From positions 23,510,184 to 23,574,183 of the forward strand of contig CAIIXF020000012.1 in NCBI GenBank assembly GCA_903813345.2: a stretch of 64,000 bases of DNA, in the 5' to 3' direction. The DNA comes from Owenia fusiformis (Eukaryota > Annelida > Polychaeta > Sabellida > Oweniidae). A program made the translations under genes and the position numbers. Below, piece after piece: positions 1 through 64,000 of this stretch. How positions within the stretch are numbered: position 1 is the first letter of the stretch; the number at the start of each line of letters is the position of its first letter. The notes beneath the pieces are model-generated. The model was given only the letters and a program-made list of their open reading frames with translations, did not search any database and was not told where the DNA came from.

Positions 1-1943
1 TTTTCCCCTAAAATATACTTAGATACCAAAAGACCAGTCTTTTTCAAATAAATCCACACTATCAGATTCAAAATCCGTCCATGATTGGCTGCACAGGTCA
101 GATTTTACAGACGCATATGAAATCTGATTTGCGCCAACTTCTCAGTGGTTGGACATGTAGTAATCAATTCTTTTTTGGTGTGAACTCTGTGGACAGTTAT
201 ATCTTAATATGATCAATGATCCAGGTGTTTTTTCCTGGATAGTAATACAAGATTCCATTATCAGGTACCAGGTATTCAATTTTGTTACGTATGATGGCAA
301 CAGGATGGTGCAAAGACCTATGGCAGATCGTTTGGTAGAACTCTTTGGAAATCAGAGGATAGCATTGAATTACCCAATACAGGAGTTTAGCCTAGCTAAA
401 TAGTTGAAAATACTCTATATTAAAACAGCCAATAGATGTCTAGCCCATTTTCAGGAAAAGAATCTTAGGCCTAAAGCAGTTCCCCATTGAACCAACATGT
501 AAAACATCACATTTATACTATGATTTTAACATCATAATGCTACCATTTCTGTTTCCTCATTCATTCAGAAAATCAATAGATCTTTAGGTAAGATCTTATA
601 TATCATCATTGGTATGAAGTTTTTTAGTCTTTTAAAAGAACATAAATAATAGAAAATAAAGATGAATATTGGCTATTTTGTTTAAAATATTTGGCTTGAT
701 GTTGGTCAGCTTAAATCACCAAAATGACCTGGGGTCAATAAGTTTACATAGCCACCAGTAAGATACTGCTTGTTTTAAGTTCAGCTTGAATTGTGTACAA
801 TGTTTACTATTGTCCACATACTGATACAGGATAAAAGGTTAAGTTAACTAGATAGTTAGAGATCATTCAGATATTTGATGCAGGATTTGAGAGTTTACAT
901 TCAAACAAGTTTTATAACTAATCCCAAATAATTTATTCGCAGACTCAGAAACTGATCCAATGTGCCAACTTACACTTATATTTGACATCATTGAAAATGT
1001 TTCTAAAGTTTTTTCTCCAGACATTATTATTAACGAATACTACAAAATGTAATTATAGATGTTAGATATCTTGTACTTTCATAAGAAATACTAAGAAGAA
1101 AGTAGATTAACTAATTCACATGTAATGTATGGCCCTGTAGTGACCCTTGACCAATTAGTCAGTTTCCAGTTATATAACAGTTGGAAAAGATATTTCTTTG
1201 ATGTCTTTAAATAGATAACAATCTTATCATGACCTATGGCCCAAGAATCTTTTAAAATAAAAACAATTTTTTCAAAGAATCGAAGAAAAGGGTGAAAAAT
1301 CTAGAGAATCCCCATACCTTCTATGTTATCATTTCCTGAATTTTTATCATATGACTGCCATCTATATGGAATTAGCTTAGGCTAAAAGGGCTTATTGATT
1401 GGCCCCGTTGTCATGCCACTTTGCACCCTTGATATTTTGAAAGGCCTCTGAATGCGCTTTACAGCATCAAAAACTGACCTAAATGAACTTCTGCCAAAAT
1501 AATTGATGGAATCAGTGTGATATTACAATGCATGCGTGCATGGGCAAGGGTACCTCAGATTTGCTTTGGAGAACATGTTGAGGGGACCACATGTTTATGT
1601 GGATAGACCCAATGATCATATGTAAGACAAATAGGAAAATTACATAATGACTCAGTTAAATTTCAAGCTTCAACTCAGAAGAAAGTTAAATGTTAAAGAA
1701 ACTGTTCCTCTTTTGTCATTTGGTCCATCCAATTACTTAGAATTTGGCGCAAGTCAAATTTTACCATGGGACACTAAAAGCTGCCCTGTGCAGTCAATCA
1801 AGGACAGATTTTGAATCTGATGGTGTCAAATTATTCGAGAAAGATTTGTATTTTGATATCCAAAGTATATTTTAGGGAAAAGTCAAAATTATGAAAGATA
1901 TTGAACTTTTTGTAAGTGTAACATTTTTTTGAGACACACTGTA
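1..1943. mobile_element. DNA transposon with long terminal inverted repeats, left end outside window
   Basis: Bases about 1-150 are an imperfect reverse complement of about 1735-1883: the left edge reads TTTTCCCCTAAAATATACTT and the right arm carries the complement ending AAGTATATTTTAGGG. The right arm continues another 58 bases to GAGACACACTG followed by TA (1942-1943), so the missing left terminus should lie about 58 bases upstream. A TA target and a CAGTGTGTCTC end fit Tc1/mariner-like elements. The interior has only a 64-codon open frame at 209-403 with no recognisable domain, so this looks non-autonomous. It sits in the intron just before an exon of OLF copy A. Confidence 0.65.
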
Positions 1944-1971
1944 TAAGGCATTTGCCCTTTAAATCCTACAG

Positions 1972-2080
1972 GTGTCGATTCCCGAGGTAGAGGCCGTGCC
2001 TAACTATAACCGTGGTGGCGTCACTTACGTGGACATCAACGTAGATGAATATGGACTGTACATCGCCTATGTCCAGAAAG
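1972..2080 (+). CDS. Copy A exon 8 (OLF propeller segment)
   Basis: 109 bases after a CCTACAG acceptor, ending AAAG before GTAATA. It encodes SIPEVEAVPNYNRGG then VDINVDEYGLYIAYVQKG, the OLF strand block corresponding to the family's GG-x-D-x-D-x-x-VDE-x-GL signature. Entry phase 0, exit phase 1, same length as 37128-37236 and 54381-54489. Confidence 0.85.
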
Positions 2081-5000
2081 GTAATATTATATACTAATCA
2101 TCAGTTATCAATCGTGAGGTGTAGAGTCAGGGGTGATGTTCAAATTTCAATTTCATGTGAGAGAACTAAGTTGATTTTTATAGACTTAACGAAAGTTTAA
2201 CATATTAATCCATTTACATTTAAACTTATTTATATAACACCGATGAACATGTACTAGAACTTTTGACATTTTGACAACACCTTTAAAGGGTGACGCATAT
2301 CGTTTAGCAAATCGAACGCTCGTTTCTGGTGTTGCTCACCGTTTAGTATAAAAGGCCCGATCCCGGAATAATACTCACAGGGTTCACAGGCTCGAGGTCG
2401 TTGTGTCAACACCTCTAACTGTTATATAGCATAAGTATAGTATAGATCGTCAAACATTTATAAAAGGGTGATTTTTATTTTGAGAAATCAATTCCACATT
2501 TATGGGTGAAGTTTCAGGATCTTCTATTTGTGTATAATAAGGAAAAAAGGCATCTTTTCCCCATAACGTAATAGCACACAGCTTGGCATATGAAATATCC
2601 TACAAATGAAACAAAGCAGTTCCAATACAAGGATTTATATTGGCTGTTGTAGATGTATTCTTTGAACGCAACCACTCTTTGGATAATGTTTTCAAAATCA
2701 TTATAAACGGATTACTTTATCTCAAAGACAATTTCAATAAACTGGATTTTACAGAACTCCCCTTATTTCTTAAAAATGGACTGATCCAGTTGATTCACCT
2801 GGAGCCGCCATATTGTTTTTATACGGGAAGCTTATCGGAAGCTAAATTAAATAAAAAGTACAAAAAATGACTGCCATATTTTTTTGATAAAGACACATGT
2901 TTTTAAAATCTGTTTACCTTGTATATGAATTGTATATCTTGACAAATGAAACATGTCAAAGTTAACATCACACATAAACGCATTTTTCTAAACTATGAAT
3001 TGGAGGTGTATGAATCCCCAAAGCTAGCATGAAGAGTGCGAAGTGAGGCTAATTTTTGAAAGTTTCAAGGAGTAGCCTTGCAACATGGTGGACATGAAAT
3101 ATTTAGCATTTAGAATTTTAAGCTTAAATAGCATAGGGAGACTGTAAAACCTGTTTTTAGTTACATGTACATAAAGAGAATATATCAAGTTGAATTTTTC
3201 ACTCATGGCTACAATGCATATTTTATCTTTGAATTGATAACTTAAATAATGCATACATGTACATCAAAAGAGAAACAACCCATATATAGTTAAAACTTCA
3301 TTGTCTTGTAGTTTTGGAATGTGATCATCGTTCTTGAACGGTTTGAGAATGATTTATTTGTTAAAACTGCATTGTCTTGTTGTTTTGGATTGTGATCATT
3401 GTTCCTGAACGGTTTGAGAATGAGTTATTCGTTAATTAAAACTTCATTGTCTTGTTGTTTTGAAATGTGATCATTGTTCCTGAACGGTTTGAGAATGAGT
3501 TATATGTTAAAACTTCATTGTCTTGTTGTTTTGGAATGTGATCATTGTTCCTGAACGGTTTGAGAATGAGTTATTTGTAGATTATGACATTGAAAATGTA
3601 GTGTTGCTTCCTTGTGTCCAATTGTAGTTCTCAAAGTTCCCTTTTCTAGAGTGTATGTTTAATATTACCAAAAATATTTTGCAAGTTCCTCAGTACGATC
3701 TCATGTCTTCCAAATTTCTCTGCCATTTGTGTAATCGTTCATATTCAGACTGGACGTGGAAGGACATGTCAAACACATGCATAAATGCTGAAACCGTAAC
3801 ATCCACCACTACATCAACTTTGGAAGAATGTAAACAAAAATGTGTGAATGAGGGAGGGTTTAGGTGTATGTCCATTGACTGGAATTATGGATACCATTAC
3901 TGTAACCTCAAACTACTTGATTCTGGGGATGTGCCTCTTACTTCGCCATGTACCCGCTATGGACATTATTGGTATCACTCTGAACGAAAATTTGCAGATC
4001 CGCAAAGCAAGTATATGTCTTATTAGACTGTATCATGGATAACTTACAGCTGTTCTTTTCATATTGGCATTCATTTCAAAGTTTTGTTGAGGTAGTCAAG
4101 GCACTTACTGTGAGCTAAGTTGGTATTTACATTATCCTGATATTGGTTCATTAAGCAGGTGCTGGTGTTTTTTCTGTGTTCAAAAGTTCCTTTTTGCAAT
4201 ATGTGGTTAGTGTTATTAAGTTTTTCCCTTCCACCATATTGTGTTTACATACATGTTTTATAAATTTCTTAGTATGATCCCATGTCTTCCAAGGTTGTTT
4301 CCCATGTGTGTTATTGTTAATATTCAGACTGGACATGGAAGGACATGCCAAACACTTGTATAAATGCTGAAATCTTAATATCTACCAAAGTTGCTTCTTT
4401 GGAAGACTGTAAACAGAAATGTGTGAATGAGGGCGGGTTAAGATATATGTCCCTTGACTGGATTTACTTTTAAAAGTTGTGTTATCTTAAACTACTGGGG
4501 ATATGTCATCTCAGTTGGACGTATTGGCACCACTCTGAACGAATATTTGCAGATCCGCAAAGCAAGTATTATTAAATCTTGTGATGGATAGCGTGTATGT
4601 TGCTCTTTTCATTATGGCATGTCGTTCCCAAGTTTTATTTTTATAGTGAGTTTGTAGATACACGAAGCTAACTGATATTGGTTCATAAAGCATATGTTAA
4701 TGTGTTTTTTCTATGTCTGAACTTGTCCTGTATTATATTCTTTTCTCATTCCTAAGGGATGTTGTCCAATTATCAACAGCTGTGGAATAATGGAGTTAGT
4801 TTAGGGGGAGGGTGTAAACGATGGTTTTGTTAGCAAATAGTGTTGAATTTTTAACATTCAAGAGAAAGCCAATTGCCAATTTGAAATCAACATTTTAAAA
4901 TTTTATTAGATGAGAGAGGGTCAAACCATAATGAAAAATAACTTCATTAACTGCATTAACTGCATTAATGGTTGAGAAATAGGGATCGAAACCAGCCATA

Positions 5001-8000
5001 GTTTTCTCCTGATACCATTGTGAATTGTTGTGTTTTATGGATTATGATGACGGCTTTGCGAACGGATGTTAGCCCTTGGAATTGCTTATGGACTTCGAGA
5101 CTGGATTTTATCTATCCCACAACATTTGAGACCGAATACTCTATCTTTTATGAGTACTAGTATCTACAACTATTTTTGATGTTATGAGTATTGGCTTTCA
5201 ATTTTTTCAATTTTTCTTCAACATGTATTGTAATGACTTCAGTATGAATGAAATGTCCGTTTGTGTTCTGGTCCTGGATTGTGATATTGGTTCTCGATTG
5301 GAGGGGGGAGGGGGATGTTAGACATTGTTTCTTTTCACTTTAGATTATGGTTTTGGGATATATAGGGTCTACTTTTCTTATGACAGATTTACACTTACAG
5401 TTTGCTTTTCTTGTTGGGTTTCTTTAAAGTTTTTAGTCACCCTTCCCTTTGGCATTTGTGCTTATATATTCTTTTTTCAACTACTGTTGATAATTTGAGA
5501 CCATCCTTAAGTATAGGGTTATTGTAGGATCAAGTACTTCACATGATTTCCATTGTCTGCTTATGGTTTCCATTTCCTCAGAATGATCGGGTTTAGCTTA
5601 TAGGCAGGTTTTGGCTACCATTTTAATACAATCTTCTAAGATTGGTAGTCACACCTTTCCCATTTCTCTGATTGCTAAGAGAATGGGTCTTGCCTCCAAA
5701 AGCTGCTTTCTGAATGTGGTAAGGTCATTGGAGTAGAACCTTTGATTTAATGTCTTCAGGTGTGAGAGGATACGATATGATATATATATTTGTAACACTC
5801 TATATTTTGGTCTTCAGATGGGACCTACAGTTCAATAATTTAGGTTCTTATATGTATTTCCAAATTAAATGCCAGTTTCCTCGGCCCAGTTTCCATTTAA
5901 TGCTTCATTAGAAACTCTTCTGTGAAATGATGGTAATATTTCATAAATGTATTTAATATTAAACTGTATTCCTAACGTAAACTATCAAAGTATGGCATCA
6001 AATTTATACATTCATAAAATCTAGACTAGGTTAACTATAAGGTAGGATAAATGCTTTTTTGTATGCCAGAAATATATTTGTCTTAAGGATTTGAATACAC
6101 CATACTGAAAAGAAAATTTATGATCTTTCCCATAAATTCATACTTCATTTGATGAACCAAAGAAAGAGCATGGTATATTGGCTAGACTTGTCATATCATA
6201 CAATGTGTAAAGAAACTTTCAATATAATAAGGTTTGCAGATAACGATTATAATATGAACAATGTGTTACGTGTAAAACAAATATTTGATGAAAGTACAAC
6301 CGAAATTCAGTTAAAAACAGCAGAAGTTATTCTGGCTATGCAAATCTAAAGAAACTCGTTGTTGGTATGACAACTCTATTTTGGTCCTGAGCTATCGGCC
6401 TTGGGGAAGATGTTTTAAAATATGTGTTTTCATTCATTAATTCAATTTGTAACTTTATTAGACTCCAGATTTCATCTGGAGTCTATTGCTTTTGCCAGTT
6501 TTCTTATTATTAGACTCCAGATGAAAATCTGGAGTCTATTGCTTTTGCCAGTTTTCTTATTATTATTAGACTCCAGATTGAAAATCTGGAGTCTATTGCT
6601 TTTGCCAGTTTTCTTATTATTCTTTCTTTCTTTCTTTCCGAACACTTTTTCTCAGCAACTAGAAGAACTTACTTTAACCTACTTACATGGCTATTATAGC
6701 CCATCAACCTAGTTTCTGGGAAATTAGGTCAATTTTTATCTAGGTCAAAGGTCAAGAACTAGGTCAAATTTAGTTCAAATCAACATTCTGTCCATTATCT
6801 TCGTTGTTGTTTGACGTAACTCATTCATCTTTTTTTTAACATGTAGCTAAGAAAAAAACAAATCGAGAGTGTGCCATCCGTTTTTTGATTACTCTTACCG
6901 ATTTTGAGATGTGGCGTCCAGAAAGTAGGTCAAACTAAAAAAATTCTCCAAATTTAACATACGAGCTATGAAATAAGGGTAGAATTTTCTCAGGAATCCA
7001 AATCTGCAAACCAAATTCCGATCCGACTTCCCGTTCGGAAGTTATGGCGTTTTGAAAGCTCAAAATCGCTAAATTTGGTGCCCCATGTTAAGTCAATGGG
7101 GAAAAATACTTTTTTGAAGTGTAAAATACGAGATATAGACTGAGTGCAGCTTAAGATAATGAATTCCTATAAAAGAAGGGGACCTCAAAAGCTACTTAGT
7201 TTCAATATTTGGACACCAAAATGCCTAGGTCAAAATCTAGGTCAAATTCATAGTTTTTCCTTATTTTTGCGATTCTGACACTACACTTTGATGATTTGCT
7301 TCAAAATTTTGTATACAGGTAGAAAAGAGTGTGCTTATAGTGCTAGCCTTTTGCCGTCAGAAAGTATTCTGACCCACTTTTGAGATATGGCGTCCTAAAA
7401 GTGGGTCAAAATAAAAAATCTCCAAATTTAATGTATGAGTTATGGAATAAGGGTAGAATTTTCCCAGGAATCTAAATCTGCAAACCAAATTTCGATTTGA
7501 TTCCTGGTTCGGAAGTTATGATGTTTCGAATTTTAAAAAAGTCAATATGATGATATCCCTCTGTTAAATCTATGGAGCTCAAGAAAATTATGAATTGTAA
7601 ATATACGGGATAAAGACTGGATAAAAGTAAAATAAATGAAAGTCTACAATAGACGAGGCCCTCCGAAGCTCCTTTAATATAAAATTTGGACACTGAAAAG
7701 CCAAGGTAAAGAACTGGGTCAAATCTTACATTTCTAACATTCTGTCAATTATCTTGGTCACTATTTGTCATTATTCCCTTATCTTTTTTTCATCACGTAG
7801 CTTAAAAACAGCCCTTTCATTAATGTCACTGTCTTATTTTGATTACTCTTACCGATTTTGAGATATGGCGTCCAGAAAGTAGGTCATCACAAAAAGTTCT
7901 CAGAATTCAATGTATGAGTTATGACACAAGCGTAGAATTTTTTCAGGATTTGGAATCTGCAAACCAAATTTCAATCCTACTACCGGTTCGGAAGTTATGG

Positions 8001-11000
8001 CGTTTTGAAAGCTCAAAAATCGCTAAATTTGCTGCCCCATGTTATGTCAATGATAAAAAAAGATTTTTTGATGTGTAAAATACCAGATATAGACTGAGTA
8101 CAGCTTAACATTCTGAAAGCCTATAAAAGAAGGGGACCTCGAAGGCTATCTAGCTTTAAAATTTGGACACCAAAATGCCTAGGTCAAAATCTAGGTCAAA
8201 TTCATAGTTTTTCATTATTTTTGCGATTCTGACATTACACTTTAATGATTTGCTTCGAAATTTTGTATACAGGTAGCAAAGAATGTGCTAATAGTGATAG
8301 CTTTTTGCCGTCAGAAAGTATTTTGAGATATGGTGTTCGTAAAGTAGGTCAAAATAAAAAGTTCTCATAATTTAACTTATGAGCTATGAATTAAGGGTAG
8401 GATTTACTCAGGAATCTGAATCTGCAAACCAAATTTCAATCCGACTTTCGGTCAAAAATTCCTAATTACCTACCTACCTACATACCTACTCGGCTACCTA
8501 CTTAGCTACCTATTTCTCAGCTACCTACTCAGCTACTTACTCAGCTACCTACTCAGCTGCTTACTCAGCTTCCTTCTCAGCTACCTACTCAGCTACTTAC
8601 TCAATTACTTAATCATCTACTTACTCAGCATGCTACCCAGTTACTTACTCAGCTACCTACTCAAGTAAATCAATCTGGAGTCTTAAATTGAACTTTGTTC
8701 AATTTACCAATCTAGTTATTAGACTCCAGATGTCAATCTGGAGTCTATTGTTTTTGTCAGTATTCTTATTATTATTATTCTGTAACCGTTTTTTCAATAA
8801 CTATAAGGTATCCAGTAAAGACCATTATACAGTTCATTTAGGTTCAGTATCTATTTGGTGGGAAATTGGGTCAATTTTTTATCTAGGTCAAAGGTCAAGA
8901 ACTAGGTCAAATCCAGTACTTTGTCACTTTTTTCGATTTTCTCGGTCGTCCTTCAATATTTTTGATTCGTTTTTTTTTCATTGTGTTCCTCATAAAAAAG
9001 TAGAAAAGCTAGGGTCGATTTAGTTTTTTGATATCTCAAGCCGATTTCGAGATATCAGTGTCCGAAAACGAGGTCCAAAAACCAAGTTCTCCGAATCCAA
9101 TGTCCAGGATATTAGTCTTATAGGAAATTTTCTCAGGATTCCGAATCTGAAACCCAAATTTGAATCTGACTTCCGGTTCGGAAGTTATGGCGTCTTGAAA
9201 GCTCAAAAATTGCTAAATTTGGTGCCCATGTTAAGTCAATGGGATAAATGATTTTTTTGAAGTGAAAAATACGAAATATAGACTGAGTTCAGCTTAATTT
9301 AATAAAAGCTTTTAAAAGAAGGGGGCCTAAAAAGCCATCTAGCTTCAAAATTTGGACACCAAAATGCCTAGGTCAAAATCTAGGTCAAATTCAAAGGTTT
9401 TCCTTATTTTTGCGATTCTGACACTACACGTCAATAATATTCTTTGAAATTGTGTATACATGTAGCTAAGAGTGTGTTAATAGTGTTAGCCTTTTGCCGT
9501 CAGAAAGTATTTTGACCCACTTTTGAGATATGGTGTCCGAAATGTAGGTCAAAATAAAAAGTTCTCCAAATTTGACGTTTGAGTTATGAATTAAGTGACA
9601 AATTTTCTCAGGAATCCGAATCTGCAAACCAAATTTCAATCCAACTTCCGGTTCCGAAGTTATGGCGTGTCCGAAAAGTAGGTCAAAATAAAAATTCGCC
9701 AGATTTAACGTATGAGTTATGAATTAGGGGTAGAATTTTCTCAGGAATCCGAATCTGCAAACCAAATTTCAATCCGACTTTCGGTTCGGAAGTTATGGCG
9801 TTTTGAAATTTCGGAAAATCTATCTGATGGTATCCTGATAGAGAGTCAAAAGTAGAGAAGAAAATATTGAAAAATTCATCCATCCTTCCTATCTGATCAT
9901 ATCCTATCCTATCCTTCCTATCTATCCTTCCTTCGTATCCTTTCCTTCCTATCCTTCCTATCCTCTCCTATCATATCCTTTCTTCCTATTCTGTTCTATC
10001 CTTCTTTCTTATTCTATCCTATCGTTCCTTCCCATTCTATCCTATCCTACCTTCCTATTTTATCCATCCATCTTATTCTGGATGACTCAGCTTATTCTGG
10101 ATGACTCGGCTTATTTTAGATGACTGGGCTTAAAAAAATCTAGATCTGGAGTCTGAAATTGAACTTCGTTCAATTTCCAAAGTCTAGTTATTTTTCTTTC
10201 TTTCTTTCTTTCCGAACACTTTTTCTCAGCAACTAGAAGAACTTACTTTAACCCACTTACATGGCTAAATTAGCCCATCAACCTAGTTTCTGGGAAATTA
10301 GGTCAAATTTGTATCTAGGTCAAAGGTCAAGAACTAGGTCAAATTTAGGTCAAATCATTATTATGTCAATTATCTTCATTGTTGATTGTCCTTACTCCTT
10401 CATCTTTTTTTCATCATGTAGCTTAGAAAAAAACAAATCGAGAGTGTGCCATCCGTTTTTTAATTACTCTTAGCGATTTTGAGATATGGCGTCCGGAAAG
10501 TAGGTCAAACTAAAAAAGTTCTCCAAATTTAACATATGAGCTATGGAATAAGGGTAGAATTTTCTCAGGAATCCGAATCTGCAAACCAAATTTCGATCCG
10601 ACTTCCCGTTTGGAAGTTATGGCGTTTTTAAATTTCGAGAAAAATCGATCTGATGGTATCCTGATAGAAAGTCAAGGAAAAAATATTTTTTTGAAGTGTA
10701 AAATACGAGATATAGACTGAGTACAGCTTAAGATAATGAATTCCTTTAAAAGAAGTGGACCTCAAAAGCTACCTAGTTTCAATATTTGGACACCAAAATT
10801 CCTAGGTCAAAATCTAGGTCAAATTTATAGTTTTTCCTTATTTTTGCGATTCTGGCACTACACTTTTATGATTTGCTTCAAAATTTTGTATACAGGTAGC
10901 AAAGAGTGTGCTAATAGTGTTAGCCTTTTGCCGTCAGAGAGTATTTTGACCCATTTTTGAGATATGGTGTCCGAAAAGTAGGTCAAAATAAAAAATCCTC

Positions 11001-14000
11001 CAAATTTAACATATGAGTTATGAATTAAGGGTAGAATTTTCCCAGGAATCCGAATCTGCAAACCAAATTTCGATCTGTCTTCCGGTTCCAAAGTTATGGC
11101 GTGTCCGAAAAGTAGGTCAAAATAAAAATTCGCCAAATTTAACGTATGAGTTATGAATTAGGGGTAGAATTTTGTCAGGAATCCGAATCTTTAGATCAAA
11201 TTTCCATCAGACTTCCGGTTCGGAAGTTATGGCGTTTTGAAATTTCGAAAAATCGATCTGATGGTATCCTCAAAGAAAGTCAAGGAAAAAATATTTTTTT
11301 GAAGTGTAAAATACGAGATATAGATTGAGTACAGCTTAGGATAATGAGTTCCTATAAAAGAAGGGGACCTCAAAAGCTACCTAGTTTCAATATTTGGACA
11401 CCAAAATGCCTAGGTCAAAATCTAGGTCAAATTCATAATTTTTCCTTATTTTTGCGATTCTGGAACTACACTTTTAGGATTTGCTTCAAAATTTTGTATA
11501 CAGGTAGCAAAGAGTGTGCTAATAGTGAGAGCCTTTTGCCGTCAGAAAGTATTTTGACCCACTTTTGAGATATGGTGTCCGTAAAGTAGGTCAAAATAAA
11601 AAGTTCTCATAATTTAACTTATGAGTTATGAATTAAGGGTAGAATTTTCTCAGGAATCCAAATCTGCAAACCAAATTTCAATCTGACTTCCGGTCAAAAA
11701 TTCCTAATTACCTACCTACCTACTTACCTACTCGGCTACCTACTTAGCTACCTACTCAGCTACTTACTCAGCTACCTACTCAGCTACTTACTCAGCAACC
11801 TGCTCAGCTGCTTACTCAGCTACCTACTCAGCTACTTACTCAATTACTTAATCATCTACTTACTCAGCTTCCTACTCAGTTACTTACTCAGCTCTTTACT
11901 CAAGTAAATCAATCTGGAGTCTTAAATTGAACTTTGTTCAATTTACCAATCTAGTTATTATTATTTTTCTTTCCGAACCAGTTTTCTCAGCAACTAGAAG
12001 GACTTACTTAAATCTGCTAACACAGTCAACTGGGTAATGAGACCTAGTTTCTGGGAAATTAGGTCAAATGTTTATCTAGGTCAAACGTCAAAATCTAGGT
12101 CAAATCGTTAGTTTTCACTATTTTACAAGTTTTCTCAGTCGTCCTTCGGTATTTTGGCTCCGGGTTTTTTTCATCTTGTAGCTTAGATAAAAAGCTAATT
12201 CCGAAAGGCAAACCGTTTTTTGATTACTCTTACCGATTTTGAGAAATGACGTCCGAAAAGTAGGTCAGAACATAAAAATTCCTCCAAATTCAACGTGTGA
12301 ATTATCAAATAGGTGTAGAATGATCTCAGGAATCCAAATCTGCAAACAAAATTTCAATCCGACTCCCGGTTCGGAAGTTACAGCGTTTTGAAATCTCAAA
12401 ATCGCTAAATTTGGCGCCCCATGTTAAGTCAATGGGGAAAAAGACTTCTTCGAAGTGTTAAATACGAGATATAGACTGAGTACAGCTTAACATAATGAAA
12501 GCCTATTAAAGAAGAGGACCTCAAAGGCTATCTAGCTTTAAAATTTGGACAGCAAAATGCCTAGGTCAAAATCTAGGTCAAATTTATAGTATTTTCTTAT
12601 TTTTGCGATTCTGACACTACACTTTAATAATTTGCTTCAAAATTTTGCACACAGGTAGCAGAGAGTGTGCTAATAGTGTTAGCCTTTTGCCGTCAAAAAG
12701 TATTTTGACCCACTTTTGAGATATGGTGTCCGAAAAGTAGGTCAAAATAAAATGTTCTCAAAATTTAATATATGAGCTATGAATTAAGGATAGAATTTTC
12801 CCAGGAATCCGAATCTGCAAACTAAATTTCAATCCGACTTTCGGTTCGGAAGTTATGGCGTTTTAAAAGCTCAAAAATCGCTAAATTTGGTGCCCCATGT
12901 TATGTCAATGAGAAAAAAGATTTTTTTGAAGTGTAAAATACCAGATATAAACTGAGTACAGCTTAACATTCTGAAAGCCTATAAAAGAAGGGGACCTCGA
13001 AGGCTATCTAGCTTTAAAATTTGGACACCAAAATGCCTAGGTCAAAATCTAGGTCAAATTCATAGTTTTCCTTATTTTTGCGATTCTGGCACTACACTTT
13101 TAGGATTTGCTTCAAAATTTTGTATACAGGTAGGAAAGAGTGTGCTAATAGTGAGAGCCTTTTGCCGTCAGAAAGTATTTTGACCCACTTTTGAGATATG
13201 GTGTCCGTAAAGTAGGTCAAAATAAAAATTTCTCATAATTTAACTTATGAGTTATGAATTAAGGGTAGAATTTTCTCAGGAATCCGAATCTGCAAACCAA
13301 ATTTCAATTCGACTTTTCGTTGGGAAGTCATGGCGTTCTGAAAGCTCAAAAATCGCTAATTTTGGTGCCCCATGTAATGTCAATGAGAAAAAAGATTTTT
13401 TTGAAGTGTAAAATACCAGATAAAGACTGAGTACAGCTTAAGATTCTGAAAGTCTATAAAAGAAGGGGACCTCGAAGGCTATCTAGCTTTAAAATTTGGA
13501 CACCAAAATCCCTAGGTCAAAATCTAGGTCAAATACATAGTTTTTCCTTATTTTTGCGATTCTGGCACTACACTTTTAGGATTTGCTTCAAAATTTTGTA
13601 TACAGGTAGCAAAGAGTGGGCTAATAGTGTTAGCCTTTTGCCGTCAGAGAGTATTTTGACCCACTTTTGAGATATGGTGTCCGAAAAGTAGGTCAAAATA
13701 AAAAATTCTCCAAATTTTACATATGAGTTATGAATTAAGAGTAGAATTTTCTCAGGAATCCGAATCTGCAAACCAAATTTCGATCCGACTTCCGGTTCCA
13801 AAGTTATGGCATGTCCGAAAAGTAGGTCAAAATAAAAATTCGCCAAATTTAACGTATGAGTTATGAATGAGGGGTAGAATTTTGTCAGGAATCCGAATCT
13901 TTAAATCAAATTTCGATCCGACTTCCGGTTTGAAAGTTATGGCGTTTTGAAATTTCGAGAAAAATCGATCTGATGTTATCCTGATAGAAAGCCAAAGAAA

Positions 14001-15525
14001 AAAGATTTTTTTGAAGTGTAAAATACGAGATATAGATTGAGTACAGCTTAAGATAATGAATTCCTATAAAAGAAGGGGACCTCAAAAGCTACCTAGTTTC
14101 AATATTTGGACACCAAAATGCCTAGGTCAAAATCTAGGTCAAATTCATAGTTTTTCCTTATTTTTGCGATTCTGGCACTACACTTTTAGGATTTGCTTCA
14201 AAATTTTGTATACAGGTAGCAAAGAGTGTGCTAATAGTGTTAGCCTTTTGCCGTCAGAGAGTATTTTGACCCACTTTTGAGATATGGTGTCCGTAAAGTA
14301 GGTCAAAATAAAATGAGTTATGAATTAAGGGTAGAATTTTCTCAGGAATCCGAATCTGTAAACTGATTTTCGATCAAACTTCTGGTTAGATAGTTATAGC
14401 GGTTTGAAGTCTCGAAAAGTCGATATGATGACATCCCCATGTCATGCATATGGAGTCAAAGATAACATTCTTAAGAGTTGTCAAAATGTCTATATTCTAG
14501 CTGACTCAGCTTATAGTGAATGACTCAGCTTACAAGTAATTGGATGACTCAGCTTACAAGTAATTGGATGACTCAGCTTAAAACAAGTCTTAAATCTGGA
14601 GTCTTAAATTGAACTTGTTCAATTTACATGTCTAGTTATTGTACCTCTCTAGTGATTAGAGGTAAATAAATATGCAATACAATACAATACAATTCAATAC
14701 AATAAGGTAACACAATGTGTACACTGCAACTAAACTGTAGGAATGATAAGCAATAGGTGGTATTAATCGATTTACTGGATTGGTCATTATTTTCTGGAAT
14801 GGGAGATACCAAAAACGATAATGAATTTGTTTGATGTATAATTTTAGGAACATCCTACATCCAAATTAAACAACTCAACCCGGTTGATCTGACTGACATA
14901 CGTCACTGGGGCACTCACGTTTCTAAGAGTAGCATCAGTAATTTGTACTTTGTGTGCGGTGTTATGTACACGATGGACTCCTGGAACACCCCAATACCCA
15001 GTGGGAGCCAGTATGCATTCGATACAAGAGGTATAACATTCTCATATTAATAAACATCAAAAGACCAAATTAATCAATAAAAAATAAATAAAAATCAGAT
15101 TCTCAGCAAACAGATATAGTTTCTGTATCTTTTTTTGCATTGAATAAATAAAAAAGTTTTTTCTGTTTCTCTCCATTTTTGCATTTGTATTTTAGAATTC
15201 TAGATTCTCCTAGTTATTTTCCAGTTTTCAGAAGAAATGTTTCTCTTGTGGAAAATAATTGTTACTATACCGCTCTTTTAACATCATATCTGCAACTATC
15301 AGACTTTTGTTTACGTGACCTCATATTCTTTCAGCTGATAATGGAAGAGGGGCCAGTTTTACTACCAATATCGCAATCCCTGCCATGTACAAAGATATGG
15401 TTGAACTGAGTTATGAACCAAATAACAGAATGCTATTTGCGATGGATTCTTCACATCTGATGACATACACACTGATGTTTGAACCCAAGGCAGTCTCTAA
15501 TGCAACTACCACTCCTGCGCCCTAA
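1972..15525 (+). CDS. OLF gene copy A, 3' portion: secreted olfactomedin-domain protein
   Basis: Last part of an olfactomedin-domain gene whose 5' exons lie left of the window. Exons that match copies B and C: 1972-2080 (exon 8), 3749-4006 (PAN cassette), 14848-15030 (exon 10), 15335-15525 (exon 11, TAA stop). A second PAN cassette at 4328-4561 is dead. Splice phases (0 in, then 1-1-1) match the other copies, so the OLF frame is open with or without PAN. The protein should be extracellular; OLF proteins mediate adhesion and matrix assembly. Differences from B and C in every exon, and an intron swollen to nearly 11 kb by transposons (4007-14847), make it the most diverged copy. Being intact in the visible exons, it is probably functional, but the start cannot be judged. 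Confidence 0.75.
2288..2840. repeat. Interspersed block with TATA box, also at 33946-34496
   Basis: About 553 bases nearly identical to a block in intron 5 of copy B, from GGGTGACGCATATCG to CTTATCGGAA. Both copies hold a TATAAAA (2347-2353 and 34005-34011) in a GC-richer setting and an open frame at the 3' side containing KIIINGLLYLKDNF. The two sit in different introns, so this is a mobile repeat and not part of the gene duplication. The family is not recognised; an LTR-like promoter block is one possibility, but I see no clear TG...CA ends. Confidence 0.55.
3289..3577. repeat. 71-bp tandem repeat, four copies
   Basis: Four head-to-tail copies of a roughly 71-base unit containing CATTGTCTTGTTGTTTTGG and CTGAACGGTTTGAGAATGA, directly upstream of the copy A PAN cassette. 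Differences between copies are a few bases each. Confidence 0.85.
3749..4006 (+). CDS. Copy A PAN/apple cassette exon (functional copy)
   Basis: 258 bases (86 codons), phase 1 on both sides. Acceptor ATATTCAG; frame DWTWKDMSNTCINAET, then the EECKQKC and FRCMSIDWN core and YCNLKL, with six cysteines placed as in PAN/apple folds. The exon ends CCGCAAA before GCAAGTA, a GC-type donor. If that donor is not used, translation stops at a TAG six codons after the exon end. The same structure recurs at 37729-38007 and 55020-55325. Confidence 0.65.
4328..4561 (+). pseudogene. Dead second PAN cassette in copy A
   Basis: Starts after TATTCAG with DWTWKDMPNTCINAEI and ends CCGCAAA before GCAAGTA, so both splice sites survive and the length (234) is still a multiple of three. 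It has an in-frame TAA after SLDWIYF, the core RCM is changed to RYM, and part of the C-terminal half is missing. Including it would truncate the protein. It is a decayed tandem duplicate of 3749-4006, about 580 bases downstream. Confidence 0.7.
4562..6459. other. Intron sequence, nothing recognised
   Basis: Part of the long copy A intron. AT-rich unique-looking sequence; I see no exon matching B or C, no long open frame with a known domain and no clear repeat termini. Confidence 0.5.
8467..8666. repeat. CTACTCAG microsatellite, 3' side of unit 1
   Basis: Imperfect array of CTACCTACTCAGCTACTTA-type words immediately before the 3' inverted terminus at 8672. The same array sits at the equivalent place in unit 3. 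Confidence 0.85.
9878..10075. repeat. TATCCTTCC microsatellite, 3' side of unit 2
   Basis: Degenerate TATCC/TTCC array followed by GGATGACTCAGCTTATTCT repeats, ending shortly before the 3' terminus of unit 2. Confidence 0.8.
11706..11906. repeat. CTACTCAG microsatellite, 3' side of unit 3
   Basis: Same word family and position as 8467-8666, ending just before AATCTGGAGTCT at 11911. Confidence 0.85.
14848..15030 (+). CDS. Copy A exon 10 (OLF segment)
   Basis: 183 bases, phase 1-1, acceptor ATTTTAG, donor AGAG before GTATAA. Encodes TSYIQIKQLNPVDLTDIRHW and SKSSISNLYFVCGVMYTMDS, ending QYAFDTRG. FVCG carries the second OLF cysteine that pairs with FC at the domain start. Confidence 0.85.
15335..15525 (+). 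CDS. Copy A terminal exon 11 (OLF C-terminus)
   Basis: 191 bases from TTTCAG to the TAA at 15523-15525. Encodes ADNGRGASFTTNIAIPAMY, LSYEPNNRMLFAMDSSHL and the OLF closing strand, then a short Thr/Pro tail with an N-A-T glycosylation sequon. Same length as in B and C. Confidence 0.85.
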
Positions 15526-17413
15526 CATATGGATTGACTTGGACTGAACTTTCAATTCTGAAAAATTTTCAAGCTTTGGAATTTTTAACAAAGCAACTTT
15601 GTGTCAGTTGATGGTGCAAATTGTTGGGTGTTATAAATTTTGAACATTGGATTATTCTAGAAACTGTGCCCTTTTTGATTATCAGGCAAATGATTGGACC
15701 AACTTATATGTATCCCCCACATTTATAAATATCTATAGATTTGAGTTTTCAAGTTGAGTGAATTTAGGCTTTAATTTTATTACTAATTTCTTGGTATAAT
15801 TTGTGGGACCATGTCTACAATTTAACAGTAAGCTTGTCCTAGATTGGTAATAAATATTTGAGATTTTTCAGATAAAGATAATCTTACTATTAAATTATTA
15901 GGTTACCGTGCTAGATATCACTGTTGACTTCAGATCTGATAACATGTACTTTTGAGAATCTTTTAAACTGTCGTAGAACTTTCTGTTGTTTAGTAGAGAA
16001 CAAAAATACAATAGTTTCAATTTGTAATTCTTTATTTCTTCAAGTGTACTTTGAAATATTCATGTAGTTTAATTTTAAATGAACAGAATAATAATAGAAA
16101 TTAAGAATTCTAACATCGTTTTATGTTAATTGACAACAATAAATGAATGTTCCACACTTTAGTGTCAAAATTGACAATGGTGCAAGGTTCCTGTACTGAT
16201 TAATAAATATGCCTGCCGGATTTGGCTGCTATCACCTTTGTGACACCCTGTATGGACAAAAAGATATACAAAAACATAAGTGAAAATAAGCTCTTGCACC
16301 AACCAATACTTGGCATGGTCTGATCAGTACAAGTCTACTGAATATACCTTTTCTTTACTCAGAACTTTATAAAAACAATTCATAATATGATTTAGTGATT
16401 ATGCTAAAGAATGGACCTGTTACAATAGACTAGACGCGAATATAAACAATCTTGATCTACGTCATTAATTATTCAAAATTCAGTCAAAGTGATGTCATAT
16501 TTGTAATCTACCTGTAAAAGTACATCTAGGAATATGGTTTCGAAAATTGTTTACCAACTTTGAAAATTTAATTTGTTTTGAGAAAATGACTTCTAGTTTG
16601 GGGAGATTCCCCAAAGACTCCATGTTATAAAATCAAAAAGTAATAGTAGGAATAGGGTTTCGAAAATGTATTATGAAATCAAAAAAAGATAACTATATTT
16701 TGTATTGACAGATAATATTTTATTTTACTTAGCCTATTTTGATTTGCATAACTATTAGAAATATAAGGGTGATATGAAAAGTGAACCACTAAAACTGATG
16801 AATATTTAAGTTAAAGTGAACTTTCTGCTATACCTGCCATGCTATCTGACCCGAATGAGCTACCTGGTGTGAAACTACCTACTCGCATCCGAGTTAGCCT
16901 ATTGCTACGGTTTCAAAACAGTAAACAATGGCACAAGTAAACATCAGATATGTTTTATTTACAAAGATCCATCTATTGTAAGAATATAGTGTAGTTTTTA
17001 TGTCACCACCAAAAGGGGTGACATATTGTTATGGTGTCCGTTAACTTCCAATAACTTGACAAAAACTGTTTGGACTGACTTCAGTTTTTTGCTAAATCAT
17101 CTAAGTTTTCAGGAGTTCGAATCTGACTTTATATTTAAGATTTGACCATCAGTGACCTTTTCAAGGTCAAAAAAGGTCAAAAATGTCTTTTTAAACTTGC
17201 TTCAAATTGACCATTATTTTTCCAAAATCATCTACAAGTTATCAGAAGTTCAAATCTGACTATAGATTTGACCTTTAATGACATTCTCGAGGTCAAAGAA
17301 ATATTTGACCTTTAATGAACTTCGCAGGGTCAGAAAGGTCGTTTTTCAACTTACTTCAAATTGACCTTTTTTCAAAATCAGCTACAAGTTTTCAGAAGTT
17401 CAAATCTGACTTT
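15526..17413. other. 3' flank of copy A; no gene seen
   Basis: An AATAAA at 15849-15854 lies 324 bases after the stop and is a candidate polyadenylation signal. Parts of 15560-16120 match the 3' flank of copy C (57680-58290), including TTCTTTATTTCTTCAAGTGT. From about 17000 a repeat starting TGTCACCACCAAAAGGGG with several AGGTCA words begins. Confidence 0.5.
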
Positions 17414-18172
17414 AGATTGAACTAATGATATTATTAGCAACTAAGTGGTGACATCTTGTCACCACCTAGTTTCGAATTTTGATTGAGTTCGGCAACACTG
17501 GTACTCCACTCGACTACGTTGGTCCGTTTCGGTAACAAAATGTTTGAACGTCGAAGGTACGATTTTTTTCTTTTTCCTTATTTTACGCGTCGTAGGCAGA
17601 ATTCCCGCGACATTTTTATCACAAACCTGTTTCAGAATCAAATGTTGAAGAAAGTTTACATGTTTGCGAACAAATAGTTCAGAAGACAACAGAATCGTCG
17701 ATTTAATACCTCGATAATCCTAGGAAGACGGAACGGGCAAGAAGTGCAGATCTTAACTGTTTTTGAAGTTCCGTTTACCAAACAAAAGTGATGCATTAAA
17801 TCGACGATTCTGTCGTCTTCTGAACTATTTGTTCGAAACATGTACATTTTCTTAGACACATACCTGAGACTAACATAAAAGAGTTAATATTTAGAGTAGC
17901 CTATGTTAGTCTCAGGTGATACTGACACACGTTTGTGATAAAAATGTCATGGGAATTCTGCCTACAAATAAGGAAAAAGAAAAAAATCGTACCTTCGACG
18001 TTCCGACATTTTGTTACCGAAACGGACCAACGTAATCGAGTGGAGAACAAGTGTTACTGAACTCAATCAAGTAAATGCAACTATTTTGTTTCATTGACGT
18101 TACATATACCAACAAGGCTGGACATGACAAAACATCACCACCTAGTAGCTCATAATATTATTAGTTCAATCT
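17414..18172. mobile_element. Foldback element with arms of about 280-330 bases
   Basis: AGATTGAACTAAT at 17414 is inverted at 18160-18172, and the arms pair through CCACTCGA-TACGTTGGTCCG, ACGTCGAAGGTACGATTTTT and ATCGTCGATTTAAT. A central loop near 17710-17790 contains AAGTGCAGATCTTAACTGTT. The right arm holds a small extra inverted insertion at about 17860-17920 flanked by CTGAGACTAACATA. The same family occurs at 43667-44145. No transposase frame. Confidence 0.75.
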
Positions 18173-18721
18173 AAAGAAATGGTACCATCCGTTTCGCTAA
18201 CAGCGTAATCGATCGGAGTGCTTGTGGGTCCTAGTTGTTTTCTCGTATAATCAGCTACAACTTGACTTTTAAGTAGGTTTTAATCAAGAAAGCAAAAACT
18301 CATACCGAATTCGAACCCAAAAAGTCCATCTTCCATTTTAATTGTCACATTGACGTCGAGCCAAAATTTTTACAAAATCATTCAGTTTTCACCATTCTGA
18401 GCAATGTTGAAGTGTTTTGGGCCAAGTTGTCAGATGTGAACCTACCCCCAACTTGACAAAAAAAGTTGGCTACAGACCTGGACTAGTCTGTAGGGAAACA
18501 TACAGTGGAAATACATGTAGACAGTACATTCAATGTAGAATAACAGCGATCGCAAAAACGTTTTACTCCTTACAAGTGCTAGTAACGTATTTTAAATCAC
18601 GTATTCCATCCAATGCGAAACATATGTTTTAATCTCCCGTGAAAAGTTGAAGAAAGGGCCTGGTAGCAAATGTGTGGTATGATATGACACTGTTCAGTGT
18701 ATCAGCTATTGCAGGAATATT

Positions 18722-19128
18722 ATATCGGGTGTCCCAAAAAAGTGAGACACTTTTTGACAAGCATTTTCCGCAATGGATTAGTCGAATTCATTGAAAATTT
18801 GCATAAAGTAGGCTTATGATACCCTATAATTCATCAATAAAGATTTTCCAAAAATTCAGCTTATCTATTGCTGAGAAAATACTTGTCAATTCCAGCTTCT
18901 TTCAGATTGTTCAAAATGGGTAACCTTTCCGTTAATATTCGATATTTCCGCATGCTGTTTTTAATTTGTTTGTTAAATACTCGCATATGTATCCAGTCTC
19001 TTTCATATTTATAGCACATGCTAATGATATCCTATAATTCGTCAATAAGACTTTTCTTAGAATTCGGCTGATCTATTACTCACAAAATACTTGTCAAAAA
19101 TTGTTTCACTTTTTGGGACACCCGATAT
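18722..19128. mobile_element. MITE with TATCGGGTGTCCC termini
   Basis: TATCGGGTGTCCCAAAAA at the left is inverted as TTTTTGGGACACCCGATA at the right. The interior has two diverged direct copies of a segment reading ACCCTATAATTCATCAATAA and ATCCTATAATTCGTCAATAA. About 0.4 kb, no coding, likely a Tc1/mariner-type non-autonomous element. Confidence 0.75.
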
Positions 19129-19138
19129 ACATTAGACA

Positions 19139-19937
19139 TTAAGATTGCAAGCAATCTTACAGAGGCCCGATGGGCCTTTTGACAATATGAAGGTCAATCA
19201 AAGGTTATCTCTCAAGATCATACGTACTCCTGGCAACTTTTCGACCATGTTCATAAAACGATTTGTACACTTTGGAGCAAGCCATTATATAACTTTTATT
19301 GACATATAGTATCATAACATGATTACATTAGTCAGAACTATGGTAGACTACATATCTAAACTACAAAACACCAACTAAACTAAAAATACAAAAAATATAT
19401 AAAAATATATAAGGTAACAATAATAGTGTGGTGCACACACAATGCATTATGACCACGCTAAATTCTTAAATGAATGGTAAATGAATTTGCCAATATGTCT
19501 TTGCAAGGTTACATTTTTACTAGAAATAAGATTGACAAATAAATTTTCACTTTGTAAATCCAAGTTAGGTAAAATTTCACGGGCTTTTGTATATAATATT
19601 TGCCTATTCTCATCATTTTTTGTACAAGCTAAAAAGAAATGACATTCATCCTCTACATCTTTACAAATATTACATACTCTTTCCTCTAAAGGTTTTGGTT
19701 TTGGCTTTGTATGTCTTCCAGTCTCAATTGCTAACTGATGAGAACTCATTCTAAATCTACTTGTAGCCAATCTATACTTTTTATTATCTAGTTTCAAGTA
19801 CAATTCTTTACCAAAATCATTTTTAAATAATTTGTACGTTCTCAATATAGGATAAGTGTTCAAATCATTTTTCCATTTTTCTACAAACATTGAAGTTAAA
19901 AGTTGAAAAGTTGACCTTATTATATAGTACCTCATAC
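19139..19937 (-). pseudogene. 3' fragment of a non-LTR retrotransposon
   Basis: Read on the minus strand, an open frame ending at 19447 encodes RFRMSSHQLAIETGR, then CNICKDVEDECHFFLAC, a CxxC...H...C zinc-knuckle of the zf-RVT kind found after the reverse transcriptase in many animal LINE ORF2 proteins. Only the last 150 or so residues are present. The 3' tail towards 19139 contains two short hairpins (GGCCCATCGGGCC and AAGATTGCTTGCAATCTT), common at LINE 3' ends. Upstream the frame runs into the 68-bp satellite, so the apparent start near 20022 is an artefact. Confidence 0.6.
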
Positions 19938-19941
19938 CTAA

Positions 19942-21674
19942 TCGACATATACGAATGGAGTACAACATGGCAATTGCAAGGTAAAGTACAATATCGAATT
20001 GGCATATGCGAATGGAGTACAATATGGCATGGTCAAGGTAAATAGATAGTTAAGTACAATATCGAATTGGCATATGTGAATGCAGTACAATATGGCATTT
20101 GCAAGATAAATAGATAGTAAAGTACAATATCGAATTGGCATATGCGAATGGAGTACAATATGGCATGGTCAAGGTAAATAGATAGTAAAGTACAATATCG
20201 AATTGGCATATGCGAATGGAGTACAATATGGCATTGTCAAGGTAAATAGATAGTTAAGTACAATATCGAATTGGCATATGTGAATGCAGTACAATATGGC
20301 ATTTGCAAGATAAATAGATAGTAAAGTACAATATCGAATTGGCATATACGAAATGGAGTACAATATGGCATTTGCAAGGTAAATAGATAGTAAAGTACAA
20401 TATCGAATTGGCATATGTGGATGCAGTACAATATGGCATTTGCAAGGTAAATAGATAGTAAAGTACAATATCGAATTGGCATATGCGAATGGAGTACAAT
20501 ATGGCATTTGCAAGGTAAATAGATAGTAAAGTACAATATCGAATTGGCATATGTGAATGCAGTACAATATGGCATTTGCAAGGTAAATAGATAGTAAAGT
20601 ACAATATCGAATTGGCATATACGAATTGGAGTACAATATGGCATTTGCAAGGTAAATAGATAGTAAAGTACAATATCGAATTGGCATATGTAAATGCAGT
20701 ACAATATGGCATTTGCAAGGTAAATAGATAGTAAAGTACAATATCGAATTGGCATATGCGAATGCAGTACAATATGGCATGATCAAGGTAAATAGATAGT
20801 TAAGTACAATATCGAATTGGCATATACGAATGGAGTTCAATATGGCATGGTCAAGGTAAATAGATAGTAAAGTACAATATAGAATTGGCATATGCGAATG
20901 CAGTACAATATGGCATGGTCAAGGTAAATAGATAGTTAAGTACAATATCGAATTGGCATATACGAATTGGAGTACAATATGACATGGTCAAGGTAAATAG
21001 ATAGTAAAGTACAATATCGAATTGGCATATGCGAATGCAGTACAATATGGCAATTGCAGGGCAAAGCAATTTAATTTGACTTAGAACTTTAATATCTTAA
21101 CACTTGACTACTTGTATACTTGACATATAACGAATGGAGTTCAATATGGCATGGTCAAGGTAAATAGATAGTAAAGTACAATATCGAACTGGCATATGCG
21201 AATGCAGTACAATATGGCATGGTCAAGGTAAATAGATAGTTAAGTACAATATTGAATTGGCATATACGAATTGAGTACAATATGGCATGGTCAAGGTAAA
21301 TAGATAGTTAAGTACAATATCGAATTGGCATATACGAATGAAGTACAATATGGCATGGTCAAGGTAAATAGATAGTAAAGTACAATATCGAATTGGCATA
21401 TGCGAATGCAGTACACTATGGCAATTGCAAGGTAACTAGATAGTAAAGTACAATATCGAATTGGCATATGCGAATGCAGTACAATATGGCATGGTCAAGG
21501 TAAATAGATAGTAAAGTACAATATCGAATTGGCATATGCGAATGCAGTACAATATGGCATGGTCAAGGTAAATAGATAGTAAAGTACAATATCGAATTGG
21601 CATATGCGAATGCAGTACAATGTGGCAATTGCAAGGTAAATAGATAGTAAAGTACAATATCGAATTGGCATATC
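19942..21674. repeat. 68-bp satellite, main array of about 24 units
   Basis: Head-to-tail units of 68 bases containing GCATATGCGAATGCAGTACA, ATATGGCATGGTCAAGGTAA and ATAGATAGTAAAGTACAATA. Variants alternate (TGGTCAAGG or TTTGCAAGG; GTAAAG or GTTAAG), giving a hint of two-unit periodicity. A non-repeat spacer interrupts at about 21060-21127 and recurs next to the small array at 25373. The minus strand is free of stops in all three frames, which creates long apparent ORFs that are not genes. Confidence 0.95.
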
Positions 21675-21836
21675 AGTCAAGCCACGAATCTCTTTCACAT
21701 TTGATCAATATAAAAGTTGAAAAAATGAAATTTTAGATTGAGATGTAAATGCATATACCATTAGCCATGGGGTTTAAGAAGCGTTTCTCAAAATATTTTT
21801 ATTACCCTTTAAACAATTACTTGATTGTGCGGTTTA

Positions 21837-22225
21837 TTCCCATTTCGCCCCTTCCCATTTCACCCCTTCCTATTTCGCCCCTCATTTATTCCCATTTCGC
21901 TCCTTCCCAATTGGCCCCTTTCCCATTTCGCCCCTTTCCCATTTTGCCCCTTTGCCATTTCACCCCTTTCCCGTGTTGCCCCCTTCCCATATCGCCCCTT
22001 TCCCTTATCGCCCCTTCCCATTTCGCCCCTTCCCATGTCGCCCCTTCTCCATTTCACCCCTTCCCATTTTGCCCCTTCCCATCTCGCCCCTTCCCATTTC
22101 GCCCCTCATTTATTCCCATTTCGCCCCTTCCCAAATGGCCCCTTCCCATTTCGCCCCTTCACTTTTCTCCCCTTCCCAATTGGCCCCTTTCCCATTTCGC
22201 CCCTTTGCCATTTTGCCCCTTTGCC
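21837..22225. repeat. Pyrimidine-rich minisatellite (CCCATTTCGCCCCTT)
   Basis: About 25 degenerate 15-17-base units. The + strand is almost entirely C/T with a few A and G. It faces a second array at 22343-22688 in opposite orientation. Confidence 0.95.
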
Positions 22226-22342
22226 TGATTTAAGGTCATTGAGACTCTTGTGAACCTCTGTGACCCATGATTAAGTGAACTAAGGTCAAGGTCATTCCAA
22301 GGTCAAGGGTCAGTATCTAGTTATTTTACTTTTTAATACCTA

Positions 22343-22688
22343 GGGGCGAAATGGGAAGGGGCGAAATGGGAATGAACGAGGGGCGAAATGGGAAAGGGGC
22401 CAATTGGGAAGGGGCGAAATGGGAATAAATGAGGGGCGAAATGGGAAGGGGCCAATTGGGAAGGGGCGAAATGGGAAGGGGCGAGGGGGGAATGAGGGGC
22501 GAAATGGGAAGGGGGCATAATGGGACGGGGGCGAAATGGAAGAGGGGCGAAATGGGAAAGGGGCAATTTGGGAAAGGGGCAAAATGGGAAGGGGCGAAAT
22601 GGGTAGGGGCGAAATGGGAAGGGGCCAAATGGGAATAAATGAGGGGCAAAATGGGAAGGGGCAAAGTGGGAAGGGGCGAAATGGGAAG
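22343..22688. repeat. Purine-rich minisatellite, inverse of the preceding array
   Basis: About 21 units of GGGGCGAAATGGGAA, the complement of 21837-22225. The 117-base spacer contains AAGGTCAAGGTCATTCCAAGGTCA. Confidence 0.95.
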
Positions 22689-23170
22689 ACACCTGATTGT
22701 GCATCAAAACGTACATATACTCTTAAATTGCTGGTGTCGATGATGGTGCATACATAGGCTTACATTGATTCATGTTTCAAAATTAATTTTGAGTTTAAAG
22801 ATAAACTAATGTATTAAGTTTGAATTATTTAACCACATGAACAAAAATAAATTGCAATAGTTGTTGTTTATCTTAACAAGATAATTTTATTAAGATAATC
22901 ATTGAAATACATTGTTTTGAGTTTCCCTAAAGATAATTGATTTCAAGATTTTGTTTTCTAAGCTGAATAATATGCCAAGTCAATTCGTAGATCGACAAAA
23001 TAAATGTACAAATTAGACACACATGTCTTCTTACATCAAAATTCAACATTGTTACGAATAGGTCAATCACTTCTCCTTGTGATATTAAGTGTTATTTAAC
23101 AGTGTCGCTGATGGTCGCTTAGGTTTTTAAACAATAACGTTTACATAATTTACACATTTAAGGTCGTCTT
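22689..23170. other. Unique AT-rich spacer, no gene seen
   Basis: No open frame with recognisable content and no repeat termini found. Confidence 0.4.
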
Positions 23171-24070
23171 TTATTGCAATTTAAGCATGTAAATTATTTC
23201 TCCAATGAGTATCCCCTTTACACGAGAACATTTCCCGGAATCATGAAACCAGTCGTGGCATTTAGAGCACTTGATCCATTCGAACTGCGATTGTAAATAC
23301 GAATAATAGTTGACACCGCATGCCTTGCAAATATTACAGTGTCTGTTCTTTTTATCGGGTCTCTCCTTTTCTTCGCGGAAACAATTGTGTCTGAAGACTT
23401 TGAACTTGTAGAAGGGGGACTAAAGGCCAATGCTTCAATGTGGTTGAAAGAGTGGAAACGTCGGAGGGCGTCGATGCTTTACGTACTTGACGTACTGGGT
23501 GTCGGGTGTGCTCGTCGTGTGGTCCGTTTTGGTTTTAAAGATGGTAGCTCGGTGACCAGCTTAGCTGCCTGCTGGGTCTTCCTAACGGTAATAAGGTTGT
23601 TCCTTTGCCAACCACAGGGTGAGAATGACGTATCTGTTCTGCATGCGTCACAATAGCATGATAATTCTCGCGTTTCAACAATATTATCGGAAACCCCTCT
23701 CACAGCATTGATTCGAAAGGTACCTGGTACTGGTTTAAGTCCAGTCGCCTTATCTTCAATGTTTTAATAATGCGTTCTGGGATTTCTTGGATTTTTTAGA
23801 CTCTGAGAGTTCCCTTCAGTCTGGCGTGTTTTGATTGTTTCTCTATACACTTGGAGTATGCGTGCCCTGTATTCCCGGGATGCCTTGTTGTTCTTTTCTC
23901 TGATCTGTTGAAGAGCTTCAATAGACAGGTTATTTCTCGGTGTACACGATGCTGCTCGCTGTCGCAATCGTTCTTGCTCTAAGTAGCCTTTGGTATCTTT
24001 CTTTTTCTTTCTCTCCCTGTACTGTAGTCTGTAGGGAACGACGGGATTTCTCGGCGTTGGCGAGTGCCAT
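23171..24070 (-). pseudogene. Decayed zinc-finger/basic-region gene
   Basis: On the minus strand an ATG at 24070 begins ALANAEKSRR; one base out of frame it continues YRLQYRERKKKKDTKGYLEQ and LSIEALQQIREKNNKASREY, a basic N-terminus seen in multi-copy uncharacterised invertebrate genes. After an in-frame TAA near 23767 the same frame gives VETRELSCYCDACRTDTSF. After another shift, the end reads CNICKACGVNYY and EWIKCSKCHDWFHDSGKC, a PHD-like Cys/His cluster, stopping at 23171. The frameshifts and stop say it is broken, unless unseen introns explain some of them. The family assignment is from memory and weak. Confidence 0.45.
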
Positions 24071-25372
24071 ATTCTTATATCATCAGAAAGGTCAGATAAG
24101 TAAGACAGATATACTAATGAGAGTGTGGGAAGTTATGCACATTAATAAAATGTCACAAAACTGATTATCACAATGAAATATTTATTGTTTTACAATAATG
24201 GCAAGAAATACATTTCGTCTAGTGGTACACTGAACGAAACGTTTATAAATTAAGAAATATCGGGGAATGTGCATCTATATTTGTCAGTGATTTTATAAAA
24301 CTATGAACTGCTCAATCATCCAAATTCTTGTGTCACATTACCTTAGCATTTCAAGACAAACAGAATATGCATCATAAGTAAATAACATGATCTGCTTAAT
24401 AGATTCAATTTTACTTATCACTATACGTTGTAATCACAATGAACAATATGCTCTAAATCCTTAGCTCGGTATCACTGTAAAATGCTACACATACAACAAA
24501 ATAGTCATTTAATGAATGTAAGTTCATTCAACAAATATATAGTGTTCGATTATGCATGTGACGTACGTAATATGTGGATAGTATTTTGGAGTCGTATGTG
24601 GTGGAGTCGTTGATGGTCGTAAATATCTCAATCTTTACGTGGTCAAAGAATAACATCAATAAAGCGTATGTTTATATTATCAAAATACATTGAGACAAAC
24701 CGTCAACACCATTACTTAACATCGAAACCTGATTATGATTGAATGCAGAGTGCAAAGACAACGTACTTGTGGAGTCGATGATGATTTTGAAAAATAGTAC
24801 TTTACGTCGAAAAAAACGTAACAAGCTAAATATGTTAAATTCAAATGTATTGTGAAAATGTTTTACATCCGTTAATAAGGCAATTTATATTTCAAAGAAG
24901 TAAATGGGGCTTTATCATGAATAGTGCGGAGGCTTCTCGACACCGTTGATTTCAAGCATGGTGTCGATGATGGTGCCTTCGAGGGTTACACATACTTAAT
25001 GTCGATTTTCCAATAGTAAATTAGCAAATAAATTAATTCCAGCTAACGTACAATCGACACGATGCAGTCTTTGTGATGAAATAGTCAATTATAATAACAA
25101 AATACGTTTCAGAATATAAAAAAGATACTGTCAATCAACATAAGGGTGATCGGTTACAAGGCAAAAAATGATAGTTTGGAATGTTCGACGATTGATAACG
25201 CGTTCAGCTTTTATAACCCTGAGATAAAAACTAAATGGCATTTTGCAAGATTAAGAGACGTTTAATTTGATACCAAAGACTCATGGTGGAGCGTATATTA
25301 AATAGCGGAATAAAAACATATAGTAATGTAACATAAAATTCGTTATAATGAAAGGAATATGTGGCTTGAGTG
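24071..25372. other. Spacer without recognisable gene
   Basis: AT-rich. Words such as GTGTCGATGATGG recur at 22733, 24955 and, in the form GAGTCGATGATGA, at 24773, suggesting a diffuse repeat. No supportable exon. Confidence 0.4.
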
Positions 25373-25683
25373 ATATGCGAATGCAGTACAATGTGGCAAT
25401 TGCAAGATAAATAGATAGTAAAGTACAATATCGAATTGGCATATGCGAATGCAGTACAATATGGCATGGTCAAGGTAAATAGATAGTAAAGTACAATATC
25501 GAATCGGCATATACTAATGGAGTACAATATGGCATGGTCAAGGTAAATAGATAGTAAAGTACAATATCGAATTGGCATATGCGAATGCAGTACAATATGG
25601 CAATTGCAAGGCAAAGCAATTTAATTTGACTTAGAACTTTAATATCTTAACACTTGACTACTTGTATACTTGACATATACGTG
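25373..25683. repeat. Small 68-bp satellite array plus shared spacer
   Basis: About 3.5 units of the satellite at 19942-21674. Its right side (25605-25682) repeats the spacer at about 21050-21127, including CTTAGAACTTTAATATCTTA, nearly base for base. Confidence 0.9.
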
Positions 25684-26041
25684 TAACTTACAGAACTGGC
25701 TCTTGCTTGGAGCTTTAGGAATAATGTTAGAGCTGCCAATGGGTCTAACATTTTGCCTGAAGAATATAAATCCCGTGACATTTCTAAGTTGTCGAGGTGA
25801 TAGAATACCAGATAACAATTCAACAAATATGTGTTTTAATTAATTAAGGTGTTATGAAATATATAAAAGTAAAATAAAGAGTTGATGACTTGTCAAGTCG
25901 AACGATTGTAGTAAATGTTTTTGAGAACGAAAATATGTTGTGAATGAAAGCAAGTGGAAGATCTATATTGCTACCTGCATGTATATAACATGACATGATT
26001 TCGTTTTGTGTTTCCATTAACTAATTGCTTAATTAGATATA

Positions 26042-26699
26042 GCAATAACGGTAACTGGTCAACTCGTACCCAAGACAAGTCGTACCCAAGACAACTGGTA
26101 CCCAAGACAACTCGTACCCAAGTATATATTTTGGACTGGGAATGTGAATAGATATACATATTATAATTGTAACATACTGTTCAGAATAGTTTAAAGTTTG
26201 AAGAAGAATTTTCGGAAGAAATTGATTTAATTTTGTGACATTTTGAGCTGAGTGTCAATTTATATTGACTATTATTTTATATTGGTCACAGATTCAGGAT
26301 GTTGAGTGAAGAGACATATGTTTATTCCACATATTCATAATCATTTTTCAAAATATTGTATGTTTATGAGTGTTTGGAACAAGTGTCAGATCTAATGTTG
26401 TAATTATATTTATTTGTATATATGTTTGACAAAAAAATGTTGTGAACAAGCGCTTCAAGCACTTCTTTTATTTAATAAAAAAATGCTTTACTGATCCATT
26501 GAGAAAAAATGTCGTCTAAATTCAAAAAAATATTGAGGCTTGTTTGATTCACATTACAACCTGAAAGCATTACAAACTCAATTTTTTCCCCAATGTACAC
26601 CCATTATACTGAAAATAATCTTGGGTACGAGTTGTCTTGGGTACCAGTTGTCTTGGGTACGAGTTGTCTTGGGTACGAGTTGACTAGGAAGCGCAATAA
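26042..26699. mobile_element. MITE with tandem-repeat inverted ends and 8-bp duplication
   Basis: Left arm 26058-26112 is four copies of a 16-base word AACTCGTACCCAAGAC; right arm 26622-26685 is the inverse. The direct repeat GCAATAAC lies outside both arms (26042-26049 and 26692-26699), an 8-base target duplication of the hAT or P type. The AT-rich interior has no coding sequence. Confidence 0.7.
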
Positions 26700-26750
26700 C
26701 AAGTGACATCTATAAATGAAATGAATAAATATTAATTGCATTTGGTCACA

Positions 26751-27337
26751 TACAGGGTGACACAAAACTGCCACCCACCTCAAGTTGAGTAACTTTTTTG
26801 TCTATATGATTCCTGACTTCATCTGTTGTACATTCAAACTAGACTTCATGTGGCAACTCTACAGGAAGTTTCAGATGACAAGATCAATTGTGGGGACTTT
26901 TATGATGGTTACAAGATGTGATCTAAATGTCGTCCATGCCATTGCAGGCACACTTCTGGATTCTATTCAAAAGTTATTGACCAGATTCGCCTGAAATAAA
27001 CCCGCATTTCTATCTCTGGGGTCCCTTGAAGGATCATTTGTATGTAACAAACCCCCAAACCATAGAACACCTGAAGGTAGAGATCGCAAGAAAGATCTGT
27101 TGGGGAATTAGTCAGGGTTGTCAATAATTTTATCCATAGAATCCAGGTGTGTCTGACATTTAGAGGAAATCTTAAAACGCTCATGAAAGTGTATCCAGTT
27201 CAGCTAGTCATCTCAAACTTCCTGTGGAGTTGCTCCATGAAGTTAAGTTTTACTTTTTAAAAAAATAAAGCCAGGAATCATATAGACGAAAAAGTTATTT
27301 AACATGATGTGGGTGGCACTTTTTGTGTCACCCTGTA
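26751..27337 (+). mobile_element. Deleted Tc1/mariner-type element with transposase remnant
   Basis: Ends CAGGGTGACACAAAA and TTTTTGTGTCACCCTG are inverted and flanked by TA. They continue inward as imperfect inverted repeats with ATATGATTCCTG. A degraded frame at about 26983-27110 encodes PDSPEINPHFYLWGPLKDH and NPQTIEHLKVEIARKIC, the C-terminal region of Tc-type transposases around the last catalytic aspartate. It then hits stops. Internally deleted. Confidence 0.75.
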
Positions 27338-28162
27338 CATGTGTGTAATCATTAGTAACACCAGTGTATAATTAATTTGGTCTAATACATTTTTATTGTT
27401 TCGTGGCTTGACACATCGATAAATATTTGCAATGATATGGTATTGTTTTCCTTAAATATTTAATTTGATGTTTAAAGATAATGTAACGAAACATTATTAA
27501 GAATAATTCATTTATAACTTAAATGCAAACTGGTCATAATTGGAATATATTAGATGTAAATGCAATTATACGAACATTGTTTTTGTTGAATTAGCACGAA
27601 GTGTCTAAATCCAAAAAGTTGACGTTCCGACATTTAGTCTTGGGCTTAAATTCTTTTCACACATTGCAATTTTTTCTACAAAATCATCCCAAAGGAACGA
27701 AATCACTAAAGAACATATTTTCAATGAATCTTTTTGCAAAGGTCAAGTTGGCAAGTCATCAAATCCAACGTGAAAAGTCCATTCATCAACATGACAACTG
27801 TTTAACTAGTGACCTTGCATGGGTTATTGATATTTCACACACTGTTCATCATGTGAATATTCTGCTCTGATTGGCCGGAATCGGACATACCTTGCCTAGC
27901 TATGTGTGAAAGTCGTATAAAAAATGTACTTTGGCGATTGGCTTTGGCTAATATGTCAAATGGTTTCATAATCTTAACAAAACAAAATTAAATAACTGTT
28001 TTGCGCTGGCATGGATCAATATTAAAAACACATGGCATCATATTTAAAAAAAATAAAAACTTTGTGAATCATAATTGACTTGATTGAAATCGTAATTAAG
28101 AAGCATATTTTACTAATCTTAATAAAAACAAGAATGAAAAAGAAATAAATTACCCGGGATAT
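27338..28162. promoter_or_regulatory. Upstream region of OLF copy B
   Basis: Bases about 27440-27590 match 44590-44770 upstream of copy C, including GATGTTTAAAGATAATGTAA and ACGAAACAT. The shared stretch is the likely conserved promoter-proximal region. No other gene seen. Confidence 0.4.
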
Positions 28163-28171
28163 TATATAAAA
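28163..28171 (+). promoter_or_regulatory. TATA box of copy B
   Basis: TATATAAAA-like motif 70 bases before the ATG, followed by GGAGGAT and TTATAATATTGCGCAC, which copy C keeps with its own TATAAAAG at 45931. Confidence 0.65.
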
Positions 28172-28240
28172 TAGGAGGATTGTGATGGAGGATTTATAAT
28201 ATTGCGCACTAGAAATCAACAGTACAATAAGGACGAAAAA

Positions 28241-28294
28241 ATGAAGTTTGTGTTCCTGTTGATAGCTGTATCTGTAGCCTATATGGCAGCAGGG
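28241..28294 (+). CDS. Copy B exon 1: signal peptide
   Basis: 18 codons, MKFVFLLIAVSVAYMAAG, ending exactly before GTGAGT in phase 0. Positive n-region, hydrophobic core and small residues at the end make a secretory signal. The ATG follows GACGAAAAA, conserved in copy C. Confidence 0.9.
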
Positions 28295-31200
28295 GTGAGT
28301 TATATCAGTTAAACTATAACCTCAATGACATGCGCAATAGCCTAGGTAAGTTGTCCGTATACCGGTTGCCAATATAACTTACAATAAATTGCAACTGTAA
28401 TATTAGAATAGTATTTTTCATAGGCGTTTCATCTACTGAAGGTATAGGCTGTTCTTAATCAAGGTAATGTGTTCAATTAAATGAATAATAAAGTCTAATC
28501 AACCTCTTGAATTCCAGGCTCTAAAATCGGCAGAGAATTTTTCATTTTTGCAACCTTTTGACATTTTACTACATACTTATACAATTTTAGATGCTCAACT
28601 GAGTAAAATTAGATGGCAGAGATCATTTCTACACATTTTAAAACAATTTTCGTGTAAATTGGATGTAAATTGTTCAAATAAGATCAATTTTAGTGAACAA
28701 TTTTGTGACGGATTTTCTCGTCACTCTGGGTTTCAAGGTCATTTCTGAGGTGACGAGAAATCTTGAAATCTCGTCATTCCAGGTAGTCAAGAGATTGATA
28801 TAAATGAGTGAACCGTACCTGGTAATGGCCCTGAAGTACACGTTAGCGCGTTTAATCTGATATGGTTCAAAAGTCAAAAGTGTTTTATATAATCATTCAT
28901 TTGCTCAGGATTCTATAAGAGTAAAGAGACAGACATCGGCTCCATCCGGTACCAACACCCCACAACCTGGGGCACTACCCTCAACCACCAGGACATCAAC
29001 TACTACACCGACACAACCCTCTACAACCAACGCACAAACGACATCACCCCCAAGCACCGAGTCTCTCAGTACTTCTCTTGGTGGTTCAATGCCACCCTCA
29101 ACCAAGACACCAACTACTCCTGCGCCACTGCCCCCTACCACCATCCCACAAACGGCATCACCCCCAACCACCAAGTCTCCCAGTACTCACATTGGTGGTT
29201 CATTGCCACTCTCAACCACCAAAACAGCAACTACTCCCGTGCCACTGCCCCCTACCACCATCCAACAAACGGCATCACCCCCAACCACCAAGTCTCCCAG
29301 TACTCCCATTGGTGGTTCATTGCCACTCTCAACCACCAAAACATCAACTACTCCCGTGCCACTGCCCCCTACCACCATCCCACAAACGGCATCACCCCCA
29401 ACCACCAAGTCTCTCAGTACTCCCATTAGTGGTTCAATGCCACCCTCAACCACCAAAACACCAACTACTCCCGCGCCACTGCCCCCTACCATCACCCCAC
29501 AAACGACGCCACCCCCAACCACTAGGACTGTCAGTACTCCCATTGGTGGTTCATTGCCACCCTCAACCAAGATACCAACTACTCCCGCGCCACTGCCCCC
29601 TACCATCACCCCACAAACGACGCTTCCCCCAACCACTAGGATTGTCACTACTCCTATTGGTGGTTCAATGCCACTCTCAACCAATACGACAACTACTCCC
29701 GCGCCACTGCCCCCTACCATCACCCTACAAACGGCACCACCCCCAACCACCAAGTCTCTCAGCACTCCTATTGGTGGCTCATTGCCACCCTCAACCAAGA
29801 GACCAACTACTCCACCTTCACCACCCCCTACCACTAAGGTACCAACCACTTCGCCACAAACCGCTCCACCATCTATCCCAACCACCGAGGCACCAACTAC
29901 CAAGATACTATCCACACGAACACCCCCAACCACAGAAGCACCAACATCAATTTCTCCACCAACAAATACACTAGATCCAGAGGAAAACAATGTCCACGCA
30001 AATGAAACTGATGATCACTGCACATGCAGCATTCGTGGACCTGATATAACAGAGGAAGCGATATGCTACATTGAGAGAGATTACATAGGTAAATAGCATA
30101 TTTACTGACCTTAAACCTTTGAATATTATTCCATAATAACATGTTTTCCTGGGAAATAAACAAAAATGGAATTCAAATTCAAAAAATCCCGTATCTGATC
30201 CCGTATAAGCCGATATCCCGTTTCTGAACCGACTATGGGATGATCTAGTTATCCCATACCAATTTTGGTCATCTGGTTCATATTGTTCAATTATTCACCC
30301 GAGTTCAGAAAATTTCCAACCAACCGTAGGCATTCTTTTAGAATAATTTCTTTGATTTCTTGGCTGTGGTCGGATGTTCACGTTCTTTCAAATATTCATC
30401 CACATTTATTTTCTCGAATCTTTGATTATTAAAATGGATAGGTATCCTCCTTCCCTAATTTAAACCATCAAACGGATCGCGATTGTCGATACAAAACTTT
30501 AAAACAAATATGTTTCAGCAAAGATATTTTGAAATAAATAAGTTATTGATGGTCTTGATGGAATATGATATGGAGAATATATGATATTGGCCTCGGAGAA
30601 TATTATATTTCCCCTCGGGTAATTATATATAAATATCCATATTTCATCCCTAAAATATTCTATATACTAGTCACCTGTCCTCAGTTTATAACTGTGTTTT
30701 TTTTATTTCCACAGAGTTGTTCGATCTTGAAGCTACAATTTTATCAATTGTGGCTAAGGCAGAGGGACTCGCAGCGAATACAGCTGGCGATGAGTTGATT
30801 AGCCTTGAGACACTTATTGAACATTTAGAACTGAATTACCTCAGCCAATCTATGAATATTAATTACGAGGTACATGGATTACTTTTTATATACTTATACT
30901 TCATATAATTAATGCAGTCCAGTTTACACGAGACCAAGCTGATAAACATGTAACTCAATGAGTCAACCAGACTTGTTAAGGAAGAAAAAGTATTGTGTCT
31001 CTTGACCTAACCATACAATATTATATTATCGAATAGCTGTGATCATAAAATAGGGGCAATTACAAACTGTTATATAAAAAAATGTTGAAAAAGTATATCC
31101 ATAGTCATAGATAAAATCAATTTTGGTCCTGAATTTCAAAGATGGATGGATACTCAGTTATACTCAAATATTTCTGAATTTGGATCAAGGTTTGAGGCAG

Positions 31201-34200
31201 GACTGTCCATTAAAATCATTGATTTTCATCCTATCAACAGAAATAAAAATTTACAATCGTTAAAGCATACTTCTGATGACATAAGCGTAGCCGGGGGGGG
31301 GGGGGGGGGCGGAGAGGTACGATGGGTGCCATCAGCCAATAAAAATAAAACCAAAACCATGAGATAGAAGAAGAAAAGAGCTTTAAAATGTTTTTTATTT
31401 AAATCTTTTTGAAGGAATTCGCATCTTTTGACACCCCTTGACTGAAAACCGAATTTTCTTTGGCGATCGCACCCCCGCCCCGACTACGCTCCTGGATGAT
31501 GCAAACAAATTTCTCCTTACATCTGGACTGTGACTTAATGTGAAAAAACGAAAGTAATGTGGATTAGGAGAAATAGAAATAACATTAAAAAGTATTAGGG
31601 ACAATCAACAAATGATTAAAAATATACAATAACATCATAATATAAAACGTATCAATGGTACTGGACTCACATGGTGTTGTTTTACTAGTTTTCTGGATAA
31701 AAAGTCCAAAATAACTACATATACTAGAAAATCCAGAATGTCCAAAGACAACCCACTTGTAGACTTTTACACCGAAAAAACATCCCTGGATGTTTTAGAT
31801 TGATCCATGAAACCAGTTGGCTCAAAACGTGTAGTAGAGACTTTACAGACAAGATTTTATGCTAGAAAATCCAAAAGGGAGCAGATATATGCATTTTTGA
31901 CAATCTTGTTTTACAAAATCAACTCATAAGACTAATGTTAACAGTGACATAGGATTTTACAATGCAGGACACCTGTAATTATTCATACAGCTAGTAACTG
32001 CTGAAAAATTATGAACGACAAAAATGGCAGCCATTTTGAAAATAGGCAAGAATGTATATACTATTGTATTGATAACAAGTATAAGCAAGTTTAAATATGG
32101 ACAGCATAAAATTTGGCAAGCTTACTTGAACACGTGCTATGTATATCCAAACGAATAAAAAAAAATCTAGTTGCAACTTGGAACCTCAAAATAGTGTTCC
32201 AGTAAAACACAAAAATATTAGATTTATTTTTTTCTTGTAGTCTTTAGAGGAAATCAAAGAAAAACTTCAACTAATCACATTCATTGTGGAAAATCTTGAT
32301 GTTAACAAGACAGCGGAGGCCCTAGTGAACCAGATGACGGCGGATATGTGGATCGCTTCAGAAGAGGTGGATGAACGCATGGAACTCAACAGTGTTTACA
32401 TTCACAAAACTTTAGTGAACCAAGTAAGCAATTAAGCAATGGACTCTTTGTTTCTCCTAGAATTCCAGCCTGGAGACCAATGTATACTTATCTATCTGTT
32501 GTAAAGTCCAATCAGAGACATGTAAGTACATTTTATAGTTTTCAGAGTTAGACTTGGAGACCCGGGCAGTTGGCAGTTCTATACAATAGTCTCATAGTAT
32601 TGATTTACTCTTTGTTTCTCTTAGATTGCAGACCTGGAGACCAAGGTAGCTGGCTGTGCCATAGGTGGCGAGAGCATTGATGAAATAGGGGCATCATATT
32701 TCCCAGCAGATTCAAGACCTATTAGAGATTTGGATCAAAGTATGTATAATTATTACTGCGTTGATGTTGTTAATATAAGAAGCCATCAATATTCAAAGCT
32801 GTCTCAACATTTCGTCCCATTATTTCCACATTGTTATAACTCACTTTTTACAGGTTTGGAGATAAGTATACTATCTTTCTCATTTTTTTTCACGAGGAAT
32901 TCATTTCTGAGGTCCATTTTAATGGATCTCATCTCCTTTTGGTGATATCCAGTGCCACATTGTTATAAGCGCAAAATGAGAAAAAATTTAGGCCCATCTT
33001 GTCATATCCGTTTGGGTAGGCAGCAGAGCCAATCAGATACATAATTTGGACCATGTGACTAATATTTATAACAATGTGGAAATAATTGGATGATCTCTTA
33101 CTAGTATACTTTGCAGGTAATTAACAAAGGAGATCATAAAGCATGACACCATACATATAGTACAAACAAAAGAAAGCAGATTTGACATTATTTGTAACAA
33201 AAAAGTTCATTCAGTGAACTTAATCCAGGCCCGTAGCCAGGATTTGCCAAGGGGGGGGGTTCACATTTGACAATTGTGGCCCAAATTAGGCTAAAATCAC
33301 TAGAGAAGTCCTCAAAATGGTCAAAAACTGCATGAATTTGAAATAATTTTTGGCCAGGGGGGGGGGGGGGGTTCTCCCGAACCCTGCAAACCCCCCCCCC
33401 CTGGCTACGGGCCTGTAATCAATTACTGACCCATAGTCTTTTTTACCCTTGTCATGTGCCTTTTAAAGATGTGGTGGATTATCAAAAATATTTACAATAT
33501 TTCGCAGTTAAGTTGTGTTGTTATGGCACCCACTTGACCAATCATGATCAAACTTGTCATAGCAACTAACTATATATAGATACATAATCCCTAAAAATAT
33601 GAATGTGATTAAAGGTATACAGGGTGTCCCGAAAGTATGCCCCCCCCCCTAGGCAGACATATACCAGTGTCGTCATAGTATGTTTCATATATCATTTTAA
33701 AGCTTATCCAAAGTTACATTGATTCACCAAGTATCATGGTGAACTCTCAAATGTGAAAAAATTACAGGCATTTCAAAATTTAGTGTTTGGTCAAAATTAA
33801 GTTCAATTTTACACCAAATCACTAGTCAATGTGTCCTCCTGGGCCATCTTAACAGCAGCAAATTATTTTCGGGTCGGATGGATAATGAGTTGGAAAAAGA
33901 GAACGGTGAGGGTAGAAACTCAAAGGAAACTCCTCTAAAGTGCAAGGGTGACGCATATCGTTTAGCAAATCGAACGCTCGTTTCTGGTGTTGCTCACCGT
34001 TTAGTATAAAAGGCCCGATCCCGGAATAATACTCAAGGGTTCACAGGCTCGATGTCGTTGTGTCAACACCTCTAACTGTTATATAGCATAAGTATATTAT
34101 AGATCGTCACATATTTATAAAACGGTGATTTTTATTTTGACAAATCACTTCCACATTTATGGGTGAAGTTTCAGGATCTTCTATTTGTGTATAATAAGGA

Positions 34201-37200
34201 AAAATTGACATCTAAATTTCCCCATCACGTAATAACACACAGCTTGGTATATGAAATATCCTACAAATGAAACAAAGCAGTTCTAATACAAGGATTTATA
34301 TTGGCTGTTGTACATATTCTTTGAACGCAATCACTCTATGGATGTTTTCAAAATCATTATAAACGGATTACTTTATCTCAAAGACAATTTCATTAAACTG
34401 GATTTTACAGAACTCCCCTTATTTCTTAAAAATGGACTGATCCAGTCGATTCGCCTGGAGCCGCCATATTGTTTTTATACGGGATGCTTATCGGAACCCT
34501 TTAAGAGGGTTATAAAATTCCACACCCTTATTTGAAGGGCTTTTAAGGTCATATTTGAAAATAATTGCGGCTGTTAACATGTCCAAGGGGGGACTTATTG
34601 ACTCGTAATATGGTGTAAAATTGAACTTTTGTTTTATTCATTGTTAATCAGTGATTTTTGCTCTGCAAGGCCTACATATATACATGATTACCTATACGAA
34701 AAAATAAGTTTTTAAAAATTACCACTCAAAAGTTATGAAGACCTAAACTTCAACCTCTGATTTTTCAATATCAGCGGAAATGCAATTGCAACAATGTGGA
34801 AATAATGGGACGATTTATATATTGATAAATAATACATACACGATAACATGCTAACTTTATTTTCTCTTTGGTTCCATACCACATTGACCCAGAAATGTTG
34901 TTTACATTTACATGTATATAGCACTAAGCACATAAACTAAAATGCTATCTTTTCAAACGATGTAAAGAAGAGCACAGCTCTATAAGTGAAGGATATAAAG
35001 AGTCTTATCATACATTTAGGCTTTAGATAAGTACGTGATAGAATTGACAAATGACTATCTTTTGTATTTTCAGGCTTCTGTGAACGTAACACCTTCACAG
35101 GCGTTGGCTGGCCAATGACACACTCCATTGAGTCTAGTGTGGGATGGTGGATGAAAGACCCAATATCCGACTCTCCAGAGAATCGCACTGCCATCTATTA
35201 TGTGGCAGGAAATAGTGGTAATCTATACATGTACAAGTGGAACAACTATCATTCTATGTGGACCCGTGCCTCAAAGACTAGCCTCGGCCAGACAGCCAAG
35301 TATTATTTTGAATATTCATACACAGAGTGCATTTGCAAATGGTATTATATAAATGCATAGTACTACATACAAATTAGTAATGCATATCCATAATTATTAG
35401 CAGTTATGCCCCTATCATTGAATATATGCCTGAGGTCTGTTATCAATATAGCCCGAGCTTGTGAGGGTTATATTGACGACGGACCGAATATTCAATGATA
35501 CGGACATAATTGTTGTATTGCATACCTAAAGAATAACATAACATTTCATGAAGATAATATGGAGAATTGCATGAAAAAAACAAAACTTTACACGATTCCA
35601 GTCGAAATCACTTTGTTTACATGTTATGACGTCATAAATCGTCATGGTAAAAATGTTTGGCGGTTATACAGGAATATATACCCGACCTTCAGCTCCATTG
35701 ACCTCCATACAAATGCTTCGCTAGGTATGTAATACTATGTAATATGAACCCATGCTTTAAAGACTTCCCTTGGTCACACAGCCAAGTATGATTTTGATTT
35801 AATTTGGACATGGCAATGTGTATTGCATGATATATCCACATAATTAAGTTTAGTGGTTGTGTAAATGAGATGCTAGTAAGTTCAGCCATGTATGAATTAA
35901 CATTGATTCGGAATTGATAAATATCAGAATTTTTGAACACATGAAAATGATCTGAGGATATGTACAGCTTAGTTTTGTTTTTCCTGTTTCAGACACATGT
36001 ACGGGACAAACCATGCATTGTTCAATGGATCCCTCTACTACTATTCAAGTCAAAAGACCATTGAAAGAGTTGACTATAGAACATGGTCACCAAAAGCATC
36101 GGTAATTAAGATTTTGCTTCTGTTGTCTAAATTGGATTAAAAAAGTAGTCTACATGAAAACGAACCTCCAATGTGGGTCAAAACTGCTTTTTTACCACAT
36201 ATTTTTTAAACGTTTAACTTGGGAGTTGTATGCATTAAAATCAGTATGCAGTATGCAAAATCAGTCTATATCTAGTCATATATAGCGCGTCTATTAAATT
36301 GGAGATAACATTGCTGGGAAGTGACAATTTCAACAACACAAGAAATTGAGTATTTTTACAAACAAGGATTTATTGATTGATCAGTAATTTTGTTATTTGA
36401 AATGGCATTTATTAAAGAGAGAATCAGATCTAGCGAGCAGCCAAACAAAAAAAATTCAATTTTAGAATCTTCCTGGCTTTTGTCATTCCTTTTTTGTCTA
36501 TTTGCTAAAAATCCCCAAAGTGCACACTTTATTTCAGGAAAACTAAAGATGTTTACAATAATGTATCATTTTTCTATAAAAATGTTTACCATTCTTATTA
36601 TTTGGGAGAATTTAAACATTTTTCACCCATTTTTGCACCTTGAATCCTTAATAATCACTTCACCTATTTATAATTACATATCGTGAATCTTTTGGGAGAT
36701 ATTGTATTTGAGATTGTAATGAATAGATTTGTATGTCAATGTTACATATTGCTTGTAATTTTGTCAACCGCCCTATAGATCTGATTCTGCCTTTTAATCA
36801 AAAATTTTCCCACATTTAGTGTTAAATCAGCCAAATACATTCATCCAAACGAAAACATTTAAGGACTAGATTTTAAATATTTTGCATGTACAGACCTGTT
36901 ATCATCAAAAGGTTTAGTTTATTTGATATTTGTGTATAAATATTATTAATAAGAGGGGCTCTATGACCGAGCCTTTCGGTACAGCATATTGAATTGTATT
37001 TAAATTAATCTATATTTAATATCTGTTATTCAAATCTTAAACATCTAATACTGTATTTGGTTTCAAACTAAACCTTGGGTTGTAGTTGGCTTACTTTTTC
37101 CATCTTAAAACTAACCTTTTCTTTCAGGTGCCAATTCCCGAGGTAGAGGCTGTGCCAAACTATAACCGTGGTGGATACACTTATGTGGACTTCAACATAG

Positions 37201-39689
37201 ATGAATATGGACTCTTCATTGCCTATATCCAGAAAGGTGACACTTTACTACAGAATTAATGACTTCAGACGTGATCTGGAGGGCAACTTGTCCAAACAAC
37301 ATGTAAAATAAAGTGTTACAGTTGTTACAGTTTATGTGACCTCCTCCATTAGGCTTTATGTTAGTTGACGTTGATTAAAGATCCTTTGTTTTACACCGAG
37401 GAAATCGCCCTTACCCCAAATGACTGATTGTGATTCAAAGTAGAAAAATAATCGAATTAGAATTAAAGAACGATAGATTTGAGAATAAGCTTGGAATAAG
37501 ATCATCATTTGACACTCTGCCTTTGTGAATGTAGGTTATCTCGTACTTGTTATTTGATGTTGCTTACTCTTGGACATTTTGGTTTTTTTAAGGTTCCCTT
37601 TCCTTTTCTTAATGTTGTTAAATATCTTACTTACTATCTCGTTGCGCTTACATAAAGATAATTTGTTTATCCCTATTATATCATGTGTAACCAAGTTTGT
37701 CTTACATTATGTCATTGTTAACATTCAGACTGGACATGGAAAGACATGCCAAACACATGCATAAATGCTGAAACCTTAACAGCTACATCAGCATCAACTC
37801 TGGAGGAATGTAAACAGAAATGTGTGAATGAGGGAGGATTTAGGTGTATGTCCCTTGACTGGAGTGTCCACCTCAAGCAATGTAATCTCAAACTACGTTA
37901 TTCTGGGAATCATCCTCTTACCTCGCCATGCACATATAGATGGCACAAGTACTACTGGCGTACAGGACAATGGCACTACTCTGAACGAAAATTTGCAGAT
38001 CCAAAAAGCAAGTACTCGTATTATCAAATCCTGTAATATGTTAAGACGTTTTTGAATTTTTGCAAATAAGCCCATATGTATTCTAGATGCTCATTGGCTT
38101 ATTCATGATCACATCATATGCAATGTAGATGAACTAATTAATCCCTGGAAAGTCCTATATCCCTGGGAACGGGTTAGATGAAATGTACTAATCACCAGTG
38201 AAGTCATGTGACCAGTCATTAGTACATTTTATCATCCCTGCCAGCTGTGATTTATAGGACTGTTGAATGGCAAAATGCCTTAAATGCCAATAAGAACCTG
38301 TACGCATTGAATGTTGCAATTAAGACTTCTGATTTTGTTCTTTGTTTACAGAGTACATGGAGTAAATAATAAAACAAATATATAGTGCCTATGACTTTCT
38401 CCAACGTCGTAGAAAAATTGCCTTAACAATCATTGGAACGCTGTACTATAAGTCATCGAATTGGATGACAAACAAGTGACATTATATAGTAGATTAACTG
38501 GATTGGTCTTTTCCCGAAATCGGAAATACTAAAACTGAAATTGTTTAACATGTAATTTCAGGAACATCCTACATCCAAATCAAACAACTCAACCCGATTG
38601 ATCTGACAGAAATACGTCATTGGAGCACTCACGCTGCTAAGAGTAGCATCAGTAATTTGTACTTTGTGTGCGGCGTTATGTACACCATGGATTCCTCGAA
38701 CACCCCAGTACCAAGTAGAAGCCAGTATGCATTCGATACAAGAGGTAGAACTTTCTTTCATCAATAAGCATAAAAACACTAATAGGCTATGAAAAAATCG
38801 AATTCCCTGGAAAAATTCTTGTTTCAGTATTTCAGAAAAAATACTCTTTTTGCACTGATTTAAACAAATTAAAATGTTCTGTTTCTCTCCACTTTTTCTA
38901 TGTTATTAGACCATTCTGCTTTCAAGGCCAGTCAAAAATATAACTCATTGACCGGAAAAGTAATCTTTAATGAATAGTTTTGGTCACTACGGAGTATCGG
39001 GATCCGCTATAGTAGAGTCCATTAATCCTAGCCTACACCCCATACTTTCGAAATATAAATCCGTACCAGACGTAATGAGCTGACTTTAAACTGACTTTCG
39101 ATTTATAATCAACAGTCCAAAAGATACGCCAATATCTCAATCACTTGTTGTGTACGTTTATGGCATTTTGTTTTGGAAATAAGACCAAAATTCGCGATTC
39201 AAATTCTGAAGTGAACAAAATAGCGGCTGTTTGTATTCGAATTTTGTAATCACGACATGACCATATATGGCACAATATAGAGTTTGACCCTAGGAGCCAA
39301 TCCTCCTTGGCTTATGACTGATACGTCTATTTGAAAATAAATTCTCAGTCTCACTTCATAAAAACTTCAATAAATTCATTATTAATAAGTACATTCCTTT
39401 ATTAAGATTTTTGTTTTAAGTTTTCAGAAAAAATGTCTGATTCTATATTGAAATTATAGTTAACATGACATCATTGTTGAAGAATATATATTTTTCAGCT
39501 GATGGTGGGAGAGGTGCGAGTTTTATGACTAAAATCGCAATCCCTGCCGTGTACAAAAATATGGTTCAACTAAGTTATGAACCGAATAACAGGATGCTAT
39601 TTGCAATGGATAATTTGCATCTGACGACGTTCACACTGTTGTTTGAACCCAAGGCAGTCCCTAGTGCAACTACCACTCATGCGCCTTAA
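28241..39689 (+). CDS. OLF gene copy B: secreted mucin-stalk-olfactomedin protein with optional PAN
   Basis: Exons 28241-28294, 28909-30088, 30715-30869, 32241-32423, 32625-32739, 35074-35299, 35993-36101, 37128-37236, [37729-38007 PAN], 38562-38744, 39499-39689. All junctions are GT-AG except the PAN donor (GC). Joined, this is 834 residues without PAN and 927 with it. Order: signal peptide 1-18, RVKR site 22-25, mucin repeats, CTCSIRG...C motif, helical stalk, OLF domain from FCERNTFTG to LLFEPKA. N-glycosylation sequons include NET, NKT, NRT and NGS. The family (amassin, gliomedin, olfactomedins) acts outside the cell in adhesion and matrix binding. A role in coelomocyte, mucus or epithelial adhesion is inference. 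Identical exon phases and very similar introns show a recent common origin with copy C. Confidence 0.85.
28909..30088 (+). CDS. Copy B exon 2: furin site and mucin domain
   Basis: 393 codons plus one base. Opens DSIRVKRQTSAP: R-V-K-R fits furin-type cleavage and would leave an N-terminal Gln. Then about 6.5 copies of a 38-39-residue repeat (STKTPTTPAPLPPTT, then TTKSxSTPIGGS), rich in Thr, Pro and Ser and therefore probably O-glycosylated. It ends HANETDDHCTCSIRGPDITE and a third Cys. The antisense strand is also open over this exon because of codon composition. Confidence 0.9.
30715..32739 (+). CDS. Copy B exons 3-5: helical stalk
   Basis: Exons 30715-30869, 32241-32423 and 32625-32739 (phases 1-0, 0-0, 0-1). 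They encode DLEATILSIVAKAEGL, LETLIEHLELNYL, SLEEIKEKLQLITFIVENLD, ASEEVDERMELNSVY and IADLETKVAGCAIGG. Leu/Ile/Val spacing and acidic/basic content suggest coiled coil, the usual oligomerising segment before an OLF domain. One Cys (KVAGC) could form an interchain disulfide. Confidence 0.8.
31284..31490. mobile_element. CGTAGCC-type MITE in copy B intron 3
   Basis: GCGTAGCC plus a run of 17 G (31293-31309) at the left, and CCCCGACTACGC at the right. Copy C has the left end at 50211 but lost the right end. Confidence 0.55.
32812..33105. repeat. Inverted repeat in intron 5
   Basis: CATTATTTCCACATTGTTATAA near 32817 is inverted at about 33066-33095. The same structure is in copy C (51470-51755), so it predates the duplication. 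A further solitary arm occurs at 34789. Confidence 0.6.
33226..33415. mobile_element. MITE with CAGGCCCGTAGCCAGG ends, only in copy B
   Basis: CAGGCCCGTAGCCAGG and CCTGGCTACGGGCCTG are perfect inverted ends, with G- and C-runs just inside. TAATC flanks both sides. Copy C has the uninterrupted site near 51890, showing insertion after the B/C duplication. Confidence 0.75.
33946..34496. repeat. TATA-containing interspersed block, second copy
   Basis: Matches 2288-2840. Absent from the equivalent intron of copy C, so it also inserted after duplication, together with flanking sequence that begins with a transposon-like end, CAGGGTGTCCCGAAAG, at 33618. Confidence 0.55.
35074..37236 (+). CDS. Copy B exons 6-8: first half of the OLF propeller
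   Basis: Exons 35074-35299 (phase 1-2), 35993-36101 (2-0), 37128-37236 (0-1). They encode GFCERNTFTG (first OLF Cys is FC), VGWWMKDPI, AIYYVAGNSGNLYMYKW, HMYGTNHALFNGSLYYY, VDYRTWSPKAS, then VPNYNRGGYTYVDFNIDEYG. The G-T-x-H-x-x-x-NGSLYY and GG...D...DE-x-GL blocks are diagnostic of OLF domains. The donor of exon 6 (GCCAA before GTATTA) is chosen because it alone restores KHMYGTNH. Confidence 0.85.
35375..35720. mobile_element. Foldback MITE in copy B intron 6
   Basis: Copy C has no equivalent of this stretch. It holds ATCATTGAATAT inverted as ATATTCAATGAT and CAATATAGCCC...GGGTTATATTG. Exact ends uncertain. Confidence 0.5.
35745..35795 (+). pseudogene. Relic of a duplicated exon 6 end
   Basis: GAACCCATGCTTTAAAGACT...CACACAGCCAAGTATGATTTTG resembles the end of exon 6 and its donor (GACCCGTGCCTCAAAGACTA...AGACAGCCAAGTATTATTTTG). 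Copy C has the same relic at 52994-53044. Confidence 0.5.
37729..38007 (+). CDS. Copy B exon 9: PAN/apple cassette
   Basis: 279 bases, 93 codons, phase 1-1, between ACATTCAG and GCAAGTAC. Encodes DWTWKDMPNTCINAETLTAT, LEECKQKCVNEGGFRCMSLD, QCNLKLRYSGN and ERKFADPK. Six cysteines match a PAN/apple fold. Skipping gives Gly at the exon 8/10 junction; inclusion through the GC donor gives Arg; both keep the OLF frame. Reading past the donor adds SKYSYYQIL and a stop, so unspliced use would cut off the OLF domain. GC-AG introns are often alternatively spliced, so an optional insertion is likely. Confidence 0.7.
38562..39689 (+). CDS. Copy B exons 10-11: second half of the OLF propeller
   Basis: Exons 38562-38744 (183 bases, phase 1-1) and 39499-39689 (stop TAA 39687-39689). 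They encode TSYIQIKQLNPIDLTEIRHW, SNLYFVCGVMYTMDSS, ADGGRGASFMTKIAIPAVY and LSYEPNNRMLFAMDNLHL. FVCG supplies the paired OLF cysteine. The last residues are Thr/Pro-rich. Confidence 0.85.
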
Positions 39690-39822
39690 CATGGATGACA
39701 TTGGACTGAAATTGCAATTGTGAAAGTAATGGCTCACACACAGAAAACGGAGAAATATGCTGATGTTATTTTTTATTAAACCGGCCCAATGGCCATTTTA
39801 ATCCTATAAACAGCAAAATTGA

Positions 39823-39828
39823 AATAAA
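39823..39828 (+). terminator. Polyadenylation signal of copy B
   Basis: AATAAA 134 bases after the stop. Copy C has AATAAA at 57530-57535 in the same sequence context. Confidence 0.55.
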
Positions 39829-39997
39829 TTCAGAATAACGTGAAAATTTGTTACAAACCCTTATTTCTTTTAAAAATAGCTCTTGAAATAAATTGTTCAC
39901 ATCGTAAATGAATTTAGAAGTATGAGGTGCAATCCTTGTATTTTGCACGTTTCATGATGTTAAATAAGCAAGGGTGAAACAAATTAAAAAAGGAAAT

Positions 39998-40160
39998 TCC
40001 CAAATGTCCCTCGTACGAGCCTCGAGAATTACGAGTCTTTACGGGCTAAAAGGAGCACCATCCTACGAAGCTCGTTTTCGAGGCCCGTGCGAGCTCGTAC
40101 AATGCTCGTAATTGTTGTTTTCGAGGCCCGTGGTACGAGCATATACGAGTCTCGTAATTT
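39998..40160. repeat. CpG-rich ACGAGCC/CGTAC palindromic repeat
   Basis: Short inverted words TACGAGCCTCGAGAATTACG, CGAGGCCCGTGCGAGCTCGT. Related patches at 40400-40510, 43150-43225 and 61030-61260. In the flank of copy C the element is continuous, so the B copy is probably split by 40533-43145. Confidence 0.7.
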
Positions 40161-40532
40161 CGAGTCCCGCGCAAATGTTTTTATATGCGTTGAATTACTT
40201 CACTTGTAGAGAAATATGGTGTCTCTTATTGGTAACCTCTCTGTTTATTTTGTTTCCTAGCTTTTATACTGTGAATCATGTTATCGAATATTTTGAAATT
40301 ATTGAAGACATATTAATTCATAATAAGATAAAATTGAAATGTCATTTCTCAAGTATGCTGTATTTTACTTCATCGATCAAAAAGTGTTCATCAAAATAAA
40401 GAGCAATTACGAGCCTCATTACAAGCCCCGTACGGGCAAGTACAGTACTCGAAAATGACGAGCCATTACGGGCCTTGTTACGGGCCTCGCACAGGCAAGT
40501 ATGAGCAAATATGGGGATCAAAATTTACGACT

Positions 40533-41106
40533 TATGGCTGGCCATCTGGACCAATGTATCGTCATACTTTTAACGCCGTAAAATATACTTTTAACGCCGT
40601 AAAACGATTTCATAAGCCGTAAAGAATTACTTTTAACTATCTGGCCATCTGGACCAATGTATCGTCATACTTTTAACGCTGTAAAATCTACTTTTAACGC
40701 CGTAAAACGATTTTATACGCCGTAAAGAATTACTTTTAACGCCGTTGAAAACGATTTTGTACGCCGTCAAAATTGATTTTTACGCCGTTAATTAGTTTTA
40801 CGAAGTCAAAAATAATTATGTACAGCGTTAAAAAATTCATTTTGAATGGCGTCAAAAATCATTTTTAACGCCGTAAAAATCGGTTTTGACGGCGTAAAAA
40901 ATAATTTTTAAAAGCTTAAAAATCGGTTTTGACGGCGTACAAAATCGTTTTTAACGGCGTTAAAAGCAATTCTTTACGGCGTTTAAAGTATTTATTACGG
41001 CGTGAAAAGTAGATTTTACGGCGTGAAAAGTAGATTTTACGGCGTTAAAATTAGATTTTACGGCGTTAAAAGTATGACGATACATTGGTCCAGACGGCCA
41101 GCCATA
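40533..41106. mobile_element. Foldback element made of ACGCCGT/ACGGCGT repeats
   Basis: TATGGCTGGCCATCTGGACC at the left is inverted at 41080-41106. Between them about 25 copies of a degenerate ~21-base unit (TTTTTACGCCGTTAA / TTTTGACGGCGTAAAA) switch orientation near 40850. A partial extra end occurs at 40640. Tandem-repeat-built inverted ends resemble Galileo/FB-type foldback transposons. Confidence 0.65.
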
Positions 41107-41290
41107 TTTAACGCCGTTAAAAAAGATTTTGTACGCCGTCAAAATTGATTTTTACGCCGTTAATTAGTTTTACGGAGTCAAAAATGATTATATACGACGT
41201 TAAAAGCATTTTGAACGGCGTCAAAACTGATTTTTTACGCCGTTAAAAATTATTTTGTACGGCGTCAAAATTGATTTTTTACGCCGTTAA
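41107..41290. repeat. Further ACGCCGT array
   Basis: About eight more units of the same 21-base word, not closed by an inverted end on the right. Confidence 0.7.
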
Positions 41291-41499
41291 AAATTATAGC
41301 TGGCAGCCAGTAAAAACCAGCGTTACAATCTGTATATTCGACGTATATTCGTGTATGTTCCACTTACCGACTGATTGATATAAATCCCAAACCCTATTTT
41401 TCTGTTACTGTATGTCACATTTATCATTTATATTGGCATTTTTATTTGCGAGACGCATTAGGTTGTATGGAAGACTACAACTATCCCGGGAATTTGATA

Positions 41500-42529
41500 T
41501 ACGAGGGTTGATCATAAAGTTCTCATAATATCTCTCTAATTTCTTTATTTTTCAATATATTCTATTGAAATTTTCACAGAATGTGCAGCATGGAATGTCT
41601 AATTAATTCAGGAAAAAATATTTAGTTTAACAGAAATATTAAATAAGAAATGGTTGCCATAGTAACAGGAAATCAAGGCACCAGGGGCAAATAAAAATAA
41701 CTGAGAGAATGAGCTTAATCAACCATGTTTAAATACATAATAAACTCCCATGAATTACCAAACACGTTAAAATGTTAACTTGAATATGTTGTAAAGTGCT
41801 TTAAGAATTTAATAAATCGATCGTGTAAATTGTGTGATGTCATAGGGGGTGCTTTCATGCTCCATTAGATGTGATACCGGAGTCTAAGACTCAAAGCTAA
41901 TGATCAGAAATGACTGAGTTAGAGAATGCAATAGATGCAGAGATCTTCAGAAAAATAAAATTCATACTGATAAAATGTTATGTTAAGTTTGTAAGATCCT
42001 TTGGTCAGACTAAACATGATCTAAAACAAATATATTGCTTAGATATCAACAAAATTACACCCTGTGTGTGGTCTGTACATGTTAAAAATGAACTAAAGGG
42101 GCAAAATCAATTTTCGTCAGGATATTTGACAAAACAGTCATGGGGTCTAACAGTCACTTCTAATGAAGCATAACAATCATCCATTATGAGATCAAACAAT
42201 TCACATGACCATTATAGTAGTTCACGACAGTCAAGAGCCCATATTATTTGACAATTTACTGTGTTTGATACCTTATTTGACAACTTATTATGTATTTAAA
42301 CATGGTTAATGGGGGTTATTCTAGCTAGTTTTTTATTTGCCCCGGATGCCTTGATTTCAAGTTACTATGGCAACCATTTCTTATTTAATGTTTCTGTTAT
42401 TCTAAATATTGTTTGCTGGATTAATAAAATATTCCATGCTGCACATTCTGTGAAAATTTCATAGGAAAAAATATTGAAAAATAAAGAAATTAGAGAGATA
42501 TTATGAGAACTTTATGATCAACCCTCGTA
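41500..42529. mobile_element. Mariner-type element with long (about 230 bp) inverted ends
   Basis: TACGAGGGTTGATCATAAAG at 41500 is inverted as CTTTATGATCAACCCTCGTA at 42510-42529, and the match runs inward about 230 bases (TTCTCATAATATCTCTCTAA; ATGGTTGCCATAGTAACAGG). TA on both sides. The interior 41910-42173 has an 87-codon frame starting MTELENAIDAEIFRKIKFI with no transposase signature that I recognise. The CGAGGG terminus is shared with the fossil mariner at 58840-59832, which may belong to the same family. Confidence 0.75.
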
Positions 42530-42679
42530 CATCGAGTTTTCATTGTTTTTTAATTGTCGACATATGTCGCCTATTTGTCGCTCAATTTACTGCATAAATA
42601 CCAGCCTATTTTCACTTTGCTGCGCCATTTTGAAATACCACTTGTTTGAAATGATTGTTTTGATTGGTTGAGCAAAATC

Positions 42680-43145
42680 ATTTTTTACGCCGTCCAAAAT
42701 CATTTTTAACGGCGTAAAAACAGTTTTTACGGCGTAAAAAATAATTTTTAACGGCGTAAAAATCAGTTTTGACGGCGTAAAAACAATTTTTAACGGCGTA
42801 AAAATCAGTTTTGACGGCGTAAAAAATAATTTTTAACGGCGTAAAAATCAGTCTTGACGGCGTAAAAATAATTTTCAACGGCTTAAAAATCGGTTTTGAC
42901 GGCGTACAAAATCGTTTTTAACGGCGTTAAAAGTAATTATTTACGGCGTATACAATCGTTTTTACGGCGTTAAAAGTATTTATTACGGCGTGAAAAGTAG
43001 ATTTTACGGCGTTCAAAGTATTACGTTACATTGGTCCAGACGGCCAGCCATATTTTACGGCGTTAAAAGTATTTATTACGGCGTGAAAAGTAGATTTTAC
43101 GGAGTTAAAAGTATTACGATACATTGGTTCAGACTGCCAGCCATA
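42680..43145. repeat. ACGGCGT array with foldback ends
   Basis: More units in the ACGGCGTAAAAATCAGTTTTG style, ending with ACATTGGTCCAGACGGCCAG near 43028 and a second copy of that end near 43118. Same family as 40533-41106. Confidence 0.75.
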
Positions 43146-43483
43146 ATTACTTGGCTCGTTATGGGCACCGTACGGTCAAGTACGGTGGTCGAAAATTACG
43201 AGCTATTACGGGCCTTGTAATCTATACTAGTAAACCCAAAGGTTACTTGATTATTTTTGTTTGATTAAATAGTGCTCAAAGATCCAAGACCTCTAAGAAT
43301 CTAAGACCTTAATCTGGGTAGCTCCCTGCTTGCATAATATTATATTGTTATGCTACAGTACATTATGATGAAGAATAAACATGGTATTTTATGAAGTTTC
43401 ATTTCCTGAATGACGGAAGTAACAAGTACCATTATTAATTCAGTATTATAATTTGTCAAACTGAAAAGTGTGTAATGTTTTAC

Positions 43484-43645
43484 CGATGAATTTGGAAGCT
43501 GTTGCCTTTAGTTCCTCAAGTTTGTCATATTTTGCTTGAGGAGTACACATATATGCTGGTCGTGACACTTCTGGTGACTTTACTATGCATTCACACCAAT
43601 ATTCTTTCGCAGAAGTCACCAACTGGTACCTACTGCCATGTACTA
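43484..43645 (-). CDS. Conserved minus-strand exon, function unknown
   Basis: 162 bases, phase 1-1 with acceptor TTACAG and donor GTAAAA (minus strand). Encodes QLVTSAKEYWCECIVKSP, EVSRPAYMCTPQAKYDKLEE and LKATASKFIG. In the duplicate at 61544-61685 the WCEC..VKSPEV stretch differs mostly at third codon positions, which argues for past coding selection. If the donor is not used the frame runs 14 codons to a TAA. No family recognised. Confidence 0.4.
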
Positions 43646-43666
43646 CTGTAATATATGGTCTAAAAC

Positions 43667-44145
43667 ATTGCAACACTGGTGATCCGCTCGATTACGGTGG
43701 TTACCTTATTTCTGGTCCTTATTTCACAAGTTGTAGGCAGAATCCCCACAACATTTTTTCTCACAAACGTCTATCAGTATCATATGTTTTAGAAAATGTA
43801 TATGTTTGTGAAAAATAGCTCGGGAGATAGCAGAATCGTCTATTTAATTCCTCACTTTAGTTACAGAAACGGTATGGGTTAAAAGTGCAGATCTTAACTG
43901 TTTTTCAAAATACCGTTTATGTAACTTTAGTGAGGAACTAAATCGACGATTCTGTTGTCTTCTGAACTATTGTTCGCAAATATGTACATTTTGTAAACAT
44001 ATGATACTGATACAGGTTTGTGGGAAAAATGTCGTGGGGCTTCCGCCTACAAAGTGTGAAATAAGGAAAAAGAAAAATTGTACCTACGGCGTAACGACAT
44101 TTTGTTACGGAAACGGTACCAACGTGATCGAGTGGATCATCAGTG
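43667..44145. mobile_element. Foldback element, absent from the duplicated flank
   Basis: CACTGGTGATCCGCTCGATT at the left is inverted near 44119-44145 (TGATCGAGTGGATCATCAGTG). The arms are related to 17414-18172. The duplicate flank at 61690-61715 reads straight through (GTCTAAAACAAACGATG), giving the empty site. A 3-base AAC is at both junctions. Confidence 0.75.
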
Positions 44146-44369
44146 AACAAACGATGTATGAGTTGTATTTCGTACATAATCAATGTTGTTGAGAATTTCT
44201 GTTGACCCGAGACGTTCTGAAAGCATATAAGAATGTCTTGGCTTGACTCGGTTCCTGCTAAAACGATGCCATCAAACAAATTAAAATGACACAAAGAGTA
44301 CATTTGCAAGCATGCAAACAATGAATGTCCAATAGAAAAACGAAACAAAATGAATAGATAATAGATTAC

Positions 44370-44478
44370 CTGCGCATATGAAAGTGCCACAAGGCCGAAC
44401 AGCATCCTCAATGGAAGCAGGATCTTCATAAATGCTGCTATTGTTGGTGTTCATTTCGCTATCCAACAGTTGGATGTT
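44370..44478 (-). CDS. Conserved minus-strand exon upstream of copy C
   Basis: 109 bases between CACCAG and GTAATC on the minus strand, phase 0 to 1. Encodes NIQLLDSEMNTNNSSIYEDP and ASIEDAVRPCGTFICAG. The same exon with intact splice sites is at 61924-62032. The ATG inside is GTG in that duplicate, so this is probably an internal exon and not a start. Joins in phase with 43484-43645 across an intron holding the foldback element. Function unknown; the gene runs away from the OLF gene. Confidence 0.4.
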
Positions 44479-44919
44479 CTGGTGAAATGTTTAAATTCAA
44501 CCAATCATTTGTAAAACGTGTCCTTATTCAAGACTTGCTAATGATTTAATTAAATTGCTTTTTAAGTGTTAAATTCAAACATATTAATAATTGTTTGGAA
44601 TAATATAGTATTGTTTTTCTTAAATAATTCCTTTGATGTTTAAAGATAATGTAACGAAACATAATTAAGTATGGTTTATGTATAACCGAAATGCTAATTG
44701 GTCATCATTGGGATATGTTACATGTAAATGCATACGAACATTATTTATGTTGATTAGTTATAAAGTATCTAAATACCATATTGTTTGAACACTTTTTCGA
44801 TACCATTTTTCCTCCCATTAAATAAACCTTGAAACGCGAACACCTCTAAATTTGAACAGTAAATGGTCATCAGAACACTTCGTAAAATACTTTGGAAAAA
44901 TCTTGAATGATCTCATATT

Positions 44920-45420
44920 AGGATTCATAGCTTCTGGTTGAATGTCAGTTTGAATCCTAATATGAATCCCGATATCGTTACTTATATCAGTAATGAAGGA
45001 TGTTTATTTCGCTGCATCAAATGTGTTTGAGTCTTAATAAATCCAAATATGATAATGATCCATGATTAGTATTCGTAATTTGAATCCCAATATGAATCCA
45101 AATATGATTATTTATATTTATAGCGAAGAATGATAATTTCTCTGCAGCAAACGTGTTCGCAAGTTTATGAATCCTTATACGAAATCATATATTTGACCGT
45201 TTTTGAGATTCGAACACACTTGATACAGAAAAATCAACATACCTCGCTTCATGAATATGATATAAATTACCATATTGGGATTCATATTGGGATTCGAATT
45301 GGGACTCAAAGAGAGTTAACGAATCCCAATATGCATGATATGAGATCATATTTATATTGGTATTGAGATGCAAGCTCAAATTTTGCTGGTGATCGAGTTT
45401 GAATCCATAGCCCAATACCA
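44920..45420. repeat. GATTCATATTGGG inverted words
   Basis: AATCCTAATATGAATCCC-type words (44925-45100) face GGGATTCATATTGGGATTCG words (45275-45340). Same arrangement at 62500-62940. Confidence 0.65.
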
Positions 45421-45930
45421 ATATGCAGCCAACTTAACCCAATTGCTGGTTGTATAGTTTATTGCTTTGTATTTCAAATCAAATTCAAGGCACTTCGAAA
45501 CCACGTTCTGTTAATTGCATCATTTGGCTATTTCTTTAAACATAAACAATTTGAAGTGTTACTTCAACTGTAAGAAACTTTGTCATTTAGAGTCATTCAT
45601 TTATGTTATGCTTTGTGGTGTAACAATTGAGAAACAATTAGACATATTTTCTTGATTTTTAAGAAAATTATTCAATAGTTTATGAGAATACTTAAACGCT
45701 AATTATATGTCACATGTTTTCAAAATATTAACAAAACAAAATAAAATGACTGCTTGTGTGCTGGTATGGATCAACATCGAAAACAAAAATTTGGAAACAT
45801 ATTTTACAAATTGAAAAAATGTAAGCTTTATAAATGATCATTGACTTCACAAAAATGGGAATTGAGAAACATACTTTACTAATTTTAATATAAACAAAAA
45901 TGTAATTGTGATTAATTACCTAGAATATGC

Positions 45931-45938
45931 TATAAAAG
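45931..45938 (+). promoter_or_regulatory. TATA box of copy C
   Basis: TATAAAAG 75 bases before the ATG at 46006, in sequence that matches the copy B promoter. Confidence 0.7.
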
Positions 45939-46005
45939 AGGAGGATTTTGATATAGGATTTATAATACTGCGCACGAGACATCAACAGTACGAAAAGGAC
46001 GAAAA

Positions 46006-46059
46006 ATGAAGTTTGTGTTCCTGTTGACAGCTGTATCTGTAGCCTATATGGCAGCAGGG
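46006..46059 (+). CDS. Copy C exon 1: signal peptide
   Basis: MKFVFLLTAVSVAYMAAG, one change (I to T) from copy B, ending before GTGAGT. Confidence 0.9.
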
Positions 46060-49000
46060 GTGAGTTTTATCAGTTTAACTATAACCTCAATGACATGCGC
46101 AATAACCTTGGTAATGCATTGGTCACATTTGCTCCGATCCATCGGCCGGCGCCCGCCCGATTGAGTGTTTTGTTCAATATCGTATTCAATTTTGAACATA
46201 ATACTTAATCGGCCGGGCGCCGTAGTGAAAATCGGAGCAAATGTGACCAAGGTATAAGTTGTCCGTATACCTGTTGCCAATATATAGTAAAAGGTCGAAT
46301 TAATATAAATGAATGAACCTGTCGAAGGCCTTTAACCCTAAAGTTGTTAAGCTAATTAATTCCACTAGCGGGAGTTCCTAAGGGAGGGGGATACAAAGTA
46401 TCCCCTAGTAAAAGGTGACCATACGTCTCAAGATCCTTTATTTACATAATAATAACTATTGCCTGGTGACAATTTGTTTCATCGGTTGTATGTATATTTT
46501 GATAATTTATCTACATTGTAATGGGGGATAATCATTGCCTTATTACTTAATTACACAAAATATGGATAAATCTCGTTTCTTTCAATTAAGGGTGTTTTTA
46601 TGTATTTTGACCATAACATCAAACATGTTAATGTTAAAATGAAATCAATTAATTAAGTCATTATTATCCAAGTAATCTAAACTGTCTGTATCCGCATATA
46701 TGAGTGCAATATGGAAAAAGATATACAATGATCGGGTCTCTCATTAACGCGTTTTCTGCATTTCTTCTTGACATTGATAATTAATTACAAAAGGTAATTA
46801 GTAGGCCCCCATATATTATTTTTTTCGGGAAGTTATTGCTATGTATTCCTAGGAGCAGCTACATGAATAAACAAGCAAAACTTCTTCAAAAGTTATCGAA
46901 AAAATCAGACTAGGGGAGGGTACTTTGTACCCCCATTAGGAACTCTAGGGTTACGTAACCGCGTTCAATCTGACGTGGTTCAGGAAAATCAATAGTGTTT
47001 TATAATTTGTTCAGGATCCTACAAGAGTAAAGAGAGAGACACCGGCTCCATCCAGTTCCACGACCCCGCAAACTGGGGCACCACCGGTACCCTCAACCAC
47101 AGTACTAGTAATGGGTGAAACGACATCCTCCGCCACCAAGACACCAACTACTACAACGGCACAGCCCCCTACCACCAACGCACACACGGCACCACCCCTA
47201 ACTACCAAGTCTCCCAGTACTCCCATTGGTGGTTCAATGCAACCCTCAACCAAGACACCAACTACTCCTGCGCCACTGCCCCCTACCACCACCCTACAAA
47301 CGGCACCACACCTAACCACCAAGTCTCCCAGTACTCCCATTGGTGGTTCATTGCCACCCTTAACCAAGACACCAACTACTCCTGGGCCACTGCCCCCTAC
47401 CACCACCCTACAAACGGCACCACCCCTAACCACCAAGTCTCCCAGTACTCCCATTGGTGGTTCATTGCCACCCTTAACCAAGACACCAACTACTCCTGCG
47501 CCACTGCCCCCTACCACCACCCTACAAATGGCACCACCCCTAACTACCAAGTCTCCAAGTACTCCCATTGGTGGTTCAATGCAACCCTCAACCAAGACAC
47601 CAACTACTCCTGCGCCACTGCCCCCTACCACCCCCCTACAAACGGCACCACCCCTAACCACCAAGTCTCCCAGTACTCCCATTGGTGGTTCAATGCAACC
47701 CTCAACCAAGACAGCAACTACTCCTGCGCCACTGCCCCCTACCACTACCCTACAAACGGCACCACCCCTAACCACCAAGTCTCCCAGTACTCCCATTGGT
47801 GGTTCATTGCCACCCTTAACCAAAACATCAACTACTCCTGCGCCACTGCCCCCTACCACCACCCTACAAATGGCACCACCCCTAACTACCAAGTCTCCAA
47901 GTACTCCCATTGGTGGTTCAATGCAACCCTCAACCAAGACACCAACTACTCCTGCGCCACTGCCCCCTACCACCCCCCTACAAACGGCACCACCCCTTAC
48001 CACCAAGTCTCCCAGTACTCCCATTGGTGGTTCAATGCAACCCTCAACCAAGACACCAACTACTCCTGCGCCACTGCCCCCTACCACCACCCTACAAACG
48101 GCACCACCACTCCCAACCACCAAGGCACCGACTACTCCACCTTCACTGCCCCCTACGACTACCATATCAACCACCTCGCCACCAACTGCTCCACCATCTA
48201 TCCGAACCACCAAGGCACCAACTACCAAGATACCATCCACTGGAGCACCCCCAACCACTAAAACACCAACAACAATTTCTCCACCAACAAAGACACCGGA
48301 TCCAGAGAAAAACAATGTCCACGCAAATGAAACTGATGATCATTGTACATGCAGCATTCGTGGACCTGATATAACAGAGGAATCGATATGCTACATTGAG
48401 AGAGATTTCATAGGTAAATAGCGTATTTACTGACCTTAAACCTTTAAATATTATTCCATAATAACATGTTTTCGTGGGAAATAAACAGAGAATAGAATTC
48501 AAAAAATCTCGTATCTGATCCTGTATAGTATAAGCCAATATCCCGTTCCTGAACCGACTATGGGATGATATGTTTATCGCATACCAATCTTGGTCATCTG
48601 GTTCACATTGTTCAGTCGTGGAAATATTTTAGAATATTCATGTCCAGTTTTGTTTACTTGGCCGTGGGCGGATTTCCTGTTCTCTCAAATATTCCCACAT
48701 TTATTTTCTCGAATTTTTGTAAGTGGATGCTCCTTCCCTTTTTAAACCATCAAACAGATCCCAATTGTCTGTGTTTTCTCCACTGTCGTTTACAGTCATT
48801 ACGCGAACCTTACAAATTATGAACAAATATGCGAGCGGCGATTATGACGTAGCGGGCAGATATACTATATCTGCCCGCAGATATACTATATCTGCCCGCT
48901 CGGAGCGGGACGTAAAGCTATATCTGCCCGCTGGTGAAAATATAAGTTTTTACAAACCGGCTTTATGTACCTGTAACACGTCCAAGTATGGGATAAATAG

Positions 49001-52000
49001 AGATTATCCTATATGAGGTTCAGGATATTGGGATTATCCCGAGGCCAATATAATATATCTGCCCGAGGGCCGTAGGTCCCGAGGGTAGATGTATTATATT
49101 GGCCAAGGGATAATCCAAATATCCTGAACCGACTATAGGATGATCTGTTTATCCCATACCAATCACTTTGTTCAATTTGCCAAAGTTCAGAAACTTTGCA
49201 ACCAACCGTGGAATATTCTTAAAATATTCATGTCCAGTTTTGTATTCCTGTTTCTTCTCCTGTTCAAATCTTTGATTATTAACGCCGGTACACTGCTCCT
49301 TCCCTTCTTTAAAGCATCAAACAGGTCGAGATTGTCTGCGTTTTTCTCCATTGTCGTTTACAGTATGCGAACGTTACAAAAAAAAAACCAATACGGGAAC
49401 AGCGATTATGACGTAGCGGGCAGATATACTATATCTGCCCGCTCGGAGCGGGACGTAAAGCTATATCTGCCCGCTGATGAAAATATAAGTTTTTACAAAC
49501 CGGCTTTATGTACCCGTAACACGTCCAAGTATGGGATAAATATAAATATCCATATTTCATCCTTCAAATATTCTATACACTAGTAACCTGTCCTCAGTTT
49601 ATAAATGTGTTTTTTTTTATTTCCACAGGTTTGCTCGATCTTGAAGCTACAATTTTATCAATTGTGGCTAAGGCAGAGGGACTCACATCGAATACAGCTG
49701 GCGATGAGTTAGTTAGCCTTGAGACACTTATTGAACATTTAGAACTGAATTACCTCAGCCAATCTATGAATATTAATTACGAGGTACATGCATTACTTTT
49801 CATATACTTATACTTCATATAATTAATGCAGTCCAGTTTACACGAGACCAAGCAGATAAACAATGTAAAACTCAATTAAAAAACCAGACTTGCTTAGGAA
49901 GAAAAAGTATGTTTCTCATGACCTAACCATGCAATATTATATCTAATAGCTGTGATCATAACATAGGGGCAATTGTCAGACAAAAATATTACAAACTGTT
50001 ATAAAAAAATGTTGAAAAAGTATACATAGTCATAAAGAAAATCAATTTTGGTCCGGAATTTCAAAGATGGATAGATACTCAGTTATACTCAAATATTTCT
50101 GAATTTGGATCAAGGTTTGAGGCAGGACTGTCCATTAAGTTCATTGCTTTTCATCCTATCAACAGAAATGAAAATTTACAATCGTTAAAGCATACTTCTG
50201 ATGACATAGGCGTAGCCGGGGGGAGGGGTACGATGGGTGCCATCAGCCAATAAAAATAAAACCAAAACCATGAGAAGAAAAGAGCTTTAAAATGTTTTTT
50301 ATTTAAATCTTTTTGAAGGAAGTTGCATCTTTTGACACCTTGACTGAAAACCGAATTTTCTTTGGCGATAGTAGATATAAATCGAGAATATCCAGACAAC
50401 CCACTTGTAGACTTTTACACCAAAAAAACATCCCTGGATGTTTTAGATTGATCCATGAAACCAGTTGGCTCAAAACGTGTAGTAGAGACTTTACAGACAA
50501 GATTTTATGATAGAAAATCCAAAAAGGAGCAGATATATGCATTTTTGACAATCTTGTTTTACAAAATCAACTCATAAGACTAATGTTAACAGTGACATGG
50601 GGTTTTACAATGCAGGACACCTGTAATTATTCATACAGCTAGTAACTGCTGAAAAATTATGAACGACAAAAATGGCAGCCATTTTGAAAATAGGCAAGAA
50701 TGTATATAATATTGTATTGATAACAAGTATAAGCAAGTTTGAATATGGACAGCATACAATGAAAGTTGGTAAGCTTACTTGAACAAGTGCTATGTATATC
50801 CAAACGAATAAAAAAATCTAATTGCAACTTGGTACCTCAAAATAGTGTTCCAGTAAAAATATCAAAACGCCAAAATATTAGATTTATTTTTTTCTTGTAG
50901 TCTTTAGAGGAAATCAAAGAAAAACTTCAACAAATCGCATTTGTTGTGGAAAATCTTGATGTTAACAAGACAGCGGAGGCCCTAGTGAACCAGATGACGG
51001 CAGATATGTGGATCGCTTCAGAAGAGGTGGATGAACGCATGGAACAAAATAGTGTTTATATTCACAAAGGTTTAGTGAACCAAGTAAGCCATTGAGCAAT
51101 CGACTCTTTGTTTCTCTTAGAATTCGAGCCTGGAGACCAATTCATACTTATCTATCAGAGACATGTAATAATAGTGAACTCTGTTTTTATAGTTTTCAGA
51201 GTTAGACTTGGAGACCCGGGGAGTTGACAGTTCCATACAATAGTCTCATAGTATTGATTTACTCTTTGTTTCTCTTAGATTGCAGACCTGGAGACCAAGG
51301 CAGCTGGCTGTGCCATAGGTGGTGAGAGCATTGATGAAATAGGGGCATCATATTTCCTAGGAGATTCAAGACCTATTAGAGATTTGGATCAAAGTTTGTA
51401 TAATTATCATTGCCTTGATGTTGTTAATATAAGTAGCCATCAATATTCAAAGCTGTCTCAACATTTCGTCCCATTATTTCCACATTGTTATAACTCACTT
51501 TTAGGTCTCCGGTTTTGAGATAAGGTAACTATCTTTTTCAATTTCTCGCGAAACATTCACTCCTGAGGTCCATTTCAATGGATCTCATCTCCTTTTGAAG
51601 ATATCCAGTGCCACACATTGTTATAAGTGCAGAATGAGGAAAAGAATTTAGGCCAACCTTGTCATATCCGTTTGGGTAGGCAGCAGAGCCAATCAGATAC
51701 ATAATTTTGATCATGTGACTAATAGTTATAACAATGTGGAAATAATGGGATGATATCTTACTAGAATAGTATACTTTGCAGGTAATTAACAAAGGAGATC
51801 ATAAATCATGACACCATACATGTAGTACAAACAAAAGAAACCAGATGTGACATTATTTGTAACAAAAACAAGTTCATTCAGTGAACTTAACCGGTTATAG
51901 CCTTTTTACCTTTGTCATGTACCTTTTAAAGATCTGGTGGATTATCCAAAATATTTACAGTTGTGTTGTTATGGCAATCACTTGACTAATCATGGTCAAA

Positions 52001-55000
52001 CTTGTCATAGCAACTAATAATATAAAGATACATAATCCCTAAAATATTAATGTGACTGAAGGTACAGAAATTATTGATGATGATCATAGTACCCCCTCAT
52101 TAAAGTAGCAAGGATGTATAAATGGCAATGATTCGCAGATGCTGAAAAACTAGACTCTATTATTTTCAGAATCAATGGGAAACGATATAGTTCAAATAAT
52201 TAACATAATTAGAAAAATGCAATCCTGTAAGCAAAAACGGACAAAGCTCATCCAGTACCTTATCAGTCAAAATGGAACACGAGTCATATTCTTTATAATT
52301 AGATAGGCAGAATAATGGTTTTACCACTCAAAAGTTATGAAGATCTAAACTTCAACCTCTGATTTCTCATAATATCAGCGAAAATGCAATTGTAACAATG
52401 TGGAAACAATGGGACGATTTATATATTGAAAAACAATACATATACGACAACATGCTGAACATATTTTCTCTGTGGTTCCATACCACATTGAAACAAAAAT
52501 CTTGTTTACATTATTATAGCACTAATCACATAAACTAGAATGCTCTATTTTCAAACGATGTAAAGAAGAGCACAGCTTTCTATAAGTGAAGGAAATAAAG
52601 AGTCTTATCATACATTTAAGCTTTAGATAGGTACGTGATAGAATTGACAAATGACTGTCTTTTGTATTTTCAGGCTTCTGTGAACGTAACACCTTCACAG
52701 GCATTGGTTGGCCAATGACACACTCCATTGAGTCTAGTGTGGGATGGTGGATGAAAGACCCAATACCCGACTCTCCAGAGAATCGCACTGCCATCTATTA
52801 TGTGGCAGAGAATAGTGGTAATCTCTACATGTACAAGTGGAACAACTATCATTCTATGTGGACCCGTGCCTCAAAGACTAGCCTCGGCCAGACAGCCAAG
52901 TATTAATTTCAATATTCATATACAGAGTGCATTTGCAAATGGTATTATATCAATACATAGTACCACATACATGGCCATAATTATATGTAATACGAACCCA
53001 TGCTTTAAAGACTTCTCTTGGTCACACAGCCAAGTATGATTTTGACTTAATTTGGACATGGCAGTGTGAATTGCATGAGATATCCACATAATTCAGTTTA
53101 GTGGTTGTGTAAATATGATACCAGTAAGTTCAGCCATATATGAATTAACATTGATTCATAATTGATAAATATAAGAATTTTTGAACACATGAAAATGATC
53201 TGAGGATATGTACAGCTTAATTTTTGTTTTTCCTGTTTCAGACACATGTATGGGACAAACCATGCATTGTTCAATGGATCCCTCTACTACTATTCAAGTC
53301 AAAAGACCATTGAGAGAGTCGACTATAGAACATGGTCACCAAAAGCATCGGTAATTAGGATTTTGTTTCTATTGTTTAAATTGGATTAAAACACAAAGTA
53401 GTCTACATGAAAACAAACCTCCAATGTGGGTCAAAACTGCTTTTTTTTATTTATTACCTCATATTTTTTAAACGTTTAACCATGGGAGTAGTATACATTT
53501 AAATCATGTATGCAATATGCGAAATCAGTCTATATCTACTCTAGTCCTATAAAGCGCGTCTATTCAATTGGAGATAACATTACTGGGAAGTGACAATTTC
53601 AACAACACATAAGAAATTGAGTATTTTTACAAACAAGGATTTATCGTTTGATCAGTAATTTTGTTATTTGAAATGGCATTTATTAAAGAGAGAATTAGAT
53701 CTAGCGAGCAGCCAAACAAAAAATTGTTTCAATTTTAGAATCTTCCTGGCTTATGTCAATCCTTTTTATGTCTATTTTCTAAAAATCCCAAAAGTGCACA
53801 CTTTATTTCAGGAAAACTAAAGATTTTCACAATATTGTACCAATTTTTTATAAGAATTACCATTCTTATTATTTGGGAGAATTTAAACATTTTTCACCCA
53901 TTTTTGCACCTTGAATCCTTAATAACTCCACCTAGCTATTTATAACATATCGTGAATCTTTTCGGAGATATTGTATTTGAGATTGTAATGAATAGATTGG
54001 TAGGTCAATTTTACATGTTGCTTGTAATTTTGTCAACCCTATAGATCTGATTCTGCCTTTTAATCAAAATTGTCCCACATTTAGTGTTAAATCAGCCAAA
54101 TACATTCATCCAAACGAAAACATTTTAAGGACTAGATTTCAAATATTTGCATGTACAGACCTGTTTTCATCATATAATACAAGGCTTAGTTTATTTGATA
54201 TTTGTGTATGAATATTATTAATAAGAGGGGCTCTATGACTGAGCCTTTCGGTACAGCATATTGAATTGTATTTTACTTAATTTTACTTTAATATCTGTTA
54301 TTTCAATCTTAAACATCTAATACTGTACTCGGTTTTCAAACTTTTACTTTTTCCATCTTAAAACTAATAATTTCTTCCAGGTGCCGATTCCCGAGGTAGA
54401 GGCCGTGCCAAACTATAACCGTGGTGGATACACTTATGTGGACATCAACATAGATGAATATGGACTCTTCATTGCCTATATCCAGAAAGGTGACACTATT
54501 ACATAGTTAATTACTTCAGAGGTGATCAGTAGGGCAACTTGTCCAAACAACATGTAAAATAAAATGTTACAATAATTGTTACAGTTTAACCTCCTCCACT
54601 AGGATATATGTTAGTTGACGTTGATTAAATACCCTTTGTTTTACACCGGGGAAATGGCCCTTTACCCCAAATGACTGATTGTGATTCAAAGTAGAAAAAT
54701 AATCGAATTAGAATTAAAGAACGATACATTTGAGAATTGGCAGACACAGTGGCCAATATTCTACATTGCAAAAAAGTTCGGAATAAGGTCATCATTTGAC
54801 AATAAGTCTTCCTTTGTACAATGTAGGTTATCTCATACTTGTTATTTTATGTTGCTTACTCTTGGACATTTTGGGGTTTAAAGGTTCCTTACCATTTTCT
54901 TAATGTTATTAAATATCTTACTTACTATCTCGTTGCGCTTACTTAAATATAATTTGTTTATCCCTATTATATCATGTTTAACCAAGTTAGTCTTACATTA

Positions 55001-57391
55001 TGTCATTGTTAACATTCAGACTGGACATGGAAAGACATGCCAAACACATGCATAAATGCTGAAACCTTAACAGCTACATCAGCATCAACTCTGGAGGAAT
55101 GTAAACAGAAATGTGTAAATGAGGGAGGATTTAGGTGTATGTCCCTTGACTGGAGTCTCCACCTCAAGCAATGTAACCTCAAACTGCGTTATTCTGGGAA
55201 TCATCCTCTTACCTCACCATGCACCTACACGTATAACGAGCGATACTACTACCGCTACAAATGGCGTACCCGTACTGCAACAGGACACTGGCATCACTCT
55301 GAACGAAAATTTGCAGATCCAAAAAGCAAGTACTCGTATTATTAAAATCCTGTAATATGTTAAGACGTTTTTGAATTTTTGCAATAAGCAACAGCCAGGA
55401 GTAAATAATATAACAAATAGTGCCTACGACTTTCTCCAACGTCGTAGAAATACTGCCTTAGCAATCATTGGTACGCTGGACTTTAAGTCATGGAATTGAA
55501 TGTCCAACAAGTGACATTAGTATATTTACTGGATTGGTCTTTTCCTGGAATCGGAGAAACTAAAACTGAAATTTTTTATCATGTTATTTCAGGAGCATCC
55601 TACATCCAAATTAAACAACTCAACCCGATTGATCTGACAGAAATACGTCATTGGAGCACTCACGTTGCCAAAAGTAGCATCAGTAATTTGTACTTTGTAT
55701 GCGGCGTTATGTACACCATGGATTCTTCGAACACCCCAGTACCAAGTAGAAGCCAGTATGCATTCGATACAAGAGGTAGAACCTTCTTACGTGAATCAAC
55801 ATAATTCTCTGGAAAAAATTCTTGTTTCTGTATTTTAGAAGAGCAAAACTTGTTTATCTGAAAAAAACTTTTTGCGTTGATTAAATAGAAAAGGTTTTCC
55901 TGTTATTCTACTTTTTTATTTATGTTACTGCACCATTCCGGTTGCGAGCGGATCCCATCCAGGCTAGTCAAAAATATAACTAGTTGACAGGAAAATGAAC
56001 TTTAAAGAATAGTATTAGTCACTACGGATCCGCTATAGAGAATCCATTAAACATTCCATACCCCATACTTTCGAAACATTAATCCGTACTAGACGTAATC
56101 GGCTATATGGTATGGCCTATGGGCAAGGCTCCCAGGGACGCAACTTGATATTTTCAGAATGTTTTCTGGCATTATCACTGACTATAAATTCATAATCAAT
56201 AGTCCAAAAGATTCGAACCAATATCTCATTACTTCTTCGAATTTTGAAATCACGACATCGCCATATATGGCAGAAAATCAAGTTGGAACCATGGGAGCCA
56301 ACCCTCCTTGGCCTATGATACTTCGATTTGAAACTACAATCACTCTCACTATATGAGAAACTTTTTTCATTAAGTGCATCTCCTTTTCAAGCTTTTTGTT
56401 TCAAAGGTCCATGTGCAGTATGGCAAGTGATTTTAGACAGTCATATCTTTCACCATGAGTACTTTCTGGGCATAAATATAGTGTTTTTTATTAAAACAAT
56501 ATGTTTTGTTTCAAGTAAAGTACCCATGATGATAAAAATATCGAACATTTCGAAAAATTATTAATATTATTATATTAATTAATTATTATTAATTATTAAT
56601 CAACAGTTTTTAATAATGTTGAACCTATTTACTTAAAATAGGATCTCCCTTTCTGATATTTATTGCATGAAAAGATTATTCAAAAAGGGGTCCAAAACTT
56701 CTTCAAAAGTAGAATGATATTGAAAGCCTAGTTTTGAAGATATCAATTTTCGATGACCCGAATTATGCTGAAAACAATGGATAGCACGAATTTCCCCTAT
56801 GGGAAAATAACATGAGATATGTGTTTTTAACTTTATTGCATTTCAATACCAATCCCTTTTTCAGAAGTTGTTAATATAGTGTAGAAGAAACTTTCGATAA
56901 AGTATAATCGAGAAAAACAAGATCCTCTTTGTAGAAAATAAGTCTAACATTTTTTAAAAAGTGGGATCCTAAACCATAATTTTTCAGAGAGTTGGATTGA
57001 TATTTTACTAAAACGGGAACTTCACTTGAAAGAAAACATATTGTTTTTATAAAAACCACTATATTTATGGCCAGAAAGAACCCATGGTGAAAGATATTAC
57101 CGTCTAAAATCACTTGGCATACTGCACGTGTACCTTTTCAGAAAAAATGTCTGACTCTATATTGAAATTATAGTTTAATTGAAGAATATGTTTTTTTCAG
57201 CTGATGGTGGAAGAGGTGCGAGTTTTATGACTAAAATCGCAATCCCTGCCGTGTATAAAAATATGGTTCAACTAAGTTATGAACCGAATAACAGGATGCT
57301 ATTTGCGATGGATTCTTCACATCTGATGACATTCACACTGATGTTTGAACCCAAGGCAGTCCCTAGTGCAACTACCACTCCTGCGCCTTAA
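46006..57391 (+). CDS. OLF gene copy C: secreted mucin-stalk-olfactomedin protein with optional PAN
   Basis: Exons 46006-46059, 47015-48413, 49629-49783, 50901-51083, 51279-51393, 52674-52899, 53242-53350, 54381-54489, [55020-55325 PAN], 55593-55775, 57201-57391. Joined: 907 residues without PAN, 1009 with it. All phases match copy B. Larger than B because of two more mucin repeats and a PAN cassette nine residues longer. Same secreted architecture and inferred role. Exon 5 uses GTTTGT as donor where B has GTATGT. Introns closely resemble those of B apart from transposon insertions private to one copy, so the B/C duplication is recent. Confidence 0.85.
46111..46254. mobile_element. GC-rich foldback MITE in copy C intron 1
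   Basis: TTGGTCACATTTGCTCCGAT is inverted as ATCGGAGCAAATGTGACCAA, with CGGCCGGCGCCC/GGGCGCC inside. Copy B lacks it (GGTAAGTTGTCCG is continuous at 28345). It lies only about 50 bases after exon 1. Confidence 0.75.
46334..46953. mobile_element. MITE with AACCCTA/TAGGGTT ends in copy C intron 1
   Basis: AACCCTAAAG at the left and CTCTAGGGTT at the right. Just inside, GGGGGATACAAAGTATCCCC pairs with GGGGAGGGTACTTTGTACCCC, and GGAGTTCCTAA with TTAGGAACTC. Absent from copy B near 28828. Confidence 0.65.
47015..48413 (+). CDS. Copy C exon 2: furin site and mucin domain
   Basis: 466 codons plus one base. Opens DPTRVKRETPAPSS, with the same RVKR cleavage motif, leaving Glu. About 8.5 repeats of 38 residues (PSTKTPTTPAPLPPTTTLQT, then APPLTTKSPSTPIGGSMQ). 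Units 3-4-5 and 6-7-8 share the order LQM, PLQT, TLQT, so a three-unit (342-base) block was duplicated. Repeats are more alike than in B. Ends with the same CTCSIRGPDITE motif. Confidence 0.9.
48540..49620. repeat. Tandem duplication inside copy C intron 2
   Basis: The block starting with CCTGAACCGACTATRGGATG at 48548 restarts at 49123, about 580 bases later, making this intron 1215 bases against 626 in copy B. Both halves contain the 27-base palindrome GCGGGCAGATATA-C-TATATCTGCCCGC (48852-48878 and 49416-49442). Around 49012-49125 a further inverted repeat (GGTTCAGGATATTGGGATTA / TAATCCAAATATCCTGAACC) spans the junction. Confidence 0.7.
49629..51393 (+). CDS. Copy C exons 3-5: helical stalk
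   Basis: Exons 49629-49783, 50901-51083, 51279-51393. DLEATILSIVAKAEGLTSNT, SLEEIKEKLQQIAFVVENLD and IADLETKAAGCAIGG; substitutions from copy B are few and keep the hydrophobic spacing. NKT sequon retained. Confidence 0.8.
52674..54489 (+). CDS. Copy C exons 6-8: first half of the OLF propeller
   Basis: Exons 52674-52899, 53242-53350, 54381-54489. Almost identical to copy B: GFCERNTFTGIGW, WWMKDPIPDSPENRT, GTNHALFNGSLYYY, VPNYNRGGYTYVDINIDEYG. Confidence 0.85.
55020..55325 (+). CDS. Copy C exon 9: PAN/apple cassette
   Basis: 306 bases, 102 codons, phase 1-1. Same core as copy B with a Tyr/Arg-rich insertion after SPCTY (NERYYYRYKWRTRTATGHW) of nine residues net. Acceptor ACATTCAG, GC donor GCAAGTAC. 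Past the donor the frame stops after SKYSYY. Confidence 0.7.
55593..57391 (+). CDS. Copy C exons 10-11: second half of the OLF propeller
   Basis: Exons 55593-55775 (acceptor TTTCAG then GAGCATCC) and 57201-57391 (stop TAA at the end). ASYIQIKQLNPIDLTEIRHW, SNLYFVCGVMYTMDSS, LSYEPNNRMLFAMDSSHLMT. Ends in a Thr/Pro tail. Confidence 0.85.
56401..57139. mobile_element. Foldback element in copy C intron 10
   Basis: AAAGGTCCATGTGCAGTATG at the left is inverted at the right as CATACTGCACGTGTACCTTT. The arms run about 160 bases through TGATTTTAGACAGTCATATC and ACATATTGTTTTTATAAAA. Copy B reads through at the matching place (39415-39430). Confidence 0.75.
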
Positions 57392-58839
57392 GATGGATGA
57401 CATTGGACTGAAATTGCAATTGTGAAAATGATGGCTCACACACTGGAAACTTAAAAAATATGCTGATGTTATTTTCTATTAAACTGGCCCAATGGCCATT
57501 TTAATCCTAAAAACAGCAAAATTTACTGAAATAAATTCAGAATAACGTAAAACTTTGTTACAAACCTTATTTCCTGTAAAAATAGCTCTTGAAATAAATT
57601 GTTCACATCGTATATGAATTTAGAAATATGAGGTGCAATCCTTGTATTTTGCATGTATCATGATGTTAGATAAGCAAGGGTGTTTTTCAAGTTTCGGTAT
57701 TATAAACAAAGAAACTTGTTATCAGTTGATGGTGCAAAAATATTAAAATTTGATGGAGGGGGATGAATGGAGTAAGGAGTAATATGTCTTTGAAAATAAA
57801 TTACACAAATTAGTGAACTTGAGAAATTAACTCAGTAGGAAACTGGATGTTACATCTCTAAAGTGTGAAAAAATTTGGAGATAATACGAGAACGTCGAGT
57901 AACATCTCATGTCATGTCTTATAGACAGATTTCTCCCCCTCCATTCAATTTTAATTATTTTCAATTATTTTTTTAAAACGTATGGAATCAGCAATGACAT
58001 TAATTTCGTGATGATAATGTCACTTGCAAATATTTATTTCAGGACGTGTAGACCATTGTTGCCTGATTTATAGCAAAAAAGATTGACTTTTCATGTTAGT
58101 GACGACGCACCTTTCTTAATAGATCTCATATCATAGAACCGTATCGGTTCAAAATAAATCCTAAAAGACCTGACATGTTTTACCATGCACTGCGCCATCT
58201 GTCCATTTTGTCCGATCACATGGCGTGGAGTTTTAATTTACAATTCTTTATTTCTTCAAGTGTACTCTGAAATTTTATTTACCTTCAAATTAACAGAATC
58301 CATTTTGTTGTAAAGTCTTCATAACCATGTGGAGACCAATGATAAATCTCCTGCATTTAAAGACATGTTAAATAGACTTCTCCGTGACAATTTTTCTTTA
58401 TTCCTTTCTTTTTTCTTTTTGTTTCGATTTTTTTACACCCTAACATCAACTAACTACTCAATATGTAACTTTTTACCATGTAAAATTTTAAAATATTAAG
58501 TTTGAAAATTCCAATTTTATAATGGAATTCAATAAAAAAAATGACATAATTTGAATTATTTTTAAACGTAGTGCCGCGATTTTCTTGAAATTGACAGATA
58601 TAATGAATAATGGTAAGATAAATAAATTGTTTGAAGATGGGGTGTTTTTAATGTTTGACGTGTCTTTCAATACTACAGGGTAACCATAGTTTTGGCAATG
58701 ATTTACTTTTCAAAAAGCATTACTTTCAGCATGTTTATCAAGCATAAGTAATACAATAAGTGAGTTATCGTTATTTGAATGGTATTATATTGTATTCCTT
58801 AGCAATAATGACAAAACATGTTACACAATAGATAAAATA
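57392..58839. other. 3' flank of copy C
   Basis: AATAAA at 57530-57535 is the candidate polyadenylation signal. Bases 57400-57680 match the copy B flank; 57680-58290 match the copy A flank instead, so copy B has lost this part. No gene seen. Confidence 0.5.
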
Positions 58840-59832
58840 GATGAAAGTATGGCGGAGATAGATCAGGAGAGTATGGTGGGTTGGAAAAAAGTTCAAAGCC
58901 ACAGTCAAGCTCTGTTGCCATGGCAACCTCTGACTTGTTGGGTGAAGCATTGTTCTAATGAAACAAGACACATTTTGCTAATTCTTGTTGTTGTTGTTTT
59001 TAACATTCTCCGTTGATGGTTTGGCCCTTTAATGAATAATCCACCAACACAGCACCATTTGCATGCCAGAAAACTGAGGCCATAACCTTCTCAGAAGAGG
59101 ACACCACCCTGGCATTTTAGGAGGTGGAGAGGAAGTGTGTTTAAAATGCATTGATTCGTTTTTGTCTCAGGCTCAAATTGCTTGGTAGACCAAACATTCA
59201 TCAATAGTCAGAAATCACTCCATGAAATCATCTGGATCTGCTTCAAAAATCTCTAAATTCTCTTGACATTTCCAGCCAAGTGTGTTTCTTATCAGGAGTC
59301 AAAAGGCGTGGGACCTACCTGGCCGAAACCTTTGTCATTCCAAGTGCACTGGTCATAATATGGTGAACTCTCTCCTTTGAGATGCCAACAGTCTCAGCTA
59401 TGTAACAAACAGTCAATTATCTGCCACTTATCACCATTTGGTGCAAACGGTCAGTGATTTCTGTGGCTATTTATGCCTGTCCAGGCCTCGGGTCATCTTC
59501 AATGCTCTCTCCATCCCTTTTGAATTCAGCTGCCCACCGTTTCACTGTGGCAAAAGATGGAGCATTATCACCTAATGTTCCAATCATATCAGTATGGATC
59601 TGTGATGGAGTTAACCCTTTCAAAATCAGATACTTGATTATGGCACGATATTCGACTTTGTCTGTCACCACTGTCAACTTTCAAAGTCCTGTCTCAGCAG
59701 CAAAACAAACAGCAATGAATATAAACTAAGTAGTGAGTCATCCACAGGACTGAAATAAATGCATGCCAAGTTTTCTTGATCTTGCATTATTCCTTCATAG
59801 TTAGGCTCATAACTTTTCATACGACCCTCGTA
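58840..59832 (-). pseudogene. Fossil mariner transposase
   Basis: Minus strand. 59471-59677 is an intact helix-turn-helix segment: VTDKVEYRAIIKYLILKG, LTPSQIHTDMIGTLGD, SFATVKRWAAEFKRDGES, DDPRPG, as in mariner (mos1/SETMAR-type) N-termini. Leftwards, in shifting frames with stops, come pieces resembling VHHI, VPRLLT, SRENLEIFEADPDDF, VDYSLKGQTING and, at about 58856-58885, NPPYSPDL with the last catalytic-triad region. About 80 residues between the last two are deleted. Right end CCCTCG then TA at 59831-59832; the left end is not identifiable. Inactive. Confidence 0.75.
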
Positions 59833-61020
59833 TGTCATGAATCATATAAACTTGAAATTATAGACTTAAATGGCAAATAGGCAACCTGTCAATAGGCCGT
59901 GACGATGATATGTGAAGTCACTAAAATCAAAGTTAGTTCCAGTAAATGTTGATATTTTTTATTTCACGTTGAAAATACATCCTAAAACAAGTATGGATTT
60001 AGAGGAGTCTTTAACAAGAACTCTCCCAAGCTATTGAAGATCTGCTTGACAATCCACCATTTGATAATTATTTTCCATGGCAGGGTTGTCTATGTGCATT
60101 TGTATTCTTGCGAAAGCGTTTAATATTAAGTTTGATGGAATGTCATCTGAGACACTTTATTAAATATGAAGTGTGCTCGTTCATTATATACAGTATATAG
60201 TCTTGTATTGTTTACATATGTATTGCAATATTACAAAATGAACAGATTTATAGATGGCATAACTACAACTGATACAAAAATAACAAAAAAGGAAACGACG
60301 CATAAGGATTTGGGATTCAATTATAATTCATTCAATGTCATATAACAGTATACAAATGTATCTAAGCTTTTTTCTTTTTTATCGCACCATTGGGTGCTAT
60401 ATTGTGATGATTTTCGCGGGCGGGTGGACAGGCGAGCGGGTTGTTGGGTGGGCAGGCGTCCCGATTAATCTTGTCTACATTTTAGGGATTCATCTGAAAT
60501 CATCAGGGATGTTTATGAAAATTTAAAACTAATTGGTTTTTGGGCATTTCTGGGTTAAGGCGGCCATTTTGGATTTCCGTCCTAAAATCCTGTCTGTCGA
60601 GGCTTGTCTAATATCTACAGGAATGTTTGAAACGTATGAAAGATTTTATCTAATAAATCTAATATCTTATGCCATCAACCCGCTCTAGACTTTCTTTGCA
60701 TTTTGGTCAATAAAATCGATTATCAGGCAAATGACCCCAAGATTCCAAACAATGATCTAACCTATAAAGAAACATTATCTGTCAAAATCCTCCTTCTCCA
60801 TTATTTGCATGAGTAACAGTAAAATACAATATACAGGGTGGGCCAAAAACCAATACGCAAGTTTAAAGATGAATGATTCATATGATTATGTTAAACCATG
60901 TCATGTATTATATATAATTTTAAAGATAAATCATTTTCTAACAAAATGACACCATCCAATTGAAAAACCTTTTTTCCTTGTGGACATAGTAATTGACACC
61001 AGGGGTGCCGTGAGCGACGA
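59833..61020. other. Spacer with transposon remnants
   Basis: 60380-60470 is a GC-rich stretch (CGGGCGGGTGGACAGGCGAG) of repeat character. An end-like CAGGGTGGGCCAAAAACC at 60835 has no partner found. No gene supported. Confidence 0.4.
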
Positions 61021-61029
61021 AATAATCAA

Positions 61030-61260
61030 AAAGGGAATTCCCAAATGTCCCTACATACACAGGCAAATTACATCGGGCCCCGTAGGAGCTCGTACGAGCC
61101 ACGGGAATTACGAGTAGGGCTAAAAGGAGCACCATCCTCGTAGGGCTCCTACGAAGTCGTACGATGCTCGTAATTGTTGTTTTCGAGGCCCGTACGAGCA
61201 TGTGCGAGGCTCGTAATTTCGAGGCCCGTACGAGCTCGTCCGAGGCCCGTTATCGAACCC
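61030..61260. repeat. CGTACGAGC palindromic repeat, uninterrupted copy
   Basis: GAATTCCCAAATGTCCC followed by interleaved CGTACGAGCTCG and GAGGCTCGTAATTTCGAGG words, the counterpart of 39998-40160. Confidence 0.7.
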
Positions 61261-61543
61261 CGAACAAAAAAATTAATTGCTGTCACGCTACATGGATTGA
61301 TTATTTTGATTACATAGTGATTGCTCAAAGATCCAAGACCTCTAAGAATCTAAGACCTTAATCTGGGTAGCTCCCTGCTGGCATAATATATGGAAAACTT
61401 TATATTGTTATGCTACAGTACATTATGATGAAGAATAAACATGGTATTTTATGAAGTTTCATTTCCTGAATGACGGAAGTAACAAGTACCATTATTAATT
61501 CAGTATTATAATTTGTCAATCTGAAAAGTGTGTAATGTTTTAC

Positions 61544-61685
61544 CGATGAATTCGGAAGCTGTTGCCTTTAGTTCCTCAAGTTTGTCATATTTTGCTTGAG
61601 GAGTACACATGGTCGTGATACTTCTGGGGACTTCACCATGCACTCACACCAATCTTTTTTCGCAGAAGTCACCAACTGGTACCTA
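61544..61685 (-). pseudogene. Broken duplicate of minus-strand exon 43484-43645
   Basis: KKDWCECMVKSPEVSRP is kept, but a 7-base deletion before MCTPQAKYDKLEE and a loss upstream shift the frame. The donor GTAAAA remains. Confidence 0.45.
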
Positions 61686-61923
61686 CTGTAGTCTATGGTC
61701 TAAAACAAACGATGTATGAGTTGTACTTCGTACATAATCAATGTTGTTTAAGAATTTATGTTTACTCAAGAAGTTTTGAAAGCATATACGAACGTCTTGG
61801 CTTGATTCGGTTTCTGCAAAACGTTGCCATCAAGCAAATTCAAATGACACAAAGAGTACATTTGCAAGCAAACATAGAATGTCCAATAGAAAAATGAAAC
61901 AAAATGAATAAATAATAGATTAC

Positions 61924-62032
61924 CTGCGCATATGAAAGTGCCACAAGGCCGAACAGCATCCTCAATGGAAGCAGGATCTTCATATATGCTGCTATTATTG
62001 TTGTTCACTTCGCTATCCAACAGTTGGATGTT
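61924..62032 (-). CDS. Duplicate of minus-strand exon 44370-44478
   Basis: Same 109-base length and splice sites. Encodes NIQLLDSEVNNNNSSIYEDP and ASIEDAVRPCGTFICAG; three residues or fewer differ. Its partner exon is broken, so the gene copy may be dead. Confidence 0.35.
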
Positions 62033-63110
62033 CTGGTTGAATGTTTACGAGTAAACCCAACCCAATATAGTATTTGCCAATCATTTGTAAAACGTGTCCT
62101 AATTCAAGACTTGCTAATGATTTAAATAAATTGCTTTTTAAGTGTTAAATTCAAACATATTAATAATTGTTTGGAATAATATAGTATTGTTTTTCTTAAT
62201 AATTCCTTTGATGTTTAAAGATAATGTAACGAAACATAATTAAGAATGGTTTATGTATAACCAAAATGCCAATTGGTCATCATTGGGATATGTTACATGT
62301 AAATGCATACGAACATCATTTATGTTGATTAAGTTAAAAAGTATAATACCATATTGTTTGAACACTTTTTCGATACCATTTTTCCTCCCATTAAGTAAAC
62401 CTTGAAACGCGAACACCTCTAAATTTGAACAGTAAATGGTCATCATAACACTTCGTAAAATATCTAAAACTTTTGGAAAACATCTTGAATGATCTCATAT
62501 TGGGATTCATAGCTTCTGGTTGAATGTCATAGCTTCTGGTTTGAATCCTAATATGAATCCCGATGTGGTTACTTATATCATTAAAATGAAGGATGTTTAT
62601 TTCGCTGCATCAAATGTGTTTGAGTCTCAATAAATCCAAATATGATAATGATCCATGATTAGTATTCGTAATTTGAATCCCAATATGAATCCAAATATGA
62701 TTATTTATATTTATAGCGAAGAATGGTAATTTCTCTGCAGCAAACGTGTTCGCAAGTTTATGAATCCTAATACGAGATCATATATTTGTATTGATTTTGA
62801 GATTCGAACACATTTGACACAGAAAAATCAACATTCTTCGCTATAAATATAAATTTATGAATATGATATAGATTATCTTATTGGGATTCATATTGAAATT
62901 CGAATTGGGATTCAAAGAGAGTTGACGAATCCCACTATGAGATCATATTTGTATTGAAATTGAGATGCAAGCTCACATTTTTCAAATCAAATTCATGGCA
63001 CTTCGAAACCACGTTCTGTTAATTGCATCATTTAGTTATTTCCTTAAACATAAACAATTTGAAGTGTTACTTCAACTGTAAGAAATTTTGTCATTTAGAG
63101 TCATTCATTT

Positions 63111-64000
63111 GACGTGTCGCAAAAAGCTCGCGCACGCATTGTTACACATTTTGTGGCGTAATCCAGAGGATCCACGCTTTTAACATGATAGAATGTGACG
63201 TTTTTGAGAAAAATGTACACACATGAAAATCCTTTCGTCCTCCACATTTACCTCTATATCTCAAAACATTTTAGACGAATAACTCTGATATCATATATAT
63301 ATTGTTAATGGGCTAGGAGCATCATAAAACACGAATCAATTGATATTTCAGGTGAAATAAATATACGTGTTGCTGTGCTTGAAAATAGGCGAATGGCGTA
63401 AATTAGCCCTATTTTAATGAATTTTGAAAACCTTTCGTCCTCCACTTTTCCACATACAACAGAAAACACATACTTTTGTGAACAAAATCAACTATCTATT
63501 AATAAACTAGAGTTTGGGAGCAAAATAATCATGTATGATTTATTAAAAATTGATCTCGTATTTTTTGTTTAATGTACACCTGAAAAGTTGAAGGTACCAA
63601 AAAATGAGCAAAAAGGTCGCTGTCAACAGATTCTATTTTTCAGACTCTATGACGTCACAATATGGGACGCTTACTAAAATTCTTCCTTTGAAATAAAACT
63701 TCCATCTACCTTTATCAAGACGAAAAATAAGTATAATAGTCATATATTGTTTGAGTTATGAGCATTTAAAGACGAAAAATAATTCAAAATGTAACGTGTC
63801 AACATGGGATATTTGCCAGATGTTTTGGTAAAAAACTCTTTTTTAAAAACGAACGCGCAAAAAATGTGAACGGAGTGTAGTTGATCTAAAATCTTCATCG
63901 AAACAGCTTTAAAATGATATATAACTTTAATTAGAATATTATGTTATAATCCGGGGAATCAAAGTTACATTCACGCGATACCCTTAAAAAACAAATGCGC
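63111..64000. other. Right edge, no gene seen
   Basis: Contains CCTTTCGTCCTCCAC twice (63232 and 63432), a diffuse repeat. OLF exon 1 is not present. Confidence 0.4.

Follow-up and report, generated by a model that had tools for sequence, protein, structure and literature searches.

In three tandem olfactomedin genes of Owenia fusiformis, here called A, B, and C, one exon that lies amid the barrel-shaped olfactomedin (OLF) domain codes for a PAN domain, a small module often employed in binding. The genes are found on the plus strand of the window, which is the whole stretch of 64,000 nucleotides that was analyzed (contig CAIIXF020000012.1, positions 23,510,184 to 23,574,183) and to which all coordinates below refer. 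The best explanation overall, which we consider fairly probable, is that this exon (exon 9) is a working, regulated, in-frame exon whose PAN domain would cover or reshape the ligand face of the OLF domain. The exon boundaries of gene B were placed by eye, with a preference for GT sites that keep the frame, and gene A is seen in the window from exon 8 onward only. The modelled features are as follows:

28241..28294 (+), gene B exon 1, start codon, with a signal peptide that seems likely by eye
28909..30088 (+), gene B exon 2, RVKR site, then Thr/Pro/Ser-rich repeats
30715..32739 (+), gene B exons 3 to 5 (30715-30869, 32241-32423, and 32625-32739), linker that may be a coiled coil
35074..35299 (+), gene B exon 6, start of the OLF domain (Pfam OLF)
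35993..36101 (+), gene B exon 7, OLF
37128..37236 (+), gene B exon 8, OLF, with its end in the loop where PAN is inserted
37729..38007 (+), gene B exon 9, PAN domain, 279 bp, phase 1-1, six cysteines, Pfam PAN_1
37932..37979 (+), hypervariable PAN segment of gene B, 16 residues (25 in C and 9 in A)
38008..38014 (+), GC-type donor GCAAGTA of gene B exon 9, identical in 4/4 copies
38562..38744 (+), gene B exon 10, OLF resumes (TSYIQIKQL...)
39499..39689 (+), gene B exon 11, end of OLF and stop codon
1972..2080 (+), gene A exon 8
3749..4006 (+), gene A exon 9 (PAN), 258 bp, GC donor
4328..4561 (+), gene A exon 9', dead duplicate of the PAN exon, 234 bp, acceptor and GC donor retained
14848..15525 (+), gene A exons 10 and 11 (14848-15030 and 15335-15525)
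46006..57391 (+), gene C, 11 exons, 1009 aa with the PAN exon and 907 aa without it, open frame both ways
55020..55325 (+), gene C exon 9 (PAN), 306 bp, GC donor

The original prediction of a PAN exon embedded in an OLF domain is borne out by two Pfam results: (i) a PAN_1 match within the exon; and (ii) an OLF match that the exon splits. PAN_1 (PF00024) matches the exon of B, A, and C with E-values of 2.6e-7, 9.8e-8, and 9.4e-7 (30.8, 32.2, and 29.0 bits), which places 3/3 intact copies above the curated cut-off of 21.4 bits, and the best stretch covers positions 5-58 or 5-59 of the 76 in the profile. All six cysteines are retained in A, B, and C, and the core of a PAN domain is described as holding four to six cysteines (PMC9249922). 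An open frame of 92 codons would arise by chance with a probability of about 0.001 at the local composition. Without exon 9, OLF (PF02191) gives a single match of 140.1 bits (cut-off 23.9) over profile positions 5-245 of 246; with exon 9, the match falls to 126.4 bits in two stretches, the best of which ends at profile position 142/246. Exon 9 lies between IAYIQKG and SYIQIKQL, as had been proposed, since it is flanked by exon 8 (...IAYIQK plus G) and exon 10, and the modelled boundaries (acceptor acattcag before ACTGGA, donor CAAAAA before gcaagtac) confirm that it is symmetric, of phase 1-1. The reading frame of gene B is free of internal stops both with exon 9 (927 aa) and without it (834 aa). 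The PAN exon was also considered as a gene of its own and rejected, because its frame (37722-38036) opens at a stop upstream and continues across the acceptor, and because a signal peptide is absent, as judged by eye. Rfam returned 0 matches at the gathering threshold.

In an alignment with myocilin, the insertion point falls in the loop flanked by VIYS and IVLSKL, in agreement with the proposal of a loop between strands. Judged from this alignment together with the published strand order, the insertion would come after strand 2 in blade C/III of the propeller, on the side at which the central channel is capped by a long loop. The OLF domain has the CG motif, while DExGLW reads DEYGLF in B and C and DEYGLY in A; both motifs are given as invariant in OLF domains (PMC4206993). 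By alignment, the calcium triad is Asp-Asn-Ser, with equivalents of Asp380 and Asn428 and a serine in place of Asp478. An Asp-Asn-Asp triad is present in some OLF domains only and is hence not required for membership. Positions 380 and 428 were counted by hand from a myocilin C-terminus that we take to be residue 504, and position 478 is also marked by the aligned D478S chain, 6ou3. In myocilin, the calcium triad of OLF domains, Asp-Asn-Asp, comprises residues 380, 428, and 478, and the Asp-Asn-Ser triad of the D478S protein, which is the commonest triad in Nematoda, does not bind calcium (PMC6719662). Calcium binding by the present OLF domain was considered and is thought less likely because its triad is Asp-Asn-Ser.

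Upstream of the OLF domain, exon 2 of gene B contains 117-bp tandem repeats and encodes 26.7% T, 22.9% P, and 11.7% S; its RVKR site is presumably a furin motif. The lengths given earlier for the PAN exon, 258, 279, and 306 bp in A, B, and C and 234 bp in a dead copy, all stand, but the dead copy does not represent another gene. It is a tandem duplicate of exon 9, offset 579 bp downstream inside gene A, and has one in-frame TAA and a Tyr at the fourth of the six cysteines.

The donor GCAAGTA is found directly after the PAN exon in all four copies, as predicted. The other modelled internal donors (n = 20; 9 in B, 9 in C, and 2 in A) are all GT, the set from B having been placed with a preference for GT. 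GCAAGTA alone is common, with 6 occurrences on the plus strand of the window vs. 3.9 expected, whereas a 32-base pattern of exon end plus donor, itself derived from the four copies, is found at only these four places at ≤3 mismatches, with 0 expected. GCAAGT is kept on the intron side in 4/4 copies, and an A replaces the G at position -1, also in 4/4. The donor consensus is (A/C)AG followed by GT(A/G)AGT, to which GC sites usually adhere more closely at the other positions (PMC2490688). Intron bases 9-38 of A and B, compared ungapped, are identical at 14/30 positions after exon 9 and at 22/30 after exon 10. Pairing with U1 was computed from the familiar sequence of the U1 5' end. The GC donor gives -2.8 in B, -2.8 in C, and -3.3 in A and is the weakest donor in each gene, although the exon 5 donor of C, at -2.9, is nearly equal to the GC donor of that gene. 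It had been claimed that the exon keeps the frame only if the GC donor is used; the donor is there in four copies, but it is not exclusive, as other in-phase sites exist. Among in-phase GT or GC sites beyond exon base 150, a GT donor in B at 37960 (GGC followed by GTACAGGA) has a U1 energy of -5.0, stronger than the -2.8 of the GC site, while its counterpart in C gives -1.7 and the other in-phase sites in A are none better than -1.5. Use of the donor at 37960 would remove the SERKFADP tail, which is common to A, B, and C.

Were exon 9 always included, the PAN domain would be permanent and the weak GC donor would be rescued by exonic enhancers, a reading that we regard as possible but rather improbable. 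With the dead copy counted among the four, the final 25 exon bases and the donor vary at only 3 positions, as could be the case for a site supported by an enhancer, and every pair of intact copies exhibits protein-level constraint on the exon (dN/dS of 0.32 for B-C, 0.36 for A-B, and 0.27 for A-C), which would also suit a permanent domain. On the other hand, the GC donor pairs more weakly than every other donor of its gene, and the plain OLF form is complete without exon 9. Moreover, exon 9' keeps its splice sites yet has a stop, and so must be skipped if gene A makes a full-length protein. The weak donor, the intact frame of the plain OLF form, and the dead duplicate in A favor skipping, short of proof.

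A further reading, which appears quite unlikely, takes exon 9 as an alternative terminal exon that reads into a stop and a poly(A) site of its own and yields a truncated OLF protein ending in PAN. If the GC donor is ignored, a stop does follow within 10 codons, as originally noted (SKYMSY* in A, SKYSYY* in C, and SKYSYYQIL* in B, that is, 6 to 9 codons beyond the donor), and AATAAA or ATTAAA occurs <600 bases from the donor in all three genes. However, the first such signal lies at unlike distances (546 in A, 333 in B, and 266 in C), these signals are frequent (about 2.3 per kb on the same strand), and the tails beyond the donor diverge while GCAAGTA itself is retained in four copies. That the exon is a relic, now unused and persisting only through recent duplications, is very unlikely, as one of four copies is dead but three are open, with intact cysteines and splice sites and dN/dS near 0.3, and the constraint includes A vs. 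B and C at dS of 0.53 and 0.59.

Under the favored reading of a regulated PAN exon, exon 9 would be functional in its olfactomedin gene, having been acquired as a symmetric PAN module of phase 1-1, and its in-frame splicing via a GC-AG intron is well supported at the sequence level. The product would probably be a secreted OLF protein in which the PAN domain is predicted to project from blade C/III, out of the loop that joins strands 2 and 3, on the side of the channel entrance. Inclusion is probably regulated, given that the frame is kept either way and that the donor is the weakest of its gene, and would yield two forms of the protein, OLF alone and OLF with PAN; the weak U1 pairing is compatible with regulated inclusion rather than a demonstration of it. 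Points against this reading are the A at position -1 of the GC donor, the stronger in-phase GT donor of B at 37960, the intron start after exon 9, which is less well kept than that after exon 10, and the modest structural models and matches given below. By analogy with the alpha-I domain on integrin propellers, the inserted PAN domain may give the protein another binding site and mask or remodel the ligand face of OLF. Both the use of exon 9 as a cassette and the binding of a ligand, such as carbohydrate or protein, by its PAN domain are put forward as inferences from sequence.

A new observation here is that the PAN exons of B and C differ mainly in a hypervariable segment past the sixth cysteine (16 vs. 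25 residues), and in the remaining 76 codons only one residue differs. An AlphaFold model of the PAN domain is of moderate confidence (mean pLDDT 63.9), and for the C domain a model built from the single sequence scores poorly (51.2). In Foldseek, the AlphaFold model is matched best by plasminogen, HGF NK1, and a Sarcocystis lectin, all of which we take to be PAN-domain proteins (top E-value 0.038, probability 0.96); 0/146 matches reach an E-value of ≤0.001, and the top matches listed have a TM of about 0.4 and an rmsd mostly >6 Å. A phmmer search of the B exon against PDB chains gave 0 matches at E-values up to 10. Gene duplication may have varied one predicted PAN hairpin, which would be the likeliest contact site. 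More tentatively still, the tandem genes could provide splice-switched recognition, in which a regulated PAN domain on the ligand face, with a hairpin specific to each copy, separates plain adhesive forms from specific ones; we think this broader scheme doubtful, though conceivable.

Several known systems resemble parts of this arrangement. With respect to splicing, alternatively spliced genes are enriched for GC donors, and regulated splicing of C. elegans let-2 requires its GC donor (PMC2490688); by analogy, the GC donor here may likewise serve regulated inclusion. Of the GC donors of nematodes, few are reported as conserved (5/26) (PMC2490688), whereas the present one is common to four copies in one genome. 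Its retention through gene and exon duplication makes it well suited to testing whether regulation is what preserves weak donors. With respect to the OLF family (PF02191), the solved relatives are, by score, myocilin, then noelin, latrophilin, and gliomedin. Like these, the present proteins have a full-length match, the CG motif, equivalents of Asp380 and Asn428, a C-terminal OLF domain, and likely secretion (judged by eye); they differ in the PAN domain in the blade C/III loop, the change of Asp478 to Ser, DEYGLF or DEYGLY, and the long Thr/Pro-rich repeats. The sea urchin amassins, which act in coelomocyte adhesion, are also a multi-member invertebrate OLF family with coiled coils, and differ by description only, in that the account of them does not mention a PAN domain (PMC4206993). 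A search confined to a collection of papers turned up none that combines OLF with PAN in a single protein. One paper has both olfactomedin and apple domain among its figure abbreviations, where they are not placed in one protein. Relatives of the PAN exon in viral and prokaryote contigs, and of exon 10 in viral contigs, were not confirmed, which, given the nature of these collections, is uninformative on rarity in animals. For most olfactomedins the ligands are unknown (PMC6719662). The natural placement of another domain in one defined loop reveals which part of the OLF propeller tolerates change, and the plain and PAN-bearing forms would be a testable pair from one protein.

By analogy only, the PAN domain within OLF may work most like the integrin alpha-I domain, a whole domain put into a propeller that broadens the range of ligands and blocks the ancestral pocket (PMC12422189). 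Pfam matches on the OLF-PAN part are PAN_1 and OLF only, and vWFA is absent from them. The integrin insert is a vWFA rather than a PAN domain, its propeller has seven blades instead of the five of an OLF propeller, and it lies between blades, whereas the PAN domain here lies within a blade. The present genes would add another case, besides the integrins, of a module on the binding face of a propeller.

Judged from its sequence, exon 9 is an in-frame, symmetric (phase 1-1) PAN exon of an olfactomedin (OLF) gene, under coding constraint and ending at a GC donor that every copy shares. The olfactomedin genes of the window are arranged in tandem, all in plus orientation:

Gene B: exons 28241-39689, plus strand, 11 exons modelled
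Gene C: 46006-57391, plus strand, 11 exons modelled
Gene A: 1972-15525, plus strand, exons 8-11 alone inside the window

The exon boundaries of gene B were placed by eye from the reading frame and splice sites, and those of C and A were mapped by alignment from B, which gave no usable match to exons 6 and 7 of gene A within the window. Spliced in silico, gene B encodes 927 residues with exon 9 and 834 without it, and gene C 1009 and 907, with no internal stop. By eye, both proteins run from a short hydrophobic N-terminus through an RVKR site, Thr/Pro/Ser-rich repeats and a linker to a C-terminal OLF domain. The product of gene B exon 2 is 26.7% T and 22.9% P; the tandem repeats of exon 2 (28977-29797 in B, 47135-48108 in C) have units of 117 and 114 bp, respectively, in unequal number (~7 and 8.5 copies). 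The exon 6-7 intron contains a degenerate second copy of the exon 6 3' end (35733-35822 in B, 52996-53088 in C). In addition, three blocks of 61297-63110 match the DNA 5' of gene C (43247-45602) at 89-96% identity, which suggests that another gene copy begins outside the window; a search of the window at ≤3 mismatches found no third sequence resembling exon 1. Dense tandem and inverted repeats with units resembling ACGCCGTTAAAA occupy 40532-43146, and a large array of diverged repeats (6526-14459; units of ~133 and ~475 bp) makes up much of the gene A intron between exon 10 and 9', a dead copy of the PAN exon.

When exons 6, 7, 8, 10 and 11 of gene B are joined, the product scores 140.1 bits against Pfam OLF and covers profile positions 5-245 of 246. 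Once exon 9 is inserted, the OLF score drops to 126.4 bits and the match falls into two stretches, the stronger of which stops at profile position 142; a PAN_1 match is gained. This supports the original prediction of a PAN exon inside an OLF domain. Exon 9 alone exceeds the curated PAN_1 cut-off in all three genes, with E-values of 2.6e-7 (B), 9.8e-8 (A) and 9.4e-7 (C), and all six cysteines are retained in each.

An AlphaFold model built from the three copies is of moderate confidence (mean pLDDT 63.9, pTM 0.48); gene C exon 9 modelled alone is poor (51.2). The PAN-domain proteins plasminogen, HGF NK1 and a Sarcocystis lectin head the Foldseek matches to the PDB (top E 0.038, probability 0.96), the aligned domain being unstated in the output. 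None of the 146 matches reached E 0.001, and the top ones have TM-scores of ~0.4 and rmsd mostly >6 Å. A phmmer search of PDB sequences with B exon 9 gave no match.

Exon 9 dN/dS (Nei-Gojobori) is 0.32 for B-C, 0.36 for A-B and 0.27 for A-C. Values for OLF exons 6-8, 10 and 11 lie between 0 and 0.36, whereas those of linker exons 3 and 5 (B-C) are near 1, with few changes. Since exon 9 dS reaches 0.53 (A-B) and 0.59 (A-C), these low ratios indicate constraint of some duration. Exon 9' (4328-4561) is a tandem duplicate within gene A, flanks included (3674-4088 versus 4253-4639, 74% identity). Its dN/dS against the other copies, 0.22-0.44, suggests that it died recently. It carries one stop, and its fourth cysteine has become Tyr; with acceptor and donor both retained, it is a natural test of exon skipping.

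Within exon 9, variation between B and C is concentrated in one hypervariable segment. B and C differ at one residue in the 67 codons through the sixth cysteine and at none in the last nine codons; the segment between measures 16 residues in B, 25 in C and 9 in A. With this segment aligned favourably, B and C differ at 6 of 16 paired residues, plus nine inserted residues, as compared with 23/418 outside exon 9 (exons 3-8, 10, 11). The substitutions alone give a binomial P of 1.6e-4, which is indicative because the segment was chosen after seeing the data. In the AlphaFold model of B it lies in the strand pair 70-80/83-92. Either diversifying selection or slippage in a tolerant loop would yield this variation.

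The exon ends at GCAAGTA in 4/4 copies, as predicted. The other modelled internal donors are all GT (20/20: nine in B, nine in C, two in A), partly because modelling of B favoured GT. Between A and B, the first 8 intron bases agree (ungapped) at 7 positions after exon 9, 5 after exon 8 and 6 after exon 10, and the following 30 at 14, 7 and 22, respectively; the GC site is therefore slightly better conserved than the GT sites, and the intron is better conserved past exon 10 than past exon 9. A 32-base pattern built from the four exon ends finds exactly those four sites, with 0 expected. In each gene the exon 9 donor has the weakest computed U1 pairing, at -2.8 for both B and C and -3.3 for A (remaining donors -2.9 to -10.4), C exon 5 almost tying with it. 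Such pairing is not unusual alone: of the 1857 GC dinucleotides on the plus strand, 11-19% pair at least as well. The further claim that frame is kept only if the GC donor is used is too strong, since B has an in-phase GT donor at 37960 that pairs better (-5.0); its use would remove the C-terminal residues SERKFADP of the exon, which all three genes share without change. The corresponding site of C pairs weakly (-1.7), and in A other in-phase sites past exon 9 base 150 are never better than -1.5.

In alignment with PDB sequences, the exon 9 junction falls between myocilin strands VIYS and IVLSKL. OLF blades are described as up-and-down strands, with a long blade II-III loop (β8-β9; B-10/C-11) on the face where the central channel is covered (PMC4396693, PMC4488277). 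By strand count, the loop that receives the PAN domain, which follows strand 2 of blade III/C, would share this face. The FLRT site of latrophilin-3 is described as including blade II and III surfaces; from the alignment, the PAN domain would thus be placed at or next to a surface that OLF domains are known to use for contacts.

Inclusion of exon 9 is probably regulated. GC donors have been linked to alternative splicing (PMC2490688, PMC7242645), and in C. elegans let-2 such a donor is reported as required for regulation (PMC2490688). When included, the PAN domain could act as a second, additional binding module on the propeller face. Our literature search found no paper with OLF and PAN in one protein; because it covered papers only, a described relative may exist. 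We rate this as a known module set into a known fold at an unusual, internal position. Functionally, the nearest parallel is the integrin alpha-I domain, likewise inserted in a propeller, which is described as having widened the ligand range while obstructing the older pocket (PMC12422189).
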